DNA of 64,000 nucleotides from the NCBI GenBank assembly GCA_900318145.1, contig ONJM01000004.1, positions 1 through 64,000 of the forward strand. Reading direction: 5' to 3'. The notes beneath the pieces were generated by a model. That model saw nothing but the letters and a program-made list of their open reading frames with translations. It made no database searches and was not told the origin of the DNA. Position numbers and translations under genes: made by a program. Shown here piece after piece: positions 1-64,000 of the stretch; the first letter of the stretch is position 1; the number at the start of each line of letters is the position of its first letter. The DNA comes from an uncultured Eubacteriales bacterium (GTDB lineage Bacteria > Bacillota > Clostridia > Christensenellales > Aristaeellaceae).

Positions 1-118
1 CTCCCTGTCGGTAAAGCATTTTCAGTATACGGGAATATCCAGCTGATGGTAAAGCCCTAAAACTCATTTTGTCCTTGACATGGGGTACACTTTAAAAAGT
101 TGGTCACGAGGCAAAATG

Positions 119-161
119 AAAACCCGGAGTCCATTAAAAAATAAGGGGCTCCGGGTTTTTG
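119..161. terminator. Bidirectional intrinsic terminator
   Basis: A long inverted repeat (arms built around CCCGGAG and CTCCGGG, with an A/T-rich loop) is followed by a T-run on the plus strand and, read on the minus strand, by another short T-run. It lies downstream of the minus-strand genes at 0.3-1.3 kb. The rest of positions 1-307 holds no gene I can support. There is only an open minus-strand frame without a start codon (stop at 166), which may be a gene remnant. Confidence 0.7.
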
Positions 162-307
162 GCAATCACTCCCACTCGAGGCCTATCTCTATATTTCCTT
201 TGAAAATGTAGCGACTTCGCTCGCTTTTGACGCGATTTTTCGCGGATTTCTCCAGTTTTGTTCTGGCTCGCACGAAAAGTGTACTCAAAGTGTACTCACG
301 AAACCGA

Positions 308-817
308 TCATATTTGGTCTGCCTCGCCTGGATCTTTCAGCGTCCATTCGAACTCAACAGAGTCCGCCCATAACATCAGCAGTGTTGAATCATTGACGCA
401 CAATTCCACGATAACCTGATGATAGGCCACATAATGGTACAGATACGTTGCAGGAAAACCGCACTCCTTCATCAGCTTTCGAAGCTTTTTCAGGCTTTTG
501 ACCAGCATGAACCCGTTGCCGTGCTTTTTTGAACGGCGATGCTGGTAAATGCCCTGAAGCCCGCCATAAGCCTTGACACCGTTCAGCCCGCCATATTCCA
601 AGTGAAACCGAACCGTCAGGGTCTGGGCATCCGGATGAACGGCCCTGATCGCATCATAATAGGATATGTCGTCCTCAAAATCGATGATCAGATAATCGTC
701 ATCTTCCCTGATGTCTTTGATCTCACAGTCATGCGGCAAGGGAATGTTTGATGCATTGTTGCCGTCAAGCACATAGGTCTCAACCTTCTTGATCAACAGG
801 TGTGCCTCCCTCTTCAT
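308..817 (-). CDS. Unknown protein, about 169 aa
   Basis: I do not recognise this protein. It has an acidic N-terminal half (a KDIREDDDYLIIDFEDDI stretch), a glycine-rich centre and a basic segment (HRRSKKHGNG) followed by a mixed C-terminus. No signal peptide or membrane segment is seen. The longer open frame begins at 958 but runs 179 bases into the upstream lipoprotein gene. I chose the ATG at 817 (overlap 38 bases); the ATG at 838 is equally possible because no convincing ribosome site decides between them. The overlap and shared strand suggest translational coupling with the lipoprotein gene. The region is more A+T-rich than the core of the window. Confidence 0.5.
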   Translation of the reverse strand: MKREAHLLIKKVETYVLDGNNASNIPLPHDCEIKDIREDDDYLIIDFEDDISYYDAIRAVHPDAQTLTVRFHLEYGGLNGVKAYGGLQGIYQHRRSKKHGNGFMLVKSLKKLRKLMKECGFPATYLYHYVAYHQVIVELCVNDSTLLMLWADSVEFEWTLKDPGEADQI

Positions 818-1313
818 CTCCAGAAATTGTGTAACCATGGCAAATGAAGACGGCATCCTCGGAGCAGTCATAATACCCGAGAAAGTACTCCGGTTTACTT
901 GAGCCTGAGTCTGCGTGTGCCGGTATGTGTAAGAACCACGCATTGCAGTATACTCCACCCATACTCTCTGAAAGGATTGCGTCTATATTGATATCTATGT
1001 TGAGCTGCTTTCCAAGCGTGATCACATCTATATCTTCCGTTGTCCAGAGTTCAGGCGGAGACCAAAGCATGCGTTCTTCTCTCAGTTTTCGATCATTGCT
1101 TATATTTGAGAATACCATGTATTCAAAACCGTCTTTCTCAAACCGAGGACCGTTCATCACGATGGATGGAACACGGCGAAGATCGCTGCGACCTCCAAGA
1201 CCAACGGCATCCAGCATTTCCTGCGCTTTCTGATTTACCAAAATGGATTGGGTGAAAATACAAGCTGTCAGAATCAGAGGAATCATAGCATATATCTTCC
1301 AATGTTTCTTCAT
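780..1313 (-). CDS. Putative lipoprotein of unknown function
   Basis: A 177-residue protein. The N-terminus has two lysines, a hydrophobic stretch and LTAC at residues 15-18, which fits a lipobox with Cys18 as the lipidation site. The mature part is soluble, has a hydrophilic central region and is not a family I recognise. Start choice: ATG at 1313 is preceded by GAGGGGG at about seven bases spacing. The 3' end overlaps the start of the next minus-strand gene, suggesting a two-gene unit whose products may act together at the membrane. A tiny signal-like ORF lies about 70 bases upstream. Function is unknown; the lipoprotein call rests only on the N-terminal pattern. Confidence 0.6.
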   Translation of the reverse strand: MKKHWKIYAMIPLILTACIFTQSILVNQKAQEMLDAVGLGGRSDLRRVPSIVMNGPRFEKDGFEYMVFSNISNDRKLREERMLWSPPELWTTEDIDVITLGKQLNIDINIDAILSESMGGVYCNAWFLHIPAHADSGSSKPEYFLGYYDCSEDAVFICHGYTISGDEEGGTPVDQEG

Positions 1314-1383
1314 CTGAAGGCCCCCTCGTCACGAATCACAAAAGAATACGAACAACCCGGGATTTCTGACCATACCCCTTCAA

Positions 1384-1445
1384 TCAGTGAAAGTCCCCAT
1401 GTATAGCACCATCACCCAAACCAACATCAGGCGTTTCATGGTCAT
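1384..1445 (-). CDS. Tiny signal-like ORF, possibly a truncated gene start
   Basis: A 20-residue ORF begins MTMKRLMLVWVMVLYMG. It has a good ribosome site (GGGAGGAGCG) just before its ATG, then a hydrophobic run like the start of a signal peptide, then stops. It could be a real micropeptide, or the surviving 5' end of an exported-protein gene similar to the lipoprotein downstream. The remainder of 1314-1852 shows no other gene. It contains short repeats of ATTATTCAG near 1668-1692, a small inverted repeat GTTATC-AACT-GATAAC at 1730-1745 and CCACAG-CTGTGG around 1458-1474. Confidence 0.3.
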
Positions 1446-1832
1446 CGCTCCTCCCACACCACAGCCCCGCTGTGGTCAATATAGATCAGCTTGCAATCCT
1501 ACTATACCAGGGCCAGCCCGTCGCGTCCATCGTTATCAGAACCGATTGTCCGAGGCTGAAAGCCCTTACAAAACCGGGACTTCGGTGTTTGGGCCTTTAT
1601 TCCCACTCATTGCTACCAAACTGATTTTGCTTAATTTCTGTGATCTCTGGTGTTCTGAGTGACTCTGATTATTCAGATTATTCAGATTATTCCTATTCTA
1701 CTGGCTATCCTCGATTCTGTTATCATTTGGTTATCAACTGATAACAAATCCGCACCGCAGATGAGGTTAATCGCAAGAGAGTTATAACCGATTACAACGT
1801 TGGAATCAAGCGAATCGTCTCAGAATCGTTGC

Positions 1833-1867
1833 GAATCGGCTCAGGAATCGGCTCACGAGGAATGAAT
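1833..1867. repeat. 35-bp direct repeat, copy 1
   Basis: This 35-base stretch, itself containing two near copies of GAATCGGCTCA, recurs identically at 2060-2094. On the minus strand each copy encodes the final residues IHSS and the stop codon of the ORF that ends in it, so two unrelated proteins share one C-terminal tail. Confidence 0.85.
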
Positions 1868-2143
1868 CGATTTTTGATATTTGGTTGTACGCCCAGCACC
1901 AACAACCTGCAATAGTCCTTCATTGCACATTTTGCCGAGAAGCATTGCGACAGAAGGCTTTGACTGCCCTGACTTTTTGCGAATCTCAGAGCTGGAGATA
2001 GAATCGAAACCGGAGAACATATTCATAATCCAACGGACGGTTTCCTGTTCATCGGTTCTGAATCGGCTCAGGAATCGGCTCACGAGGAATGAATTGAGAA
2101 ATGCTTGCAAGCCAGTACACCGATCGGAAAGAAGTAAACGCAC
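1853..2143 (-). pseudogene. Winged-helix domain remnant (C-terminal fragment)
   Basis: Only the last 70 or so codons look like a protein. They have the layout of a winged-helix DNA-binding domain: a helix ending MFSGF, a recognition region SSEIRKKSGQSKPSVAML, then a GLLQVVGAGR wing. This resembles the C-terminal domain of several ATP-binding or AlbA-type regulators, but I cannot name the family. The N-terminal codons are a translation of the 35-bp repeat at 2060-2094 plus antisense of the neighbouring membrane-protein gene, and there is no ribosome site. The most likely reading is the 3' remnant of a longer regulator gene, clipped and bounded by the repeats. Confidence 0.5.
2060..2094. repeat. 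35-bp direct repeat, copy 2
   Basis: Identical to 1833-1867, 227 bases apart. It supplies the last five codons and stop of the membrane protein at 2080-2688, so that gene may have lost its native 3' end. Confidence 0.85.
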
Positions 2144-2688
2144 CAGAACAGCAGTGCGATACCTCCGCCGTTTCCGTTGTTGCCGTCAGCCATATGGGTG
2201 AACATACCGGTCATCGGCATGAAGAAGCAGCTGAGGAAGAAAACACCGTGGATGATCATCAGCCGTTTCAGCCACAGATCCGGTTTATTCTTTGCCTGAA
2301 TCGAGAGACCGATGAAGAAGGTGGAAAGCGCCATGATGCCATAGCCCAGCAGATCATAATTGAACAGCAGGCCACCATTCTGGTAATTCAGTACTTTTGC
2401 AGCTTGGCCATTCAGTTCTTCCAGGCGGACTGTGGTTGTCTGCGCATAATAGACCAGCAGGATCAGCACGGCATAAATAGCCGCCAGGATGAGCCCGATA
2501 TTTGCGGAAACTTTTGTCTGTTCAGTACTCTCATGCTGGAATCCGGCGGACATCATGATATATCCGATCGGCAAAAACATACAGACCAAATAGGAACCGA
2601 AATGAAAGCCGCAAACGATACATACCGCGAAAAGAAACACCGTGACTGTTACAATGATTGCCCCGGCTTTTGATAAAAGTTGATTCAT
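2080..2688 (-). CDS. Multi-pass membrane protein of unknown function
   Basis: A 202-residue protein with about six hydrophobic segments: residues roughly 8-28, 30-47, 62-81, 107-127, 143-160 and 177-193. It is an integral membrane protein with few charged residues. I see no catalytic motif. Its ATG overlaps the stop of the TetR gene upstream (ATGA-type overlap at 2685-2688), so the two are translationally coupled and the regulator probably controls it. The C-terminal IHSS tail is supplied by the 35-bp direct repeat, so the original C-terminus may have been replaced. Family assignment is not possible from reading alone. Confidence 0.7.
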   Translation of the reverse strand: MNQLLSKAGAIIVTVTVFLFAVCIVCGFHFGSYLVCMFLPIGYIMMSAGFQHESTEQTKVSANIGLILAAIYAVLILLVYYAQTTTVRLEELNGQAAKVLNYQNGGLLFNYDLLGYGIMALSTFFIGLSIQAKNKPDLWLKRLMIIHGVFFLSCFFMPMTGMFTHMADGNNGNGGGIALLFWCVYFFPIGVLACKHFSIHSS

Positions 2689-3302
2689 ACTGCCCTCCCG
2701 TAAAGCTTGTTGAATTGACGGATATGGTCTTCCAGAATCCGGACAGATTCTGCTTCCCGTTCCGGATCACGGTCGCAGACCGTCATCAGCGTATAGAACG
2801 GGGCATAAAACTGAAGTGTCATGACCTCAACGTTGTCCGTTTGCAGAACGCCCTGATCAACTGCCTGTTTCAACAGCGCTGTGAAGTAAAACATCGGATC
2901 ATCCATATACTGGTGCATATAGGCGATAGCCAGGTCCTTGTTATGAAACTGCTCGATTGTCAGCATTTTTCGGATGCGCCTTGTGTAATCATCATGAAGC
3001 TGGTACAGGAACAGATTGATGCCCAACCTGACCAGTTCTTCTTCCGGCAAACCGCTGTAGATTTCGGCGTCGACTATCGGATTGTTTCCCTGAATGTTCA
3101 GATGTTTGGCCTGCTCCAGAAAACGCCTGTGCATTTCCTCGATGATTGCGCCAAAGATCGCCTGTTTGCTTTTGTAATGCTTATACAGGGATGGCGCCTT
3201 GATGCCGACGCGCTCGGCAATCTCGCTGACAAAGACATTGGCATAGCCTTTTTCAGAAAACAGAGTCAGCGCTTCATCCAGGATCTTCTGTTTCGTGTCC
3301 AT
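2685..3302 (-). CDS. TetR/AcrR family transcriptional repressor
   Basis: A 205-residue TetR-type regulator. The N-terminal helix-turn-helix is clear (KILDEALTLFSEKGYANV, then VSEIAERVGIKAPSLYKHY, residues about 5-45). The remaining 150 residues form the helical ligand-binding and dimerisation domain. It is the first gene of a two-gene unit with the membrane protein at 2080-2688 (overlap of 4 bases). Start choice: ATG at 3302 is preceded by a GGAGG-like site. Two palindromes just upstream (3319-3336 and 3345-3362) are natural operator candidates, implying autorepression. The inducing ligand is unknown. Confidence 0.9.
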   Translation of the reverse strand: MDTKQKILDEALTLFSEKGYANVFVSEIAERVGIKAPSLYKHYKSKQAIFGAIIEEMHRRFLEQAKHLNIQGNNPIVDAEIYSGLPEEELVRLGINLFLYQLHDDYTRRIRKMLTIEQFHNKDLAIAYMHQYMDDPMFYFTALLKQAVDQGVLQTDNVEVMTLQFYAPFYTLMTVCDRDPEREAESVRILEDHIRQFNKLYGRAV

Positions 3303-3318
3303 GTATCCTCCTTCAAAC

Positions 3319-3362
3319 GGCTAAATCGAATTAGCCAAATGATAAGCTAATTGCAATTAGCT
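3319..3362. promoter_or_regulatory. Candidate TetR operator pair
   Basis: Two adjacent palindromes lie just upstream of the TetR start: GGCTAA-6-TTAGCC at 3319-3336 and the perfect 18-base palindrome AGCTAATTGCAATTAGCT at 3345-3362. Both contain the half-site (A/G)GCTAA and are well placed to cover the promoter of the tetR-membrane protein unit. Confidence 0.65.
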
Positions 3363-3377
3363 GTCAAGGCCTGAAAA

Positions 3378-3403
3378 AGCGGCTGCCATATCAGACAGCC
3401 GCT
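3378..3403 (-). terminator. Terminator of the AraC-type gene
   Basis: An 8-bp stem (AGCGGCTG / CAGCCGCT) with a 10-base loop is followed on the minus strand by TTTTT. It sits 10 bases after the stop of the AraC/GyrI gene. Confidence 0.75.
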
Positions 3404-3412
3404 GTGAATGCA

Positions 3413-4243
3413 TTACGCCTGTTTCAGCGGAACCCAGATGTATACCTTCATGTCGTCGGAGCCTTCTTCCGGAGGAAGATAGACCTCAATGTCGTATTCT
3501 CCGGCCAGTGTGTATCCCTGCAGCGCGGGGAGCCACTCCGACCAGATTTTTGTGTTCGTATCCTGCAGCGTCCGGATGGTGCAGGGAAACTGTGCCCACA
3601 GGCTTGCAGGAATGATCCGGGTTTCGCAGCCTTCCGGCACATCCTCCCAGGGAAGATATAGATCCGCGATCCAGTAGTCAAAGTCCTTTCCCTTCATATC
3701 GATACATACGCCGAAGGTGCCCTTGACTGGACGATCTTCGCCCTGTGCCAGCCATTCATTCCAGAATTTCGGAATCTTCTCATAGCTGGTGTCTGAATTG
3801 AACGGCTTTTTCACGCCGACAATCGTAAACGGTGCTTTTTCTACAATACGGTAATCCATCATACTGCCGCCCTCCAATGATATTTTGATATGCAGCGGAG
3901 CAAATGATCGCATAGGCGCGCCGGATTCTCTGGCTCTGGATGGAGATACGCCATGAAAGCGCAGAAAGGCTTTAGTAAAGCTGTCCGGTGAATCATATCC
4001 GTATTTGAGTGCAATATCGATCACCTTCGCGTTTGTTCTCGCCAATTCCTGCGCTGCCTGCGACATCCTGCGCGCACGGATGTATTCGCCGACGGTCATT
4101 CCGCACAGAGCTCCGAAGATGCGCTGGTAATAGAAGGGAGACAGCGCCGCTTTTCCGGCGATTTCTTCGATGTCCAGTTCATCCGTCAGATGCTGTTCAA
4201 TAAAGTCGATCGAACTCTGGAGCCCTTCAATCCATCCCTGCAC
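3413..4243 (-). CDS. AraC-family regulator with GyrI-like effector domain
   Basis: A 276-residue regulator. Residues about 5-105 carry the two AraC helix-turn-helix motifs (LDIEEIAGKAALSPFYYQRI, then DIALKYGYDSPDSFTKAFLR). Residues about 125-275 match the GyrI/Rob-type effector-binding fold that often senses small hydrophobic or cationic compounds (DYRIVEKAPFTIVGV; the closing strand is KVYIWVPL). Start choice: the frame opens with GTG at 4252, but AAAGGAG touches that codon. The GTG at 4243 has about eight bases of spacing and is preferred. It stands alone with its own terminator. It may activate efflux or detoxification genes elsewhere; no target is visible nearby. Confidence 0.88.
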   Translation of the reverse strand: MQGWIEGLQSSIDFIEQHLTDELDIEEIAGKAALSPFYYQRIFGALCGMTVGEYIRARRMSQAAQELARTNAKVIDIALKYGYDSPDSFTKAFLRFHGVSPSRARESGAPMRSFAPLHIKISLEGGSMMDYRIVEKAPFTIVGVKKPFNSDTSYEKIPKFWNEWLAQGEDRPVKGTFGVCIDMKGKDFDYWIADLYLPWEDVPEGCETRIIPASLWAQFPCTIRTLQDTNTKIWSEWLPALQGYTLAGEYDIEVYLPPEEGSDDMKVYIWVPLKQA

Positions 4244-4433
4244 TATGATCACTCCTTTCCGTTGCGTGATTAGTATATCAGGACAGGAAAGCGGATGCCC
4301 GACTTTCTGTGCTCTCCTTTGGCGGATTCAAACGGAGGAGACAGTTTTCATGATTATTTCAGTACAGGCTTCCAGTCATCTGCAGCATCCAGATATGAAT
4401 GAAGAAAAAAACTTTACTTGATACTATCATCGA

Positions 4434-4615
4434 TCATTTCAATATCTCCTCCCATTGTCCGTTGCGTTCGATCAGGGCAAACACCTCATCGTCGATGTCC
4501 CCTCCGATATCGGCTCGCTCAAACCCCACTCGGCAAAGCCCAGGATGGCGTCATACTTCGCCCAGGGCTTGTCTGTCCTGAGCTTCTTCAGTCCGCGCTC
4601 GTATACCTTGCTTTA
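4434..4615 (-). pseudogene. Frameshifted remnant of an unrecognised gene
   Basis: On the minus strand, two reading frames together read like one protein end. One frame gives YERGLKKLRTDKPWAKYDA and continues to GFAEWG. The next frame takes over with ADIGGDIDDEVFALIERNGQ and ends WEEILK-stop at 4434. A single-base frameshift near 4510-4520 would join them. No start codon or ribosome site is present, and the 5' part merges into the tail of the GNAT gene. This is probably the decayed C-terminus of a lost accessory gene; its family is unknown. Confidence 0.4.
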
Positions 4616-5190
4616 CAGCAGCAGTTTTTTATCTTTGTATAATCTTCTCTAAGCATACCGTAAATGTTATAGTCACAATAGACCGAAACCATTTTTCCTT
4701 GTCGGATTGTCCCCTCTTTTATGAAACCACACCGCTCAAGGACCTTATTTGAAGCAATATTCCTAACATCAGCACGCCCATTCAGCCGCTCTATTTCTGT
4801 ATTTTCAAATATGAACCGTACCACTTCCTTCAGTGCTTCTGTAGTAATTCCCATATTCCAATATTCAGGATGAATTCGATACCCAATATCACCCATCCTT
4901 AAATCCTGTATATCAAATACTGCAATCATTCCAATAACAGTATTTGTTTCTTTCAAGACAATCCCCCAGTCAAAATCCAGTGAAGGCTTCCTTTTCACCC
5001 AGGGACGGGCGTCAACAAACAACAACTCCGGATTTTTCTCACCTTTGCTGGCTTTTCGTCCCCAATAGGTATAAATTTCATCTCTCCCCAACCATTCTTT
5101 CAAATCCGGTACATCTGCTTCGTTAAGAGTTCTGATAATCAGCCTATCAGTTTCAAGGACAGGTTTATCGATCTCGTAATCTTTTAACAT
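4588..5190 (-). CDS. GNAT N-acetyltransferase, RimJ/RimL type
   Basis: A 200-residue acetyltransferase of the ribosomal-protein or small-molecule RimJ/L group. It opens with the typical strand ETDRLIIRTLNEADVPDL, carries the central DIGYRIHPEYWNMGITTEAL segment (the acetyl-CoA-binding region) and ends the domain with ASNKVLERCGFIKEG. Acetyl-CoA is the expected donor; the substrate cannot be read from sequence. The last dozen residues (CCCKARYTSAD) are unlike the family and coincide with the frameshifted remnant at 4434-4615. The natural stop may therefore have been lost and the protein extended by read-in. Confidence 0.85.
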   Translation of the reverse strand: MLKDYEIDKPVLETDRLIIRTLNEADVPDLKEWLGRDEIYTYWGRKASKGEKNPELLFVDARPWVKRKPSLDFDWGIVLKETNTVIGMIAVFDIQDLRMGDIGYRIHPEYWNMGITTEALKEVVRFIFENTEIERLNGRADVRNIASNKVLERCGFIKEGTIRQGKMVSVYCDYNIYGMLREDYTKIKNCCCKARYTSAD

Positions 5191-5205
5191 GGTTCCTCCA
5201 TCATA

Positions 5206-5400
5206 TCATTGTAGATTGTATGTATTGTGTTCTGCGAATATCCAGCCTGAAACAGCTTTGTAAAGGTCAAGTTGGGAAGCGGAATTGCTAAGAAGCCCGT
5301 CTATCATTTCGGCTAATCTTGCAGCATATTGATTGCCGCCGATTCGCAGTAAAATCGACACTTCCGGGGCAAAAAAGATCAAATAATCATTATTCCCACT
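5206..5400 (-). pseudogene. Small orphan reading frame, probable gene fragment
   Basis: Between guaA and the GNAT gene the minus strand is open and reads [19 protein letters not shown], then YAARLAEMIDGLLSN, ending HNTYNLQ-stop. The composition is protein-like (alternating hydrophobic and helix pattern). The only upstream start lies inside the antisense of the guaA 3' end and has no ribosome site. It is most likely a C-terminal remnant. I cannot assign a family. Confidence 0.3.
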
Positions 5401-6934
5401 CAACGCTTGCGGGGGGCTTGGTTGTGACGTCGAGGACGACACGGTTGACGCGGGGGACTTCGTTGACGATCCGGGCGGAGACCGCCGCGACAGTGTCCCA
5501 GGGGATGCGGGCCCAGTCGGCGGTCATGAAGTCGTCGGTGGTGACGGCGCGGAGGGCGACGGTGTAGTCATAGGTGCGCTCGTCTCCCATGACGCCGACG
5601 GACTGAATCCCGGTCAGGACGGTGAAGTACTGGCTGATCCGGCCGTCCAGCCCGGCCTTCGCGATTTCCTCCCGGAAGACCGCGTCGCTCTCCCGGACGA
5701 TTTCCGCCTTTTCAGGGGTAACCTCCCCGATGATACGGATGGCCAGGCCGGGGCCGGGGAAGGGCTGGCGCCGGACGAGCTCCTTCGGGAGGCCCAGGGC
5801 TTCGCCCAGGGCGCGGACCTCATCCTTGAACAGCATGCGCAGCGGCTCGATCAGCTCGGTGAAGCCGAGTTCCTTCGGCAGGCCGCCCACGTTATGATGG
5901 CTTTTGATGACGGCGGCGTTGGTTCCGCCGCCGCTTTCGATTACATCCGGATAAATGGTTCCCTGGGCGAAATAATCCATTTTTCCCAGTTTTTCCGCTT
6001 CTTCCCGGAATACTTCAATGAAATCCCGGCCGATAATGTGCCTTTTTTCCTCCGGATCGGTGACGCCCTTCAGGTCCGCGAAGAAGCGGGCTGCGGCGTC
6101 CGCCCGGACAAAACGGACCGGGAAGAGATGTCTGAACACGTGGCAGACCTGATCGCTTTCTCCTTTGCGGAGCAGGCCGTGATCCACGAAGACGCAGGCC
6201 AGCCGGTCCCCGATGGCCCTGCAGAGCAGCGCGGCGGCCACAGAGGAATCCACACCGCCGGACAGGGCCAGCAGGACTTTGCCGTTTTCCCCGACGGCGT
6301 CCCGGATATTGCGGACGGCCTGCTCCGCGTAGGCTTCCATGGTCCAGTCGCCGGCGCACCGGCAGATATTGAACAGGAAATTATGCAGCAGCAGGCGGCC
6401 TTCCTCGGTATGCGTGACCTCGGGATGGAACTGGACGCCGTAGATCCGCCGGACCTCGTCGGCCATGGCGGCGACGGGACAGTTTTCGGTGCGGGCGGCC
6501 GGGCTGAATCCGGGCGGGCAGGCGGAGACCTGCCAGGTATGGCTCATCCAGCAGAAGGAGGAGGATTTCATGCCGGCCAGGATGGCGGAGGATTCCCGCA
6601 TCCGGACTTCAACGCGGCCGTATTCCCGTTCCTTTGCCTTTTCCACGGTTCCGCCCAGCAGATGGGCGGTCAGCTGCATGCCGTAGCAGATGCCGAGCAC
6701 CGGAATACCCAGGCTGTAGAGCCCGGGATCGATCATCGGGGCGTTTTCGTCATGAACGGTGGAAGGCCCGCCGGACAGAATGATGCCGGCGGGCTGCTGC
6801 TTCCGTATTTCCTCCGGCGGAATGCTCCAGGGGACGACTTCCGAGTAGACATGGCATTCCCGGACGCGCCGGGCGATGAGCTGGGTATACTGGCCGCCGA
6901 AATCGAGAATCAGGATTTTCTGGCTGGATGACAT
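5390..6934 (-). CDS. guaA: GMP synthase (glutamine-hydrolysing)
   Basis: A 514-residue GMP synthase. It converts XMP, glutamine and ATP to GMP in the cytosol. The N-terminal glutamine amidotransferase (residues 5-200) has [15 protein letters not shown], the nucleophile Cys83 in GICYGMQ and the GVQFHPEV histidine motif. The central ATP-pyrophosphatase has the P-loop ALSGGVDSS. The C-terminal dimerisation domain ends in the family-typical KPPASVEWE. Start choice: the frame is open to 7066, but ATG 6934 has GGAGG about seven bases upstream and matches family starts. It follows asnB by 71 bases on the same strand, so the two amidotransferases are probably co-transcribed from the asnB promoter. 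Confidence 0.97.
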
Positions 6935-7005
6935 TCTGGGCCTCCGTTGACGTTTATAGTTGGGGAAGATCCTCCGCCGCACTCCGGGATGATACGCGCC
7001 GGACA

Positions 7006-8586
7006 TTACTGTCCGCTGGCGCCGTAGTTTGACAGAACCCGCGCGGAAGGATCGTTGACGTCGCATCCGGGCCAGGCTTTGTTGGGCATCCAGTAATCCG
7101 GAATCATCCGGGCCTGGCCGGGATAGTACCGCTCGAACAGCTCCCGGTACAGCAGGCTTTCCTTCGTAAAGGGCGGCCGGTAATCATATTTCGCCGCTTT
7201 TTCAGTGAACTCCTTGTCGGTGTAGGTTCTTTCCGCCAGGGCTTTCAGGTCGTTGACCATGGAGTGGCCCACGGCGTCGGAGAACGCGGCCTTCTGCCGC
7301 CAGAGGATCGCGTCCGGGAGGATATGGTCTTCCGCGAAGGCTTTGCGGATCAGGTATTTGCCCATGTTATGTCTGTTCATTTTCAGCTCCGGGTCAATCT
7401 TCATGGCGTAGTGCACAAAGGCCAGGTCGCCGAAGGGAACGCGGGCTTCCAGGGAGTTCACGGAGATGCAGCGGTCCGCCCGGAGCACGTCGTAGACATG
7501 CAGCTCCCGGATCCGCTTTTCCGCTTCCTCCTGGAAGGCGGCGGCGGAGGGGGCGAAGTCCGTGTATTTGTAGCCGAACAGCTCGTCGGAGATTTCGCCG
7601 GTGAGCAGGACGCGGATATCGGTGTGCTCATGGATCCATCTGCAGACCAGGTACATGCCGACGGAGGCGCGGATGGTCGTGATATCCCAGGTGCCCAGCA
7701 GCTCCACCACCGCGGGCAGGGCTTCCAGCACATCCTTTTCGGAGATAATGACCTCCGTGTGCTCCGAACCGATATAGTCCGCCGCGATCCGTGCGTACTT
7801 CAGGTCGATGGCGTCCACATCCATGCCGATGGCGAAGGTGCGGATCGGATGGGGAAGCAGCTTCTGCGCGATGGCGCAGACGAGGGAGGAATCCAGGCCG
7901 CCGGAGAGCAGGAAGCCGACGGGCGCGTCCGCGTCCAGCCGTTTTTTCACGCCGTCGGTCAGCAGGCGGTTCAGTTCCCTGCAGACGGTGTCCTCATCCT
8001 CCATGATAAACCGGTCCACATGCGACGGATCGGCATAGCTGTGGAATTCCCCGTCGATCCAGTAATGGCCGGGCGGGAAGGGGAGAATCTCCGCGCAGAG
8101 CCCCGACAGGTTCTTCGGCTCGCTGGCGAAGGCCCATTCGCCGTCCTCCAGCCTTCCGTAATAAAGGGGACGGATACCGATGGGATCCCGGGCGGCGATG
8201 ACCTTGTTCCGCTCTCCGTCATAGAGGATCAGGGCAAACTCGGCGTCCAGGGTTTTGAACATTTCAATGCCGTATTCATGATAGAGCGGCAGGAGAATCT
8301 CACAGTCGGATTCCCCCTTGATCTCATAGCGTTCCATGAGGCGTTCGCGGAGGGGCCGGAAGCCGTACAACTCGCCGTTGCAGACCACCGCGTCGTTTCC
8401 GAGATGAAAGGGCTGCATGCCCCGCTCGTTCAGGCCCATGATGGCCAGACGGTGGAACCCCAGGATTCCTCCGGGAATCTCCTCCAGCCGGCTCATATCC
8501 GGCCCCCGGGAGACCGTGCGGTTAAAGCAGGCTTCAATCAGTTCCCGGGGAACCCTGGAGCTTGTCAGACCGAAGATGGAACACAT
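7006..8586 (-). CDS. asnB: Asparagine synthase (glutamine-hydrolysing)
   Basis: A 526-residue class B asparagine synthetase that makes Asn from Asp, ATP and glutamine. The mature N-terminus begins at Cys2 (MCSIFGL), the Ntn-type nucleophile of the glutaminase domain (to about residue 190). The synthetase domain has the ATP-pyrophosphatase loop [15 protein letters not shown] and the downstream YKYTDFAP and EARVPFGD segments. Start choice: the open frame extends to 8748, but ATG 8586 with CAGGAGGCGGTCC upstream places Cys at position 2. A consensus promoter and a leader terminator precede it (8622-8699), implying attenuation. It heads a unit with guaA. Confidence 0.97.
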
Positions 8587-8621
8587 GCGGACCGCCTCCT
8601 GTGATGAAATCGGGAAGGAAT

Positions 8622-8656
8622 AAAAAAACAGGGAGCCCCGAACCAGGACTCCCTTG
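8622..8656 (-). terminator. Leader terminator (attenuator) of asnB
   Basis: Read on the minus strand, an AGGGAG...CTCCCT stem, extended by a T-G wobble and CC/GG with loop TGGTTCG, is followed by seven Ts. It begins about eight bases after the expected transcription start and ends 35 bases before the asnB ATG. Every asnB transcript must therefore pass it. Confidence 0.8.
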
Positions 8657-8670
8657 TCTTGATGGCAGGT

Positions 8671-8699
8671 ATGGTACCATTCCCCCGCGGGCTTGTCAA
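8671..8699 (-). promoter_or_regulatory. asnB promoter
   Basis: On the minus strand: -35 TTGACA (8694-8699), 17-base spacer, -10 TACCAT (8671-8676). The expected start is near 8664. It is divergent from the glnA promoter, with about 63 bases between the two -35 boxes. Confidence 0.75.
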
Positions 8700-8762
8700 G
8701 GACGGCGGACAGGGAGGAAGCGGGAAAACAAAGGGAAAACAATTTCAATCCGGCGAAAACGC

Positions 8763-8791
8763 TTGACAGGGAAAAAACGGGGTGCTATGAT
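8763..8791 (+). promoter_or_regulatory. glnA promoter
   Basis: -35 TTGACA (8763-8768), 17-base spacer, -10 TATGAT (8786-8791), expected start near 8798. The -10 is bracketed by GGGG and CCCC, which could form a small local palindrome. Confidence 0.8.
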
Positions 8792-8801
8792 CCCCGCATA
8801 C

Positions 8802-8843
8802 AAGGCAAGGGAGCCATGACGATGGCTGCACTTGCCTGTTTTT
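8802..8843 (+). terminator. Leader terminator (attenuator) of glnA
   Basis: A two-part hairpin: outer stem AGGCAAG (8803-8809) / CTTGCCT (8831-8837), and inner stem AGCCAT (8812-8817) / ATGGCT (8822-8827). It is followed by TTTTT, starts within a few bases of the predicted 5' end and lies about 40 bases before the glnA ATG. Alternative pairing of GGCTG (8824-8828) with CAGCC (8849-8853) could disrupt it. Confidence 0.75.
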
Positions 8844-8882
8844 GATTTCAGCCAGAGATGAAAGATTAAAGGGGGTTTCACC

Positions 8883-10214
8883 ATGAGCAAGTACACGAAG
8901 GAAGACATCATCCGGATGGTAAGGGAAGGCGACGTTGAATTCATCCGCATGCAGTTCACCGATATTTTCGGCCAGCTGAAGAACGTGGCCATTACCGCCA
9001 GCCAGATCGAGAAGGCCGTCAACAATGAGATTATGATCGACGGCAGCTCCATCGAAGGTTTTGTCCGGATCAATGAGAGCGACCAGTACCTGCGGCCGGA
9101 TCTCGACACTTTCGCGATTCTGCCCTGGCGTCCGCAGCACGGCAAGGTTGCCCGCCTGATCTGCGATGTGTACAACCCGGACGGAAGCCCCTTCGCGGGA
9201 GATCCCCGCGGCGTGCTGAAGAAGGTGCTGGCGGAAGCGGCGGAGATGGGCTATTCCTTCAATGTCGGCCCGGAAATGGAGTTTTTCCTCTTCCAGACGG
9301 ACGAGCACGGCAAACCCACCACGGAGACGTCCGACGAGGCCGGTTATTTTGACCTGGGACCGCTGGACCACGGCGAGGGAACCCGGCGCGAGATCTGCAT
9401 GGCGCTGGAGCAGATGGGCTTTGAGATCGAGGCGAGTCACCATGAAGTGGCGGCGGGCCAGCATGAAATCGACTTCCGGTACGCTGACGCGCTGACCGCG
9501 GCGGACAATATCATGACCTTCAAGCTGGCGGTGAAAACGCTGGCCCAGAAGAACGGCCTGCACGCGACCTTCATGCCCAAGCCGGTCTTCGGCATCAACG
9601 GCAGCGGCATGCACACGAACATGAGCCTGTTCAAGGACGGAAAGAACGTCTTTGCCGATCCGTCGGACAGCCGCGGCCTGAGCAGGGAAGCGTATGCCTT
9701 CATCGCCGGCATCCTGGCGCACATCCGGGGCATGGCGGCCGTAACCAACCCGCTGGTGAACAGCTACAAACGGCTGGTTCCCGGTTATGAGGCGCCCTGC
9801 TACCTGGCCTGGAGCGCCAGCAACCGCAGCGCGCTGATCCGGATTCCCGCCGCCCGCGGCATGGGAACCCGTGTGGAGCTCCGGTGCCCGGATCCCAGCT
9901 GCAACCCGTACCTGAACATGGCGGTCTGCCTGGCGGCCGGCCTGGACGGCATCAAAAAGGGCCTGACGCCTCCGGAAGAGATCACGGACAACATTTTCGC
10001 CATGGACGCGGAAACCCGCGAAGCCAGGGGCATCCGTTCGCTGCCGGGCACGCTGAAGGAAGCCGTGGACTGCCTGAAGGCGGACGAGGTGATCTGCGGC
10101 GCCCTGGGCGAGCACGTGCTGGGCCAGTATGTGGAAGGCAAGCAGAAGGAATGGGACGCGTACCGCACCCATGTCAGCCAGTGGGAGATCGAACGGTATA
10201 TCGTGATGTACTGA
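8883..10214 (+). CDS. glnA: Glutamine synthetase, type I
   Basis: A 443-residue GSI enzyme that makes glutamine from glutamate, ammonia and ATP. The N-terminal beta-grasp contains [15 protein letters not shown]. The catalytic domain shows GPEMEFFLF, the ammonia and metal site region [12 protein letters not shown], the HATFMPKP loop and [13 protein letters not shown] (ATP/glutamate binding). The length and the absence of an insertion fit the GSI-alpha form of Gram-positive bacteria, which is usually controlled by feedback and protein contacts rather than adenylylation. The ribosome site AAGGGGG precedes the ATG. It is first in a probable operon with the ANTAR regulator, gltB, gltD and purC, behind a consensus promoter and a leader terminator. 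Confidence 0.97.
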
Positions 10215-10313
10215 TCGGCGGAACAGCCGCTGATTCCTGAAAAGATCTGAGAAAAAACCATAGCACACAGCAACTGCCAAGCTTCAGAATCTTTTGAGAA
10301 AGGGGGAGGCCCG

Positions 10314-10850
10314 GTGGCACGAATGGTTATTGCCGGAATCTCGGAAACGAACCGGGATCAGATGACACGATTGCTGGCTTCCTCCGGTTATTCCGTATAC
10401 CGTTGCTGCGCATCCGCCGGCAGCCTGCGAAGGGCGCTGGCGGAAAGCGAGGACAGCATCCTGATCTACCTTGGCATGATCCCGGACTGCAGGCCGGAGG
10501 AAGTGGCCTGGGATTACGGCGACCGTGTCCAGATCCTCTGGATCGCGAAACCGGACGTGCTGGAGAACTGCGAAACCCCGGAGATCTTCCGGCTGGCGCT
10601 GCCGGTCTCCGGACAGGCCGTTCTCGGCGCGCTGGAAATGCTGAACCAGCTGCACCGGCGGCAGATGCCCCGGCGGGCCGGAGCGGACCGGGAAGTGGTG
10701 GAACAGGCCAAGCTGATCCTGATGAAGCAGCTTCATCTTACAGAACCGGAGGCGCATCACCTGCTGCAGAAGCAGGCGATGGACCACAGCATCAAAATGG
10801 CGGAGTACGCGGCCAGGATTGTGGCGCGTGAACAGCAGAAAAACGGATAA
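10314..10850 (+). CDS. ANTAR-domain response-regulator-like antiterminator
   Basis: A 178-residue protein. Residues 1-100 look like a receiver-like domain (MVIAGISETNRDQMTRLLAS). The usual phospho-acceptor aspartate pattern is degenerate, and LIYLG occupies the expected strand-3 place. Residues about 115-175 form the three-helix ANTAR RNA-binding domain (VVEQAKLILMKQLHLTEPEA, then HLLQKQAMDHSIKMAEYA). Family members (NasR, AmiR, EutV, clostridial NitR) bind leader hairpins and let polymerase read through terminators. Its place between glnA (99 bases) and gltB (23 bases) points to nitrogen control. The GTG start at 10314 is supported by GGGGGAGG five bases upstream. Targets are inferred; see the findings. 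Confidence 0.88.
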   Translation: MARMVIAGISETNRDQMTRLLASSGYSVYRCCASAGSLRRALAESEDSILIYLGMIPDCRPEEVAWDYGDRVQILWIAKPDVLENCETPEIFRLALPVSGQAVLGALEMLNQLHRRQMPRRAGADREVVEQAKLILMKQLHLTEPEAHHLLQKQAMDHSIKMAEYAARIVAREQQKNG

Positions 10851-10873
10851 AACAAGTCAGGGAGCTGGGGAAC

Positions 10874-13800
10874 ATGCGGGACCGACAATATCCCCTCTAT
10901 CATGAAGAACTGGAACATGAAAGCTGCGGCGTAGGCGCGGTGGCGGACCTGAACGGACGGGCCACGCACAGGACGGTGGACCAGGCGCTCTGCATTGTGG
11001 AGCGCCTGGCGCACCGGGCCGGCAGCGACGCACTGGGAACCACCGGCGACGGAGTCGGGATTCTGACTCAATTGCCCCACAGCCTGTTTTCCGCGTGGGC
11101 CCAGGAAGAGGGAATTTCCCTGGGCCAGCCGGGAGACTACGGCGTGGGGATGTTCTTTTTGCCGGAGGATGAAGTCGGCACGGAAAACGCCTGCCGGATC
11201 TTTGAACAGCTGGCGGCGTCCGAACGGATCGCCGTGCTGGGCTGGCGGGACGTGCCGTGCCATCCGGCCCAGCTGGGCGCCGGCGCCCGGCGGACGATGC
11301 CGCGGATCCGGCAGTGCTTTCTGCGGCGACCCGGGGACGCCGCGTCCGGACTGGACTTTGACCGGCGGCTGTACGTGCTGCGCAGGATCTTTGAAAAACA
11401 GGATACGGACACCTATGTCTGCTCCCTTTCCTGCCGGACGGTCGTGTACAAGGGCATGATGCTGGTGAGCCAGCTGCGCTCCTTCTACGACGACCTGCAG
11501 GACGCGCGCTATACCAGCCGGATGGCCATGGTGCACTCCCGCTTTTCCACGAATACCTTTCCTTCCTGGAGCAAGGCGCATCCCCACCGGATGCTGCTGC
11601 ACAACGGGGAGATCAATACGATCCGCGGCAACCATGACCGGATGAAGGCCCGGGAGGAAACCATGCATTCCCCCGTCATGGGGGAGGAAATGCAGCGGGT
11701 GCTGCCGGTGGTCGCGGAGAACGGCAGCGACAGCCAGATGCTGGACAACACGCTGGAATTCCTGGCGATGAACGGATTCCCGCTTTCCCTGGCCGGCATG
11801 GTGCTGATTCCGGAGCCGTGGCAGCATATGCGGGAGGAAACGGAATGGCGCGACCTGTACCGCTACTACGCCGCGATGATGGAACCCTGGGACGGGCCGG
11901 CGGCGGTCCTGTATTCCGACGGGGAAAAGGTCTGCGCCTCCCTGGACCGGAACGGGCTCCGGCCGCTGCGCTGCGCGCTGACGGACGACCACCGGCTGAT
12001 CCTTTCCTCGGAGGCCGGCGTGCTGTCTGAGGAAAACGCGCATATCGTCCGCCGGTGGAAGCTGAAGTCCGGCGACGTGCTGGAGGCGGACCTGGAAACC
12101 GGGCGGCTGCTGGAAAGCAGCGAGCTGAAGGCCCGCTACGCCCGGGAATACCCTTATTCGGAATGGACGCGGCAGATCCTCCGGCTGCGGGACTTGCCGG
12201 AAGCTTCGGAAAAGGCTCCGGCGGCGGCAGCGGACGAAGGCATGCTGACTGCGCTGGAAAAAGCCTTCCATTATTCCTGGGAGGACGTGCAGGATATCCT
12301 GCTGCCTATGGCCCGGGACGGCGCGGAGCCCATCGTGTCCATGGGCGCGGACGAGCCCCTGGCGGCCCTGTCCCGGACGCACCCGCCGCTGTTCGATTAC
12401 TTTAAGCAGCGTTTCGCGCAGGTGACCAATCCCCCGATCGACGCCCTGCGGGAAGAAGTGAAGACGGACTGCTCGATCTATATCGGGGACGACGGGAACC
12501 TGCTTTCCCGCGAGGCGGAAAACTGCATGATTCTGGAGCTGCCTTCGCCGGTGCTGACTGAGGAGGAGCTGAACCGGATCCGGGAGCTGCGCCATCCGGC
12601 GTTTTCGGTGCGCACCCTTTCCCTGCTGTACGGGAAGAACGAAACGCTCCGGGAAGCGATGGGCGACTTTTTCGCCGCCTGCGACCGGGCGTGCCGGGAC
12701 CGGGTCAACATCCTGATTCTTTCGGACCGGGGCGTGGACGCGTGTCATCTCGCGATTCCGTCGCTGCTGGCGGTATCCGCCCTGGAGCAGCACCTGATCG
12801 GCATCCGGAAGCGCACGGCGGTATCCGTGATCCTGGAAAGCGGCGAGCCCCGGGACGTGCATCATCTGGCCCTGCTGGTGGCCTTCGGCGCGCGGGCGGT
12901 GAACCCCTACCTGGCGCATGAAGTGATCCGGGACCTGTGCGCGAAGGGCGGAATCCGGAAGGAAGCGGAGGATGCCGTGCGGGATTACGACAGGGCGCTG
13001 ACGGCGGGGGTGCTGAAGATCGCCTCCAAGATGGGTGTTTCCACCCTGCAGGCATACCAGAGCGCGCAGCTGTTTGAAGCGGTGGGGCTGGACCGGCAGT
13101 TCGCGGAGCGGTATTTCACAAACACGCCCTGCGCGCTGGGCGGAACAGACCTGGGACAGGTGGAGGCGGACAGCCGGTTCCACCATGACGAAGCCTTTGG
13201 CGAAAAGGCGGAAAGCGGGTTGCCGGCCGTCGGGATCCACCGGCTGCGCACCGGGCCGAAGGCGGAGGAACACCTGTATTCGCCGGAAACCATCCATCTG
13301 CTGCAGCAGGCGGTCCGGACGGACAGTCGGGAACTTTTTGACAGATACGCCGCCGCGGTCCGGGAGGACGGGCCGCGGACGATCCGGTCCATGCTGGACT
13401 TCCGGTATGAGGCCTGCCGGGAAATCCCGCTTTCCGAAGTGGAACCGGCCGGATCCATCGTGAAGCGCTTCCGGACCGGGGCCATGAGCTACGGGTCCAT
13501 CTCCCGGGAAGCCCATGAATGCATGGCGAAGGCCATGAACCGTCTGGGCGGGAAATCCAACAGCGGCGAGGGCGGCGAGCTTCCGGACCGGTTCGGGACG
13601 GATCTGAATTCCACCATCAAGCAGGTGGCTTCGGGCCGCTTCGGCGTTACCCGGGAATACCTGCTCTCTGCCCGGGAAATCCAGATCAAGATGGCGCAGG
13701 GCGCGAAACCGGGCGAGGGCGGACACCTGCCGGGCGCGAAGGTGACGGAGGATATCGCGAGAACCCGCTGCTCCACGCCGGGGATTTCCCTGATTTCCCC

Positions 13801-15199
13801 GCCGCCGCACCATGACATCTATTCCATTGAGGATCTTGCGGAGCTGATTTACGACCTGCAGTGCGCCAACGAACAGGCGAAGGTCACCGTGAAGCTGGTG
13901 TCCTCCACCGGCGTGGGAACCATTGCCAGCGGCGTGGCGAAAGCCGGCGCGGGCGGGATCCTGATTTCCGGCGGGGAGGGCGGCACCGGCGCGGTGCCGC
14001 TGAGCAGCGTGCACCACGCGGGGCTTCCCTGGGAAATCGGCCTGGCGGAAGCGCACCAGGTGCTGTGCCGGAACCGGCTGCGGCAGACGGTGACGCTGGA
14101 AACGGACGGCAAGCTGATGACCGGTCACGACGTGGCGGTGGCGCTGCTGCTGGGCGCGGAGGAATTCGGCTTCGCCACGGCGCCGCTGGTGGCCATGGGC
14201 TGCCGGATGATGCGGGTGTGCCACCTGGGCACCTGCCCCTTCGGCATCGCGACCCAGAATCCGGAGCTTCGCCGGCGGTTCGAGGGAAAACCCGAATACG
14301 TGGAACGGTTCATGCTGTTCATTGCGGAGCAGCTGCGGGAGATCATGGCGAAGCTCGGCGCGCGGACCGTTTCCGAACTGGTGGGCCGCAGCGACCTGCT
14401 CAGAATGAAAGACGGCGCGGCGATGGACCTTTCCGACCTGATCGGATTTGCCAGGAACACGCATTTCCAGCCGGAATCCCGGCATGACTTCCGCCTGAGC
14501 GAACGGACCGACGCCCGGCTGTTTCAGGACCATGTGCAGCTGATGACCACGGACCGCGCCTTCGGAACGATGCTGAAGGGCGACCGGAATATCCAGGCGC
14601 TGGGCTGCGGCGGGCAGTCCTTCGGGGCGTTCCTGCCCGCGGGCCAGTCGATTACGCTCTACGGCGTCGCCAACGATTATCTGGGCAAAGGCCTGTCCGG
14701 CGGCAGGCTGGCAGTCTGTCCGCCGGCGGACAGCATCTGGCAGCCGCAGGACACCCTGATCGGCAACGTGGCGCTGTACGGCGCGACGGGCGGATACGCC
14801 TTCATTGCCGGACGCACGGGCGAACGCTTCGCGGTGCGGAATTCCGGCGCGTGGGCGGTGGCGGAAGGCGTGGGAGACCACGGATGCGAATACATGACCG
14901 GCGGCCGGGTCGCGGTGCTCGGGCCGGTGGGGGATAACTTTGCCGCGGGCATGAGCGGCGGCATCGCCTGGGTGCTGGATGAGGACGGAACGCTGCAGAG
15001 CCGCCTGAACCCGGGCCATGTGCGGCTGTATCCCGTCACCGGCGAACAGGCGCCGGAGCTGAAGCGCCTGCTGAGCATGCACGAAAAGGCGACAGGCTCG
15101 AAGAAAGCCCGGGAGATCCTGGACCGTTTCGACGAAATGCTGCCGGTATTCAGGGCGGTCATTTCGGACGAGTACCGGGCCTGGCTGAAAGGGGTGTAA
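10874..15199 (+). CDS. gltB: Glutamate synthase, large subunit
   Basis: A 1441-residue GOGAT alpha subunit. It transfers the amide of glutamine to 2-oxoglutarate, giving two glutamates. Layout: an N-terminal class II amidotransferase starting at Cys18 (HESCGVGAV; a short propeptide is expected to be removed), a central linker domain, and an FMN/2-oxoglutarate TIM-barrel synthase domain (SNSGEGGELPDRF; SGGEGGTGAVPLSS). The 3Fe-4S ligands are in CRMMRVCHLGTCPFG, and a C-terminal beta-helix carries GGXXG-type repeats (ATGGYAFIAGRTGERF). It is followed after three bases by gltD, so the two subunits are made together. The length is slightly below the usual 1500 residues but all domains are present. 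Confidence 0.97.
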   Translation: MRDRQYPLYHEELEHESCGVGAVADLNGRATHRTVDQALCIVERLAHRAGSDALGTTGDGVGILTQLPHSLFSAWAQEEGISLGQPGDYGVGMFFLPEDEVGTENACRIFEQLAASERIAVLGWRDVPCHPAQLGAGARRTMPRIRQCFLRRPGDAASGLDFDRRLYVLRRIFEKQDTDTYVCSLSCRTVVYKGMMLVSQLRSFYDDLQDARYTSRMAMVHSRFSTNTFPSWSKAHPHRMLLHNGEINTIRGNHDRMKAREETMHSPVMGEEMQRVLPVVAENGSDSQMLDNTLEFLAMNGFPLSLAGMVLIPEPWQHMREETEWRDLYRYYAAMMEPWDGPAAVLYSDGEKVCASLDRNGLRPLRCALTDDHRLILSSEAGVLSEENAHIVRRWKLKSGDVLEADLETGRLLESSELKARYAREYPYSEWTRQILRLRDLPEASEKAPAAAADEGMLTALEKAFHYSWEDVQDILLPMARDGAEPIVSMGADEPLAALSRTHPPLFDYFKQRFAQVTNPPIDALREEVKTDCSIYIGDDGNLLSREAENCMILELPSPVLTEEELNRIRELRHPAFSVRTLSLLYGKNETLREAMGDFFAACDRACRDRVNILILSDRGVDACHLAIPSLLAVSALEQHLIGIRKRTAVSVILESGEPRDVHHLALLVAFGARAVNPYLAHEVIRDLCAKGGIRKEAEDAVRDYDRALTAGVLKIASKMGVSTLQAYQSAQLFEAVGLDRQFAERYFTNTPCALGGTDLGQVEADSRFHHDEAFGEKAESGLPAVGIHRLRTGPKAEEHLYSPETIHLLQQAVRTDSRELFDRYAAAVREDGPRTIRSMLDFRYEACREIPLSEVEPAGSIVKRFRTGAMSYGSISREAHECMAKAMNRLGGKSNSGEGGELPDRFGTDLNSTIKQVASGRFGVTREYLLSAREIQIKMAQGAKPGEGGHLPGAKVTEDIARTRCSTPGISLISPPPHHDIYSIEDLAELIYDLQCANEQAKVTVKLVSSTGVGTIASGVAKAGAGGILISGGEGGTGAVPLSSVHHAGLPWEIGLAEAHQVLCRNRLRQTVTLETDGKLMTGHDVAVALLLGAEEFGFATAPLVAMGCRMMRVCHLGTCPFGIATQNPELRRRFEGKPEYVERFMLFIAEQLREIMAKLGARTVSELVGRSDLLRMKDGAAMDLSDLIGFARNTHFQPESRHDFRLSERTDARLFQDHVQLMTTDRAFGTMLKGDRNIQALGCGGQSFGAFLPAGQSITLYGVANDYLGKGLSGGRLAVCPPADSIWQPQDTLIGNVALYGATGGYAFIAGRTGERFAVRNSGAWAVAEGVGDHGCEYMTGGRVAVLGPVGDNFAAGMSGGIAWVLDEDGTLQSRLNPGHVRLYPVTGEQAPELKRLLSMHEKATGSKKAREILDRFDEMLPVFRAVISDEYRAWLKGV

Positions 15200-15202
15200 G
15201 GC

Positions 15203-16606
15203 ATGGGCAAGGCGACCGGATTTCTGGAATATGCCCGGAAGGAAAACCCGTTCCGGGACGCGCGGACCCGCCTGGCGGACTACGCGGACCTGCACACGGC
15301 GCAGCCCGCGGAGGAACGGGTCTGCCAGGCTTCCCGCTGCATGAACTGCGGGGTGCCCTTCTGCCAGTCCTCCTTCGGGTGCCCGCTGCACAACCTGATT
15401 CCGGAATGGAACGACCTGCTGTGCCGGGGGCTGGAGCGGGAGGCGCTGGAACGGCTGCTGGAAACGGCACCGTTCCCGGAATTCACGGGACACGTCTGCC
15501 CCGCGCTGTGCGAGAAAGCCTGCAACCTGGCGGAGGACGGCGTTACCAACCGGGACAACGAGCTGTACCTGATTGAAAAAGGCTTCGCGGCGGGCTGGAT
15601 CCGGCCGAAGCCGCCCGCGAAAAGGACGGGAAAGCGGGTTGCCGTGGCCGGAAGCGGGCCTTCCGGCCTGGCGGCGGCCGCGCTGCTGAACCGGTGCGGC
15701 CATCAGGTGACGGTATGCGAGCGGGCAGACCGGCCCGGCGGGCTGCTGATGTACGGCATTCCGAACATGAAGCTGCCCAAGGAGATTGTGGAGCGGCGGA
15801 TCCGCCTGATGGAGGCGGAAGGGATCGCATTCCGGCTGAACACGGAGGCGGGCCCGGAGATCCTGGAGGAATACGACGCGGCCGTGCTGTGCGGCGGCGC
15901 CCGGAAACCACGCGCCCTCAACGCGGAAAACGCGGACGCGGAGGGCGTCTTCTTTGCCGTGGACTATCTGACGAAAACCACAAAGGCGCTGCTGGCCGGC
16001 GAAGACTGCGCCTTCGCGAAGGGCAGGCGCGTGCTGGTCATCGGCGGCGGCGATACGGGCAACGACTGCGTCGGCACGGTGCTGCGCCAGGGGTGCGCTT
16101 CCGTGACGCAGATCGAGATCATGCCGGCGCCGCCGGAAATGCGGACACCGGGGAATCCCTGGCCGGAATGGCCCCGGACACTGCGCACCGACTACGGGCA
16201 GCAGGAAGCCGCGGCGGTGCAGGGCGGGGACCCGCGGATCTATGAGACGACGGTGCGAAGGATTCTGACGGATGAAAACCGCCGGATCACCGCGGCGGAG
16301 ACGGTCCGGCTCCGGCGGACGCCGGAAGGGAAAACGGAAGCGGTTCCGGGATCCGAAAAGGTGCTTCCCTGCGATCTGATGCTGATTGCCGCCGGATTTG
16401 TCGGGTGCGACGAAAAAACAGAAAAAATTTTTCCGGCGGACGCGGACGCCCGGGGGCGGCTGATGCCGGCGGACGGAAGCCACCGCCTCGGCGGAAAGCT
16501 TTTCAGCGCCGGCGATATGCGGACCGGGCAGAGCCTTGTGGTGCGCGCTTTGGCGGACGGGCGCGCGGCCGCGCAGGAAATTGACAGGTACCTGTCGAAT
16601 CATTAG
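15203..16606 (+). CDS. gltD: Glutamate synthase, small subunit (NADPH/NADH)
   Basis: A 467-residue FAD-dependent subunit that feeds electrons from NAD(P)H to GltB. The N-terminus carries the cysteine-rich 4Fe-4S region (ASRCMNCGVPFCQ, CPLHNLIPEWN, CPALCEKACN). FAD binding is by VAVAGSGPSGLAAA, and the NAD(P)H fold is VLVIGGGDTGNDC. The C-terminal FAD motif is FSAGDMRTGQSLVV. The length is normal for the family. It starts three bases after the gltB stop and ends 23 bases before purC, so all belong to one transcription unit. Confidence 0.97.
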   Translation: MGKATGFLEYARKENPFRDARTRLADYADLHTAQPAEERVCQASRCMNCGVPFCQSSFGCPLHNLIPEWNDLLCRGLEREALERLLETAPFPEFTGHVCPALCEKACNLAEDGVTNRDNELYLIEKGFAAGWIRPKPPAKRTGKRVAVAGSGPSGLAAAALLNRCGHQVTVCERADRPGGLLMYGIPNMKLPKEIVERRIRLMEAEGIAFRLNTEAGPEILEEYDAAVLCGGARKPRALNAENADAEGVFFAVDYLTKTTKALLAGEDCAFAKGRRVLVIGGGDTGNDCVGTVLRQGCASVTQIEIMPAPPEMRTPGNPWPEWPRTLRTDYGQQEAAAVQGGDPRIYETTVRRILTDENRRITAAETVRLRRTPEGKTEAVPGSEKVLPCDLMLIAAGFVGCDEKTEKIFPADADARGRLMPADGSHRLGGKLFSAGDMRTGQSLVVRALADGRAAAQEIDRYLSNH

Positions 16607-16629
16607 CAGACGGAAGGAGATGGTTTGCT

Positions 16630-17352
16630 ATGATCCAGGGTAAACAGCTGTATGAAGGAAAAGCCAAGAAGGTATTTGAGACGGATGATCCGGAGCTTCT
16701 GATCGTTTCGTACAAGGACGACGCGACGGCGTTCAACGGCCTGAAGAAGGGGACGATCCAGGGAAAGGGCGTCATCAACAACAAAATGAGCAACGCCCTG
16801 ATGCGGATGCTGGAGAAAAAGGGAATTCCGACGCATTTTGTGGAGGAGCTCAGCGAGCGCGATACGCTGGTGCGCCGGGTGAAGATCGTTCCGCTGGAAG
16901 TGATCATCCGGAATATTTCCGCCGGTTCCTTCGCGAAGCATTACGGCGTCGAGGAAGGCATCGTCTTTGACGCGCCTACGATTGAGTTCTCCTACAAGAA
17001 CGACGAGCTGGGCGACCCGCTGCTGAACGAATACCACGCGCTGGCGCTGAAGCTGGCCACGAAGGAAGAAATTGAGACGATCAAGGATTATTCCTTCCGG
17101 GTCAACGAAGCCCTGAAGGAATTCTGGCTTTCCTGCGGCGTGACGCTGGTGGATTTCAAGCTGGAGTTCGGGCGGCTTTCCGACGGCACGATCGTGCTGG
17201 CGGACGAAATCAGCCCCGATACCTGCCGGCTCTGGGACAGCAAAACCCATGAAAAACTGGACAAGGACCGTTTCCGCCGGGATATGGGCGGCGTAGAGGA
17301 CGCTTACCGGGAAATCATGGGGCGCATGGAAAAACAGATCGGGGAAGACTGA
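16630..17352 (+). CDS. purC: SAICAR synthetase
   Basis: A 240-residue phosphoribosylaminoimidazole-succinocarboxamide synthase. It condenses CAIR with aspartate in purine synthesis. Family motifs seen: LYEGKAKKVFETDD at the start (ATP site), VRRVKIVPLEVIIRNISAGS, LKLEFGR-type strand and LADEISPDTCRLWD. The AAGGAG ribosome site is 10-14 bases upstream. It is the last gene of the glnA-regulator-gltBD unit and ties purine synthesis to nitrogen supply. No other early purine genes lie beside it, although purA and purB occur 6-8 kb downstream. Confidence 0.96.
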   Translation: MIQGKQLYEGKAKKVFETDDPELLIVSYKDDATAFNGLKKGTIQGKGVINNKMSNALMRMLEKKGIPTHFVEELSERDTLVRRVKIVPLEVIIRNISAGSFAKHYGVEEGIVFDAPTIEFSYKNDELGDPLLNEYHALALKLATKEEIETIKDYSFRVNEALKEFWLSCGVTLVDFKLEFGRLSDGTIVLADEISPDTCRLWDSKTHEKLDKDRFRRDMGGVEDAYREIMGRMEKQIGED

Positions 17353-17392
17353 GCATTTTTTGTTCTTCGGGTGTTTTTCAGAAAAAAAGTGC

Positions 17393-17421
17393 TTGACAGA
17401 CTTCGGGATACTGTATACAAT
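17393..17421 (+). promoter_or_regulatory. amt promoter
   Basis: -35 TTGACA (17393-17398), 17-base spacer, -10 TACAAT (17416-17421), start expected near 17428. It lies in the 222-base gap after purC. Confidence 0.8.
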
Positions 17422-17435
17422 TTCGGCAATCCAGC

Positions 17436-17473
17436 AAGGCGCAAGGGTGTGCAACGCACCCGGCGCCTTTTTT
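17436..17473 (+). terminator. Leader terminator (attenuator) of amt
   Basis: The outer stem AAGGCGC (17436-17442) pairs with GCGCCTT (17463-17469). The inner stem GGGTG/CACCC has loop TGCAACG. A six-T run follows. It begins about eight bases after the predicted start and lies 100 bases before the amt ATG. The 3' arm GCGCC can instead pair with GGCGC at 17478-17482, offering an alternative, non-terminating fold. Confidence 0.8.
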
Positions 17474-17574
17474 CATTGGCGCGAAGCCGGTACGTTCCGG
17501 GGCGGATCCGCCGGAACGGACGGACAGGAGCCGATGAAGGCCGGAGGAAATTTACAGAAACGGAAGTGAGCAAC

Positions 17575-19290
17575 ATGACGTACTCTCCCGCGAACACGAT
17601 CTGGGTGCTGCTGGGCGCGGCGCTGGTATTCTTCATGCAGGCGGGCTTCGCGATGTGTGAAGCCGGCTTTACCCGGGCCAAGAATACAGGCAATATCCTG
17701 ATGAAGAACCTGATGGACTTCTGCATCGGAACGCCGCTGTACTGGCTGTTCGGATTCGGGATTATGTTCGGAACCGGCACGGCGGTCTTCGGATGGATCG
17801 ATCCGTTTATCATGAAGGAATACGGCGCGGTGCTGCCGGCCGGCGTTCCCCTCTGGGCCTTCGCGATTTTCCAGACGGTCTTCTGCGCGACCTCGGCGAC
17901 CATCGTTTCCGGCGCCATGGCGGAGCGCACGAAGTTTTCCGCCTACTGCCTCTACTCCGCCGCGATTTCCCTGTTCATCTACCCGGTCAGCGGCCACTGG
18001 ATCTGGGGCGGCGGCTGGCTGGCGGAAATGGGATTCCATGATTTCGCCGGATCCACGGCGGTGCATATGGTCGGCGGCGTCTGCGCCCTGGTGGGCGCGA
18101 AGATCCTGGGGCCCAGGATCGGCAAGTACGGAAAGGACGGAAAGCCCCGGGCGATCCTCGGCCATAACCTGAGCATCGCGGCGCTGGGCGTGTTCATCCT
18201 GTGGTTCTGCTGGTTCGGGTTCAACGGCGCTTCCACCGTCGGGATGGACAGCGACGACCTGATCACCTCCGCCGGCCTGGTGTTCTTCAACACGAACCTG
18301 GCGGCGGCCATGGCGACCCTGGTCACGATGATTTTCACCTGGCTGCGCTACGGGAAGCCGGATGTCTCCATGACCTTCAACGCGGCGCTGGCCGGACTGG
18401 TCGGAATCACCGCGGGGTGCGACGCCGTGAATCCCTTCGGGGCGGCGGTGATCGGCATCGTCTGCGGCTTCGCGGTGGTGCTGTCCGTGGCGTTTTTCGA
18501 CAATGTGGTCAAAATTGACGACCCGGTGGGCGCGATCTCGGTGCACGGGGTCTGCGGCGCGCTGGGCACGATCCTGACAGGGTTCTTCGCCACAGGCGTT
18601 TCGACGGGGAAGGGGCTGTTCTACGGCGGCGGCTTCAGCTTCCTGGGAACGCAGGTCCTGGGCGTGCTGGCCACGATCGCGTGGACGGCGGCGGTCATCA
18701 CGGCGGTCTTCCTCCTGATCCGGAAGGCCATCGGCCTGCGGGCGGACGCTGAGGATGAGATCATGGGCCTGGACCGTTCCGAGCACGGCCTGCATACGGC
18801 GTATGCCGGAATCGCCATGCTGCCGGAGGATCTTCCCGCGGACGCGGCGGCCGGAACGGTCCTGCCCGCTGCCGCGGCGGCGGAGCCTGCCGCCGCGCCG
18901 GCAAAGAAGCCGGAGAAGGCGCCGGACGCGCCGGTTTACACGAAGGTGCAGATCATCTGCCGCCCGGCCAGCCTGGAGAGCCTGAAGGCGGCGATGAACC
19001 GGATCGGCATCACGGGCATGACGGTGACCAACGTGATGGGCTACGGCGCGCAGAAGGGCAAGCCGGAGTACTACCGCGGCACGCCGGTGGACGTCACGCT
19101 GCTGCCGAAGGTGCAGGTGGATATCGTGGTCAGCAAGGTGCCGGTGCGCCAGGTGATCGACACCGCCAGGAGCGTCCTGCATACCGGGCATATCGGCGAC
19201 GGCAAGATCTTCGTCACGGATGTGGAGAACGTGGTCCGCGTCCGGACGGGGGAGGAAGGCTACGACGCGCTGCAGGGCGACGAGGACTGA
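17575..19290 (+). CDS. amt: Ammonium transporter fused to a PII (GlnB/GlnK) domain
   Basis: A 571-residue fusion. Residues 1-415 or so are a complete Amt channel with about eleven membrane helices (start TYSPANTIWVLLGAALVFFM; QAGFAMCEAGFTR; the channel-lining GHWIWGGGWL; VHMVGGVCALVGAK; the FNGASTVGMD loop). After an Ala/Pro-rich linker, residues 454-571 are a full PII domain (VYTKVQIICRPASLESLKAA, T-loop GKPEYYRGTPVDV, KVQVDIVVSKVPV, GHIGDGKIFV). PII proteins bind ATP/ADP and 2-oxoglutarate and plug Amt pores, so the sensor is tethered to its target here. Start choice: the frame opens earlier, but ATG 17575 begins the channel and follows GGAAGTGAG. It is monocistronic, with its own promoter and attenuator. 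Confidence 0.95.
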   Translation: MTYSPANTIWVLLGAALVFFMQAGFAMCEAGFTRAKNTGNILMKNLMDFCIGTPLYWLFGFGIMFGTGTAVFGWIDPFIMKEYGAVLPAGVPLWAFAIFQTVFCATSATIVSGAMAERTKFSAYCLYSAAISLFIYPVSGHWIWGGGWLAEMGFHDFAGSTAVHMVGGVCALVGAKILGPRIGKYGKDGKPRAILGHNLSIAALGVFILWFCWFGFNGASTVGMDSDDLITSAGLVFFNTNLAAAMATLVTMIFTWLRYGKPDVSMTFNAALAGLVGITAGCDAVNPFGAAVIGIVCGFAVVLSVAFFDNVVKIDDPVGAISVHGVCGALGTILTGFFATGVSTGKGLFYGGGFSFLGTQVLGVLATIAWTAAVITAVFLLIRKAIGLRADAEDEIMGLDRSEHGLHTAYAGIAMLPEDLPADAAAGTVLPAAAAAEPAAAPAKKPEKAPDAPVYTKVQIICRPASLESLKAAMNRIGITGMTVTNVMGYGAQKGKPEYYRGTPVDVTLLPKVQVDIVVSKVPVRQVIDTARSVLHTGHIGDGKIFVTDVENVVRVRTGEEGYDALQGDED

Positions 19291-19332
19291 ACGCGCATAT
19301 GTTCAGGAAATGTATTAATGTATTATAACGTA

Positions 19333-19361
19333 TTGACATAAAAAACGCGGAGTGATAAAAT
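19333..19361 (+). promoter_or_regulatory. glmS promoter
   Basis: -35 TTGACA (19333-19338), 17-base spacer, -10 TAAAAT (19356-19361), start expected near 19368. Confidence 0.8.
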
Positions 19362-19370
19362 CCGCAGGTA

Positions 19371-19407
19371 CAGGGGATGAACTGTACGGTTCATCTCCTG
19401 TTTTTTT
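19371..19407 (+). terminator. Leader terminator (attenuator) of glmS
   Basis: A 12-bp stem (CAGGGGATGAAC / GTTCATCTCCTG, one G-T wobble) closes the six-base loop TGTACG and is followed by seven Ts. It starts only about three bases after the predicted transcript start and ends 28 bases before the glmS ATG. There is no room for, and no sign of, the glmS ribozyme. Confidence 0.85.
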
Positions 19408-19435
19408 GATTACACCGGATACGGAGGATGATCCC

Positions 19436-21304
19436 ATGTGCGGAATTGTCGGATATACGGGGCGCCGCCAGGCGGCTCCGATTTTGCTGGACAGCCTTTC
19501 CAGGCTGGAATACCGCGGGTATGATTCCGCCGGCCTTGCCGTGCGGAACGGCACGGCGCTGGCCGAGGTGGTCAAGGCTACCGGCAAGCTGTACCACCTG
19601 GCGGACAAGACGGACCAGGGCCGGGCGCTGGCCGGCTGCTGCGGCATCGGGCATACCCGGTGGGCGACCCACGGGGATCCCAGCGTGGTGAACGCCCATC
19701 CCCATGTCAGCGGCAACTGCTCCGGATCCGGTTCCGGCGCGGTGGAGTCCGATGTGGTGGGCGTGCACAACGGCATCATCGAGAACTATACGGAGCTGAA
19801 GGACAAGCTGCTGCGCCACGGATACGCCTTCTACAGCGATACGGACACGGAGGTGGCCGTGAAGCTGGTGGATTACTATTACAAGAAATACAAAATCGGC
19901 CCGGTGGACGCCATCACGCGGACGATGGTGCGGATCCGGGGAAGCTATGCTCTGGCCTTGATGTTCAAGGACTATCCGGACGAGATCTTCGCGGCGCGGA
20001 AGGATTCGCCCATGATCATCGGAACGGGGGAGGAGGAGTCCTTCCTGGCTTCCGATGTGCCGGCGATCCTGAAATATACCCGGCAGGTTTACTATATCGG
20101 CAACCTGCAGGTAGCCCGGGTGTCCCCGGGGAAGGTCGCCTTCTTCGACCTGAACGGGGACGAGAACACGATCCCGCTGACGGAGATCACCTGGGACGCC
20201 GCCGCGGCGGAAAAAGGCGGGTACGAGCACTTCATGCTCAAGGAAATCCATGAGCAGCCGGCCGCCGTGCGGGATACGCTGAACAGCATTGTGAAGGACG
20301 GCAAAATCGACCTTTCCGGGACCGGGCTGACGGAGGAAACGGTCCGCTCTGTCTCGAAAATAGACATCGTTGCCTGCGGCTCAGCGTGGCATGTGGGCAT
20401 GGCCGCCCAGTATGTGATCGAGGACCTTGCCGGGATTCCGGTGCGCGTGGAGCTGGCGTCGGAATACCGGTACCGGAAGATTCCCATGGCGGAGAAAACG
20501 CTGGTGATCGTCATTTCCCAGTCCGGGGAAACGGCGGACAGCCTGGCGGCGCTGCGGGTGGCAAAGGAACGGGGTGCGGAAACCCTGGCGATCGTCAATG
20601 TGATCGGCTCCACCATCGCGCGGGAGGCGGACCATGTGCTGTATACCCTGGCCGGGCCGGAAATCGCCGTGGCCACCACCAAGGCCTACAGCGCGCAGCT
20701 GATCGCGACGGACGTGCTGGCCGTCTACCTGGCGCTGGCGCGGGGAACGGTGGCGGAGGAGGAAGCGGCCGCGCTGCTGGCCGAGCTGGCGGAGATTCCC
20801 GCCAAGATCGAGCGGATCCTGGAGGAAAAAGCCCGGCTGCAGTGGTTCTCCTCCAAGATCGCGAACACGCATGATATCTTCTTTATCGGCCGGGGGCTGG
20901 ATTACGCCATCAGCCTGGAAGGCAGCCTGAAGATGAAGGAGATCAGCTACATCCATTCCGAGGCCTACGCCGCGGGCGAGCTGAAGCACGGCACGATCAG
21001 CCTGATCGAGAACAATACCCTGGTGATCGGCGTGCTGACCCAGAAGGAGCTGTACGAGAAGACCGTTTCCAATATGATGGAGTGCAGGTCCCGGGGCGGC
21101 TACCTGATGGGCATCACCACGAACGGGAATTTCTCCGTGGAGGACAGCGTGAACTTCACGGTGTACATCCCCAAGTCGGACGAGCATTTCATGGCGTCCC
21201 TGGCGGTGGTGCCGCTGCAGCTGCTGGCGTATTACACCAGCGTGAACCGGGGCCTGGACGTGGACAAGCCCAGGAACCTGGCGAAGAGCGTGACGGTTGA
21301 ATAA
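19436..21304 (+). CDS. glmS: Glucosamine-6-phosphate synthase (GFAT)
   Basis: A 622-residue L-glutamine:fructose-6-phosphate aminotransferase, the first step toward UDP-GlcNAc and peptidoglycan. The glutaminase domain starts at Cys2 (MCGIVGYTG) and has LEYRGYDSAG, GIGHTRWATHG and VHNGIIENY. Two SIS isomerase domains follow (ACGSAWHVGMAAQYVIEDLA; VVISQSGETADSL; FIGRGLDYAISLEGSLKMKE). The C-terminus KPRNLAKSVTVE is canonical. Start choice: the frame is open from 19352, but ATG 19436 with GGAGGATGATCCC upstream gives Cys2. It is the head of the glmS-dapL-purA-purB run. Confidence 0.97.
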   Translation: MCGIVGYTGRRQAAPILLDSLSRLEYRGYDSAGLAVRNGTALAEVVKATGKLYHLADKTDQGRALAGCCGIGHTRWATHGDPSVVNAHPHVSGNCSGSGSGAVESDVVGVHNGIIENYTELKDKLLRHGYAFYSDTDTEVAVKLVDYYYKKYKIGPVDAITRTMVRIRGSYALALMFKDYPDEIFAARKDSPMIIGTGEEESFLASDVPAILKYTRQVYYIGNLQVARVSPGKVAFFDLNGDENTIPLTEITWDAAAAEKGGYEHFMLKEIHEQPAAVRDTLNSIVKDGKIDLSGTGLTEETVRSVSKIDIVACGSAWHVGMAAQYVIEDLAGIPVRVELASEYRYRKIPMAEKTLVIVISQSGETADSLAALRVAKERGAETLAIVNVIGSTIAREADHVLYTLAGPEIAVATTKAYSAQLIATDVLAVYLALARGTVAEEEAAALLAELAEIPAKIERILEEKARLQWFSSKIANTHDIFFIGRGLDYAISLEGSLKMKEISYIHSEAYAAGELKHGTISLIENNTLVIGVLTQKELYEKTVSNMMECRSRGGYLMGITTNGNFSVEDSVNFTVYIPKSDEHFMASLAVVPLQLLAYYTSVNRGLDVDKPRNLAKSVTVE

Positions 21305-21332
21305 GCCGGCGACGATCACGGGAGGGATGAGA

Positions 21333-22538
21333 ATGGGCCTGAAACCGAACGGAAATTACCGGAATCTGAAGGATTCGTATCTGTTCTTCCGGATTTCGAA
21401 GCAGGTGGCCGCGTACCGGGCGGAGCATCCGGACCGGCCGCTGTACCGGCTGGGGATCGGGGACGTTTCCCGGCCGCTGTGCGGCGCGGTGATCGACGCG
21501 CTGCACGCGGCGGCGGACGACCAGGCGTCGGCCGGAAGCTTTCACGGATACACGCCGGAGTGCGGCATTCCGGAATTCCGGGCCGCCGCGGCCGGGTATT
21601 ACGCGCGGCGGGGCGTGCGGCTGGATCCGGAGGAGGTTTTCGTATCCAGCGGCGCCAGCGACGAGCTGGGGGATATCCTGGATCTGTTTGACCCGTCCTC
21701 CCCGGCGCTGATCACCCAGCCGGCGTATCCCGCGTATGTGGACGCCAGCGTCATGGCGGGGCGGAAAACGGTCTTCCTGAACGCCGGTCCGGAGAACAGC
21801 TTCCTGCCGGCGCCCCCGGAGGACACGGAGGCGGAGCTGATCTACCTGTGCTCGCCGAACAATCCCACCGGCGCGGTTTACAGCCTGGAGGGACTGCAGG
21901 CGTGGGTGGACTTCGCGAACCGGCGCGGCGCGGTCATTCTCTTCGACGCCGCCTACGAGGCGTTCGTGGAAGGGGACCTGCCCCACAGCATTTTTGAGAC
22001 GAAGGGCGCGGAAACGTGCGCCATCGAGATCTGCTCCCTGTCCAAGACGGCCGGGTTCACCGGCACGCGGCTGGGCTACACCGTGATCCCGAAGGCGCTG
22101 GAGCGGGAAGGCATGAACCTGAACGCCATGTGGATCCGGAACCGCACCACGAAGACGAACGGCATTTCCTACATCCTGCAGAAGGCCGGCATCGCGGTCT
22201 TCACGGACGAAGGACTGCGGCAGATTCAGGAGAATATCCGGATCTACAAGCAGAACGCGGGGGTGCTGATGGACGCGCTGGACAGCGTCGGGATCCGCTA
22301 CTGGGGCGGGAAGAACGCGCCGTATATCTGGATGGCCTGCCCGGACGGCATGAAGAGCTGGGATTTCTTCGACCTGCTGCTGCGTGAGATCCAGGTGATC
22401 GGCACCCCCGGGGAAGGCTTCGGCGCCTGCGGGGAAGGGTTCTTCCGGCTGTCCTCCTTCGGGGATCCGGAGGAAACGAAAACGGCCGCGGAGCGGCTGC
22501 GGCGGCTGCTGGCGGAAAGAAAAGGAGATTTGGCATGA
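21333..22538 (+). CDS. dapL: LL-diaminopimelate aminotransferase
   Basis: A 401-residue PLP aminotransferase of class I/II. It makes LL-DAP directly from tetrahydrodipicolinate for lysine and peptidoglycan. Family features: the N-terminal NYRNLKDSYLFFRI, the substrate loop YTPECGIPEFR, SPNNPTGAVYSLE, and the PLP lysine in SLSKTAGFTGTRLGYT. Start choice: GGGAGG at 21320-21326 touches an upstream ATG, while the ATG at 21333 has seven bases of spacing, giving MGLKPNGNY. It follows glmS by 28 bases and its stop overlaps the purA start by four bases, so it is firmly in the operon. Pairing glmS with dapL supplies both the sugar and the peptide side of the cell wall. Confidence 0.95.
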   Translation: MGLKPNGNYRNLKDSYLFFRISKQVAAYRAEHPDRPLYRLGIGDVSRPLCGAVIDALHAAADDQASAGSFHGYTPECGIPEFRAAAAGYYARRGVRLDPEEVFVSSGASDELGDILDLFDPSSPALITQPAYPAYVDASVMAGRKTVFLNAGPENSFLPAPPEDTEAELIYLCSPNNPTGAVYSLEGLQAWVDFANRRGAVILFDAAYEAFVEGDLPHSIFETKGAETCAIEICSLSKTAGFTGTRLGYTVIPKALEREGMNLNAMWIRNRTTKTNGISYILQKAGIAVFTDEGLRQIQENIRIYKQNAGVLMDALDSVGIRYWGGKNAPYIWMACPDGMKSWDFFDLLLREIQVIGTPGEGFGACGEGFFRLSSFGDPEETKTAAERLRRLLAERKGDLA

Positions 22539-23809
22539 AGACCTGCGCAATTGTCGGAATTAACTGGGGCGACGAAGGAAAAGGCCGGATTGTGGACCTG
22601 CTGACGGCGGATTACGATATCGTGATCCGGTATCAGGGCGGCGGCAACGCGGGGCATACCGTGATCAACGACCGGGGCCGGTTCGCGCTGCACCTGCTGC
22701 CTTCCGGGATCTTCCACAGCGGCGTGGTGAACATCCTGGGGAACGGCGTGGCGCTGGACCCGGAAAACCTGTGGAAGGAAATCACGGAGGTTGTTTCCCG
22801 CGGCGTCGCGGTGACGCCGGAAAACCTGAAGATTTCCGACCGGGCCTCCCTGCTGCTGCCGTGGCACAGGGATCTGGACACGCTGGAGGAGCAGCGGCTG
22901 GCGGACAAGAAATACGGTTCCACGAAGCAGGGAATCGCGCCGTTCTATTCCGACAAGTACCAGAAAAAGACGGTGATGGCCGGGGAACTGTTCCATCCGG
23001 ACGAGCTGCGGGCGCATCTGCGGCAGCTGCTGGAATGGAAAAACCTGACGCTGACGAAGGTGTACGGCAGCGAGCCGTATACGATGGAAATGCTTGAAAA
23101 GTGGATGGAGGAATGGTGCGAACCGGTCCGGCCGTTCGTCTGCGATACCGGGCGGTACCTGAAGGCCGCGAAGGCGCAGGGGAAGAGCATGATGTTCGAG
23201 GCCCAGCTGGGGGCCCTGCGGGACCTGGATTACGGCATCTATCCCTACACGACTTCCTCCAATACGCTGGCGGCGTACGCGCCGATCGGCGCCGGGCTGC
23301 CGTCCCTGCGGGCGGAGGAGGTCATCGGCGTCGTGAAGGCGTATTCCACCTGCGTCGGTGAAGGGCCGTTCGTGTGCGAAATGTTCGGGGAGAAAGCGGA
23401 AAAGCTCCGGCAGGCCGGGCAGGAATACGGCGCGAAAACCGGGCGCCCCCGCCGGGTCGGCCCGGTGGACCTGGTGGCCACGCGGTACGGGGTGGAAATG
23501 CAGGGCGCGACGAAGATCGCCCTGACGAAGCTGGACGTGCTGAGCGATATGGCGCGGATTCCGGTATGTGTGCGGTACAGGGTGAACGGGCAGGAGACGG
23601 ACGATTTCCCCTTCCCGACGGAGCTGGACCGGGCGGAGCCGGTGATCGAATACGCGGAAGGATGGCAGCGGGATATTTCCGGTGTGCGCCGGTGGGAGGA
23701 ACTTCCGCAGGCGGCGCAGAATTATGTTCTGATGATCGAAAAAGCGGTCGGCTGCCCCATTGCGTATGTTTCAGTGGGCGCGGAGAGGGAAAGTATCATC
23801 ATCAGATGA
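22535..23809 (+). CDS. purA: Adenylosuccinate synthetase
   Basis: A 424-residue enzyme. It condenses IMP with aspartate using GTP, the first step from IMP to AMP. Motifs: the GTP loop NWGDEGKGRIVDLL (the Asp is the catalytic base), QGGGNAGHTV (His acid), the IMP loop KYGSTKQGIAPFYSDK, GEGPFVCEMFG and the GRPRRVGPVDL segment. Its start overlaps dapL by four bases (ATGA), so translation is coupled. The intergenic stretch to purB is unusual: 238 bases of repeats. The next enzyme of the same pathway, purB, follows. Confidence 0.97.
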   Translation: MKTCAIVGINWGDEGKGRIVDLLTADYDIVIRYQGGGNAGHTVINDRGRFALHLLPSGIFHSGVVNILGNGVALDPENLWKEITEVVSRGVAVTPENLKISDRASLLLPWHRDLDTLEEQRLADKKYGSTKQGIAPFYSDKYQKKTVMAGELFHPDELRAHLRQLLEWKNLTLTKVYGSEPYTMEMLEKWMEEWCEPVRPFVCDTGRYLKAAKAQGKSMMFEAQLGALRDLDYGIYPYTTSSNTLAAYAPIGAGLPSLRAEEVIGVVKAYSTCVGEGPFVCEMFGEKAEKLRQAGQEYGAKTGRPRRVGPVDLVATRYGVEMQGATKIALTKLDVLSDMARIPVCVRYRVNGQETDDFPFPTELDRAEPVIEYAEGWQRDISGVRRWEELPQAAQNYVLMIEKAVGCPIAYVSVGAERESIIIR

Positions 23810-23812
23810 ATT

Positions 23813-23884
23813 GGAGGGCTTTCCGATCGCCCTCCAAACCACCTTCGGAGTGTTCTTTTTAAGCGCGGAAGAAGGATATGAGAT
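23813..23884. repeat. Intergenic tandem repeat, copy 1 (purA-purB)
   Basis: Seventy-two bases beginning GGAGGGCTTTCCGAT. It contains a short hairpin (GGAGGG 23813-23818 / CCCTCC 23830-23835), then AACCACCTTCGG and a tail GCGCGGAAGAAGGATATG. The same blocks recur in the same order in copy 2. Confidence 0.85.
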
Positions 23885-24020
23885 GGAGGGCTTTCCGATA
23901 CCCAACGTTCATACCGCCTTCATCTGCCACCGGCAGCGGCGGTATAAACGCCCTCCAAACCACCTTCGGCGTTTCTGTTCAGGCGCGGAAGAAGGATATG
24001 CGATGCAGGCTTTCCGATCG
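23885..24020. repeat. Intergenic tandem repeat, copy 2 plus partial copy 3
   Basis: Copy 2 (23885-24004) repeats copy 1 but carries a 49-base insertion (23900-23948) with its own inverted repeat ATACCGCC (23911-23918) / GGCGGTAT (23938-23945). The outer arms GGAGGG / CCCTCC are kept, so the insertion enlarges the hairpin. A third partial core, AGGCTTTCCGATCG, follows at 24007-24020, just before the purB ribosome site. Confidence 0.85.
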
Positions 24021-24047
24021 TTCAATTAATTCCAGAGGAGAAAGAAA

Positions 24048-25463
24048 ATGACGGACCGTTATGAAACACCTTTGTCTTCCAGGTATGCTTCGGATTATAT
24101 GCTGCGGCTGTTTTCCGCGGATACGCGGTACCAGACCTGGCGGAAGCTGTGGACAGCCCTGGCCCGGGAGGAAATGAAGCTGGGCCTGCCGATCACGCAG
24201 GCGCAGGTGGACGAGCTGGAAGCGCACCAGACGGATATCGACTATGAATGCGTGCGGCAGCGGGAGAAAGAGGTGCGCCATGACGTCATGGCCCACGTCT
24301 ACGCCTACGGCAAGGCGGCGCCTTCTGCGGCGGGCATCATCCATCTGGGGGCGACCAGCTGCTACGTTACGGACAACGCGGACCTGATCCTTTACCGGGA
24401 CGCCCTGCGGTACCTGCGGGAGGAACTGATCGGCGCGCTGGACAACCTGGCGAAGTTCGCGGAGCAGTACAGGGATACCCCGGCGCTGGGCTACACCCAT
24501 TACCAGCCCGCGCAGCCGGTGACCATCGGGAAGCGGGCGACCCTGTGGATGCAGGACTTCTGGACGGACCTGCGGGAAGTGGATTTCGCGCTGGAGAATA
24601 TCCGGTTCCTCGGCTGCCGGGGAACGACGGGCACGGAAGCCAGCTTCCTGGACCTGTTCGACGGGGACGGGGAGAAGATCGACGCCATGAACCGGGCGCT
24701 GGCGGAGGATTTCGGGTTCACCGAATGCTTCGACGTGTGCGGGCAGACCTATCCCCGGAAGACGGACAGCCGGATCCTGAACGCGCTGTCCTCCATCGCC
24801 CAGAGCGCCTGCCGCATGGCGACGGACATCCGCCTGCTGCAGCATGACCGGCAGGTGGAGGAACCCTTTGAAAAGAATCAGATCGGATCTTCCGCCATGG
24901 CCTACAAGCGGAATCCGATGCGCTGCGAGCGGATCTGCTCCCTGGCGCGCTACCTGATGGCGGACGCGCTGAACGCGCCGCTGACGGCTTCCGCCCAGTG
25001 GATGGAGCGGACGCTGGACGATTCGGCGAACCGGCGGATCTCCATTCCGGAAGGTTTTCTGTGCGCCGACGCGATCCTGCGCCTGGTGAAGAACGTGACG
25101 GACGGGCTGCATGTAAATGAGAAGATCGTGGAGAAAACCCTGCGCGAATACCTGCCCTTCAGCGCGACGGAAAACCTGCTGATGGAGGCGGTCAAGCGCG
25201 GCGGCGACCGGCAGGAGCTGCACGAGATCATCCGCAGGTGCTCCATGGAGGCCACAGCCCGCATGAAGGACGGCGGGGAGTGCGACCTGCTGGCCAGGCT
25301 GGCGGAGGAGAAGCAGTTCGGCCTGACGAAGGCGGAAATGGAAGCCCTGCTGGATCCGAAGCTCTATACCGGGCGCTGCGGGGAGCAGGTGACGCGTTTC
25401 CTGGCGAAAATCAAACCGCTGCTGGCCGGCGCGGAAAAACGCGCGGACAGCATCGAACTGTAA
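24048..25463 (+). CDS. purB: Adenylosuccinate lyase
   Basis: A 471-residue member of the fumarase/aspartase superfamily. It cleaves adenylosuccinate to AMP and SAICAR to AICAR. Motifs: REKEVRHDVMAHVYAYG, HLGATSCYVTDNADL, the catalytic region GYTHYQPAQPVTIGKR, and the signature loop IGSSAMAYKRNPMRCERI with the active serine. The C-terminal helix carries the usual domain. The AGAGGAG site precedes ATG 24048. It is separated from purA by the repeat region and followed 85 bases later by pyrG. The enzyme serves the same branch as PurA and acts directly after PurC in the main pathway, so purC, purA and purB are linked functionally. Confidence 0.97.
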   Translation: MTDRYETPLSSRYASDYMLRLFSADTRYQTWRKLWTALAREEMKLGLPITQAQVDELEAHQTDIDYECVRQREKEVRHDVMAHVYAYGKAAPSAAGIIHLGATSCYVTDNADLILYRDALRYLREELIGALDNLAKFAEQYRDTPALGYTHYQPAQPVTIGKRATLWMQDFWTDLREVDFALENIRFLGCRGTTGTEASFLDLFDGDGEKIDAMNRALAEDFGFTECFDVCGQTYPRKTDSRILNALSSIAQSACRMATDIRLLQHDRQVEEPFEKNQIGSSAMAYKRNPMRCERICSLARYLMADALNAPLTASAQWMERTLDDSANRRISIPEGFLCADAILRLVKNVTDGLHVNEKIVEKTLREYLPFSATENLLMEAVKRGGDRQELHEIIRRCSMEATARMKDGGECDLLARLAEEKQFGLTKAEMEALLDPKLYTGRCGEQVTRFLAKIKPLLAGAEKRADSIEL

Positions 25464-25548
25464 GAACAGATTCATATATATTTCCGGATGAAACAGGGCA
25501 AGGGCGTCCTGCGGTTTCTTTGCTGATGCAAAAAAGGAGGTCGGGGAC

Positions 25549-27153
25549 ATGCCAAAGTATATTTTTGTAACCGGGGGCGTCGTATCCGGACTGGGGAAGG
25601 GAATCACCGCCGCGTCCATCGGGCGCCTGCTGAAGGCGCGGGGGCTGAAGGTCGCGGCCCAGAAGCTGGATCCGTATATCAACGTGGATCCGGGCACCAT
25701 GAGCCCGTATCAGCACGGGGAGGTCTACGTGACGGAGGACGGCGCGGAAACCGACCTGGACCTGGGCCATTACGAGCGGTTCATTGACGAGGATCTGAAC
25801 AAATACTCCAACCTGACCACCGGGAAGGTGTTCTCCAACGTGCTCCGCAAGGAGCGGCAGGGCGGCTATCTCGGATCCACGGTGCAGACCATTCCGCACG
25901 TGACCGACGAGATCAAGCGGTTCATTTACCGGGTCGGCGAAAAGACCGACGCGGACGTGGTGATCACCGAGATCGGCGGCACGATCGGCGACATCGAAAG
26001 CCAGCCGTTTATCGAGGCCATCCGGCAGGTGGGCCTGGAGGCCGGGCGGGAGAACACCCTGTATATCCATGTGACGCTGGTGCCGTACCTGAAGGCCAGC
26101 GGGGAGCACAAATCCAAACCTACGCAGCACTCCGTCAAGGAGCTGCAGGGAATGGGGATCACGCCGGACATCATCGTGCTGCGGACGGACGAGAAGATTA
26201 CGGACCCGTCCATCTTCAGCAAGATCGCCCATTTCTGCAACGTCAAACCGGACTGCGTGATTGAAAACGTGACGCTGCCGATTCTGTACGAGGCGCCGCT
26301 GATGCTGGAAGAATCGAACCTTTCCGCCACGGTCTGCCGGGAGCTCGGGCTGGAGACCCCGGAACCGGACCTGGCGGAATGGCGGAAGATGGTGGAAAGC
26401 GTCCGGCACCAGAACCTGACGGTGAAGATCGGCCTGGTGGGGAAATACGTGCAGCTGCACGACGCCTACCTGTCCGTGGCGGAAGCGCTGCGGCACGCCG
26501 GTTACGCCCAGGACGCGAAGGTGGAGATCGACTGGATCGATTCGGAAACCCTGACGGCGGAAAACGCGGAGCGCCGGCTGTCCGGCGTGCAGGGCATCAT
26601 CGTGCCCGGCGGCTTCGGCGGACGGGGCATCGAGGGCATGGTGGAGACGGCGCGGTACGCCCGGGAACACCATGTGCCGTATTTCGGGATCTGCCTGGGC
26701 ATGCAGACTGCCGTGATCGAATACGCCCGGAACGCGGCGGGCCTCGCGGGCGCCAATTCCCGCGAGTTTGACGAGGATTCGCCGCATCAGGTCATCAATT
26801 TCATGCCGGGGCAGAACGACGGGATCGACAAGGGCGGAACCCTGCGGCTGGGAAAATATCCCTGTGTGCTGAAGGAGGGAACGGTGATCGCCCGCTGCTA
26901 CGGGAAAACGGAGATCAGCGAACGCCACCGCCACCGCTACGAGTTTGCCAACGAATACCGGGAGGCGCTGGAGAAAGCCGGCCTCTGCCTGTCCGGCCTG
27001 TCGCCGGACGGAAACCTGGTGGAGACGGTGGAGATTCCCGGGGAGGACTTCTTTGTGGGCGTGCAGTTTCATCCGGAGTTCAAGAGCCGGCCGAACCGGC
27101 CGCATCCGCTGTTCGTCGGGTTCATCGGGGCCGCGCTGCGGTTTTTCGCGTAA
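25549..27153 (+). CDS. pyrG: CTP synthase
   Basis: A 534-residue enzyme that makes CTP from UTP, ATP and glutamine. The N-terminal amidoligase has [40 protein letters not shown] and [16 protein letters not shown]. The C-terminal class I amidotransferase (from about residue 290) has the nucleophile in FGICLGMQ and the HPEF motif ([16 protein letters not shown]). AAAAAGGAGG precedes the ATG. The leader (25464-25548) shows a short inverted element CAGG...CCTG but no convincing terminator, unlike the four attenuated genes upstream. It is the fifth glutamine-amidotransferase enzyme of the cluster. Confidence 0.97.
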
Positions 27154-27158
27154 AAAAA

Positions 27159-27181
27159 CGGGAACAGCAAGGCTGTTCCCG
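27159..27181 (-). terminator. Terminator of the thioesterase gene
   Basis: A 9-bp stem (CGGGAACAG / CTGTTCCCG) with loop CAAGG. On the minus strand it is followed by seven Ts, so it serves the minus-strand thioesterase gene. It may also help end pyrG transcription. Confidence 0.85.
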
Positions 27182-27205
27182 CCGGATGCGCCCGGTCCCG
27201 AAAAA

Positions 27206-27604
27206 TTACAGCTTGAAGCCCGTGACGACGGCCTGGGCGATATCGCGGTCCAGGTCGTCCCGGACGTTCACGTGGTATACGCAGCTGGTTTTCCCGTCCT
27301 TGCGGCAGACCGCCTCCGCCGTGAGGACTTTTCCTTTTACGGCGCTGAGGAAGTTCATGCTGATCTGCTGGGCGACCGTGGGACGGTGCATGTTGGAGGC
27401 GGCGGTGGCGAAGGCGAAATCGATCAGCGTCAGGATCGCGCCGCCCATGACGCCGCCTTCCGCGTTTTTATGGCGGGGGCCCAGGGTCATGCGGCAGCGG
27501 GAGCGGCCTTCCGACAGCTCCTCCAGGGTGATATCGTTCTCGGTGGCAAACCGGTCCATTTCAAAAAACGCGCGTGCTTCCTCCAGGGACTGAAACTGTG
27601 CCAT
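27206..27604 (-). CDS. PaaI-family hotdog thioesterase
   Basis: A 132-residue single hotdog-fold protein. The active-site helix region reads HKNAEGGVMGGAILTLIDFA, with the Asn/Gly pattern and Asp of PaaI-type acyl-CoA thioesterases. It is followed by the strand AVKGKVLTAEAVCRKDGKTS. The likely role is hydrolysis of small or aromatic acyl-CoA esters in the cytosol; the substrate is unknown. It stands alone on the minus strand between pyrG and the T-box operon, with its own terminator. Confidence 0.85.
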   Translation of the reverse strand: MAQFQSLEEARAFFEMDRFATENDITLEELSEGRSRCRMTLGPRHKNAEGGVMGGAILTLIDFAFATAASNMHRPTVAQQISMNFLSAVKGKVLTAEAVCRKDGKTSCVYHVNVRDDLDRDIAQAVVTGFKL

Positions 27605-27728
27605 GATAAAACCTCCGGTCCGGCGGATGCCGGGTAATGTTCCGGGACATTATACCGCCCGGAACGGGGCGGGGCAAGAACGATCCGGAAACCGGAGGCG
27701 AAGAACAGGAGAAATACAATCCGGGGAA

Positions 27729-27757
27729 TTGACAACGGAATGGAAAAATGATATTTT
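27729..27757 (+). promoter_or_regulatory. Promoter of the tryptophan T-box operon
   Basis: -35 TTGACA (27729-27734), 17-base spacer, -10 TATTTT (27752-27757). It directly precedes the T-box leader, which occupies most of the 524-base gap between the thioesterase and the trpP-like gene. Confidence 0.75.
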
Positions 27758-27764
27758 CCTGTCT

Positions 27765-28030
27765 GTAAATACTGAAACCTTAGAGGCGAAAGTCAAACCG
27801 GGAGGGACGCCCACAGAGAGCGGGGGCAGCTGAAAACCCGCGGAAGGTTCACCGGCAAATGGTTCGCTGAGGGAAAGGGGAAACGGGGCAACCCGGAGTA
27901 TCCGGACCGTGGGCTCGCGTTAAGGGCAGAGCGTGTGTTGGCACGCTCGTGAGAGTGAACCGGTTTTCCGGTTCAATGAAGGTGGCACCATGGATTGACA
28001 ATCCGTCCTTTAGCGGGACGGATTTTTGTT
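27765..28030 (+). ncRNA. T-box leader, probably tRNA-Trp specific
   Basis: A tRNA-sensing leader of normal size. Stem I: base GCGAA (27786-27790) / TTCGC (27863-27867); distal part with AGAGAG (27815-27820) and GCTG (27829-27832) as in the family consensus. The likely specifier codon, TGG (27860-27862), lies just 5' of the base-helix strand and reads tryptophan. The antiterminator core AAGGTGGCACCATGG is at 27979-27993. Its TGGC would pair with an NCCA end whose discriminator is G, as in bacterial tRNA-Trp. The terminator AATCCGTCC / GGGACGGATT plus Ts is at 28000-28030. Uncharged tRNA-Trp would stabilise the antiterminator and switch on the downstream transport and biosynthesis genes. Confidence 0.88.
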
Positions 28031-28128
28031 TTGCCGGACCTTCCTTTCACGCACCGGGGCGGCAGCCGGTACCAACAAATAATTATTTTTTGTGAAGCCC
28101 TGAAGGGCGGAAGAAAGGAAGGTTTCCC

Positions 28129-28668
28129 ATGGCAGAAAAGAGAGTACTCAGAAACGAAACGGCAAAAGGTTTTTCTATCCAGGACCTGATCATCGTGGCG
28201 GTGCTGCTGGCCGCCGGTACCGTGCTGAAGCTGTTTGTCGGCAGCGTGGTCAACTTCTTCGGCATGAAGCCGAACTTCATCATCGCGTCCTATTGCCTGG
28301 CGATCCTGCTGGTCCGGCCGAACCTGGCCGGCTGCGCGATCATCGGCATCCTGGCCGGCGCCATCTGCCAGTTCCTGCCCGGAACCCCGTGGCTGAATTT
28401 CATTTCCGAGCTGCTGGGCGCCGCGGCCATGTTCTTCATGATCAAGGTTCCCTTTAAATTCGGAAAGCTGGACCTGAACCCCCTGCTGGCCACCTTCGTT
28501 TCCACGGTGATCTCCGGCGGCAGCTTCGTGGTCTGCCTGCTGGTGTTCATGGGAGCGGAAACCTCCAGCCTGGTGGCCTATATCCCGATCGTGCTGGGAA
28601 CCGCCGCCATCGGCAGCGTGCTGGTGCAGCTGCTGTACCTGCCGCTGCGCAAGGTGCTGAACCGGTGA
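28129..28668 (+). CDS. TrpP-like ECF substrate-binding (S) component
   Basis: A 179-residue membrane protein with five or six helices. It begins GFSIQDLIIVAVLLAAGTVL and continues with NFFGMKPNFIIASYCLAILLV. This resembles TrpP, the S component of tryptophan ECF transporters. The leading T-box with a Trp codon and the adjoining ECF module support tryptophan (or a relative such as indole) as the ligand. Start: ATG 28129 with AAAGGAAGG upstream. The short gap to the next gene contains CTTCGCTCAGAATGAC followed by the palindrome ATGACGC-CGG-GCGTCAT. Certainty is high for an S component, moderate for the ligand. Confidence 0.85.
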   Translation: MAEKRVLRNETAKGFSIQDLIIVAVLLAAGTVLKLFVGSVVNFFGMKPNFIIASYCLAILLVRPNLAGCAIIGILAGAICQFLPGTPWLNFISELLGAAAMFFMIKVPFKFGKLDLNPLLATFVSTVISGGSFVVCLLVFMGAETSSLVAYIPIVLGTAAIGSVLVQLLYLPLRKVLNR

Positions 28669-28731
28669 GGAGGCAGAACGCTTCGCTCAGAATGACGCCG
28701 GGCGTCATGATACGCAAAGGAGTTCAGTCCG

Positions 28732-29571
28732 ATGATTGAGATACAGGATCTGAGTTTTACCTATAAGAACGAGCAGAAGCCCGCCCTGCAGGAAATCCGC
28801 CTGTCCGTTCCGGACAGCGGCTTCCTGGGGGTGATCGGCCCGGCCGGGGCGGGGAAGACCACCCTGGCCCGGGCGGTCAGCGGCATGATTCCCCACCATT
28901 ATACCGGGGACTATTACGGCAGCGTGAAGGTGAACGGCCTGGACACGGTGGAAACCTCCCTGGAGGAGATCTCCCGGCTGGTGGGCATGGTGTTCCAGGA
29001 CGTGGACAGCCAGATCGTTTCCCCGGTGGTGGAGGATGAGCTGCTGTACGGGCTGGAAAACTTCGGGATTCCGCGGGAGGAAATCCCCGCGCGGATGGAA
29101 GAGGCGCTGCGGAAGGTCGGGATCGCGGACCTGCGGGACAGGATGATCGGTTCCCTGTCCGGCGGCCAGCGGCAGAAGGTGGCCATTGCGTCGATCCTCG
29201 CGCTGAAGCCGCGGATCCTGGTGCTGGACGAACCGACGGGCGAGCTGGATCCCCGGAGCAGCCGGCAGGTGTTTGCCCTGCTGAAGGAACTGAACGAGGA
29301 GCAGGGAATCACCGTCATCATCATTGAGCAGAAGATCATGCTGCTTTGCGAATTCGCGCGGCAGCTGGCGGTGCTGAACGGCGGGCGGATCGTCCGGCAG
29401 GGAGAAACCCGGGACGTGCTCGCCCACGCGGAGGAACTGGAAAAACTGGGCGTCAACTGCCCCCGGGTCACGACGCTGTCCCGCGTCCTTTCCGCGAAGA
29501 CCGGCGAGGAACAGCCCGTCTGCACCAGTCTGGCCGAGGCGGAAGAAATGATAAGGAGGCTGATCCAATGA
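28732..29571 (+). CDS. ecfA: ECF transporter ATPase 1
   Basis: A 279-residue ABC-type ATPase of an energy-coupling-factor transporter, a cytosolic subunit that powers vitamin or amino-acid uptake. Seen: Walker A GPAGAGKTTL (about residue 37-46), Q-loop GMVFQDVDSQI, signature LSGGQRQKVAIA, Walker B ILVLDEPTGELD and the switch region IIIEQK (Gln/Glu in place of the more common His in the H-loop neighbourhood). The length fits EcfA. AAAGGAG lies about nine bases before the ATG. It overlaps the next ATPase by four bases, as usual for EcfA/EcfA' pairs. Confidence 0.94.
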   Translation: MIEIQDLSFTYKNEQKPALQEIRLSVPDSGFLGVIGPAGAGKTTLARAVSGMIPHHYTGDYYGSVKVNGLDTVETSLEEISRLVGMVFQDVDSQIVSPVVEDELLYGLENFGIPREEIPARMEEALRKVGIADLRDRMIGSLSGGQRQKVAIASILALKPRILVLDEPTGELDPRSSRQVFALLKELNEEQGITVIIIEQKIMLLCEFARQLAVLNGGRIVRQGETRDVLAHAEELEKLGVNCPRVTTLSRVLSAKTGEEQPVCTSLAEAEEMIRRLIQ

Positions 29572-30395
29572 TCCGGATGGAACACGTCAGTTTCTCCTAT
29601 TCCGACCAGGGCCCCACCGTGCAGGACCTGAGCTTCCATATTGAGAAGGGCGAATTCGCTGCGATCCTCGGCGCCAACGGCGCCGGCAAGACCACCACGG
29701 TCCGGCTGATCGACGGCCTGATCCGGCCGACCGCCGGCCGGGTGCTGATCCACGGCGCGGACACTGCGAAGAGCCCGATCAGCGAACGCGCCCGCCGGGT
29801 GGGCTTCCTGTTCCAGAATCCCGACCGGCAGATCTGCAAGAACACGGTCCGGGAGGAGATTCTCTTCGGGCTGCGGACGGTGCGCGGGGAAGAGGGCGAG
29901 GAAAAGCTGCAGGCCCGCGCGGATGAGGTGCTGAAGGATTTTGCCTTCACCGGAGACGAGGAACCGTTCTCCCTCAGCCGCGGCCAGCGCCAGCGGGTCG
30001 CCCTGGCTTCCATCCTGGCGGTGGAGCCGGAGGTCCTGATCCTGGACGAGCCGACCACCGGCCTGGATTACCTGGAATGCTGCCATATCATGGACCGGAT
30101 CCGCCGGATGAACGAGGAGCAGCAGGTGACCGTGGTGATGGTATGCCACGACATGGAGGTCGTGCTGGACTACGCGAAGCGAGCGCTGGTGATGGCCGGC
30201 GGAAAGCTGCTGGGGGACGGGCCGGTCCGGGAGGTCTTCCGGAACCGGGAACTGATGGAGGCCGCCTCCATCCTGCCGCCGCAGATGACCGCGCTGGCCA
30301 TTCATCTGGGCAAAGGCTTTGAAAACGCCGACACGCCGGAGGCCGTCGCGGACGCAGCGCTGGCGCTGCGGAAGGGAGGCGCGCCGCATGACTAA
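29568..30395 (+). CDS. ecfA: ECF transporter ATPase 2
   Basis: A 275-residue partner ATPase (EcfA'). It has Walker A GANGAGKTTT, Q-loop FLFQNPDRQICKNTVREE (the Q-loop/QNPD pattern typical of ECF ATPases), a slightly changed signature LSRGQRQRVAL, Walker B VLILDEPTTGLD and the H-loop MVCHDMEVV. Start choice: the frame is open further upstream, but ATG 29568 overlaps the preceding stop (ATGA) with AAGGAGG at the right distance. Its stop overlaps the EcfT start by eight bases. The two ATPases and EcfT form the energising module for the TrpP-like S component, and possibly for other S components elsewhere. Confidence 0.94.
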   Translation: MIRMEHVSFSYSDQGPTVQDLSFHIEKGEFAAILGANGAGKTTTVRLIDGLIRPTAGRVLIHGADTAKSPISERARRVGFLFQNPDRQICKNTVREEILFGLRTVRGEEGEEKLQARADEVLKDFAFTGDEEPFSLSRGQRQRVALASILAVEPEVLILDEPTTGLDYLECCHIMDRIRRMNEEQQVTVVMVCHDMEVVLDYAKRALVMAGGKLLGDGPVREVFRNRELMEAASILPPQMTALAIHLGKGFENADTPEAVADAALALRKGGAPHD

Positions 30396-31134
30396 CCTGT
30401 TCCAGTATGTGCCGGGAAATTCCGTGATCCACCGGATGAACCCGGTCACCAAGATTTTCCTGACGATTGTGATCTGCGTCTCGGCTTTTATCTCCGGAAA
30501 CCTGTTTTACCTGGCGGGGCTGCTGGCGGTTGACCTGCTGATCGGCGTGATTGCCGGCGTCCCGGGGAAGACCCTGACGATTTTCAAAGGGCTGCTGAAG
30601 ATTGCCCTGTTCCTGTTCGTGCTGCAGATCCTGCTGGTGCGCAAGGGCACGCCGGTGCTCTGGATCATTACGGACCAGGGGCTGCTGACCGCTGGCAAGG
30701 TGGTGCTCCGGCTGGTGGTGGTGTGCATGCCGCTGGCGCTGGTGCTGGCCGTAACGCGGATCAGCGACCTGACGAACTCCCTGGTGCAGGTGCTGCACGT
30801 TCCGTATCCCTATGCTTTTACCCTGTCCACCGCAATCCGGTTCGTGCCCCAGTTTCTGGAGGAAATGAGCGGGATCATGGAGGCGCAGACGGCCCGGGGC
30901 GTGGCTTTCGACAAGGCCCGGGGGCTGAAGAAATTTTCCATGCTGCTGCCGCTGTGCGCGCCGCTGCTGATCTCCTCCGTCCGGCGGACGGACCAGACGG
31001 CCGCGGCCGCGGAGATCCGCGGCTTCCGGCTCCGGACCCGGGCGTCCGGATACCGGAAATACCCGTTTACTTTCCTGGACCTGGCGGCGGCCGTATGCTG
31101 CGGGCTGCTGCTGGCCGGCGCGATTGTGCTATAA
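30388..31134 (+). CDS. ecfT: ECF transporter transmembrane (T) component
   Basis: A 248-residue membrane scaffold with about five helices. The cytoplasmic coupling motifs of EcfT are visible: ARGVAFDKARG (first A-R-G motif, residues about 170) and the second, ending AEIRGFRLR. These contact the two ATPases. The N-terminus VIHRMNPVTKIFLT is typical. Start choice: ATG 30388 follows GAAGGGAGGCGCGCC. The stop is followed by a short tandem repeat (AGGATCCATC twice, 31137-31156) before the trpB-like gene. It is part of the T-box-controlled operon. Confidence 0.93.
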   Translation: MTNLFQYVPGNSVIHRMNPVTKIFLTIVICVSAFISGNLFYLAGLLAVDLLIGVIAGVPGKTLTIFKGLLKIALFLFVLQILLVRKGTPVLWIITDQGLLTAGKVVLRLVVVCMPLALVLAVTRISDLTNSLVQVLHVPYPYAFTLSTAIRFVPQFLEEMSGIMEAQTARGVAFDKARGLKKFSMLLPLCAPLLISSVRRTDQTAAAAEIRGFRLRTRASGYRKYPFTFLDLAAAVCCGLLLAGAIVL

Positions 31135-31199
31135 TAGGATCCATCAGGATCCATCAGGCTGAACCCTGTATATCCGAGAACGGAAAGGAGCCGATGACC

Positions 31200-32570
31200 A
31201 TGGCGAACAAGGAAATCCCCTACAAAATCTATCTGACGGAAGACGAGATGCCCAAATACTGGTACAACCTGCGGGCGGACATGAAGAACAAGCCCGCGCC
31301 GCTGCTGAACCCCGGCACCGGAAAGCCCATGACCGCGGAGGAGCTGGGCGCCGTGTTCTGCGAGGACCTGGTGAAGCAGGAACTGGACAACGATACCCGG
31401 GAATACCCGGTGCCCCGGGAGATCCTGGATTTCTACAAAATGTACCGGCCTTCGCCCCTGGTGCGGGCCTACTGCCTGGAGAAGAAGCTGAACACGCCCG
31501 CGAAGATTTACTACAAGTTTGAGGGCAACAACACCAGCGGCAGCCACAAGCTGAACTCCGCCATCGCCCAGGCCTACTACGCGAAGCAGCAGGGCCTGAA
31601 GGGCGTGACCACGGAGACCGGCGCCGGCCAGTGGGGTACGGCCCTGAGCATGGCCTGCGCGTACTTCGAGCTGGACTGCAAGGTCTACATGGTGAAGGTT
31701 TCCTATGAGCAGAAGCCCTTCCGCCGGGAGGTCATGCGGGTGTACGGCGCGGACGTGACGCCTTCGCCGTCCATGACGACCCAGGTCGGACAGAAGATCC
31801 TGCGGGAGCATCCCGGAACCACCGGATCCCTGGGCTGCGCGATTTCCGAAGCGGTGGAAACGGCCGTGGGCACGCCCGGATACCGCTACGTGCTGGGCAG
31901 CGTGCTGAATCAGGTGCTGCTGCACCAGAGCGTGATCGGCATGGAAGCCAAGACGGCCATGGACAAGTACGGCATCAAACCGGACGTAATCATCGGCTGC
32001 GCCGGCGGCGGCAGCAACCTGGGCGGCCTGATCGCTCCGTTCATGGGCGAGAAGCTGCGGGGCGAGCAGGATTATGAGTTTATCGCGGTGGAACCCGCGT
32101 CCTGCCCGAGCCTGACCCGGGGCGTGTTCGCGTACGACTTCTGCGACACCGGTATGGTCTGCCCGCTGGCGAAGATGTACACCCTGGGCTCTGATTTCAT
32201 TCCCGCGCCGAACCACGCCGGCGGCCTGCGCTATCACGGCATGAGCCCGATCCTGTCCCAGCTGTACGACGACGGCATGATGAAGGCCATTTCCGTTCCG
32301 CAGACCCGGGTGTTCGGAGCGGCGGAAACCTTTGCCCGGACCGAGGGCATCCTGCCCGCGCCGGAAAGCAGCCACGCCATCTGCGCGGCGATTGACGAAG
32401 CGATGAAGTGCAAAGAAACCGGCGAGGAGAAGACGATCCTCTTCGGGCTGACCGGCACCGGATATTTCGACCTGGTGGCTTACCAGAAGTATCATGACGG
32501 ACAGATGGACGATTATGTGCCGACGGACGCCGAACTGGAGCAGTTCCGCGCGCGGCTGCCGAAGGTGTAA
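31200..32570 (+). CDS. trpB: TrpB2-type tryptophan synthase beta chain
   Basis: A 456-residue PLP enzyme of the TrpB2 (alternative, stand-alone) group. It joins indole and serine to give tryptophan. Motifs: the PLP lysine in NNTSGSHKLNSAIAQA, the catalytic glutamate in TETGAGQWG, the phosphate-binding GCAGGGSNLGGL and the closing GLTGTGYFDL. The N-terminal extension (YKIYLTEDEMPKYWYNLRAD) is typical of TrpB2 and absent from TrpB1. No trpA or other trp genes adjoin, so indole salvage is plausible. Start choice: AAAGGAG is three bases from ATG 31194 but nine from ATG 31200, so the latter is preferred. It sits within the tryptophan T-box operon. Confidence 0.94.
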   Translation: MANKEIPYKIYLTEDEMPKYWYNLRADMKNKPAPLLNPGTGKPMTAEELGAVFCEDLVKQELDNDTREYPVPREILDFYKMYRPSPLVRAYCLEKKLNTPAKIYYKFEGNNTSGSHKLNSAIAQAYYAKQQGLKGVTTETGAGQWGTALSMACAYFELDCKVYMVKVSYEQKPFRREVMRVYGADVTPSPSMTTQVGQKILREHPGTTGSLGCAISEAVETAVGTPGYRYVLGSVLNQVLLHQSVIGMEAKTAMDKYGIKPDVIIGCAGGGSNLGGLIAPFMGEKLRGEQDYEFIAVEPASCPSLTRGVFAYDFCDTGMVCPLAKMYTLGSDFIPAPNHAGGLRYHGMSPILSQLYDDGMMKAISVPQTRVFGAAETFARTEGILPAPESSHAICAAIDEAMKCKETGEEKTILFGLTGTGYFDLVAYQKYHDGQMDDYVPTDAELEQFRARLPKV

Positions 32571-32585
32571 GGGGAGAGGCGGAAG

Positions 32586-33728
32586 ATGGACATTCAGGAA
32601 CTGCGGAAGCAGATTGACCGGGTGGACGACGAGCTCGTCCGCCTGTACGGCGAGCGGATGGAACTGACCCGGCAGGTCGGCCGCTGGAAGCGGGAACACA
32701 ATGTTCCGGTCCTGGATACGGAGCGGGAAAGGAATCTGCTGAACCGGGTCGGGGAAAAAGCCGGGGAAGCGAACGAAAACGGTGTCCGCGCGCTCTTCGG
32801 GTTCCTGATGTCCCAGAGCCGGACCAGCCAGATGCTGGACGGCCGCCCGGAAAGCCGGATCGGCGGACAGATCCGGACCGCGCTGCAGGAAACGCCGGCG
32901 CTTTTTCCGCAGAAGGCGGTGGTCGCCTGCCAGGGCGTGGAGGGCGCCTATTCCCAGATGGCCTGCGAAAAGATTTTTTCTGCGCCTTCCATCCTGTACT
33001 GCCGGGATTTCGAAAGCGTTTTCAGCGCCATTGAAAAGGGCCTGTGCCGGTACGGGATCCTGCCGATTGAAAACAGCCTGGCCGGATCGGTGAACAGCGT
33101 GTACGACCGGATGATCAGCCGGAAATTTTACATCGTGCGCTCCGCCCGGGTGAAGATCGACCATACCCTGATTGCGCCGCCCGGCACGGGCCTCGGGGAG
33201 ATCCGGGAGATTTATTCCCACGAGCAGGCGATCCAGCAGTGCTCCCGTTTCCTGGAGGCGCACGGCGAATGGCATGTGAACATCTGCCGGAACACCGCCG
33301 CCGCGGCGCAGATGATCGCCGAAAGCGGCCGTAAGGACGCGGCGGCGATTTCCTCCGCCGCCTGCGCGCAGCTGTACGGGCTGGAAATCCTGGAAACGGA
33401 TATCCAGAACAACAGCAACAATCATACCCGGTTTATCTGCATTTCGAAAAAGCCGGAGATCTATCCCGGCGCGGATCACACCAGCCTGATGCTGGTGCTG
33501 CCGAACCGCCCGGGCTCCCTGTACCAGCTGCTGGGGCGGTTCAACGCCCAGGGGATCAACCTGACGAAGCTGGAAAGCCGGCCCATGCCGGGCAGGGATT
33601 TCGAGTTCATGTTTTATTTTGACATCGACGCTTCGGTATACTCGCCGGCCTTTGCCCGCCTGATCGAGGAGCTGGACGTCACCCTGGAGCAGTTCTCCTA
33701 TCTGGGCAGCTATTCGGAGCTGGCCTGA
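32586..33728 (+). CDS. pheA: Chorismate mutase / prephenate dehydratase (P-protein)
   Basis: A 380-residue bifunctional enzyme leading to phenylpyruvate. The chorismate mutase domain (residues 1-85: IQELRKQIDRVDDELVRLYG, RMELTRQVGRWK) precedes prephenate dehydratase (VACQGVEGAYSQMA; FESVFSAIEKG; GILPIENSLAGSV; NHTRFICIS). The C-terminal ACT regulatory domain has PNRPGSLYQLL and LESRP, the phenylalanine-binding motif. It lies 15 bases after trpB, so phenylalanine synthesis is placed under the Trp-sensing leader. This is noteworthy because the two pathways compete for chorismate. A terminator follows. Confidence 0.96.
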   Translation: MDIQELRKQIDRVDDELVRLYGERMELTRQVGRWKREHNVPVLDTERERNLLNRVGEKAGEANENGVRALFGFLMSQSRTSQMLDGRPESRIGGQIRTALQETPALFPQKAVVACQGVEGAYSQMACEKIFSAPSILYCRDFESVFSAIEKGLCRYGILPIENSLAGSVNSVYDRMISRKFYIVRSARVKIDHTLIAPPGTGLGEIREIYSHEQAIQQCSRFLEAHGEWHVNICRNTAAAAQMIAESGRKDAAAISSAACAQLYGLEILETDIQNNSNNHTRFICISKKPEIYPGADHTSLMLVLPNRPGSLYQLLGRFNAQGINLTKLESRPMPGRDFEFMFYFDIDASVYSPAFARLIEELDVTLEQFSYLGSYSELA

Positions 33729-33744
33729 ACCTGCGGCTGCGCGG

Positions 33745-33768
33745 ATCCCCTCTCCGGAGGGGATTTTT
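33745..33768 (+). terminator. Terminator of the T-box/ECF/trpB/pheA operon
   Basis: An 8-bp perfect stem (ATCCCCTC / GAGGGGAT) with loop TCCG is followed by TTTTT, 17 bases after the pheA stop. Confidence 0.88.
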
Positions 33769-33878
33769 CCGTATCCGGAAAGATTTGCGGGCAGCCGCGG
33801 AAAAGCAGTGGCATTTTCCCCGCCTCCTGTGGTAGAATAGATAGCAAGAAACGGACGACAGATTCCGGAAATGAAAGT

Positions 33879-34484
33879 GTGGATGGGATGAAAAGCGATA
33901 AACTCTGGATTTCCAGTGAAGTATACCGGACGGAGGACGCCGCCGAAGTGCTGCGCGCGTTCGCGGAAAAAGCGGGGATCACCGGGAGCAACCTGCTGCA
34001 TATGAACCTGCTGGCGGAAGAGACGCTGGGCATGGCCAGTCACATGCTGAAGCAGTTTACCGGGGAAATCTGGGTGGAAAAAACCGCAGAGGGATATGAT
34101 ATTATCCTGGAGGCGGACGTGCGGCCCGGCGAAGAGGGAAAGCGGATGATCCAGACGTCTCCGGCGGGATTCATGGCCAAGGTGGCTGAGATGCTGAACT
34201 GCTCGTATATGTTCGAGAGCGTGGCTGAGATGCCGGAGGCGCTGGCGGATATGCTGCCGGACTATATCAGCTACGGGCTGCGGACGGGCGGCGGCCCCGC
34301 CTGGGCGGGGAGATGGGCCCTGTCCGCCTACCGGAAAAACCTGCAGGAGCAGGAGGACCGGCCGAAGGCGGAACCGGTGCTGGACGAGCTGGAGAAATCC
34401 ATTGTCGCCCGGCTCGCCGCGGAAGTGACGATCGGCATCCAGGGCAGCAAGGTCCGGATGGTGATATCGGGAAAGCTGTCCTGA
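33879..34484 (+). CDS. Unknown protein with a possible degenerate HATPase region
   Basis: A 201-residue soluble protein I cannot assign with confidence. The segment NLLHMNLLAEETLGMASHML followed by a strand (EIWVEKTAEGYDIILEADV) recalls the N-box helix and following strand of RsbW-type anti-sigma kinases. The Gly-rich ATP lid is missing, and the centre (AGFMAKVAEMLNCSYMF) is unlike them. The C-terminus has a beta-rich tail. The start may be the GTG at 33879 (GGAAATGAAA upstream) or the ATG at 33888. It is monocistronic between two terminators. A regulatory or partner-binding role is only a guess. Confidence 0.6.
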   Translation: MDGMKSDKLWISSEVYRTEDAAEVLRAFAEKAGITGSNLLHMNLLAEETLGMASHMLKQFTGEIWVEKTAEGYDIILEADVRPGEEGKRMIQTSPAGFMAKVAEMLNCSYMFESVAEMPEALADMLPDYISYGLRTGGGPAWAGRWALSAYRKNLQEQEDRPKAEPVLDELEKSIVARLAAEVTIGIQGSKVRMVISGKLS

Positions 34485-34488
34485 ATTT

Positions 34489-34515
34489 AAAAAAGCGCCG
34501 CGCGGCGCTTTTTTT
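34489..34515. terminator. Bidirectional terminator
   Basis: A perfect GCGCCG-CG-CGGCGC hairpin flanked by A-run and T-run works in both directions between the 201-residue gene and the truncated MATE gene on the other strand. Confidence 0.9.
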
Positions 34516-34519
34516 ATGC

Positions 34520-34813
34520 CTAAATCCGGATGGTCAGGACGTTCATGCCCAGGAGGTTCCGGCCCAGGGCTTTCCCCACCAGCAGCTGGGAACCGCTGAC
34601 CAGCATGATGCTGAGCGCGAAGAGAAAATGGTTCAGCGGGGAATAGAACCCGATGGCGCTCATGGCGGTTTTCCCCACGACGTTGCTGGCAAACAGGCTG
34701 TCCACGATTCCGTTGGCGGCGTTGATGACGAGCATCAGCACCTGGTAGGGCAGCAGGCGGAAATACAGTCGGGACAGAAGCTTATCACTGGAAACAGGTT
34801 TCATTCGCTTCAT
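34520..34813 (-). pseudogene. Truncated MATE-family transporter (N-terminal fragment)
   Basis: A 97-codon ORF whose sequence (RLLPYQVLMLVINAANGIVD, SLFASNVVGKTAMSAIGFYS, then LMLVSGSQLLVGKALGRN) matches the first two or three helices of MATE/NorM-type exporters. Such exporters normally run to about 450 residues. It stops abruptly after GMNVLTIRI, next to a terminator, and no further MATE sequence follows. It is therefore a remnant, probably after a deletion. ATG 34813 with AGGAAAG upstream is the likely original start. A REP palindrome (34934-34966) lies just upstream on the same divergent region. An intact MATE gene exists at 49007. Confidence 0.75.
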
Positions 34814-34933
34814 CACTTTCCTGTTCTTTTTCAGGAGAATGATACATGAGCCGGGGAAAAACCGCAATCTTTTTCCGGAATGTATGGTATAATTCCCGCT
34901 GTGAGCCGGCGGCGGGGGACATTCCGGACAGAA

Positions 34934-34966
34934 ATGAGTCAGTGAGAACCGTCCCCGGCGACTCAT
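34934..34966. repeat. REP-like palindrome, copy a
   Basis: ATGAGTC...GACTCAT arms flank the core GTGAGAACCGTCCCC. The same element recurs at 61538 and 63244, and in variant form at 56892. It lies between the truncated MATE gene and the YbaK-type gene. Confidence 0.85.
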
Positions 34967-34992
34967 TCGGCGGGGAAAGGGAGCGGAGCGGT

Positions 34993-35538
34993 ATGGAACT
35001 GTACGACGGAAGGCCGGAAAACACGGAAGGGCGCCTGGAGCGCGAGATCCGGACCTATGATTATCTGGACGGGCTCGGAATCGCCTATCAGCGCACGGAC
35101 CATGAGCGGGCGGACAACATGGAAGCCTGCAACGCCATTGACGCGGTGCTGGGCGTGGTGATCTGCAAGAACCTGTTCCTCTGCAACCGGCAGCGGACGG
35201 AATTCTGGCTGCTGATGATGCCCGGGGACAAGAAGTTCAAAACAAAGGAGCTGTCCGGGCAGATCCATTCCTCCCGGCTGTCCTTCGCGTCCCCGGAGGA
35301 TATGCTGAAATACCTGGATATCGAGCCCGGCGCCGTCAGCATCATGGGGCTGATGAACGACCGGGAGCGCGCGGTGCGCCTGCTGATCGACGAGGACGTG
35401 CTGAAGGATGAATACCTGGGCTGCCATCCCTGCGTGTGCACGTCCAGCCTGAAGCTGCGGACAAAAGACGTGACGGACAGATTCCTGCCCGCCACGGGTC
35501 ACACCTATGAAACTGTTGTCCTGACCGGGGAAGACTGA
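34993..35538 (+). CDS. YbaK/ProX-type aminoacyl-tRNA deacylase
   Basis: A 181-residue protein of the YbaK/PrdX-type editing superfamily, which hydrolyses mischarged tRNAs (for example Ala-tRNA-Pro). Seen: RTDHERADNMEACNAIDAV at residues about 33-52, the conserved lysine in GVVICKNLFLCNR, the central FKTKELSGQIHSSRLSFAS and the closing strand GAVSIMGLMND. The C-terminus carries the expected beta-alpha elements. The start at 34993 has GGGAGCGGAGCGGT upstream; the longer open frame would run through the REP palindrome and is rejected. It is monocistronic. Substrate specificity cannot be read. Confidence 0.88.
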   Translation: MELYDGRPENTEGRLEREIRTYDYLDGLGIAYQRTDHERADNMEACNAIDAVLGVVICKNLFLCNRQRTEFWLLMMPGDKKFKTKELSGQIHSSRLSFASPEDMLKYLDIEPGAVSIMGLMNDRERAVRLLIDEDVLKDEYLGCHPCVCTSSLKLRTKDVTDRFLPATGHTYETVVLTGED

Positions 35539-35547
35539 GGACCGGCC

Positions 35548-36564
35548 TCACCAGCGCGGGAAGGTTTCCAGCGCCCTGTCCCAGGCGTCCAGCATCCTGT
35601 CGCACCAGTCGTCGAAGACCGGGTCCGGAACCTGGCATTCCGGATGGGAATAGATATAGTCCACGCATTCCCGGGCGCCCCGGGAGAAGTTGGTCGTGGT
35701 GGTAAAGGCGGGCACGGCCCGCTTTATTTTTTTGCTGTCGAAGAGGACGCTGTTGCTCTTGTCCCCCAGGAGGCCGCCGATCTGCTCCGGCCAGAGCAGG
35801 CCGATGGTTTCGGTGGGGATGTGCACCGCATGGACCTCGCGGCCCAGGGCGGCGCCGACCAGGTCATGGATCTGGTTCCAGGTAAGGCTTTCGTCGCCGA
35901 CGATCTGGAAGGTTTCGCCCATGGCGTGGGCGTTGCCCATCAGGCCCTCAAAGGCCACGGCGAAGTCCCGGCTGTGGGTCAGGGCCCAGAAGGTGGTGCC
36001 GTCGCCGGGGATGATGACGCGCTTTCCGGTGCGGATCCGCTCCAGCACCTGGAAGGATCCCTTATTGCCGTGGAGAGCCAGGGGAACGCTGCGCTCGCAG
36101 TAGGTGTGGCTGGGCCGGATGATCGTGATCGGGAAGTTCCGCCGGTCATAGGCGTCCCGCAGGATCCGCTCGCATTCCGCCTTGTCCCGGCTGTATTTCC
36201 AGTAGGGATTGTGGAGGGGCGTTCCCTCGTTGATCCAGGGGGAGGCAAGCGGCTTCTGGTATGCGGAGGCGGAGGAGATAAAGAAGTACTGGGCGGTTTT
36301 GCCCTCAAAGAGCCGGATGTCCCGTTCCACCTGGGCCGGGGTGAAGGCGATGAAATCCGCCACCACGTCCCAGTGCTCGTCACCGAGCACGGCGCCGGCT
36401 TCCGCTTCGTTGTTGATGTCCGCCTTCAGCAGGCGGGCGCCTTCCGGAAAGAGGTCCGCGGTCCGTCCCCGGTTCAGCAGGGTCAGATCCCATCCCTTTT
36501 GGACGCAGAGCTTTGAGATCTCCGTGGAGATCGTGCCGGTCCCGCCGATAAACAATGCTTTCAT
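35548..36564 (-). CDS. NAD-dependent epimerase/dehydratase (extended SDR)
   Basis: A 338-residue short-chain dehydrogenase-like protein. The nucleotide-binding N-terminus is MKALFIGGTGTISTEISKL (a variant GGTGxxS glycine motif), with FISSASAYQKP and the catalytic YSRDK (Tyr-x-x-x-Lys) pattern. The C-terminal half (WNQIHDLVGAALGREVHAVHIP) belongs to the sugar-nucleotide or RNA-binding-type atypical SDRs. The likely role is sugar or sugar-nucleotide modification; the substrate is unknown. It is 12 bases downstream of the aldo/keto reductase on the same strand, so the two oxidoreductases probably form an operon. Confidence 0.88.
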   Translation of the reverse strand: MKALFIGGTGTISTEISKLCVQKGWDLTLLNRGRTADLFPEGARLLKADINNEAEAGAVLGDEHWDVVADFIAFTPAQVERDIRLFEGKTAQYFFISSASAYQKPLASPWINEGTPLHNPYWKYSRDKAECERILRDAYDRRNFPITIIRPSHTYCERSVPLALHGNKGSFQVLERIRTGKRVIIPGDGTTFWALTHSRDFAVAFEGLMGNAHAMGETFQIVGDESLTWNQIHDLVGAALGREVHAVHIPTETIGLLWPEQIGGLLGDKSNSVLFDSKKIKRAVPAFTTTTNFSRGARECVDYIYSHPECQVPDPVFDDWCDRMLDAWDRALETFPRW

Positions 36565-36576
36565 GGCTGTTTCTCC

Positions 36577-37710
36577 TTATCTGTTAAGATCCGTCCAGGC
36601 GGACTGCAGGCTTTCGATGATGTTCAGGTGCTGGGGGCAGGCGGCCTCGCAGGCGCCGCAGCCGACGCACTGGTCCGCGCCGGCGTTCTTTTCCTTTATG
36701 CCGCGGAACTGCCAGTCCTTCTTCGGATCGATCCCGTAGAGGGAAACGTTGTTCCAGAGGGAGAAGATGCCGGGGATGTTGACGCCGTTCGGGCAGGGCA
36801 TGCAGTAGCGGCAGCCGGTGCAGCCGATCTTCGTGCGGCTGAGGTAGGCCTCCCGCACATTGTCCATCAGCTGCAGCTCCTCCGGGCTCATGATGCCGGG
36901 CTCCACGGTGTCGAAGATCCGCAGGTTTTCCTCAATCTGCTCCGCCTCGTTGCAGCCGGAGAGCACCACGCCCACGGCGGGATGGTTGCACAGCCAGCGG
37001 AAGGCCCATTCCACGGCGGAACGCTTCACCGGGAACGCGTCGTACAGCGCCTGCACGTTGTCCGGCGCCTTGGACAGGCGGCCGCCCAGCAGGCCTTCCA
37101 TGATGACCACCGGGATGCCCTTGCTGCCGGCCAGCTCCAGACCCTTCGTGCCGGCCTGGTTGTTGATGTCCATGAAGTTGTACTGGATCTGGACCATATC
37201 CCAGTCCGAATCGTTCAGAATGTACTCGAACTCGTCGTAGGGACCGTGGAAGGAGAAGCACTTGTAGCGGATTTTGCCCTCGCGCTTCATGTCGTCAAAG
37301 AATTCCGGGGCGCCGATGGATTTGAAGTATTCCCATTTCTGCTTGTTGATGCCGTGCATCAGATAGAAATCGATATGGTCTGTCTGCAGCTTTTTCAGCT
37401 CTTCCGCCAGCAGCGCTTCCATGCTGGCCCGGTCCTTCACGGCGCCGTCGGGCATCTTGGTGGCGATGGTCACCTTTTCCCGGTACCCGTCCCGCAGGGC
37501 CTTGCCCAGGACGATCTCCGACGTTCTGTCCAGGTAGACGTAGGCGGTGTCGAGATAGTTCACGCCGCCGTCGATCGCCTTCCGGATCAGGGAAATGGCC
37601 TTCTGCTCGTCGATGATGCTGTCCCCGGAGGCGGGGCCGTTGAAGCGCATGCAGCCCAGGCCGAAGGCCGAGGACTGAATGCCGAGTTTTCCCATGGTGC
37701 GGTATTTCAT
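36577..37710 (-). CDS. Aldo/keto reductase with C-terminal ferredoxin-like 4Fe-4S domain
   Basis: A 377-residue protein. The N-terminal 280 residues form an aldo/keto reductase barrel: YRTMGKLGIQSSAFGLGCMR, catalytic Asp/Tyr in YLDTAYVYLD, the lysine in TIATKMP and the histidine in YLMHGINK. The C-terminus adds two cysteine motifs, CTGCRYCMPCPNGVNIP and CVGCGACEAACPQHLNI, which would bind 4Fe-4S clusters. This architecture is common in anaerobes and suggests electron exchange with ferredoxin. Start choice: ATG 37710 with GGGAGG eight bases upstream; an upstream ATG at 37734 lacks one. It is the first gene of a pair with the epimerase. Confidence 0.93.
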   Translation of the reverse strand: MKYRTMGKLGIQSSAFGLGCMRFNGPASGDSIIDEQKAISLIRKAIDGGVNYLDTAYVYLDRTSEIVLGKALRDGYREKVTIATKMPDGAVKDRASMEALLAEELKKLQTDHIDFYLMHGINKQKWEYFKSIGAPEFFDDMKREGKIRYKCFSFHGPYDEFEYILNDSDWDMVQIQYNFMDINNQAGTKGLELAGSKGIPVVIMEGLLGGRLSKAPDNVQALYDAFPVKRSAVEWAFRWLCNHPAVGVVLSGCNEAEQIEENLRIFDTVEPGIMSPEELQLMDNVREAYLSRTKIGCTGCRYCMPCPNGVNIPGIFSLWNNVSLYGIDPKKDWQFRGIKEKNAGADQCVGCGACEAACPQHLNIIESLQSAWTDLNR

Positions 37711-37878
37711 GCTTTTTTCCTCCCTGCTGTTCAAAGATGATCGGTTTTTACTGTCCGCGCGGCCTGCCGCCGGGCGGAATGAAACGGAATCCCATACGCT
37801 GTTTCCAGATTACCCCTTAAAGTTTACTCTAAGTCAATAGTTTTTTGCGGAAAAAGAGGGAACGGCGGGCCTGCGGAA

Positions 37879-38796
37879 TCACTTTCCGAGAATCCGCAGG
37901 AAATTGAACAGCCCCAGGTTCCAGATGTTGAAATCGTGGCCGCCGTCGCACTCCTGCCAGTACCAGTTGGACGCGTTAACCCGGTCGGTATAATCCGGCA
38001 GGCTTTTCGCCGCCTGGGAGGCGGAAGCGTACGCGGTGCCGTCCTGCAGGCCGCAGATGCTGTAGAAGAAGCGGATGGGGCAGTCCTCAAACTTTTTGAT
38101 CTCCGACGCGACTTTGGCGGCGGTATAGCTCGTGGGCGCGGCGGAGAAGGCACCGAAGGCGGAGAACAGGTCCAGGCATTCGCACAGGCCGATATTGATC
38201 GTCTGCATGCCGCCCATGGAAAGGCCGGCCATGTACCGGTGGTCCCGGGAGGCGGACAGGTCGTCCGGCGTGTCGGAGCCCCAGGTGGCGTAATGGGTGT
38301 CCATCCAGGGCAGCAGATCGTTGCGGATCTCGCTGCCGAAGGTGTAGAAGGACGCCATGTTGCCGAAGCTCGTGTCCCTGAAATTGGGCGTGGAGCGCCC
38401 GTTGGGCATGACGATGATCAGCGGGCGGATTTCCCCTTCCGCGATCAGGTGGTCCACGGCGTTTTTCGCTTCGCAGTACGGATTCGGGAAGCCCCATTCG
38501 CTTTCCGTGCCGCCGATACCGTGGCAGAGCACCAGCAGGTCGTACCGGTTTTCCGGGGAATAGCCCGCGGGCAGGTATACGACGGCACGCTTCGTGACGT
38601 CCGCACCGTCGCCGGTATAGTCCTTCGAGGGGTACTGGATCCATTCCACCGTGCCGCAGTTTTCGTGCATGGTCTTTTTGTATTCGGCGGGGAGCCGGTC
38701 CGGGAGCTCCGGAAGCGCCGGCGCGGATTCCGCGGAGGAACCGGCGGCTGCGCAGAGCAGGCCCAGCAGGGCAAGGATCAAGACAGCGGTTTTCAT
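37879..38796 (-). CDS. Secreted esterase, CE1/feruloyl esterase-like
   Basis: A 305-residue exported alpha/beta hydrolase. A signal peptide (residues 1-22, MKTAVLILALLGLLCAAAGS) precedes the catalytic domain. Features: AVVYLPAGYSPENRYDLLVL with the oxyanion-side CHGIGG, the nucleophile elbow GLSMGGMQ and the terminal histidine in CDGGHDFNIW. The family includes feruloyl and acetyl-xylan esterases that strip substituents from arabinoxylan, which fits the GH51 and GH43 genes in the window. An upstream promoter (38835-38863, minus) and the ribosome site CAGGAGGCG support the start. The exact ester substrate is inferred. Confidence 0.88.
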   Translation of the reverse strand: MKTAVLILALLGLLCAAAGSSAESAPALPELPDRLPAEYKKTMHENCGTVEWIQYPSKDYTGDGADVTKRAVVYLPAGYSPENRYDLLVLCHGIGGTESEWGFPNPYCEAKNAVDHLIAEGEIRPLIIVMPNGRSTPNFRDTSFGNMASFYTFGSEIRNDLLPWMDTHYATWGSDTPDDLSASRDHRYMAGLSMGGMQTINIGLCECLDLFSAFGAFSAAPTSYTAAKVASEIKKFEDCPIRFFYSICGLQDGTAYASASQAAKSLPDYTDRVNASNWYWQECDGGHDFNIWNLGLFNFLRILGK

Positions 38797-38834
38797 GGGG
38801 AACGCCTCCTGTGTATATTTTTTTCTTTACTGAT

Positions 38835-38863
38835 ACTATAGCTTTTTCCGCACCGGAATACAA
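38835..38863 (-). promoter_or_regulatory. Promoter of the secreted esterase
   Basis: Minus strand: -35 TTGTAT (38858-38863), 17-base spacer, -10 TATAGT (38835-38840), about 40 bases before the ATG. Confidence 0.6.
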
Positions 38864-38933
38864 CCGGAAAAAAACGCCGGCGGAATGTAAGCGCCTGCTG
38901 ACATTTTCACGGCGGAATGTCCGCGCGGATTGG

Positions 38934-38962
38934 TTGACGCGCAATATTTCAACGGGTAGAAT
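38934..38962 (+). promoter_or_regulatory. Promoter of the XRE-AbrB / ABC operon
   Basis: -35 TTGACG (38934-38939), 17-base spacer, -10 TAGAAT (38957-38962), directly upstream of the regulator gene. Confidence 0.7.
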
Positions 38963-38984
38963 TACTCTGAAAGGTGGGAAATGT

Positions 38985-39401
38985 ATGATCGGGAAGAACC
39001 TTCAGAGGCTTCGGAAACAGCGGAATCTGACCCAGGAAGCGCTGGCGGAGGCGGCGGGCGTGACCCGGCAGACCATCGCGAAATGGGAAGCGGAGGAGAG
39101 TGTTCCGGATCTGGCGGCCGCCGGCCGGCTGGCCGACGCCCTGGACGTGGTGCTGGACGATCTGGTGAACGCGCCTGTGGAGGAGCTGGACGAGCAGTCC
39201 GGCCTGAAGGGAAAGCACATGTTCGGGCTGGTGACCGTCGGCGACAAGGGGCAGATCGTGATCCCCGTCCGGGCCCGGCGGATTTTCAACCTGCAGCCCG
39301 GGACCCAACTGATGGTGCTCGGGGAGGAAGGACAGGGGCTCGCGCTGCTGGATGCCCGGATGTTTATGGCGTTTGCGGAGGGAATGAAAAATGGGTTCTG
39401 A
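38985..39401 (+). CDS. XRE helix-turn-helix regulator fused to AbrB/MazE-like domain
   Basis: A 138-residue regulator with two DNA-binding modules. Residues 1-60 are an XRE-type HTH (LQRLRKQRNLTQEALAEAAG, VTRQTIAKWEAEESVPDL). Residues about 83-135 are a swapped-hairpin AbrB/SpoVT-type domain (LVTVGDKGQIVIPVRARRIF, LQPGTQLMVLGEE). Such pairs occur in clostridial regulators placed ahead of ABC transporters. The gene overlaps the ABC ATPase start by 11 bases, so it very likely controls the transporter operon, including itself. Start: ATG 38985 with AAGGTGGGAAATGT upstream. The signal sensed is unknown. Confidence 0.9.
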   Translation: MIGKNLQRLRKQRNLTQEALAEAAGVTRQTIAKWEAEESVPDLAAAGRLADALDVVLDDLVNAPVEELDEQSGLKGKHMFGLVTVGDKGQIVIPVRARRIFNLQPGTQLMVLGEEGQGLALLDARMFMAFAEGMKNGF

Positions 39402-40245
39402 AAAAGTTTCTCCCCTGGAGGTTCGGGGGCTTACCAAGGTTTATCCCGTGTTTAAGCTGGAGGAGGTCTCCTTCCGCCTGGAGCCCGGGACGATTACAGG
39501 GTTTATCGGGCGCAACGGCGCCGGCAAGACCACGACCATCAACTCCATCCTGTCCTTTGTGCGGCCGGACGGGGGAGCGGTTTCCTTCTTCGGCCTGAAC
39601 GCCGCGGAGCACAGCCGGGAGATCCTGGAAAGGATCGGCTTTGTTTCCGCCGGCATGACCTACTATACCCGGAAAAAGCTGAAGAAGATCACGGAGGTGG
39701 TCCGGACGTTCTATCCCGGATGGGACGAGCAGGCCTACCGGGCGCGGATGAGCGCCTTCGGCCTGGAGGAGGAAAAGACGCCGGCGGAGCTTTCCAACGG
39801 CATGAAGATCAAGTACGCCCTGGCGCTGGCCCTCAGCCACGGGGCGGAGCTGCTGATCCTGGACGAGCCCACCAGCGGGCTGGACCCGGTGAGCCGGGAG
39901 GAACTGGTGGAGGTGTTCCTGAAGCTGAAGGACGAGGGAAAGACGGTTTTCTTCTCCACGCATATCACCTCCGACCTGGAGAAGTGCGCGGACAGGATTC
40001 TGTTCCTGCAGCGGGGAAAGCTGCGGGCGGACGATACGCTGGACGGGTTCCGGGATGCCTGGCGGATCGCGGAATGCGCCGCGGAGATCCCGCAAGCGCT
40101 GCGGGAAGCGGCCCGCGGATGCTGCCGGGTCCGGGACGGGTATACGGTGCTGGTGCCGAAGGAGGGCGCGGAAGCGTTCGGCGCCCGGGAGGCCAGCCTG
40201 GAGGAAATCATGATCCATCTGGAAAAGGAGGCGGACGAGGCATGA
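39391..40245 (+). CDS. ABC transporter ATPase (YtrB-like)
   Basis: A 284-residue ABC ATPase. Walker A is GRNGAGKTTT, the Q-loop region is GFVSAGMTYYTR, and the signature is degenerate (ELSNGMKIKYALALAL, with LSNGM in place of LSGGQ, as seen in YtrB-type exporters). Walker B is LLILDEPTSGLD and the H-loop is FFSTHITSD. The C-terminal 60 residues form an accessory domain. It overlaps both the regulator upstream (11 bases) and the permease downstream (4 bases). It is probably an exporter for a lantibiotic, peptide or cell-wall stress compound, judging from the family; the substrate is not known. Confidence 0.92.
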   Translation: MGSEKVSPLEVRGLTKVYPVFKLEEVSFRLEPGTITGFIGRNGAGKTTTINSILSFVRPDGGAVSFFGLNAAEHSREILERIGFVSAGMTYYTRKKLKKITEVVRTFYPGWDEQAYRARMSAFGLEEEKTPAELSNGMKIKYALALALSHGAELLILDEPTSGLDPVSREELVEVFLKLKDEGKTVFFSTHITSDLEKCADRILFLQRGKLRADDTLDGFRDAWRIAECAAEIPQALREAARGCCRVRDGYTVLVPKEGAEAFGAREASLEEIMIHLEKEADEA

Positions 40246-40892
40246 AACTGCTGATGAAGGAATGGAAGCTCTGCATGCATCCCATGGGATTCCTGATGCC
40301 CCTGTGCGCCGCGCTGGTGCTCGTTCCGGGGTATCCCTACGGCGTCAGCTGCTTCTATACCGGGCTGGGCATCTTCTTTATCTGCCTGACGGCCCGGGAA
40401 AACCACGACGCGGCGTTCACCCTGACGCTGCCGGTTTCCCGCGGGGAGGCGGTCCGCGCTCGGATCCTTTTCTGCGCGATCCTCGAGGCGGCGACGATCC
40501 TGCTGATGGCCCTGTTCATCCTGCTGAAGAACCTGATCGGGAACACGCCGAATCCGGCGGGGCTGGACGCGGGGCTCGCGACCATCGGCGAAGGGCTGAT
40601 CCTCTTCGCGCTGTTCAACCTGATTTTCTTCCCGCTTTATTTCCGGGATGTCAGCAAGCCGGGGAAAGCCTTCGCGTTCGCCGCCGTTCCGGTGTTCCTG
40701 TGGATCATCCTGGAGATCGCGGCGACCTACGCCGTGCCCTTCTTCCGGGACGTCCTGGACCGGCCCGATCCCGCGTACATGGCGGAAAAGGCGCTGTTCA
40801 CCCTGGGCGGCCTGGCGCTGTTCCTGGCCGGAACGGCGAAGAGCGTCCAGCTCAGCGTCAAGAGGTTTGAGGAACAGGACCTGAGCCTGTAA
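40242..40892 (+). CDS. ABC-2 type permease
   Basis: A 216-residue membrane protein with about six helices (MGFLMPLCAALVLVPGYP; SCFYTGLGIFFICLTAREN; EAATILLMALFILLKNL; EGLILFALFNLIFFPLYF; FAAVPVFLWIILEIAAT; ALFTLGGLALFLAGTA). The motif TLTLPVSRGEAVRAR after the second helix is typical of ABC-2 permeases paired with YtrB-like ATPases. It starts by ATGA overlap with the ATPase gene. A terminator-like hairpin (40913-40944) with a T-run follows. It works as the membrane half of the exporter. Confidence 0.9.
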   Translation: MKLLMKEWKLCMHPMGFLMPLCAALVLVPGYPYGVSCFYTGLGIFFICLTARENHDAAFTLTLPVSRGEAVRARILFCAILEAATILLMALFILLKNLIGNTPNPAGLDAGLATIGEGLILFALFNLIFFPLYFRDVSKPGKAFAFAAVPVFLWIILEIAATYAVPFFRDVLDRPDPAYMAEKALFTLGGLALFLAGTAKSVQLSVKRFEEQDLSL

Positions 40893-40912
40893 ACCCGGCG
40901 GAAAACATGATT

Positions 40913-40950
40913 CCCTGCCCGTGCCGCGCCCCGGCCGGACAGGGGTTTTT
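40913..40950 (+). terminator. Terminator after the ABC-2 operon
   Basis: CCCTG (40913-40917) pairs with CAGGG (40940-40944), with further G/C pairing inside, followed by a T-run of six. Confidence 0.65.
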
Positions 40951-40966
40951 TATCTTCAGAAAACAG

Positions 40967-40995
40967 TTTACAGGAAACGCGATTCATTGTATGAT
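40967..40995 (+). promoter_or_regulatory. Promoter of the serine hydrolase / GH51 genes
   Basis: -35 TTTACA (40967-40972), 17-base spacer, -10 TATGAT (40990-40995), about 55 bases before the serine hydrolase start. Confidence 0.75.
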
Positions 40996-41050
40996 CACAG
41001 CAGAAAAGATCCGGAATGAAAACGAAAACAGAAGAGGGGAAGATTGCGCG

Positions 41051-42199
41051 ATGATGAACCTTGTTCAGGACACACTCAGCCGTTTTGTATCCTCCGGTGA
41101 GATCGCCGGATGCTCCGCACGGATCCTGCGGAATGACGAAGTCATCTTTGAAGGCTGCTTCGGGTACGCGGATATCGGGAAGAAAACCCTGATTTCCGAC
41201 CGGACCATTTTCCCGATCGCCTCCATGTCCAAGGTGGTCACCGTGGCCGGGATCATGCGCCTGTACGAGCAGGGGCTGTTCCGGATGTGGGATCCCGTGA
41301 GCGCCTTCCTGCCCGGGTTCAGAAACCCGAAGGTGGCGAAGGAATACCCGGACGGGTCCTATGAGATCGTGGACGCGAAGGGCGAGGTCACCATGCGCCA
41401 GCTGTTCACCATGACCAGCGGCGTGCCGTACCCCTGGGGCGATACCGCCGCGGGGCGGATCCGCGTTGAGAAGGAAAAGGAATACCTGGAGCAGGGGAAA
41501 CCCGAGCCCGGAACCGTTGAATACTGCAACCTGGTGGGGCAGCTGCCGCTGGCCTTCGAACCGGGGGAGCGGTGGATGTACGGTTTTTCCATCGACGTGC
41601 TGGGCGCGGTCATCGAGGTGCTGACCGGGAAAACCCTCGGGGAATACCTGAAGGAGAATATCTTCGATCCGCTGGGCATGGAGGATACCGGCTTCTTTGT
41701 GCCGGCGGAAAAGCAGTCGCGGATCGCCACGCTCTACCATATCAATGAAAACCTGCGGCCCGACGACCGGGATTACCCGGCGGAAAAACCCGCCTTTGAA
41801 AGCGGCGGAGGCGGGCTGTTCTCCACGGTGCGGGACTATTCCCGCTTCGCGCAGATGCTGCTGCACGCCGGAACGCTGGACGGCGCGCGGATCCTCGGCC
41901 GGAAGACGGTGGACCTGATCTCCACGGATCACCTGACGCCGGAGCAGCGCAAAGGCGACAGCTGGGACACCCAGCGGGGCTACGGCTACGGCCTGGGCGT
42001 GCGGGTGCTGACCAATCCGGAGTATGCCGGAAGCAACGGCTCCGCCGGCGAATGGGGCTGGGACGGCGCCTTCGGGAACTGGTTCTGCGTGGACCCGAAG
42101 GAAAACCTGACCTGCGTCTACCTGACCACGAACCTGCCCGGGGACCACTACCGGTTCATTCCCCGGCTGATGGCTTCCATGTACGCGTCCCTGGACTGA
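41051..42199 (+). CDS. Serine hydrolase of the beta-lactamase/EstB family
   Basis: A 382-residue serine beta-lactamase-like hydrolase (class C / EstB fold). The active-site S-x-x-K is in FPIASMSKVV, the YGFSID segment supplies the second (Tyr-x-x) motif and HLTPEQRKGD lies in the C-terminal half. There is no signal peptide, so it acts in the cytosol. Members are mostly esterases or peptidases; true beta-lactamase activity is unlikely. Start: ATG 41051, with GAGGGG about 11 bases upstream (ATG 41054 is an alternative). It lies 34 bases before the GH51 gene and probably shares its transcript, suggesting de-esterification of sugar substrates. Confidence 0.88.
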   Translation: MMNLVQDTLSRFVSSGEIAGCSARILRNDEVIFEGCFGYADIGKKTLISDRTIFPIASMSKVVTVAGIMRLYEQGLFRMWDPVSAFLPGFRNPKVAKEYPDGSYEIVDAKGEVTMRQLFTMTSGVPYPWGDTAAGRIRVEKEKEYLEQGKPEPGTVEYCNLVGQLPLAFEPGERWMYGFSIDVLGAVIEVLTGKTLGEYLKENIFDPLGMEDTGFFVPAEKQSRIATLYHINENLRPDDRDYPAEKPAFESGGGGLFSTVRDYSRFAQMLLHAGTLDGARILGRKTVDLISTDHLTPEQRKGDSWDTQRGYGYGLGVRVLTNPEYAGSNGSAGEWGWDGAFGNWFCVDPKENLTCVYLTTNLPGDHYRFIPRLMASMYASLD

Positions 42200-42233
42200 G
42201 GCGCGCGGAATAAGATGAAAGTGAGGGACAAAA

Positions 42234-44690
42234 ATGAGCAGGCTTACAGTGCACACCGGTGAAAAGCGTTTTCCTGCCGCGCCGGACCTTTACGGCCTCT
42301 TTTTTGAGGATATCAGCCACGCCGGGGACGGCGGGCTGTATCCGGAGATGATCCGCAACCGCTCCTTCGAGGATTCCCTGCTGCCGGAGGGGTGTGTTTC
42401 GGAGGACGGCGGCAAAACCTTCGTGTCCCCCACCGGCTGGATCGACGAGTTCAACGGCGGGGAAGGAATGAACAAGTGGGTGGAAAGCAACCGGGTGGTG
42501 CCCACGCCGGTTCCCGGCTGGTACGCGGAGGGGGCGGAAATGTCCCTGGACGCGGAGCATACCCTGAACGCGAAGCGGAAGGTGTCGCTCCGGGTGATTT
42601 TCACCGCCGGCGGGGTTCTCCGCAATATCGGCTACGGCGGGATCCCCCAGGAGGCGGGAAAGGAGTATCATCTGTATTTCCTCGCCTGCGCGGAGGAGGA
42701 CGTGGCGCTCTTCGTCAGCGTTGAGGAAGCGGGCCGGGTGTCCGCGTCCGCCGAGGTCACGGTCCGGAAAGGGGACTGGGCCCGTTACGATCTGACCCTG
42801 ACCGCTGCGGAAACCACCGGGACCGCGGCACTTGTGATCCGGAGCCGGGAAGCGGCCACGGTGCGGTTCGGCTTCATGTCCCTGATGCCGGCGGAAACCT
42901 TCATGGGCCACGGCCTCCGGAAGGACCTGGTTGAAAAGCTGCGGGACATGCATCCCGCGTTCCTGCGCTTCCCGGGCGGCTGCATCGTGGAGGGCTTCAC
43001 GATGGAAACGGTGTGGTACTTCCGCAACATGGTCGGCCCGGTCTGGGAGCGCCCGACCCAGTGGCTGCTGTGGCATTACCGGACGACCAACGGCCTGGGG
43101 TTCCATGAATACCTGCAGCTGTGCGAGGACCTGAACCTGGCGCCCCTGTACGTTTGCAACTGCGGCATGACCTGTCAGGGCCGCGGCCCGCACTACTTCA
43201 ACGAGGAAGAGCAGGCGGACATGCTGGAGGACATCCTGGCCGCGCTGGAATACGCCCTGGGACCGGTGGATTCCCGCTGGGGCGCCCTGCGGGCGCGGAT
43301 GGGCCATCCGGCGCCGTTCCGCCTGGATTATCTGGAGATCGGCAACGAGAATTCCGGCCCCGAGTACGAATGGCGCTTCGACATGGTGAAGCAGGCGGTG
43401 CTGGAGCGGTATCCGGGTATTAAAATCATCGCCAACGACCGGGGCCGGACCCGGAAGCTGGAGGCGGACATCGCGGACGACCATTATTACAGCATGCCGG
43501 AATTCTTTGCCGAGAACATCAGCCGGTACGACAGCTACGACCGGCAGGACCTGGACGTGTTCGTCGGGGAGTTCTCCGTCAACCAGACCTACGAGGGCCA
43601 GCTCCGGGCCGCGGTGGCCGAGGCCATGTTCATGGTGGGCCTGGAGCGGAATCAGGACAAGGTGAAGCTGGCGTCCTACGCGCCGCTGTTCCAGCACGTA
43701 CATTACGGCTCCTGGTATCCGAACCTGCTGATCTACGACAATTACCGGAGCTACGCGATCCCGACGTATTACGCCTGGCGCCTGTTCGGCGGCAGCCGCG
43801 GCAGGAATGTGCTGAAAACGGAGGAGGAGGTCCGGAAGATTCATTATGATCTGCACGGCCTGCCGGCGCTGTCCGGGGACGACGGGGTACGGTACCGGAA
43901 CCCGCTGTGGAACGGGAAGCCGGTTCTTCCGTCCCGGAATATCATGGCCCGCCGGGAGGAAGGCGAAAACGGGGAGATCGCCGTGTTCGGGGACGCGCCG
44001 GAGGGAAACCGCCGCTTCCCGTTCAGGGTTCTGCCGCTGGTGACCCTGGGAGAGGACACGGAGGCCCGGGAAGGCACCTTCGAGGTGGACGTTTTCTGCG
44101 GGGAAGGGAAGGATATCGCCCTGGGCGTCCTGGTTTCCCCGAAACCGCTTTCCTACTATGACCGCAACAATCCGAACCCTGTGGATCCCTGGAGCATGCG
44201 CTTCCTGGAGGCCTCCCGCTGGATTCTGTCCGGCGGAAAATCCTGGGTGGCCCGGGGCACTTTCCCGCCGAAGCCCCTGTCGGAACCGGTGGACGTCCCG
44301 CTGCGGCAGAACGAATGGAACCGCCTGAAGTATACCGTTTCCGGCCATACCCTGGCGCTGGAGGTCAACGGGAAGCCGGCGGGCACCGTGGAGCTGGCGC
44401 ATTATCCGGCGATGGGCAGCACGGCCGCGGACACGGAGGACGCGCTGATCCTGAAAATCGTGAATTTCGCGGACGCGGAGGAGCCGGTGGAAATCACGCT
44501 GGACTGCGACGTGGAATCCGCCTATACGGTGGGGCTGCTGACCGGGAAGGCGGAGGACGAAAACAGTCTGGAGGATCCGGAAAAGGTCCGGGATGTCCGG
44601 CTGGAGAAGGAGGGCGCCGCCCGCCGCTTCACCTACCTGGCGCCGGCCCTGTCCGTGAACATCCTCACGCTGAAAAAGAAGCGCGGCTGA
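42234..44690 (+). CDS. GH51 alpha-L-arabinofuranosidase
   Basis: An 818-residue intracellular glycosidase (no signal peptide). It removes arabinofuranosyl side groups from arabinoxylan or arabinan fragments. The N-terminus DLYGLFFEDISHAGDGGLYP and MIRNRSFE are characteristic. A carbohydrate-binding-like beta insertion spans residues about 60-220, then the barrel begins (FLRFPGGCIVEG). The acid/base Glu372 is in YLEIGNENSGPEY, and the nucleophile Glu446 is in VFVGEFSVN. The C-terminal beta domain completes the GH51 pattern. It is likely co-transcribed with the serine hydrolase. Together with GH43 and the esterase it points to plant hemicellulose use. Confidence 0.95.
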   Translation: MSRLTVHTGEKRFPAAPDLYGLFFEDISHAGDGGLYPEMIRNRSFEDSLLPEGCVSEDGGKTFVSPTGWIDEFNGGEGMNKWVESNRVVPTPVPGWYAEGAEMSLDAEHTLNAKRKVSLRVIFTAGGVLRNIGYGGIPQEAGKEYHLYFLACAEEDVALFVSVEEAGRVSASAEVTVRKGDWARYDLTLTAAETTGTAALVIRSREAATVRFGFMSLMPAETFMGHGLRKDLVEKLRDMHPAFLRFPGGCIVEGFTMETVWYFRNMVGPVWERPTQWLLWHYRTTNGLGFHEYLQLCEDLNLAPLYVCNCGMTCQGRGPHYFNEEEQADMLEDILAALEYALGPVDSRWGALRARMGHPAPFRLDYLEIGNENSGPEYEWRFDMVKQAVLERYPGIKIIANDRGRTRKLEADIADDHYYSMPEFFAENISRYDSYDRQDLDVFVGEFSVNQTYEGQLRAAVAEAMFMVGLERNQDKVKLASYAPLFQHVHYGSWYPNLLIYDNYRSYAIPTYYAWRLFGGSRGRNVLKTEEEVRKIHYDLHGLPALSGDDGVRYRNPLWNGKPVLPSRNIMARREEGENGEIAVFGDAPEGNRRFPFRVLPLVTLGEDTEAREGTFEVDVFCGEGKDIALGVLVSPKPLSYYDRNNPNPVDPWSMRFLEASRWILSGGKSWVARGTFPPKPLSEPVDVPLRQNEWNRLKYTVSGHTLALEVNGKPAGTVELAHYPAMGSTAADTEDALILKIVNFADAEEPVEITLDCDVESAYTVGLLTGKAEDENSLEDPEKVRDVRLEKEGAARRFTYLAPALSVNILTLKKKRG

Positions 44691-44703
44691 GGGCGCCCGG
44701 CCT

Positions 44704-44732
44704 TTGACAAACGGCGGGGGACGTGTCATAAT
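44704..44732 (+). promoter_or_regulatory. Promoter of wecB
   Basis: -35 TTGACA (44704-44709), 17-base spacer, -10 CATAAT (44727-44732), immediately after the GH51 stop. Confidence 0.7.
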
Positions 44733-44787
44733 CATCCGGCAGGCCTCCCGCCGCCGACGCGGGGCCGATGAAAGGACAAAACCGGAA

Positions 44788-45909
44788 ATGAAGAAAGTCA
44801 TGTGCGTTTTCGGAACCCGCCCCGAAGCCATCAAGATCTGCCCGCTGGTGCTGGAAATGAAGAAGCGCCCGGGGCTGGAGGTCGTCGTGTGCGTCACGGC
44901 GCAGCACCGGCAGATGCTGGACCAGGTGCTGGCCACCTTCGGCGTGGAGCCGGATTACGATCTGAACATCATGAAGGACCGGCAGACGCTGTTCGACATC
45001 ACCGAAAATATCCTCACGTCCATCCGGAAGGTGCTGGAGGAAGTGAAGCCGGATATCGTGCTGGTGCACGGGGACACCTCCACCACCTTCGTCACGGCCC
45101 TGGCGTGCTTCTATCTGCAGATTCCCGTGGGCCACGTGGAGGCGGGGCTGCGCACCTACGATATTTACTCGCCGTATCCGGAGGAGTTCAACCGGGAAGC
45201 GGTGGGAATCATCTCCCGGTACAATTTCGCGCCGACGCCCCTGTCCGCGGAAAACCTGATCCGGGAGGGCAAAAAGCCGGAGAATATCTTTATCACGGGC
45301 AACACCGTGATCGACGCGATGCAGCATACCGTCCGGAAGGACTACACCCATCCGGAGCTGGACTGGGTCGGAAAGGACAAGCTGATCTTTATCACCGCCC
45401 ACCGGCGGGAGAACCTGGGCGAGCCCATGCACCGCATGTTCCGGGCGATCCGCCGGGTGCTGAACGAGCACCCGGACTGCAAAGCCGTCTACCCGATCCA
45501 TATGAACCCCGCGGTCCGGGAGGCCGCGGAAGCGGAGCTGGGGGACTGCGGCCGGATCCATATCATCGAGCCCATCGAGGTCTTCGACTGCCATAACTTT
45601 GAGGCCCGGGCCTTCCTGTGCCTGACGGATTCCGGCGGCATCCAGGAGGAATGCCCGTCCTACGGCGTGCCGGTGCTGGTGATGCGGGACACCACCGAGC
45701 GCCCGGAGGGCATCGACGCGGGCACGCTGCGCCTGGTGGGCACGGACGAGGAAACGATTTACAGCACCTTCACCCTGCTGCTGGAGAACCGGGCGGAGTA
45801 CGAAAAGATGAGCAAAGCCTGCAATCCCTACGGGGACGGGCACGCCTGCGCGCGGATCGCCGATATCCTGGAAGGGAAGCCCTATACCCCCTGGGACCCG
45901 AAGAAGTAA
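44788..45909 (+). CDS. wecB: UDP-N-acetylglucosamine 2-epimerase (non-hydrolysing)
   Basis: A 373-residue enzyme that interconverts UDP-GlcNAc and UDP-ManNAc, the precursor for teichoic-acid linkage units and surface glycans. Motifs: MCVFGTRPEAIKICPLV, GDTSTTFV, VGHVEAGLRTYD, TAHRRENLGEPMHRM and CLTDSGGIQEECPSYGVP. The start at 44788 has AAAGGA about ten bases upstream; the longer frame is rejected because it runs into the promoter. It stands before a membrane glycosyltransferase (229 bases downstream, separate promoter), so a cell-surface polysaccharide role is reasonable. Confidence 0.96.
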   Translation: MKKVMCVFGTRPEAIKICPLVLEMKKRPGLEVVVCVTAQHRQMLDQVLATFGVEPDYDLNIMKDRQTLFDITENILTSIRKVLEEVKPDIVLVHGDTSTTFVTALACFYLQIPVGHVEAGLRTYDIYSPYPEEFNREAVGIISRYNFAPTPLSAENLIREGKKPENIFITGNTVIDAMQHTVRKDYTHPELDWVGKDKLIFITAHRRENLGEPMHRMFRAIRRVLNEHPDCKAVYPIHMNPAVREAAEAELGDCGRIHIIEPIEVFDCHNFEARAFLCLTDSGGIQEECPSYGVPVLVMRDTTERPEGIDAGTLRLVGTDEETIYSTFTLLLENRAEYEKMSKACNPYGDGHACARIADILEGKPYTPWDPKK

Positions 45910-46030
45910 TCCGCGGCCCGTACAGTTCGCGCGGGAGCGGCACACGGAGCCGGGCGGTTCTTTGTGGGAAAAACGGGACAAAACGGCCATAAAATACAAA
46001 CAGAAAAAACCCCGGCGGAAACGCGCCGAG

Positions 46031-46075
46031 AAACACCGGAAAGCTTGACAAAAAAGGCTTTCCGGTGTTTAATAT
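46031..46075 (+). promoter_or_regulatory. Hairpin-embedded promoter of the glycosyltransferase
   Basis: A perfect 14-bp inverted repeat (AAACACCGGAAAGC 46031-46044 / GCTTTCCGGTGTTT 46057-46070). Its 12-base loop opens with TTGACA (46045-46050), and TAATAT follows at 46070-46075 (19-base spacing). The -35 therefore lies in the loop and the -10 overlaps the end of the right arm. The palindrome may be an operator, or the terminator of wecB reused as a promoter. Confidence 0.55.
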
Positions 46076-46138
46076 GTGCCGTTGCGATTTGTGAGAGGAT
46101 GCCGGGGCGGGGGCCCCGGGAATGGAGGATGAACTGCT

Positions 46139-47449
46139 GTGGAGTTTCTCAGGGGACTGCTTCAGGTGATCATCGGATGGTGTACTTTCTGCCTTGTGGT
46201 GATGATGGGGTACCAGCTGGTGGTCGGCCTTTTCGGATTCAGGAAAAAGGATAAGGATTACAAGGACCATGACCCGGCTTCCCGGTTTCTGATCCTGGTT
46301 CCCGCCCATAACGAGGAAAGGGTGATCGGCGATATCGTCCGGAACCTGCGGGAGCTGGATTATCCCCGGGAGCTGTACGATTATTACGTGATCGCGGACA
46401 ACTGCACGGACGGTACGGCGGCGGCTGCCCGCGCCGCGGGGGCGAAGGTGATCGAGACGCGGAAGGAAAGCCCGGACGCGCCCACCGGCAAGCCCATCGC
46501 GCTGCGCAAGGCGCTGGAGATCCTGGAAGGCTACCAGAACCGGTACGACCTGATGATGATCTTCGACGCGGACAACCTGATGGACAGCAATATTCTGCGG
46601 GAAGTCAACAGCCAGTATCTCGACAAGGAGAAGCCGGACCTGATCCAGTGCTATCTTGGCGCGAAGAACAAGAAAGGCACGGTGGCCTGGTCCTATTATT
46701 CCGGATACACCGTGACGAACCGCTTCTTCGACCTGGCCAAGACCCGGCTGGGTATCAACTGCGTCATCGGCGGCACCGGGTTTGCCATTTCCACGGCGTA
46801 CCTGTACGAGCGCGGCGGATGGACCTCCATGTCCCTGACGGAGGACTTTGAGATCCAGGTGGAAGCCACGATGGAAGGCCGCCGGATCCTCTGGAACCAC
46901 AAGGCGCGGGTGTATGACGAAAAGCCCACGTCCCTGAAGGCGTCCATCCGGCAGAAGACCCGCTGGGGCCAGGGTCACTGGTACGTCGCCCTGACCAATA
47001 CGGGGAAGCTGTTCCGCCTGGCGGCGCAGGGGAAGATCGGCGCGGGCGAGTTTATCAGCCTGCTGACGTATATGTACAGCATGAGCGCGTTCCTGCTGGC
47101 AGCTGTCCAGACGGTGGCCACGGTGGCCCTGTGGGCCATCACGCCCGGCACGTCGCTGTTCAGCCCGACCTTTACGAGCCTGGCGGTCGGTCTGCTGCTG
47201 TTCGGCTACAGCTATCTGTTCCTGTTCTATCTCGCGGACTGGATGGACAACCGGATCGCGCCGAAGTGGAACACGCTCCCGGCGATGATCGGCAGCGTGT
47301 TCGTGAACACCGTTGTCGGCGCCTACAGCCAGCTGGTGGGCCTGTTCCGCTACAGGGATCAGCAGCACTGGGTGAAGACGGAGCACGCGATCCGCGCGGA
47401 CAGCATGCCCGCCGAGAAGCCGCGCCCCGTGAAGGCCAAGGCGGCCTGA
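46139..47449 (+). CDS. Membrane glycosyltransferase, family 2 (processive type)
   Basis: A 436-residue inner-membrane GT2 enzyme. One N-terminal helix (residues 5-33) precedes the catalytic domain (LVPAHNEERVIGDIV; DNCTDGTAAAA; the metal-binding DADNLM; GGTGFAIS; EDFEIQVEA; KTRWGQGHW, the QxxRW-type motif of hyaluronan/cellulose/PNAG-type synthases). Two to four C-terminal helices (about 300-400) follow. It probably makes or extends a surface polysaccharide. It starts with GTG 46139, with GGAGG nine bases upstream. It follows wecB, which could supply UDP-ManNAc. The exact product is unknown. Confidence 0.92.
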   Translation: MEFLRGLLQVIIGWCTFCLVVMMGYQLVVGLFGFRKKDKDYKDHDPASRFLILVPAHNEERVIGDIVRNLRELDYPRELYDYYVIADNCTDGTAAAARAAGAKVIETRKESPDAPTGKPIALRKALEILEGYQNRYDLMMIFDADNLMDSNILREVNSQYLDKEKPDLIQCYLGAKNKKGTVAWSYYSGYTVTNRFFDLAKTRLGINCVIGGTGFAISTAYLYERGGWTSMSLTEDFEIQVEATMEGRRILWNHKARVYDEKPTSLKASIRQKTRWGQGHWYVALTNTGKLFRLAAQGKIGAGEFISLLTYMYSMSAFLLAAVQTVATVALWAITPGTSLFSPTFTSLAVGLLLFGYSYLFLFYLADWMDNRIAPKWNTLPAMIGSVFVNTVVGAYSQLVGLFRYRDQQHWVKTEHAIRADSMPAEKPRPVKAKAA

Positions 47450-47501
47450 GCCTGTCAGCATTCAACAGCCCCGGCGAATCCGGAAAAAGCATCCGGCGTG
47501 A

Positions 47502-47524
47502 CTTCGGTCACGCCGTTTTCTGAT
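47502..47524 (+). terminator. Terminator of the glycosyltransferase gene
   Basis: GGCGTGAC-TTCG-GTCACGCC stem-loop followed by GTTTTC. A second hairpin, AGCGCTCA-7-TGAGCGCT with CTTTT, lies at 47556-47582 and may act as a backup terminator. The rest of 47450-47713 holds a weak promoter-like TAAAAT (47641-47646). Confidence 0.8.
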
Positions 47525-47713
47525 ACCGGGGCATAGGTTTTCGCCTTTTCAGTGAAGCGCTCACAAATGATGAGCGCTCTTTTGATGGAAAAGATTTGCG
47601 GAGTCATGTTTGTTCGCTTTTCATCACGCTGCTGTCATGCTAAAATGTTTCTGACACCGGATCCTGATCAGGAAGAATGATCCGTTATCCCGCCCTTAAG
47701 GAGGGTGAAAGAG

Positions 47714-48820
47714 ATGAAAAAACCGAAGGAAACCGAAATGTCCAATCGCACTGTATCAGTGATCGCGGATATGGAAGCCTTATGCCGGAAATCCATTGAC
47801 CTGATCCATTATGCGCGGAATCTGGCTGTTCAGCAGATCAATCTGATTGAACTGATGACCAATTACACGCTTGGGTTCTGGATTGTTGAAGAACAGCAAA
47901 ACGGCCGGGACCGTGCACAGTACGGAGCCCGTGTGATTGACATGATGTCCGAAACGCTGACAAAAGAATTCGGACGGGGATACACAAGAGAATCACTCAG
48001 GAACGCCCGAAAATTCTATCTGACATACAAGGATCGGATTTCCCAAACACTGTTTACTGAATTTGCGGTCAGAAAATCCCAAACAGTGTTTGGGAAATTG
48101 AAGAAAGAATCCCCATTCATTCTTTCCTGGTCCCACTATCTGATCCTGATGCGGATAGAAAATGAAAATGAACGTCAGTTCTATGAAACAGAATCCGCAA
48201 AAAGTCAATGGAGTGTGCGTACTCTTCAGCGCCAGTATGCGTCTTCCCTGTATGAACGTCTGCTGCTCAGCTCTGAAAAAGATAAAGTGATGGAACTGTC
48301 CCGGCAGGGAGCAATTGTAGAAAAACCTCAGGATATTGTGAAAGATCCGCTCGTGCTGGAGTTTCTTGGATTTCCGGAAAAGGCAGCATACTCGGAAACG
48401 GAACTGGAGACACGGATCATTGACCATCTCCAGGAGTTCATTATGGAGTTGGGCAAAGGATTTACTTTTGTCGAACGCCAGAAGCGCTTTTCTTTTGATG
48501 AGGATCATTACAGGGTTGATCTCGTTATGTATAACCGCTTGCTCCGATGTTTTGTGCTGTTTGATCTGAAGATCGGTAAACTGAAGCATCAGGATCTGGG
48601 ACAAATGCAGATGTATGTCAATTACTTTGACCGGTACGAAAAGACAGATGACGAAAATCCGACAGTGGGTATTCTGCTTTGCAGGGACAAAGATGATGCT
48701 TTGGTGGAATTGACGTTACCGAAGGATGCCAATATCTTTGCGGCGAAATATGAACTGTACCTGCCTGATAAGCAACTGCTGCAGCAAAAACTGGGACAAT
48801 GGCTGGCTGAAGAAGAATAA
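47714..48820 (+). CDS. YhcG-type PD-(D/E)XK nuclease-domain protein (DUF1016)
   Basis: A 368-residue protein of the YhcG/DUF1016 group. The N-terminal helical domain (residues 15-170) contains LTKEFGRGYTRESLRNARKF and SWSHYLILMRIENENERQFY. The C-terminal nuclease-like domain has LGKGFTFVERQKRF, then YRVDLVMYNRLLRCFVLFDL and KIGKLKHQDLGQMQMYVNYF, the D...(E/D)LK-type active-site layout. Members are linked to mobile elements and defence islands. The gene is clearly more A+T-rich than its neighbours, suggesting transfer. Start: AAGGAGG is nine bases before ATG 47714; GTG 47705 is too close to it. It is a lone gene. Confidence 0.93.
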   Translation: MKKPKETEMSNRTVSVIADMEALCRKSIDLIHYARNLAVQQINLIELMTNYTLGFWIVEEQQNGRDRAQYGARVIDMMSETLTKEFGRGYTRESLRNARKFYLTYKDRISQTLFTEFAVRKSQTVFGKLKKESPFILSWSHYLILMRIENENERQFYETESAKSQWSVRTLQRQYASSLYERLLLSSEKDKVMELSRQGAIVEKPQDIVKDPLVLEFLGFPEKAAYSETELETRIIDHLQEFIMELGKGFTFVERQKRFSFDEDHYRVDLVMYNRLLRCFVLFDLKIGKLKHQDLGQMQMYVNYFDRYEKTDDENPTVGILLCRDKDDALVELTLPKDANIFAAKYELYLPDKQLLQQKLGQWLAEEE

Positions 48821-49006
48821 TAACCGGCTGATGCATAGCGTATCTTTTTCTTTTTGATCATACTGTACTGCAGAACCCCGGAATGTTTCGGGGCTTTGCT
48901 TTCCTTCCGGGCGGGGAAACGGTCCGAAAAATGACCGGATTTGCTCTTGTGCAATCGCTCCGGCTGTGGATAATAGAGAGTAAGGAAACGGAGGAGAGGT
49001 GAGGAC

Positions 49007-50365
49007 ATGCTCCGCAGGGATTCGGACATGACGGAGGGCAACATCTGGCTGCATCTGATTCACTTTTCCGTTCCGATGGCCATCGGCCTGCTGTTCCAGC
49101 AGCTGTACAACACGGTGGATACGCTGGTGGTGGGCCAGTTTGTCGGCAAGCAGGCGCAGGCGGCGGTGGGCTCCACCGGCCCGATCATCAACACGGTCGT
49201 GGGCTTCTGCGCCGGGCTGGCCACCGGCGCGTCCGTGGTCATTTCCCAGCGCTACGGCGCCCATGACGACGAGGGCCTCAGCAAGGCGGTGCATACGACC
49301 GTGGCGCTGACGTTTATCCTGAGCCTGGCCGCGACGGTGATCGGGCAGCTGATTATTACGCCCATGCTCCGGTTCATGCAGACCCCGGAGGACGTGATGG
49401 CGGATTCAGGGCAGTACCTTTCCATCTATTTCGCCGGCATCTCAGGCATCCTGTTCTACAATCTCGGCAGCGGCATTCTGCGGGCCGTGGGCGACTCGCG
49501 CCGGCCGCTGTTCTTCCTGATCCTTTCGGCGCTGCTGAACACCGCGCTGGATCTCCTGTTCGTGCTCGCCTTCGGAATGAAGGTGGACGGCGTGGCCTGG
49601 GCCACCGTGCTGTCCCAGATCCTGTCCGCCGTGCTGATCCTGATCACCCTGAGCATGGAAAAGGGAAATTACGGCATCCGCTGGCGCCGCGTCCGGATGG
49701 ACCGGAATTCCCTGCGGCAGATCCTCCGGATCGGCCTGCCCAGCAGCATCCAGTCCGCCATCACGGCGTTTTCGAACGTTTTCGTCCAGTCCTATATCAA
49801 TTATTTCGGCTCCGCCTGCATGGCCGGCTACGGCGTCTACGGCAAGATCGACGCCTTCGCCCTGATCCCCGTGCAGAGCATCAGCATGTCCTCGACGACC
49901 TTCGTCGGGCAGAACTGGGGCGCGAACCAGCCCGGCCGGGCAAGGGAGGGCGTGCGCAAGGCGACGCTGCTGAGCATCCTCTCCACCGTGGTCCTGGGGC
50001 TGCTGGTGTTCGTGTTCGCGCGGCCGCTGATGAACCTTTTCTCCCCGGAGGAGGACGTGATCGAGTACGGCATCCGCTTCATCCATATCGTGACGCCCTT
50101 CTATGTCGCCATCTGCTTCAACCAGATTTACGCCGGCGCGCTGCGCGGCGTGGGGGACGCGACCATGCCCACGGTGATCATGCTGATCTCCTTTGTGGCG
50201 TTCCGCCAGATTTACCTGGCCGTCACCAAGGCGCTGGGCGCCGGGTTCGTCGCGGTGGCCCTGGCGTACCCCGTGGGATGGATCCTCTGCTCCACCCTGC
50301 TGATCATCCGCTATTCCCGCAGCGTCCTGGTGCGGGGCCCGCAGGCGCGGAAAACGCCCGGGTAA
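49007..50365 (+). CDS. MATE-family multidrug/Na+ antiporter
   Basis: A 452-residue membrane exporter with twelve helices in two MatE halves (FSVPMAIGLLFQQLYNTVDT, VVGQFVGKQAQAAVG; second half LRIGLPSSIQSAITAFSNVF). Such proteins expel cationic drugs or metabolites using Na+ or H+ gradients. Length and motifs are complete, unlike the truncated copy at 34520. The ribosome site GGAGAGGTGAGGAC precedes the ATG. It is convergent with the oxidoreductase gene, with a shared bidirectional terminator. The substrate is unknown. Confidence 0.93.
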   Translation: MLRRDSDMTEGNIWLHLIHFSVPMAIGLLFQQLYNTVDTLVVGQFVGKQAQAAVGSTGPIINTVVGFCAGLATGASVVISQRYGAHDDEGLSKAVHTTVALTFILSLAATVIGQLIITPMLRFMQTPEDVMADSGQYLSIYFAGISGILFYNLGSGILRAVGDSRRPLFFLILSALLNTALDLLFVLAFGMKVDGVAWATVLSQILSAVLILITLSMEKGNYGIRWRRVRMDRNSLRQILRIGLPSSIQSAITAFSNVFVQSYINYFGSACMAGYGVYGKIDAFALIPVQSISMSSTTFVGQNWGANQPGRAREGVRKATLLSILSTVVLGLLVFVFARPLMNLFSPEEDVIEYGIRFIHIVTPFYVAICFNQIYAGALRGVGDATMPTVIMLISFVAFRQIYLAVTKALGAGFVAVALAYPVGWILCSTLLIIRYSRSVLVRGPQARKTPG

Positions 50366-50376
50366 CAAATGTATAT

Positions 50377-50410
50377 AAAACCAGCCGGTCCGGAAAGGCC
50401 GGCTGGTTTT
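50377..50410. terminator. Bidirectional terminator between convergent genes
   Basis: A perfect 12-bp stem (AAAACCAGCCGG / CCGGCTGGTTTT) with a 10-base loop. The A/T ends give T-runs in both directions, serving the MATE gene and the Gfo/Idh gene. Confidence 0.9.
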
Positions 50411-50425
50411 GTGTGCGCCCGCGGG

Positions 50426-51394
50426 TCAGTAACCCATCGCCTGCAGGATCCGGTCCATGGTCCGGGCCACCCGCAGGGAGAACTCCCGGGGAATATGGGG
50501 AACGGCTTCGCCCAGCACGCAGCGGCTCAGCTGCTCCGTTTCCAGCGTATAGTTGCCGGGGCAGGAAACGGTTTTCGTTTCGGCCTGTCCGCCGCGGATC
50601 ACGGTGTAGGAGACTTCCCCGCGCTGGTTGAACCGGTAAGGGGAGATGATTTCGCCCTCCGTGCCGAGGATGTGGAGCCGGTCCAGGCGGCCGGCGTCGG
50701 CCGGCATCCCGCAGGTCACCTCCGCCACCACGTCGTTTTCAAAGGCCAGCAGCGCCGAGGAGTACAGGTCGATCCGCCGCTCCGTGTAATAGGCGGACGC
50801 GCTGACCTGTTCCGGCTCCTTTCCCATCAGCCACAGGATCATGCTCAGGGGATAGCAGCCCAGGTCGTACATGGCGCCGCCGCCGGTTTCCTTCCGCATG
50901 CGGATGTCCGTGTCCGGCCGCCGCCCGCCCAGGAAAGCGGACTCCATGTACTTCACCTCGCCGATCGCGCCGCTGTCCAGCTCCTGCTTCACGGCGGCCG
51001 TGAAGGGGCTGTGCAGGTAGGCATAGGCCTCCATGAGGAACACGCGGTTTTCCTCCGCTGTCCGGAACATCCGGAGGGCTTCCGCCTCGTTCATGGCCAG
51101 GGGCTTTTCGCACAGGACGTGCTTTCCGGCCTGCAGGGCGCGGACGGCCCATTCGCAGTGGAGATTGTTGGGCAGGGGAACATAGACCGCCTCCACCGCC
51201 GGATCTGCCAGCAGCTCGTCATAGCTGCCGTAGGCCTTTTCGAAGCCGAAGGCCTGCTGATACTGCTGCGCCTTTTCCAGCCTGCGGCCGGCAATGGCGT
51301 ACAGGGAAACGCTTTCCGCCCGCTGCATGCCGGGAATGGTCGCGCCCCGGGCGATATCCGCCGTTCCGAGAACGCCCCACTGAACTTTTTTCAT
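50426..51394 (-). CDS. Gfo/Idh/MocA-family oxidoreductase
   Basis: A 322-residue NAD(P)-dependent sugar or inositol dehydrogenase-like enzyme. The N-terminal Rossmann part begins KKVQWGVLGTADIARG (GxGxxA-type variant). It has the family hallmark EKPLAMN, with the catalytic-region lysine, and the C-terminal beta-sheet domain (VKYMESAFLGGRRPD; GGGAMYDLGCYPLSMIL). Start choice: ATG 51394 with AGGAGG nine bases upstream; the longer frame has no ribosome site. It is a single gene. The substrate is probably a sugar or cyclitol. Confidence 0.92.
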   Translation of the reverse strand: MKKVQWGVLGTADIARGATIPGMQRAESVSLYAIAGRRLEKAQQYQQAFGFEKAYGSYDELLADPAVEAVYVPLPNNLHCEWAVRALQAGKHVLCEKPLAMNEAEALRMFRTAEENRVFLMEAYAYLHSPFTAAVKQELDSGAIGEVKYMESAFLGGRRPDTDIRMRKETGGGAMYDLGCYPLSMILWLMGKEPEQVSASAYYTERRIDLYSSALLAFENDVVAEVTCGMPADAGRLDRLHILGTEGEIISPYRFNQRGEVSYTVIRGGQAETKTVSCPGNYTLETEQLSRCVLGEAVPHIPREFSLRVARTMDRILQAMGY

Positions 51395-51561
51395 CAGAGT
51401 CCGCCTCCTCTTATTCTCTTTTTTCTCCGCCGGCGTCAGTATAAAGGAAACCGCGCGGAAACGCAAGCGGGAATCCTCCGGGATGAAAACGGGCGGGAAC
51501 AGAAGGGATTGGGGGCGGTCCGGGAGAATTCTTTATAAAAACGCGTACAGAGGGAGAGCTT

Positions 51562-52170
51562 ATGAGTATTTTTATCGGCATCGCGGGCGGCACCGGGTCC
51601 GGAAAATCCACTTTCACCAACCGGCTGAAGGAGGCCTTCGGGGACCGGATCTCCGTCGTGTATTACGACAACTATTACCGGCGGCGGGACGATCTGCCCT
51701 TCGAGGAGCGGAAAAAGATCAATTATGACCATCCGGACGCGTTCGAGACGCAGATGCTGATCGACCATATCCACGCCCTGAAGGAGGGCCGGGCGGTGGA
51801 GTGCCCGGTGTACGATTACACCGTCCACAACCGGTCGGACAAGACCGTCATCATTCAGCCGGCGGAAGTGATCCTGGTGGAGGGCATCATGGTGCTGCAG
51901 AACAAGGACCTGCGGGACCTGCTGGATATCAAGGTCTACGTGGAGGCGGACGCGGACGAGCGGATTCTCCGCCGGGTTATCCGGGACGTGAAGGAGCGCG
52001 GGCGCGACGTGGAAGGCATCGCGAAGCAGTACCTGACCACCGTGAAGCCCATGCACTACCTTTATGTGGAGCCCACCCGCGCGCTGGCGGACATCGTGAT
52101 CAACAGCGGCCTGAACGACGTGGCCTTCGACCTGATCAAAAGCAAAATTACCCTGCTGCTGCAGAAGTGA
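51562..52170 (+). CDS. udk: Uridine kinase
   Basis: A 202-residue nucleoside kinase that phosphorylates uridine/cytidine in pyrimidine salvage. P-loop GIAGGTGSGKST (residues 6-17), the substrate segment VVYYDNYYRRRDDLPFEERK, the catalytic region NYDHPDAFE, ILVEGIMVLQNKDLR and a lid (RRVIRDVKERGRDVEGI). Slightly shorter than typical Udk but complete. GGGAGAGCTT precedes the ATG. It is followed 14 bases later by the epimerase-SGNH gene; the two are probably co-transcribed. Confidence 0.94.
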   Translation: MSIFIGIAGGTGSGKSTFTNRLKEAFGDRISVVYYDNYYRRRDDLPFEERKKINYDHPDAFETQMLIDHIHALKEGRAVECPVYDYTVHNRSDKTVIIQPAEVILVEGIMVLQNKDLRDLLDIKVYVEADADERILRRVIRDVKERGRDVEGIAKQYLTTVKPMHYLYVEPTRALADIVINSGLNDVAFDLIKSKITLLLQK

Positions 52171-52184
52171 AAGGAGCTGTCAAC

Positions 52185-53606
52185 ATGCTGGAAATCGGCG
52201 CGCAGAGCTATACGGTCCGGGAGTACTGCCAAAGCGAGGAGGACCTGGCCCGGACGCTGGAGAGGATCGCCGCCATCGGGTACCGGAATATCCAGCTTTC
52301 GGCCATCGGGCCTATCCCGCCGGAAACGGTGAAGCGGCTGTGCGACCGGAACGGCCTGCGCATCGTTCTCACCCACAATCCGGAGACCGACTTTCTGCGG
52401 GATACGGAGGAGCTGATCCGGCGGCACCGGCTGTACGAATGCCCGTACGTGGGCATCGGGTCCATGCCGGAACGGTACCGCTCGCCGGAAGGGATCGCCC
52501 GCTTCGCGGAGGATTTCCGCCCCGCGGCGGAAAAGCTGCGCGCGGCCGGGCTGAAGTTCATGTACCATAACCACGCCTTCGAGTTTGCCCGCCTGCCGGA
52601 CGGGCGGACCTGGATGGACCGCCTGCTGGACGCGATGCCCGCGGAGCTTATGGGCGTCACGGCGGACACCTACTGGCTGCACTTCGGCGGGATGGACGTG
52701 TGCGCCTGGCTGCGGGAGCACGCGGACCGGCTGCACTGCGTGCACCTGAAGGACTACGCCGTTTCCGGCTTTGAGGCCAGGATGGCGCCGGTGGGCGCCG
52801 GGAACCTGGACTTTCCCCGGATCCTGGAGATCCTGCGGGACAGCGGCGTGACGGAGTACGCCCTGGTGGAGCAGGACGACTGCTACGGCGTGTCCCCCTT
52901 CGACTGCCTGCGCCAGAGCTGGCAGAACCTGGCGGTGTATCTGGGGGATCCTTCCCTGTGGGTGAGCGTGCGGGACGGCTCCCGCTTCCCCCGCCCGAAG
53001 ACGGAGGAGGAAGCCGCCGCGCCCGCGGATCCGCGGAAGCAGGTCTGGATGCTGGGTGATTCCGTCCGGATGCAGTGCCAGAAGGCGGTGGGGGAGAAGC
53101 TGGCGGAGATCGCGAAGGTCTCCGGACCGGAGGAAAACGGCAGGTGGAGCGGGTATACGCTGAATACCCTCCGCTTCTGGCTGCCGAACCTGCCCGCGCC
53201 GGACCTGGTGCAGTGGAACTGCGGCCTCTGGGACCTGGGGGACGACTATCAGGAAGGCCGGCATTTCTATCCGCCGGAGCTGTATGAGGAAACCTGCCGC
53301 AGGCTCTGCCGGGTTCTGCGGAAAATCACGGGGAAGCCGGACCTGCCGCTGGTGATCGCCACCACGACGCCGACGCTGCGCGGGGACGACACTGAACTGC
53401 GGCGGTACAACGAAATCCTGAAGAAGGTCGCCGCGGAGGAAAACGCCGCGGTGAACGACCTGTACGCGGTGGTGGCGGCGGATAAGGAAAGCATGATCGG
53501 GGAGGATCACGTACACCTGACGCCGGCGGGCGTGGAAGCCTGCGCGGAGCAGACGGCGAAGATTCTCCGCGGCCTGCTGCGGGCGGAGGCGGACGATGCG
53601 CCTTGA
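52185..53606 (+). CDS. Fusion: sugar isomerase/epimerase-like barrel plus SGNH/GDSL hydrolase
   Basis: A 473-residue two-domain protein. Residues 1-265 form a xylose-isomerase-like TIM barrel of the sugar-phosphate isomerase/epimerase kind (MLEIGAQSYTVREYCQSEED; HNPETDFL; MYHNHAFEFARL; VHLKDYAVSG; ALVEQDDC, with metal-ligand-like His/Glu/Asp). Residues about 285-470 form an SGNH hydrolase: VWMLGDSVRMQCQ with Ser293 in the GDS block, WNCGLWDLG (Asn block) and DHVHLTPAG with Asp441 and His444. The link is in frame within one ORF, and AAAGGAG precedes ATG 52185. The fusion is unusual. A plausible role is removing acyl groups from a sugar and isomerising it. Confidence 0.88.
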   Translation: MLEIGAQSYTVREYCQSEEDLARTLERIAAIGYRNIQLSAIGPIPPETVKRLCDRNGLRIVLTHNPETDFLRDTEELIRRHRLYECPYVGIGSMPERYRSPEGIARFAEDFRPAAEKLRAAGLKFMYHNHAFEFARLPDGRTWMDRLLDAMPAELMGVTADTYWLHFGGMDVCAWLREHADRLHCVHLKDYAVSGFEARMAPVGAGNLDFPRILEILRDSGVTEYALVEQDDCYGVSPFDCLRQSWQNLAVYLGDPSLWVSVRDGSRFPRPKTEEEAAAPADPRKQVWMLGDSVRMQCQKAVGEKLAEIAKVSGPEENGRWSGYTLNTLRFWLPNLPAPDLVQWNCGLWDLGDDYQEGRHFYPPELYEETCRRLCRVLRKITGKPDLPLVIATTTPTLRGDDTELRRYNEILKKVAAEENAAVNDLYAVVAADKESMIGEDHVHLTPAGVEACAEQTAKILRGLLRAEADDAP

Positions 53607-54084
53607 TCATCCCTTCGGCCCGGTCTTCGGCCCGGAAAGCCGGGTCCTGATCCTGGGATCCTTTCCCTCGGTGAAGTCCAGGGAGCAGCAGTTCTATTAC
53701 GGCCATCCGCAGAACCGCTTCTGGAAAGTGGCCGCGGCGGTGTTCGGGCGGGAGGTTCCGCGGACCGTTCCGGAGAAGCGGGCGCTGATCCTGGAAAACG
53801 GGCTGGCCCTGTGGGATGCCGTCGCCTCCTGCGAGATCACCGGGTCCTCCGACGCGAGCATCCGGAACGTCCGGCCCAACGACGTGCGGAGGATCCTGGA
53901 GCAGTGCCCCGTCGAAAGGATTTTCTGCAACGGGCGGAAATCCTTTGAAATGTATAACCGCTATATTCTGCCGGACACCGGGCGGGAGGCCGTCTGCCTG
54001 CCGTCCACCAGCCCGGCGAACGCGCAGTGGTCCCTGGAAAGGCTGACCGCCGCCTGGTCGGAGATTGCGTTGACGCGGCCCTGA
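53596..54084 (+). CDS. DNA-deoxyinosine glycosylase (UDG family 6-like)
   Basis: A 162-residue base-excision repair enzyme. Characteristic segments are VLILGSFPSVKSREQQFYYG, HPQNRFWKVAAAVFG, LWDAVASCEITGSSDASIRN and PSTSPANAQWSLERLTAAW. They match the short hypoxanthine/uracil glycosylase group (HDG) rather than classical UNG. It should remove deaminated bases from DNA. It overlaps the preceding fusion gene by 11 bases, so it belongs to the udk transcript; there is no obvious functional link to its neighbours. Confidence 0.92.
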   Translation: MRLDHPFGPVFGPESRVLILGSFPSVKSREQQFYYGHPQNRFWKVAAAVFGREVPRTVPEKRALILENGLALWDAVASCEITGSSDASIRNVRPNDVRRILEQCPVERIFCNGRKSFEMYNRYILPDTGREAVCLPSTSPANAQWSLERLTAAWSEIALTRP

Positions 54085-54098
54085 AAACATGGTATTCT
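54070..54098 (+). promoter_or_regulatory. Promoter of tldD
   Basis: -35 TTGACG (54070-54075), 17-base spacer, -10 TATTCT (54093-54098), straddling the end of the glycosylase gene. Confidence 0.65.
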
Positions 54099-54136
54099 GC
54101 CGGAAGAATGAAAACTGAAAGCGAGGAATCACGCAT

Positions 54137-55522
54137 ATGCTGGACCGTAATATCGCCGCGGAAGTGCTGGCGAGGGCCGTAAAAAGCGGCGCCGACTTTG
54201 CCGAGATTTACCTGGAGGACAAGACCGGGTCGAACCTGACCCTGAAGGCGGACCGGATCGAATCCGTCGGGACATTCCGGGAGCACGGCGCGGGCATCCG
54301 GGTGTTTGAGGGCACCAAAGCCATCTATGTTTATACCAACGATACCAGCCGGGAAGGGCTGCTGGACTGCGCCGCCCAGGCGGCCGCCGCGGTGCGGGCC
54401 GGAAAGGGCTGCGCGCCCGTCGGCTTCAGCCACTGGAGCGCCGCCCGCACGGAGGAGGAAATCCGGATCATGCCGGGGGACGCCGCCGCCGCGGACAAGG
54501 CGGAGAAGCTCCGGGCGGCCAACGCCGCGGCCCGGAAGATCTCCCCGGAGATCGTGCAGGTAACCTGCGGCTTCAGCGATTATACGCAGGACATCCTGGT
54601 CTGCAACACGGAGGGCGTCTTTGTGTCGGACCGCCGGATCCGGTCCCGGATGCGGGTCGCCGCGGTGGCTTCGGACGGAAAGGAAAACCAGACGGGCACC
54701 GCTTCCCCCGGGGCCGGCATGGGCTATGAAATCTTCGCTTCGCGGATCGATCCGGAAGCCTGCGGGCGCCTGGCCGCGGAAAAGGCCGTGACCATGCTGC
54801 ACGCGGACGCGTGCCCGGCCGGCGTCTATCCGGTGGTGATCGACGGCGGGTTCGGCGGCGTGATCTTCCACGAGGCCTGCGGCCATTCCCTGGAGGCGAC
54901 CTCCGTCGCCTACGGGCTGAGCGAGTTCAGCGGAAAGCTGGGGCAGCGGATCGCGGCGCCCTGCGTTACGGCGGTGGACGACGGGACCATCCCCAACGAA
55001 TGGGGCTCCTCCCACATCGACGACGAAGGCATGCCCACCAGCCGGCTGACGCTGATCGAGAACGGCGTCCTCGTGAATTACATGATCGACAAGCTGGGCG
55101 GCCGCCGGATGAACATGGCCCCCACCGGCAGCGGCCGGCGGGAGAGCTACAAGTGGGCGCCCACCTCCCGGATGCGCAACACCTACATCGCGGCGGGGCA
55201 GGACGACGAGGCGGAAATGATCGCCACCATGGGCACCGGCCTGTACGCGAAATCCATGGGCGGCGGCTCCGTCAACCCGGCCACCGGCGAGTTCAATTTC
55301 TCCGTGGAAGAAGGCTACTGGGTGGAGGACGGCAGAATCGTCCGCCCGGTGCGGGGCGCGTCCCTGATCGGCAAGGGCGGCGAAATCCTGATGCGGATCG
55401 ACCGGGTCGGGAAGAAGATGACCATGGCCCAGGGCATGTGCGGGTCCGCTTCCGGATCCGTGCCGGTGAACGTCGGCCAGCCGATGATCCGGGTCAGCAG
55501 CATGACCGTAGGCGGAAAGTGA
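54137..55522 (+). CDS. tldD: Metalloprotease subunit TldD
   Basis: A 461-residue TldD protein. With TldE it forms a heterodimeric zinc protease that degrades unfolded or modified peptides through a narrow pore. The zinc site is HEACGH (residues about 249-254) in GGVIFHEACGHSLEATSV. Other family segments are GIRVFEGTKAIYVYTND, GRRESYKWAPTSRMRNTYI and SVEEGYWVEDGRI. It lies directly ahead of tldE (10 bases). In several bacteria TldD/E mature or clear ribosomally made modified peptides. A peptide-type exporter gene sits 7 kb away, so a link is possible but unproven. Confidence 0.95.
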   Translation: MLDRNIAAEVLARAVKSGADFAEIYLEDKTGSNLTLKADRIESVGTFREHGAGIRVFEGTKAIYVYTNDTSREGLLDCAAQAAAAVRAGKGCAPVGFSHWSAARTEEEIRIMPGDAAAADKAEKLRAANAAARKISPEIVQVTCGFSDYTQDILVCNTEGVFVSDRRIRSRMRVAAVASDGKENQTGTASPGAGMGYEIFASRIDPEACGRLAAEKAVTMLHADACPAGVYPVVIDGGFGGVIFHEACGHSLEATSVAYGLSEFSGKLGQRIAAPCVTAVDDGTIPNEWGSSHIDDEGMPTSRLTLIENGVLVNYMIDKLGGRRMNMAPTGSGRRESYKWAPTSRMRNTYIAAGQDDEAEMIATMGTGLYAKSMGGGSVNPATGEFNFSVEEGYWVEDGRIVRPVRGASLIGKGGEILMRIDRVGKKMTMAQGMCGSASGSVPVNVGQPMIRVSSMTVGGK

Positions 55523-55532
55523 GGGACCGAAG

Positions 55533-56885
55533 ATGACGAATATGGACGCATTCATCGAAAAGCTGCTGCGGGCGGCAAAGGAAGCCGGCATTGACCCGGC
55601 GGAAGTTTACTACGCGGAAAACGCCGCCTTCTCCGCGGAGGCGAAGGAAGGCAGCATTGAAAGCTATGAGGTTTCCGAAACCTGCGCGCTGAGCCTGCGG
55701 GGCATGGCGGGCGGAAAAACGGGATACGCCTCCACCGAGGCCTTCGACGACGGCGCGGTCCGGATGCTGATCCGCGGCGTGCTGGAAAGCGCCGCGCTGG
55801 CGGAGGCGGAGGAGCAGGATGAGATCTTCGCCGGGGATCCGGAATATCCGGAAGTCACGGTGCCGGAGAACGACCTGGACAGCGTGACCGCGGAGGAAAA
55901 GCTGCGCTTCGCGCTGGAGATGGAAAAGAGCGCGAAGGAGGCCGATCCCCGGATCGTGAAATGCGAAGGCGCCTATGTGTCCACCGGCCGGGGAACCCTG
56001 CGCCTGGTGAACAGCTGCGGGCTGAACCTGAAGACGGAAACGCCCCCCGGCGGATACGCCGTGGCCGGCATCTGGCTGGTCGGTAAGGACGGGGACTCCG
56101 CCGCCGTTGCCGGCGATTCCGAGGCGGGCTTCAAATTCAGGGACTTTGACCCGGAGAAGATCGGCGCGAAGGCGGCCGCCGAAACCACGGCGAGGCTGAA
56201 CGCCTCCCCCGTGGAAAGCGGCGTGTACCGCGCCGTGATCCGGCGGGACGCCATGCGGTCCCTGCTGCGCACCTTCTGCGGCATCTTCTCCGCGGAGAAT
56301 GCCCAGAAGAAGCTGTCCCTGCTGGACGGCCGGGAGGGCGAGACCATCGCCGCCCCCTGCGTCACCCTGATGGACGATCCGCTCCTGCCCGGCGGCTTTG
56401 CCACCGCGCCCTTTGACGGGGAAGGCTCCGCCTGCCGGACGAAGGCGGTCATTGAAAACGGCGTGCTGAAAACCCTGCTGCACAGCCGGAAAACCGCCCG
56501 GAAGGCGGGCACGGAAAGCACCGGGAACGCCCGGCGCAGCGTCAGCAGCCCGGTGCAGGTGGCGCCGACCAACTTCTTCTTCCGCCCGGGCGAAAAGGAT
56601 CTGGACGCGCTGCTCTCGGAGATGGGGGACGGCCTGCTGATCACGGAACTGGGCGGCCTCCACGCCGGCGCCAATCCCGTCAGCGGCGATTTCTCCCTGA
56701 TCGCCAAGGGCTTCCGGGTTGCCGGCGGAAAGCAGGGCGCCCCGGTGGAACAGATCACCATCGCCGGAAATTTCTATCAGCTGCTGAAGGACATCCGGGC
56801 CGTCGGAAACGACCTGGAGTTTAAGGGCAGCGGCATCGGCTCTCCCTCCGTTGACGCCGGTACCATCCACGTCGCGGGAAAATGA
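55533..56885 (+). CDS. tldE: Metalloprotease subunit TldE/PmbA
   Basis: A 450-residue PmbA/TldE protein, the non-catalytic partner of TldD. The N-terminal domain has AEVYYAENAAFSAEAKEGSIE and LRGMAGGKTGYASTEAFDDG. The C-terminal part has APCVTLMDDPLLPGGF, KAVIENGVLKTLLHSRKTAR and the closing GDFSLIAKGFRVAGGK. As expected it lacks HExxxH. It is 10 bases after tldD and ends just before a REP-like hairpin (56892-56920). Confidence 0.95.
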   Translation: MTNMDAFIEKLLRAAKEAGIDPAEVYYAENAAFSAEAKEGSIESYEVSETCALSLRGMAGGKTGYASTEAFDDGAVRMLIRGVLESAALAEAEEQDEIFAGDPEYPEVTVPENDLDSVTAEEKLRFALEMEKSAKEADPRIVKCEGAYVSTGRGTLRLVNSCGLNLKTETPPGGYAVAGIWLVGKDGDSAAVAGDSEAGFKFRDFDPEKIGAKAAAETTARLNASPVESGVYRAVIRRDAMRSLLRTFCGIFSAENAQKKLSLLDGREGETIAAPCVTLMDDPLLPGGFATAPFDGEGSACRTKAVIENGVLKTLLHSRKTARKAGTESTGNARRSVSSPVQVAPTNFFFRPGEKDLDALLSEMGDGLLITELGGLHAGANPVSGDFSLIAKGFRVAGGKQGAPVEQITIAGNFYQLLKDIRAVGNDLEFKGSGIGSPSVDAGTIHVAGK

Positions 56886-56891
56886 GCCGGC

Positions 56892-56920
56892 GGGGACGGT
56901 TTTGAGTGAGAACCGTCCCC
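56892..56920. repeat. REP-like palindrome, variant copy b
   Basis: A perfect 10-bp inverted repeat (GGGGACGGTT / AACCGTCCCC) with loop TTGAGTGAG. It shares the core GTGAGAACCGTCCCC with the other three copies but lacks their GAGTCA arms. It lies between tldE and GH43. Confidence 0.8.
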
Positions 56921-56945
56921 AAAGACTTTTTTGGAGGAACAATCC

Positions 56946-58547
56946 ATGAAGATCCATGTCTATACCAGGCCGGTCAGTGAGGAAGACTATCCGGCGGGGC
57001 TTGCCCGCAGCGTGCATTTCGCCGCGGAAACCGCGGAGGGTGTCCTCACGCCGTTCAACAAAAATTACGGAATCCTCTTCGCGGAGGGGATGATTTCCGC
57101 CCGGAACACCATCGTGCCGATGGGCGTGCGGAATCCGGGCATTTACCGCCTGGCGGACGGCACGGTCCGGATCTTTGCCGAGCGGGTGCGTGAAAACGGC
57201 GAAGCGGACGAAGCGTCCCGGGGCATGGTGCTCCTCTGGGAAACCCGGGACCTGATTCACTTTACCTTCGCCGGCATGGCGGAGCGGGCGGAGGCGGTGC
57301 CGGCGGGCGCGTCTGACACGGCGGACCTGGACGCTTCCCTCGCGGAAAGCGCCCTGCGCTGGTGGAGCCCGGTTGTTTATACCGGGACGGCCGTTCCCGA
57401 AAAGATCCGGATCCGGACGCCGGGGGAGCTGGACGCGGTTCGCGCGCGGCTTTCGTACAGCGACTGCTCCTTCCGGGAGAAAAAGGTCCGCTGGGAAACG
57501 GAAGGCCTCCGGCCGGGCACCAATACCGTGCGGGGCACCGTCGTCCAGCAGCGGTTCCGTTTTCCCCTGGCGAAGGGATACGGGGATCCGGTGGTCTTTC
57601 CCTGGGAAGGGAAATGGTACTACATCTCCACCAATGACAACAGAAACGATATCGGCCTGTACGCCCGGGAGGCGGACCGGCCGGAGGATCTGTTCGCGGA
57701 CGGCGCGGAGGAGCACCTGATCCTGCCCTTCAGCCCGGAGCGCGGCTTTGAGCAGACCTTCTGGGCGCCCGAATTCCACGTGATCGGGGGCGAACTGTAT
57801 ATTCTCTTCGCCGTCAGCGGCCATGCCTGGGGGCCCCAGTGCCATATGATGAAAAAGAAGAAAGCCGGGCGGATCACTGATCCGGACGGCTGGGAAAACC
57901 CGGTCCGTGTCGTGCGGCGGGACGGAAGCCCCCTGGCGGAAGGCCCCATCACCCTGGACATGACCTTCGTCCGGGCGGAAAGCGGCGCCTATGTCATCTG
58001 GTCCTACCGGGAGCATATCGGGACGCCGCTGGACAGCGGATCCATGCTGTACATCGCCGCCATCGACGAACGGAAGCCCTGGCAGCTCATCAGCGAACCG
58101 GTGCTGCTGACGCGGCCCCTGCTCGGCTGGGAAAACGTCTCCGGAACCATCAACAACGAAGGCCCGTATGCCTTCGTGAAGGACGGCACCGTCTATGTAA
58201 CCTATTCCGGCGGATCCGCGAACCGGTATACGTACGCCCTGGGCCTGCTCACGGCGGATACGCGCAGCGACCTGACGGACCTCCGGTCCTGGCGGAAAAG
58301 CATCACCCCGGTCCTGACATTCTATTCCGTGGAAGGCGAATACGGACCGGGGCACAATTCGTTTTTTACAAATGAAGACGGGGAGCTGATGATCGCCTAC
58401 CACGCGGAAACCGGCCTGCGGGAAACGCTCCGCTGCGACGGAATCCGCCGGGTGCATTTCCGGAAGGACGGAACGCCGTATTTCGGCATGTCCGCCCGGG
58501 ACGATCTGGACAGCGTCACGGTCACGGCGGAAGTGACTGTCGGATAA
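56946..58547 (+). CDS. GH43-type glycoside hydrolase (arabinosidase/xylosidase-like)
   Basis: A 533-residue protein without a signal peptide. It shows the five-bladed propeller pattern of GH43 and related clans: FNKNYGILFAEGM (first blade with the catalytic-base side), SARNTIVPMGVRNPGIYRLA, YGDPVVFPWEGKWYYISTND, FWAPEFHVIGGELYILFAVS, TLDMTFVRAESGAYVIWSY, NNEGPYAFVKDGTVYVTYSG and GPGHNSFFTNEDGELMIAYHA. The residues EGP and GPGHNS match the family's conserved region. The expected substrates are arabinose- or xylose-containing oligosaccharides inside the cell. Start: GGAGG eight bases before ATG 56946. It is followed by a strong hairpin. Confidence 0.88.
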   Translation: MKIHVYTRPVSEEDYPAGLARSVHFAAETAEGVLTPFNKNYGILFAEGMISARNTIVPMGVRNPGIYRLADGTVRIFAERVRENGEADEASRGMVLLWETRDLIHFTFAGMAERAEAVPAGASDTADLDASLAESALRWWSPVVYTGTAVPEKIRIRTPGELDAVRARLSYSDCSFREKKVRWETEGLRPGTNTVRGTVVQQRFRFPLAKGYGDPVVFPWEGKWYYISTNDNRNDIGLYAREADRPEDLFADGAEEHLILPFSPERGFEQTFWAPEFHVIGGELYILFAVSGHAWGPQCHMMKKKKAGRITDPDGWENPVRVVRRDGSPLAEGPITLDMTFVRAESGAYVIWSYREHIGTPLDSGSMLYIAAIDERKPWQLISEPVLLTRPLLGWENVSGTINNEGPYAFVKDGTVYVTYSGGSANRYTYALGLLTADTRSDLTDLRSWRKSITPVLTFYSVEGEYGPGHNSFFTNEDGELMIAYHAETGLRETLRCDGIRRVHFRKDGTPYFGMSARDDLDSVTVTAEVTVG

Positions 58548-58552
58548 ACCTC

Positions 58553-58579
58553 GGGCCGGCCCTGCTTCAGGGCCGGCCC
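58553..58579 (+). terminator. Hairpin terminator after GH43
   Basis: A perfect 12-bp G+C stem (GGGCCGGCCCTG / CAGGGCCGGCCC) with a CTT loop, followed by GGTGCTTTCTTC. The T-run is imperfect. Confidence 0.65.
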
Positions 58580-58702
58580 GGTGCTTTCTTCATCGTTTTT
58601 CTTCCTCCTGTCTTTTTTCATATTCTGTTTCATATGGGTATACGGGCGCGCGGCCCGCGCTGGCAGCGGTTCGGCGGGAACCGTTCCCGTCGGTGTTTTG
58701 TA

Positions 58703-58731
58703 TGTACAAACGGGTAAAAAAATGGTAAGAT
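58703..58731 (+). promoter_or_regulatory. Promoter of the Na/Pi cotransporter
   Basis: -35-like TGTACA (58703-58708), 17-base spacer, -10 TAAGAT (58726-58731), about 55 bases before the ATG. Confidence 0.55.
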
Positions 58732-58785
58732 ACCCCGGAGGCACGGAAGCGGAAACGCTGAACGGACCCGATGATCGGAGGCCTT

Positions 58786-60618
58786 ATGAATTTTTTTGAT
58801 ATCCTGTCGCTGCTCGGCGGCCTGGCAATGTTTCTCTATGGCATGCGCCTGATGGGGGATTCCCTGAAGGAAAACTCTTCCGGCGCGCTGAAAAACGTCA
58901 TGGAGAAGGTTACGGACAATCCTCTGAAAGCTTTCATACTCGGCATCGCGGTGACGGCGCTGATTCAGTCGTCCACCGCGACCATCGTGATCACCTCGGG
59001 CCTGGTGGCCGCGGGCATCCTGACCCTGCGCCAGTCCCTGGGCATCATTGTCGGCGCCAACGTCGGCACGACGGTCACCGGCCAGATCATCCGCCTCCTG
59101 GACCTGAACAGCCCGGGGGAGACATCCTTCCTCCGCTTTTTCCAGCCGTCCACCCTGGCACCGGTTGCCCTGATCCTGGGCATTATCCTGATCATGACCG
59201 GCGTTTTCCGGAATTCCCGGTCCATCGGCAATATCGCGATCGGCTTCGGCATCCTGTTCTCCGGCCTGCTGAACATGACCAGCGCGGTGCAGGCCCTGCA
59301 GAAGTCCGGCATGGTGGAATCGCTGTTTTCCGGCCTGGGGGAGAGCCCCATCCTGGGGTACCTGACCGGCGCGGGCGTCGCCTTCATGCTGCAGTCCTCC
59401 TCGGCCACCATCGGCATCCTGCAGGCCTTCTCCGCCGGCGGCCTGCTGACCTTCAAGGCGATTTATTCGGTCATCGTCGGCGTCTATCTGGGCGACTGCG
59501 TCACCACGGCCATCGTCTGCTCCATCGGCGCCAACCGGGAGGCCCGCCGGGTCGGCATCGTGAATATCGTTTACAACCTGTGCAAGTCCGCCCTGGTCCT
59601 CGTTGTGATCACTGTTCTCCATCATCTGGGCTTCCTGGACGGTCTCTGGGATTCCGCCGTGAATTCAGGCGTCATTGCCAACACGAACTCGATTTTCAAT
59701 CTGGTCTGCGCCGTGTCCATCCTTCCGTTCATGCGCGGCATCGAAAAGCTCTCCGGCCGCATCGTGCGGGAAAAGAAGCTGCCGAAGAGCCCCTCCGACG
59801 CGCTGGTGGAAGGGCTGAATCCCGTGTTTTTCAACACGCCGGCCCTGGCCCTGCGCAGCTGCTACGACACCCTGACGGCCATGTTCCGCCTGGCCCGGAC
59901 GAACCTCGGCAAGGCGTATCTGCAGCTCGGGGAGTTCACCCGGGAGCGCCACGCGGAAATCAACGCGGACGAGCAGCAGATCGACCGGCTCACGGACCAT
60001 CTGAGCCGCTATCAGGTGCAGCTGCTGCCGCATCTGCAGAACGAGCATTTTATCGCCATTCTGAATCAGTATTACAAGCTGTCCACGGAGTATGAGCGGC
60101 TGGGGGACCAGGCGGTGAAGATCACGGACCTGGCGGAGAAGCTGTCGGCAAACGGCACCGGCTTCTCGGACACCTGCAAAAAGGAGCTGAAGACCCTGCA
60201 GGCGCTGGTGGAGGAGATCCTGAACGATACGGAGCAGGCCTTCTACGGCCGGGACGAGGAATCGGCCGGGATGATCGAGCCGAAGGTTCATGTGCTGAAC
60301 GACCTGATCAGCGAGATGACCCAGAACCATTTCAACCGCATGAGCGCCGGCGAGTGCTCCATGCTGGCGGACGCGGCGTTCTCCAATCTCATGGCGGAAT
60401 ACAAGCGCGTCGGCGGCATCTGCTCCAACGCCGGCATGGCGACGCTGGTGCGGATTCATCCGGAGCTGGCTTCCCGGGAGCACATGTACCTGGAATCGCT
60501 GGATGAAAACGGCGACGCCGCCTACCGCAAAGTGCTGGCGGATACGCGCAGGGAATATTTTGATATGCTGAAGGAAGCGGAGCAGCCCGTCGCCGAGCAG
60601 CTCACCATGGAGATCTGA
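58786..60618 (+). CDS. Na/Pi cotransporter family protein with PhoU domain
   Basis: A 610-residue membrane protein. It has two inverted-repeat transport halves with the diagnostic QSSTATIVITSGL and QSSSATIGILQAF motifs, plus GANVGTTVTGQI and GVYLGDCVTTAIV. About eight to ten helices (residues 5-320) precede a C-terminal cytosolic PhoU-like helical domain (residues about 345-560, ADEQQIDRLTDHLSRYQ; KLSTEYERLGDQAVKI). It imports phosphate with sodium; the PhoU part probably regulates it. Start: GGAGG lies between ATG 58771 and ATG 58786, so the latter is right. Confidence 0.93.
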   Translation: MNFFDILSLLGGLAMFLYGMRLMGDSLKENSSGALKNVMEKVTDNPLKAFILGIAVTALIQSSTATIVITSGLVAAGILTLRQSLGIIVGANVGTTVTGQIIRLLDLNSPGETSFLRFFQPSTLAPVALILGIILIMTGVFRNSRSIGNIAIGFGILFSGLLNMTSAVQALQKSGMVESLFSGLGESPILGYLTGAGVAFMLQSSSATIGILQAFSAGGLLTFKAIYSVIVGVYLGDCVTTAIVCSIGANREARRVGIVNIVYNLCKSALVLVVITVLHHLGFLDGLWDSAVNSGVIANTNSIFNLVCAVSILPFMRGIEKLSGRIVREKKLPKSPSDALVEGLNPVFFNTPALALRSCYDTLTAMFRLARTNLGKAYLQLGEFTRERHAEINADEQQIDRLTDHLSRYQVQLLPHLQNEHFIAILNQYYKLSTEYERLGDQAVKITDLAEKLSANGTGFSDTCKKELKTLQALVEEILNDTEQAFYGRDEESAGMIEPKVHVLNDLISEMTQNHFNRMSAGECSMLADAAFSNLMAEYKRVGGICSNAGMATLVRIHPELASREHMYLESLDENGDAAYRKVLADTRREYFDMLKEAEQPVAEQLTMEI

Positions 60619-60658
60619 GGAAGACCTTGTCTTTTGATTCCACAGGTTGATGCCTGTT

Positions 60659-61396
60659 TCAGACCCGCTGGACAATATTCCGGTTAATTCCGGTCAGCCT
60701 TTCAATCTGCCGGATTGTCAGGTCTGTGCCTTTCAGTTTTTTCAGGGCATCGTTTCTCGCGGCTTTGCTGTATCGCTGGATCATCGTCCCGCTCTGAATT
60801 CCGAGCTCTTTCTGCAGGACGGACAGCGCCCATTGATCATCATGCTTGACTTCTTCGTATTCGAGGCATTCGTCTTCATTAAGAGCCCCGATGAATTCAC
60901 AGTAATGCTCAAAGCTCTCCATTTTTTCACGGAACAGATCCAGTTCCATATACGCGGGAGGGTTCTGATACAGCCGGTAGCTGCTCCAACGGTATTCCGA
61001 CGCCCAGCAGATTCCGGCCTTTTCAGGATTCCGGAGAATATAGCGGAAAACGGTGAACAGGTAATCTTCGGTATCCACCGGTTCGCTTCTGTACCGGTCC
61101 TGGAAGAGGTGTCCGACGCGTTCATATTTCCAGTTATAATATCCGGAATAATCCACGCCGAGTTTCTTCATGAACAGGATGATCTGTTCAGCTTTTCCGT
61201 GGGCCAGCAGATGCACATGATTATCCATCAGGCAGTAGGCGCAGATGCGCACCCCGGTTTCCATGCAGTACCGTTCCATCGACCGCAGGTAATGCCGGTA
61301 ATCCGCGTCGTCTTCAAAGAGCAGCTGCCTGCCGATTCCCCGCGTGATGATATGCATGTATCCCGTAATACTCATGCGGCGTGCCTGTCTGGGCAT
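60659..61396 (-). CDS. REP-associated Y1 transposase (RAYT, TnpA-REP type)
   Basis: A 245-residue HUH single-strand transposase. Features: PRQARRMSITGYMHIITRG, the metal-binding CLMDNHVHLLAHG (HxH), VGHLFQDRYRSEPVDTEDYL and the catalytic tyrosine in VFRYILRNPEKAG. A C-terminal extension (residues about 160-245) ends in a helix-turn-helix DLTIRQIERLTGINRNIVQR. RAYTs act on dispersed palindromes called REPs, and the four palindromes in this window (two within 2 kb) are good candidate substrates. There are no flanking terminal repeats of a normal IS. Start: ATG 61396 with GGGAGG eight bases upstream; the longer frame has none. It is probably domesticated and single-copy. Confidence 0.92.
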   Translation of the reverse strand: MPRQARRMSITGYMHIITRGIGRQLLFEDDADYRHYLRSMERYCMETGVRICAYCLMDNHVHLLAHGKAEQIILFMKKLGVDYSGYYNWKYERVGHLFQDRYRSEPVDTEDYLFTVFRYILRNPEKAGICWASEYRWSSYRLYQNPPAYMELDLFREKMESFEHYCEFIGALNEDECLEYEEVKHDDQWALSVLQKELGIQSGTMIQRYSKAARNDALKKLKGTDLTIRQIERLTGINRNIVQRV

Positions 61397-61537
61397 AGTC
61401 GTGCCTCCCGGTATTATACTTTCCCGTCGTCTCGGAACAATTTTATCATAGCGGGCAATTGAAGGAAAGGCGAACAAACGGAAAAATAACGGGTTCCGCA
61501 GTAATTCGGCTCCGGGAGAGATTGTAAAAAAGCCAAA

Positions 61538-61569
61538 ATGAGTCAGTGAGAACCGTCCCCGCTGACTCT
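61538..61569. repeat. REP-like palindrome, copy c
   Basis: ATGAGTCAG...CTGACTC arms around the core GTGAGAACCGTCCCC. The left flank ATTGTAAAAAAGCCAAA resembles that of copy d. Its right end overlaps the stop codon of the ATPase gene (61568-61570). Confidence 0.9.
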
Positions 61570-63013
61570 AAACGGCATGGAAGAGATCATCAAGCGTTAC
61601 CTGGCTTGTTATCATCTGACTGTAGCGGCTTTGCTGCAGTCCGAAGGTCGTGATCATCGTAAGCTGAAGAGTCTTATTGCAATGAGTTGAACGGCGGAAT
61701 ACCTCTGCTTTGTTTCTGAGCGACAGGTCTGCCTCTTTATCGATCAGATACGGATTAACAGAATACTTTATCTCGCAGATATTGATTACACGGTCCCGGC
61801 GTTCCAGGATCAGATCAATCTGTGCACCCGGAAGGTTTTTATCCTCATCACCCTTGAAATACCAGGATGATACTTCAGTCAGAACGCCGGAAATGCCGAG
61901 CTTCTGCTTAATCTGAGCAATATGATCCATGCATAGAAGTTCAAAAGTCAGGCCCGACCATGCATGATGGGATGGATGATCCAGTGTGTTTCGCCAGAAA
62001 TGCTGGTCTTTTCCGCTGCGATCTTTCAGGAAGCGGAAATAGAATAATGAATAATAATCACATAATTGATAGCGAGATTCATTCTTCTTTTTTCCATAGA
62101 AAGGATTTTGTCGGACAAATCCTGACAGTTCCAGATCTTTCAGCACCTTGCTGAGATTTCCGTTCAGAGGAATGCTGGTGTTTCTGCCGATCTCTGTTCT
62201 TGTTATTCCACCGCGTTTCTTGCTCAACGCTTCCACAACCGAGATATACAGTTCGCTGTTTTTGAATAGTGTACGATAGAGATGTTCGAACTCATCCCAA
62301 AGTTCAGCATTCTGATCAAAAAACAGAGAATCAATATTATCCGGAAAGGACAGCTCCGGACGGAGCAGGCTGAGATAATAAGGAATCCCGCCCAGGATCA
62401 TATATGCTTCTGCAATGTGATATCTGTCCCAGTCAATTCCCCTGGATATCAGATATTGTTCCGTTTCATGCAGGGAGAAGGGTTTCAGGAAAATCCTGCA
62501 GGTCTGGCGGCTGAACAGACCGCCTTTGTTTTCAGTGATATGTTCTACCATCCAGGATGTAGCGGATCCACATACAACAAGAATGAGATTCCTCTGAGAT
62601 GCTCCCCAGCTGTTCCAGAACCATTCAAAAGCAGGAAGAAAGCCGGAACGCTGCGTATCCAGCCATGGCATTTCATCAAAAAAGACAACTTTCTTCTGGC
62701 CTTCAGGAAGAGTGGACAGTACATCGCGAAGCATCTGGAATGCGTCAACCCAGTCAGATGGTACACGTTGCTTTTGACCTGTCGTTTGTTTCAGTTCATA
62801 TGCGAAGTTGCGCAGCTGAACCAGGCGCGGCTGCTCATAGGCGCCGGTTAGCTGAAAAGTGAACCGATCTTTGAAAAACCTATGAATCAAAAAGGTTTTT
62901 CCGACTCTTCGCCTTCCATAAACAATAATCAACTGAGACTGCGCTGATTTCATACAACGGTTGAGCTTTTCGCATTCCGTTTTCCTTCCGATCAGCCCAT
63001 CTGTGATTTCCAT
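61568..63013 (-). CDS. Archaeal-type AAA ATPase with DUF234 C-terminus
   Basis: A 481-residue ATPase of the ATPase_2/DUF234 group. The N-terminal AAA domain has Walker A IIVYGRRRVGKTFLIHRFF, Walker B VVFFDEMPWLDTQ and the sensor ILVVCGSATSWMVEHI. A winged-helix middle (RGGITRTEIGRNTSIPLNGN) is followed by a C-terminal PD-(D/E)XK nuclease-like domain (AQIDLILERRDRVINICEIKYS, with the D...ExK pattern). The role is unknown; members are scattered by lateral transfer and are linked to defence or toxin-like behaviour. It is more A+T-rich than its neighbours and is bracketed by REP copies c and d. Start: GGGAGG is nine bases before ATG 63013; ATG 63022 is too close. Confidence 0.92.
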   Translation of the reverse strand: MEITDGLIGRKTECEKLNRCMKSAQSQLIIVYGRRRVGKTFLIHRFFKDRFTFQLTGAYEQPRLVQLRNFAYELKQTTGQKQRVPSDWVDAFQMLRDVLSTLPEGQKKVVFFDEMPWLDTQRSGFLPAFEWFWNSWGASQRNLILVVCGSATSWMVEHITENKGGLFSRQTCRIFLKPFSLHETEQYLISRGIDWDRYHIAEAYMILGGIPYYLSLLRPELSFPDNIDSLFFDQNAELWDEFEHLYRTLFKNSELYISVVEALSKKRGGITRTEIGRNTSIPLNGNLSKVLKDLELSGFVRQNPFYGKKKNESRYQLCDYYSLFYFRFLKDRSGKDQHFWRNTLDHPSHHAWSGLTFELLCMDHIAQIKQKLGISGVLTEVSSWYFKGDEDKNLPGAQIDLILERRDRVINICEIKYSVNPYLIDKEADLSLRNKAEVFRRSTHCNKTLQLTMITTFGLQQSRYSQMITSQVTLDDLFHAV

Positions 63014-63243
63014 ACTCTTCATCCTCCCGAAACTGACGGATATCTGATTTGTGTTTGTTTCTTTGATTCATTATTGCAGAAAGCACAGGAAAAAGCAACG
63101 GATAATTCGTCTTTTTTGGAAGTAAATTATAAGAAAAAGACAGAATATCCGGATATTATGTCTTTTTTATGCGTTTTTCATGACAAAAAGACGAACCAGC
63201 AGAGGCCGTTCATTAACTCTGGGTAATTGTAAAAAGATGCCAA

Positions 63244-63278
63244 AATGAGTCAGTGAGAACCGTCCCCACTGACTCATT
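63244..63278. repeat. REP-like palindrome, copy d (also a terminator)
   Basis: Perfect 11-bp arms AATGAGTCAGT / ACTGACTCATT with the 13-base core GAGAACCGTCCCC. It begins three bases beyond the stop of the exporter gene (minus strand). On that strand it is followed by TTTT, so it can act as the gene's terminator. Confidence 0.9.
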
Positions 63279-63280
63279 TT

Positions 63281-64000
63281 TCAGAAGGTGTAGCCTTTTT
63301 CGAGGGTGCTGGTGTCCAGCTGCTGGCGTTCGACCAGCTCGGCGAAGAGGCCGCCTTTGGCGATCAGCTCATCGTAGGTGCCGTCCTCGGCGATCTTGCC
63401 GCTGTCCAGCACCAGGATCCGGTCGCAGCGGCGGATGGTGCTCAGCCGGTGGGCGATGACGATGCGGGTGCACTTCATTTTGTCCAGGGCCTCGGAGACC
63501 TTCCGCTGGGTGATGTTGTCCAGGGCGGAGGTGGCTTCGTCGAAGATCAGGATCCGCGGCTTGGGCGCGATGGCCCGGGCGATCAGGATGCGCTGCCGCT
63601 GGCCGCCGGAGATGGTGCCGCCGCCTTCCGCCAGCATGGTGTTCATGCCCATGGGCATATCCCGGATGTCGTCGGCGATGCCGGCGATCTCCGCGGCTTC
63701 CCAGGCTTCCGACAGCTTCAGCGTCGGCGCGGAGATCGTGATGTTGTCAAAGATGCTGCCGGAGAAGAGCTTTCCGTCCTGCATCACCGCGCCGATCTGC
63801 CGGCGCACGCTGTGCAGATCCAGGTGCTGCAGGTCCTTCCGGTCGTAGGTGATCATACCGCGGGAGGGCTTTTCAAAGCCCAGCAGCAGGCGCACCAGCG
63901 TGCTCTTGCCGCAGCCGCTGCGCCCGACGATGGCCACGTATTCCCGCGGGGCGATCTTCAGGTTGAAGTCCTCAAACAGCGGCTTGCTCTCCGGGTCGTA
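63281..64000 (-). CDS. ABC exporter ATPase domain, NHLP-bacteriocin-exporter-like (partial)
   Basis: The C-terminal 239 residues of a larger gene cut by the window edge. The open frame continues to 64000 (YDPESKPLFEDFNLKIAPREY precedes Walker A). Seen: Walker A VGRSGCGKSTL, Q-loop AVMQDGKLFSGS, signature ISGGQRQRIL, Walker B ILIFDEATSALD, H-loop VIAHRLSTI and the tail GTYDELIAKGGLFAELVERQ. The pattern GMITYDRKDLQHLDLHSVRRQIG and this tail resemble the permease/ATPase subunit of NHLP-type bacteriocin exporters rather than simple lipid exporters. The rest of the gene and any peptide precursor lie outside the window. Confidence 0.85.
   Translation of the reverse strand, partial: YDPESKPLFEDFNLKIAPREYVAIVGRSGCGKSTLVRLLLGFEKPSRGMITYDRKDLQHLDLHSVRRQIGAVMQDGKLFSGSIFDNITISAPTLKLSEAWEAAEIAGIADDIRDMPMGMNTMLAEGGGTISGGQRQRILIARAIAPKPRILIFDEATSALDNITQRKVSEALDKMKCTRIVIAHRLSTIRRCDRILVLDSGKIAEDGTYDELIAKGGLFAELVERQQLDTSTLEKGYTF

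Follow-up and report, generated by a model that had tools for sequence, protein, structure and literature searches.

Among the closest known counterparts of the leaders reported here are the eut attenuators of Enterococcus faecalis. There, the ANTAR protein EutV (with EutW) acts on a hairpin of at least three base pairs that closes a hexaloop with A at position 1 and G at position 4 (Ramesh et al. 2012, PMC3369931; Walshe et al. 2022, PMC8934654), and its 13-mer AGCAANGRRGCUY overlaps the 5' part of an intrinsic terminator (PMC3369931). As presented in these two papers, antitermination in the known system requires two hexaloops: an upstream recruitment hairpin, P1, is needed besides the terminator-overlapping hairpin, P2, and the spacing between them matters. 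Walshe et al. reduced the minimal ANTAR motif to one hexaloop, put forward a hand-over model to explain the two-hexaloop need of antitermination, and called for bioinformatic and experimental study of single-hexaloop sites (PMC8934654). NasR of Klebsiella oxytoca (PDB 4AKK) binds one hairpin weakly, at about 12 uM, and needs both for full binding (PMC7496416).

The window, that is, the whole 64,000-nucleotide stretch of DNA that was analysed, carries the following genes.

7006..8586 (-): asnB, glutamine-hydrolysing asparagine synthase
8883..10214 (+): glnA, type I glutamine synthetase
10314..10850 (+): ANTAR protein with a degenerate receiver domain (PF03861, 67.1 bits; cut-off 27.3)
10874..15199 (+): gltB, glutamate synthase large subunit, on the same strand 23 bases past the ANTAR gene
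15203..16606 (+): gltD, glutamate synthase small subunit
16630..17352 (+): purC, 23 bases past gltD
17575..19290 (+): amt-PII, ammonium transporter fused to a PII domain
19436..21304 (+): glmS
21297-22538: dapL, after glmS
22535-23809: purA, after dapL

From their leader sequences, asnB, the putative operon glnA-ANTAR-gltB-gltD, amt-PII and purF probably form an ANTAR antitermination regulon for the supply and use of glutamine, in which each leader has a single hexaloop. In Clostridium saccharobutylicum, an ANTAR-type gene, nitR, also adjoins glnA, and the two form one operon; a search of the open-licence literature returned no paper on this glnA-nitR pair. We know of no multi-operon single-hexaloop regulon, and no title on such a nitrogen regulon was found in the open-licence literature, where a search for ANTAR with 'single hexaloop' returned only PMC8934654.

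Promoters and terminators

A first-pass annotation of the window had described TTGACA, a 17-base spacer and a TACCAT, TATGAT, TACAAT or TAAAAT element upstream of asnB, glnA, amt and glmS, respectively, with a hairpin and T-run immediately 3' of each promoter. All of these were found, the terminators by folding.

8671..8699 (-): asnB promoter, TTGACA-17-TACCAT
8622..8660 (-): asnB terminator hairpin and T-run, overlapping the hexaloop hairpin
8763..8791 (+): glnA promoter, TTGACA-17-TATGAT
8803..8843 (+): glnA terminator hairpin and T-run, mutually exclusive with the hexaloop hairpin
17393..17421 (+): amt promoter, TTGACA-17-TACAAT
17436..17473 (+): amt terminator hairpin and T-run
19333..19361 (+): glmS promoter, TTGACA-17-TAAAAT
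19370..19408 (+): glmS terminator hairpin and T-run

The leaders are about 45 nt long, with the start site inferred from the -10 element alone. Their hairpins have minimum free energies of -22.0 (asnB), -23.3 (glnA), -26.6 (amt) and -22.0 kcal/mol (glmS), with z-scores of -3.1 to -5.1. Genome-wide, TTGACA-N17-TANNAT occurs at 100 sites, and a reversed-pattern control gave 1 match. Only the asnB, glnA, amt and glmS sites among these 100 are followed, at most 14 nt from the -10 element, by the start of a hairpin of -20 kcal/mol or lower that runs directly into at least four T, so that the arrangement is beyond chance. Another of the 100 sites (L010) has a stronger hairpin without a T-run, and at a further one (L071) the hairpin lies 29 nt downstream.

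The same annotation had taken the loops TGGTTCG, TGACGA, TGCAACG and TGTACG to be related. These are the apical loops of the terminators, which differ both by gene and by species, and we rejected them as a common recognition element.

A hexaloop hairpin within the terminator arm

The conserved element of the leaders is a small hairpin that lies within the 5' arm of the terminator and excludes it at asnB, glnA and amt. Its loop is of the A1/G4 type that ANTAR proteins bind.

8647..8658 (-): asnB hairpin GAC[AAGGGA]GUC; match to covariance model R1 at 8622-8664(-), E 2.2e-9
8804..8815 (+): glnA hairpin GGC[AAGGGA]GCC; R1 match at 8798-8842, E 1.4e-8
17439..17452 (+): amt hairpin GCGC[AAGGGU]GUGC; R1 match at 17434-17471, E 4.1e-5

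Both loop and stem agree with the EutV 13-mer, as does the overlap with the 5' arm of the terminator (PMC3369931). By itself the hairpin has a folding energy of only -0.7 to -3.4 kcal/mol, and the hexaloop starts about 7-11 nt past the inferred start site, or 13-17 nt in amt. By sequence comparison, the putative recognition loop is the hexaloop AAGGGN of this alternative hairpin and not the apical loop. The idea of one element common to all four leaders holds for asnB, glnA and amt, which R1 matches, and fails for glmS. The glmS leader gave no R1 match in the genome search even at E<=10 and has no A1/G4 hairpin but an alternative GUACAG...CUGUAC stem; we therefore do not count this genome's glmS among the clear members.

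We also compared the leaders with Rfam families, including riboswitches, the T-box and the glmS ribozyme. There were no matches at gathering scores within the window, and only weak, chance-like ones at the asnB/glnA and amt leaders (glmS was covered by the whole-window search only), so these families were rejected. In some relatives a T-box leader (RF00230) also precedes asnB (L198, 81.3 bits, E 2.6e-18; gathering score 93); that model spans 219 positions, whereas the leaders here are far shorter.

Conservation and co-variation

The hexaloop hairpin follows the promoter in 29 of 30 glnA leaders, this genome's included, in 21 of 30 amt leaders and, within the genus, at 24 of 30 asnB loci, although these relatives are largely metagenome assemblies and not independent. 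The glnA loop is AAGGGN in 29/30 leaders when read without a loop filter, and among 80 separate ANTAR loci from named genomes, R1 matched at the glnA-leader position in all 71 of sufficient length. Two leaders (L315, L327) carry a glnA remnant and lead to gltB.

The closing stem was paired in 162/162 cells across 54/54 aligned leaders, with two-sided changes in 11 cells. Pairing was as high in 0 of 500 shuffles and fell to 30-56% when the partner was slid. In a set of 191 distinct promoter-anchored leaders, in whose selection the stem played no part, at least three pairs surround the hexaloop in 177, compared with 5.6% where the motif occurs elsewhere in these loci (17318 occurrences); the 14 that have no stem are partly other promoters and partly target leaders. 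Hexaloop position 1 in this set is A in 179/191 and G in 12/191, while G4 was imposed by the search motif R-A-R-G-G, and likewise at extraction for the A1 count.

A stretch just downstream of a promoter might also be conserved as a DNA operator, to which a repressor or an activator binds, the terminator then being a mere brake or a stabiliser of the RNA 5' end. The stretch does lie at about +5 to +16, a usual operator position, and is strongly conserved in sequence (CAAGGCAAGGGNG). However, the stem co-varies as RNA, through G-U pairs (GGC/GUC, GCGC/GUGC) and exchanges of G-C to C-G and G-C to A-U, and the amt hexaloop sits about 6 nt farther from the promoter with its hairpin retained. The only linked regulator is, moreover, of an RNA-binding kind and is missing where the motif is missing: L118, the sole glnA leader of 30 without the hexaloop, is also the sole one without a downstream ANTAR gene. 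We therefore consider an operator very unlikely and prefer an RNA hairpin.

Of 24 glnA-ANTAR loci from farther afield, a promoter match was present in only 14, of which 7 have an A1/G4 hexaloop, 2 a G1 variant and 5 neither. In other families of the order, a glnA leader reads GGC[AAAGGA]GCU (G206) and a purF-like leader GGC[AAAGGC]GCC (G341), and both genomes have ANTAR genes. A wide R1 search of the order gave matches in 22 genomes, 17 of them outside the family. Six out-of-family loci were inspected: L453 is a purF-like leader, L449, L450, L451 and L454 resemble ordinary terminators, and L452 looks like a coding-strand match. Two matches in the genome studied here (C22:20764 and C14:23427) also resemble matches in coding regions.

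The ANTAR protein

The earlier suggestion that an ANTAR protein is encoded with glnA was borne out, since the PF03861 score is above the curated cut-off. This is the only PF03861 match in the genome (assembly 88% complete). In the family, 69 of 120 genomes are ANTAR-positive, 66 of them with exactly one match, so that one ANTAR gene per genome is the rule. R1 matched 38 of the 120 genomes at E<=1e-4, and 36 of these have ANTAR, compared with 33 of the other 82 (Fisher p 2.8e-9); those 33 are ANTAR-positive genomes without an R1 match at this threshold. In the two genomes with an R1 match and no ANTAR (G039, G061), the contig breaks off in glnA, where ANTAR would be expected.

We also considered whether these leaders might be constitutive, a strong promoter and a leaky terminator setting a low basal level without any regulator. 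The glmS leader of this species, which retains promoter and terminator without the hexaloop, would fit. Such a reading leaves unexplained both the co-occurrence with ANTAR and the conservation of the hexaloop, whose AA in amt is bulged in the terminator and yet conserved, and we regard it as the least probable of all, well behind regulation by the ANTAR protein.

The residues equivalent to EutV Lys149, Glu160 and Met172 are invariant in 24/24 ANTAR proteins. In the minimal motif of 2022, an ANTAR dimer binds one hexaloop; the RNA features of that motif are present here, and the main protein contact residues are conserved. In the EutV structure, each chain extends lysines 143/147 to the hexaloop bound by its partner chain. 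The equivalent positions vary here, which might mark the use of a single loop, but as read from an alignment AmiR of Pseudomonas aeruginosa (PDB 1QO0) has no lysines there either. AmiR resembles the present protein in having a pseudo-receiver with ANTAR, and the alignment gives both EAH, with His where EutV has the G4-stacking Tyr164; we rejected the notion that this His148 is peculiar to the ANTAR proteins of these loci. AmiR acts on a dual-hairpin amidase leader with its partner AmiC (PMC3369931), in contrast to the predicted multi-operon glutamine regulon with single hairpins. NasR likewise controls nitrogen assimilation genes by ANTAR antitermination, but with an NIT sensor domain (PMC7496416) in place of the degenerate receiver. 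EutV/EutW, too, has nitrogen-related targets; its receiver can be phosphorylated, unlike the one here. The receiver acceptor position (Leu53 in this protein) is Asp in 0/24 and positions 8-9 hold no acidic residue, so that the protein does not qualify as a two-component response regulator. A receiver without the phosphate-accepting aspartate probably takes its input from a ligand or, as AmiR does from AmiC, from a partner protein; candidates are glutamine, 2-oxoglutarate, glutamine synthetase and the PII domain of Amt.

One hexaloop or two

Since the known system of ANTAR antitermination depends on two hexaloops, one alone may be insufficient. A recruitment hairpin could have been missed, either upstream, if transcription starts farther upstream, or downstream in the terminator loop, and two hexaloops are the sole architecture of ANTAR antitermination shown to work in PMC3369931 and PMC8934654. 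A downstream A..G.. hexaloop hairpin does occur in 10/153 leaders, with 2.2 expected from shuffles. Within 60 nt upstream, however, a second one was found in 5/153, equal to shuffles (5.6), and a scan of 33 related loci, run without a positive control, found no dual arrangement. Among the 177 stem-bearing leaders, the loop lies 14-16 nt past the -10 element in 125 and 20-22 nt past it in 38, and in short amt leaders, this genome's included, the hexaloop hairpin and the terminator 3' arm are only about 3-7 nt apart. The two hairpins with a short linker of the 2012 definition were thus not found in these scans, which showed the counterpart of P2 but no conserved second hexaloop upstream or downstream, and we judge a missed dual arrangement unlikely. 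The first-pass view of promoter-proximal attenuators of nitrogen genes, linked to ANTAR and with one hairpin in place of the classical two, is well supported on these points, although it picked the wrong loop and glmS is not a clear member.

Members of the predicted regulon

As judged by leader sequences, the predicted regulon is larger than the four genes first named. Elsewhere in this genome, purF carries the hexaloop hairpin, and in related species the leader type precedes glmS, dapL, pyrG, purF, gltD and others. The window has one further hairpin.

25494..25511 (+): hexaloop hairpin CAGGGC[AAGGGC]GUCCUG upstream of pyrG (ATG 25549); R1 E 0.22

This hairpin has no nearby TTGACA promoter or T-run and is possibly a relic or a translational site. 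As for glmS, one relative (G147) has a leader resembling that of this genome and another (G158) retains GGC[AAUGAG]GUC, while 29 glmS loci of the family sample besides this genome's showed no promoter-proximal leader. Some genera carry the same hexaloop on the glmS ribosome-binding site.

Proposed mechanism and significance

We propose transcription attenuation, acting at the extreme RNA 5' end, as the control of asnB, glnA-ANTAR-gltB-gltD, amt-PII and purF. A strong sigma-A-type promoter would give an RNA that folds by default into an intrinsic terminator of about -20 to -23 kcal/mol. The terminator 5' arm could refold into a hairpin of 3-4 bp with the hexaloop R-A-R-G-G-N, mostly AAGGGN, which would be too weak to form by itself. 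The active ANTAR protein from the glnA neighbourhood would bind and hold this single hexaloop; the terminator could then not form, because the protein holds the hexaloop, and RNA polymerase would read through and the genes would be on. Positive feedback would be expected, since one of the target leaders stands ahead of the ANTAR gene itself.

We think it likely that a natural regulon works with one hexaloop at the 5' end, dispensing with the recruitment hairpin that is regarded as obligatory, and that it also coordinates nitrogen genes in a clade of gut Clostridia. Recruitment may be made unnecessary by an antiterminator hairpin that lies among the first bases transcribed, either through slow promoter escape or because the protein meets polymerase at the promoter. 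The regulon would offer a large natural set of single-hexaloop sites, each in a leader of about 45 nt, as well as one natural instance of loss, and these compact leaders, together with the usual single regulator per genome, would make the requirement for a recruitment hairpin directly testable.

If this proposal is true, then ammonium uptake, GS/GOGAT, the spending of glutamine by asnB, purF, glmS and pyrG, and lysine and nucleotide synthesis would be coordinated. Through the hexaloop on the glmS ribosome-binding site, one protein could activate some genes at transcription and repress another at translation. This would amount to an RNA-based, glutamine-centred circuit of nitrogen control in rumen and gut Clostridia.

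Promoter-terminator leaders in the window

The genes identified in the window include asnB, glnA, gltB, gltD, an amt gene fused to a PII domain, glmS, purC, dapL and purA. The first-pass annotation had proposed that four of these share a promoter followed immediately by a terminator, and we found the sites as claimed, each with TTGACA, a 17-base spacer, a TAnnAT -10 box and, directly after, a hairpin with a T-run:

asnB (minus strand)
glnA
amt-PII
glmS

As an estimate of chance, TTGACA-N17-TANNAT was searched in the whole genome (3.24 Mb, 63 contigs, 88% complete), which gave 100 sites; the reversed-pattern control gave 1. We then examined all 100 sites for a hairpin of -20 kcal/mol or better, starting at most 14 nt from the -10 box and followed directly by at least four T. 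Exactly four sites, those listed, have one; the hairpin at L010 reaches -28 kcal/mol but lacks a T-run, and at L071 the terminator lies 29 nt on. Given that only 4 of 100 promoter sites show this arrangement, we consider it real and rare.

Conservation of a hexaloop hairpin

The apical loops of the terminators had been proposed as the shared element. However, they vary among glnA leaders, and another element is conserved instead: a short hairpin with a six-base loop (hexaloop), located in the 5' arm of the terminator and mutually exclusive with it. We sought glnA in 120 genomes of the same family, mostly metagenome assemblies like the other relatives compared; 113 gave some match, and the best 30 loci, including this genome's own, were read. 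In 29 of these 30, a G(G/A)C-AAGGGN-G(C/U)(C/U) hairpin stands 11-13 nt past the -10 box and is followed by the terminator. The single exception, L118, lacks both the hairpin and, downstream of glnA, the gene for an ANTAR protein (PF03861, an RNA-binding antiterminator domain). Among 24 more distant glnA loci, 10 have no promoter match, and the hexaloop stem fails in 5 of the 14 that have one.

Hairpin conservation in relatives extends to amt (21 of 30 loci read, own included) and, within the genus, to asnB (24 of 30, own included). The amt stem is mostly GCGC/GUGC or GCGC/GCGC, and the loop AA is kept although it forms a bulge in the terminator of this genome. At asnB the element lies about 1.3 kb upstream in 13 of the 24 loci, with dapL in between in the three of these that were read (L190, L197, L201). 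Three of the 30 asnB loci have no promoter match, and three carry a T-box-like leader instead: L198 (1214-1457), the sole one scored (81.3 bits, E 2.6e-18, below the Rfam gathering score of 93), and L189 and L199, called by motif only. Judging from these leaders, asnB appears to be under one or the other of two RNA control systems in different members of a single genus.

The idea of one element for all four genes was upheld for asnB, glnA and amt, which match R1, our covariance model of the leaders (E 2.2e-9, 1.4e-8 and 4.1e-5, respectively), and failed for glmS of this species. There and in genome G147 (window 19362-19408; L444), glmS keeps the promoter and terminator without the hexaloop hairpin, in whose place stands a 6-bp GUACAG/CUGUAC stem, also exclusive with the terminator. 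Apart from this genome's own glmS, none of 29 loci in the family showed a promoter-proximal leader, though 11 in the genus do.

In the window, asnB and glnA are divergent, and two near-identical hexaloops stand back to back about 146 bp apart (8647-8815); paired R1 matches on opposite strands recur in many genus genomes.

The stem was tested in an alignment of 54 of the 65 distinct leaders extracted (alignment A1). The other 11 were left out for length and fit, not for absence of the stem: L095, L105, L185, L192, L193 and L204 were cut short at an inner T-run, L122, L123 and L130 have long loops, and the fit is poor for L150, whose loop is GAAGGU, and for L183, where the anchor was a wrong motif. 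The three pairs around the hexaloop are paired in all 162 cells; 11 cells are changed on both sides (G-C to C-G), and another pair varies among G-U, G-C and A-U. No shuffle out of 500 was as high in paired cells or score, and sliding the partner by 1-3 columns left 30-56% paired. This result is not a by-product of terminator pairing, because the terminator contains both arms of the stem in its own 5' arm. When leaders were collected more broadly, by promoter, loop motif and T-run alone, 177 of 191 distinct ones had at least three pairs around the hexaloop, compared with 5.6% of 17318 occurrences of the loop motif elsewhere in the same loci; the leaders in these tests are related to one another and are not independent trials.

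Association with the ANTAR gene

The position of the ANTAR gene beside glnA, pointed out in the first-pass annotation, recurs in the family: PF03861 occurs in 69 of 120 family genomes (one match in 66, two in G031 and G070, three in G087), mostly just after glnA. R1, whose training leaders belong to the very genes under study, matches 38 of the 120 genomes at E<=1e-4, and ANTAR is present in 36 of these 38 and in 33 of the 82 without such a match (Fisher p 2.8e-9). The two exceptions, G039 and G061, have glnA truncated by the contig end on the side expected to carry ANTAR. A further 80 ANTAR loci came from named genomes; these belong to uncultured Clostridia, Clostridiales or Christensenella-type bacteria, and the titles point to ruminant guts for many of them. 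Nine loci are too short to hold a glnA leader. In each of the other 71, many of them related to the training set, R1 matches the expected strand at 1.2-2.0 kb upstream of ANTAR.

For EutV, PMC3369931 describes a sequence, AGCAANGRRGCUY, overlapping the 5' part of eut terminators, and a requirement for the stems and for loop positions A1 and G4. The loop AAGGGA of our leaders fits the AANGRR of that sequence.

Outside the family, 17 of the 22 order genomes (out of 200) with R1 matches at E<=0.001 were found. Of six such outside loci read, one is a purF-like leader in G341 (family f16), where ANTAR also follows glnA; in G206 (family f23) the glnA leader carries GGC[AAAGGA]GCU. With these two genomes, the leader arrangement appears to reach at least three families.

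Putative regulon members

We read 40 loci, 39 chosen from genus R1 matches plus the purF stretch of this genome, and named genes by comparison with the proteins of the window and the loci, some by NCBIfam. The genes were:

glmS, 11
amt, 10
purF, 4
protein weakly similar to PEP synthase, 4
glnA, 2
gltB, 2 (L315, L327)
pyrG, 2
dapL, gltD, purA and an acetyltransferase, 1 each

At L344, one of the 40, no gene follows the match, which looks false. Other loci add dapL (G026), pyrG and gltD (G091) and glmS (G066). Most putative members make or spend glutamine or glutamate. Since amt and glnA are members, our guess is that low glutamine is the active state.

The PEP synthase-like protein (L331, L342, L351, L354) is about 650 aa long. 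At L315 and L327, what follows the leader is a remnant of glnA, with gltB behind it; at L327 part of the ANTAR gene is left as well. The leader seems to have survived a deletion of glnA and the ANTAR gene.

Two candidate members in this genome match R1 more weakly, but in place. The purF leader on contig 22 (E 1.7) has AAGC[AAGGGA]GCUU between TTGACA-17-TACATT and a terminator. At pyrG (window 25494-25511, E 0.22), a 6-bp hexaloop hairpin just before the ribosome-binding site (25494-25549) has neither a terminator nor a nearby promoter; it is possibly a relic, or possibly a site of ANTAR control of translation.

In other genera, a hexaloop lies directly on the glmS ribosome-binding site; the sequence is GGAGGCAAGGGAGCC-ATG, or a close variant of it, in 8 distinct contexts:

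L154 1485, L155 1485, L156 1485 (minus strand)
L369, L381, L414, L423, L448

All 8 are glmS starts among all loci examined, a count made without a shuffled control. The hairpin, GGC[AAGGGR]GCC, stands between the Shine-Dalgarno GGAGG and ATG; L152 has the variant GGC[AAGGGU]GCC, and L448 also has a promoter-proximal leader. Such a hairpin would cover the ribosome-binding site, so that ANTAR binding should lower glmS translation. It is possibly a translational ANTAR site of opposite sign, which we offer as a lead and not as a result.

The ANTAR protein

The protein has 178 aa, and its AlphaFold model (mean pLDDT 90.8, pTM 0.66) consists of a receiver-like alpha/beta domain, a long helix and ANTAR helices. 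Its sequence relatives with structures are Rv1626 (1s8n), 6wsh (a response regulator, which we take to be EutV), NasR and AmiR. In 24 orthologs the acceptor position never holds Asp, and positions 8-9 carry no acidic residue; we therefore regard the domain as a pseudo-receiver. In the window, an ammonium transporter and a PII signal protein form one chain (17575-19290); the PII domain of Amt is a possible input to the ANTAR protein.

According to PMC8934654, Lys149, Glu160 and Met172 of EutV contact G4 or plug the loop. When residue numbers were mapped by sequence alignment, the corresponding residues were invariant in 24/24 orthologs. The Tyr164 position is His in 24/24, as in AmiR, and the Arg142 position is Arg or Lys in 23/24. 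However, the Arg168 position is Gln and that of Arg175 mostly Gly, so not all EutV contacts are kept.

A single hexaloop near the predicted 5' end

According to PMC8934654, antitermination in the eut system needs both hexaloops, of which the upstream one bears the name recruitment hairpin, and it is lost when the linker is made longer. In contrast, the leaders here have one conserved hexaloop, near the inferred 5' end. Of the 177 stem-bearing leaders, 125 have the start of the loop 14-16 nt past the -10 box and 38 (amt type) 20-22 nt past it. With the transcription start taken as 5-7 nt past the -10 box, about 7-11 nt (13-17 in amt) would precede the loop, 3-4 of which belong to the stem; a 12-nt upstream hairpin would therefore be untranscribable in the glnA/asnB type and would only just fit in the amt type.

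The earlier suggestion of a single hairpin in place of the classical two agrees with a survey of 153 leaders, which revealed no conserved second hexaloop within 60 nt upstream or 40 nt downstream. Hairpins with an A..G.. hexaloop occur upstream in 5 (5.6 in shuffled sequences) and downstream in 10 (2.2 shuffled), an excess perhaps due to palindromic terminators. A scan of 33 related loci, run without a positive control, found no dual hexaloop site.

The proposed mode of working is like that of known ANTAR attenuators. However, the RNA family of those attenuators was defined in 2012 by two hairpins, a feature that these leaders do not show, and we therefore count this putative regulon as a variant of them. 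The authors of PMC8934654 call for bioinformatic and experimental studies of how widely single hexaloops function. We suggest that the leaders described here, a candidate multi-operon ANTAR antitermination regulon predicted to use a single, 5'-terminal hexaloop, are a candidate answer to that question.
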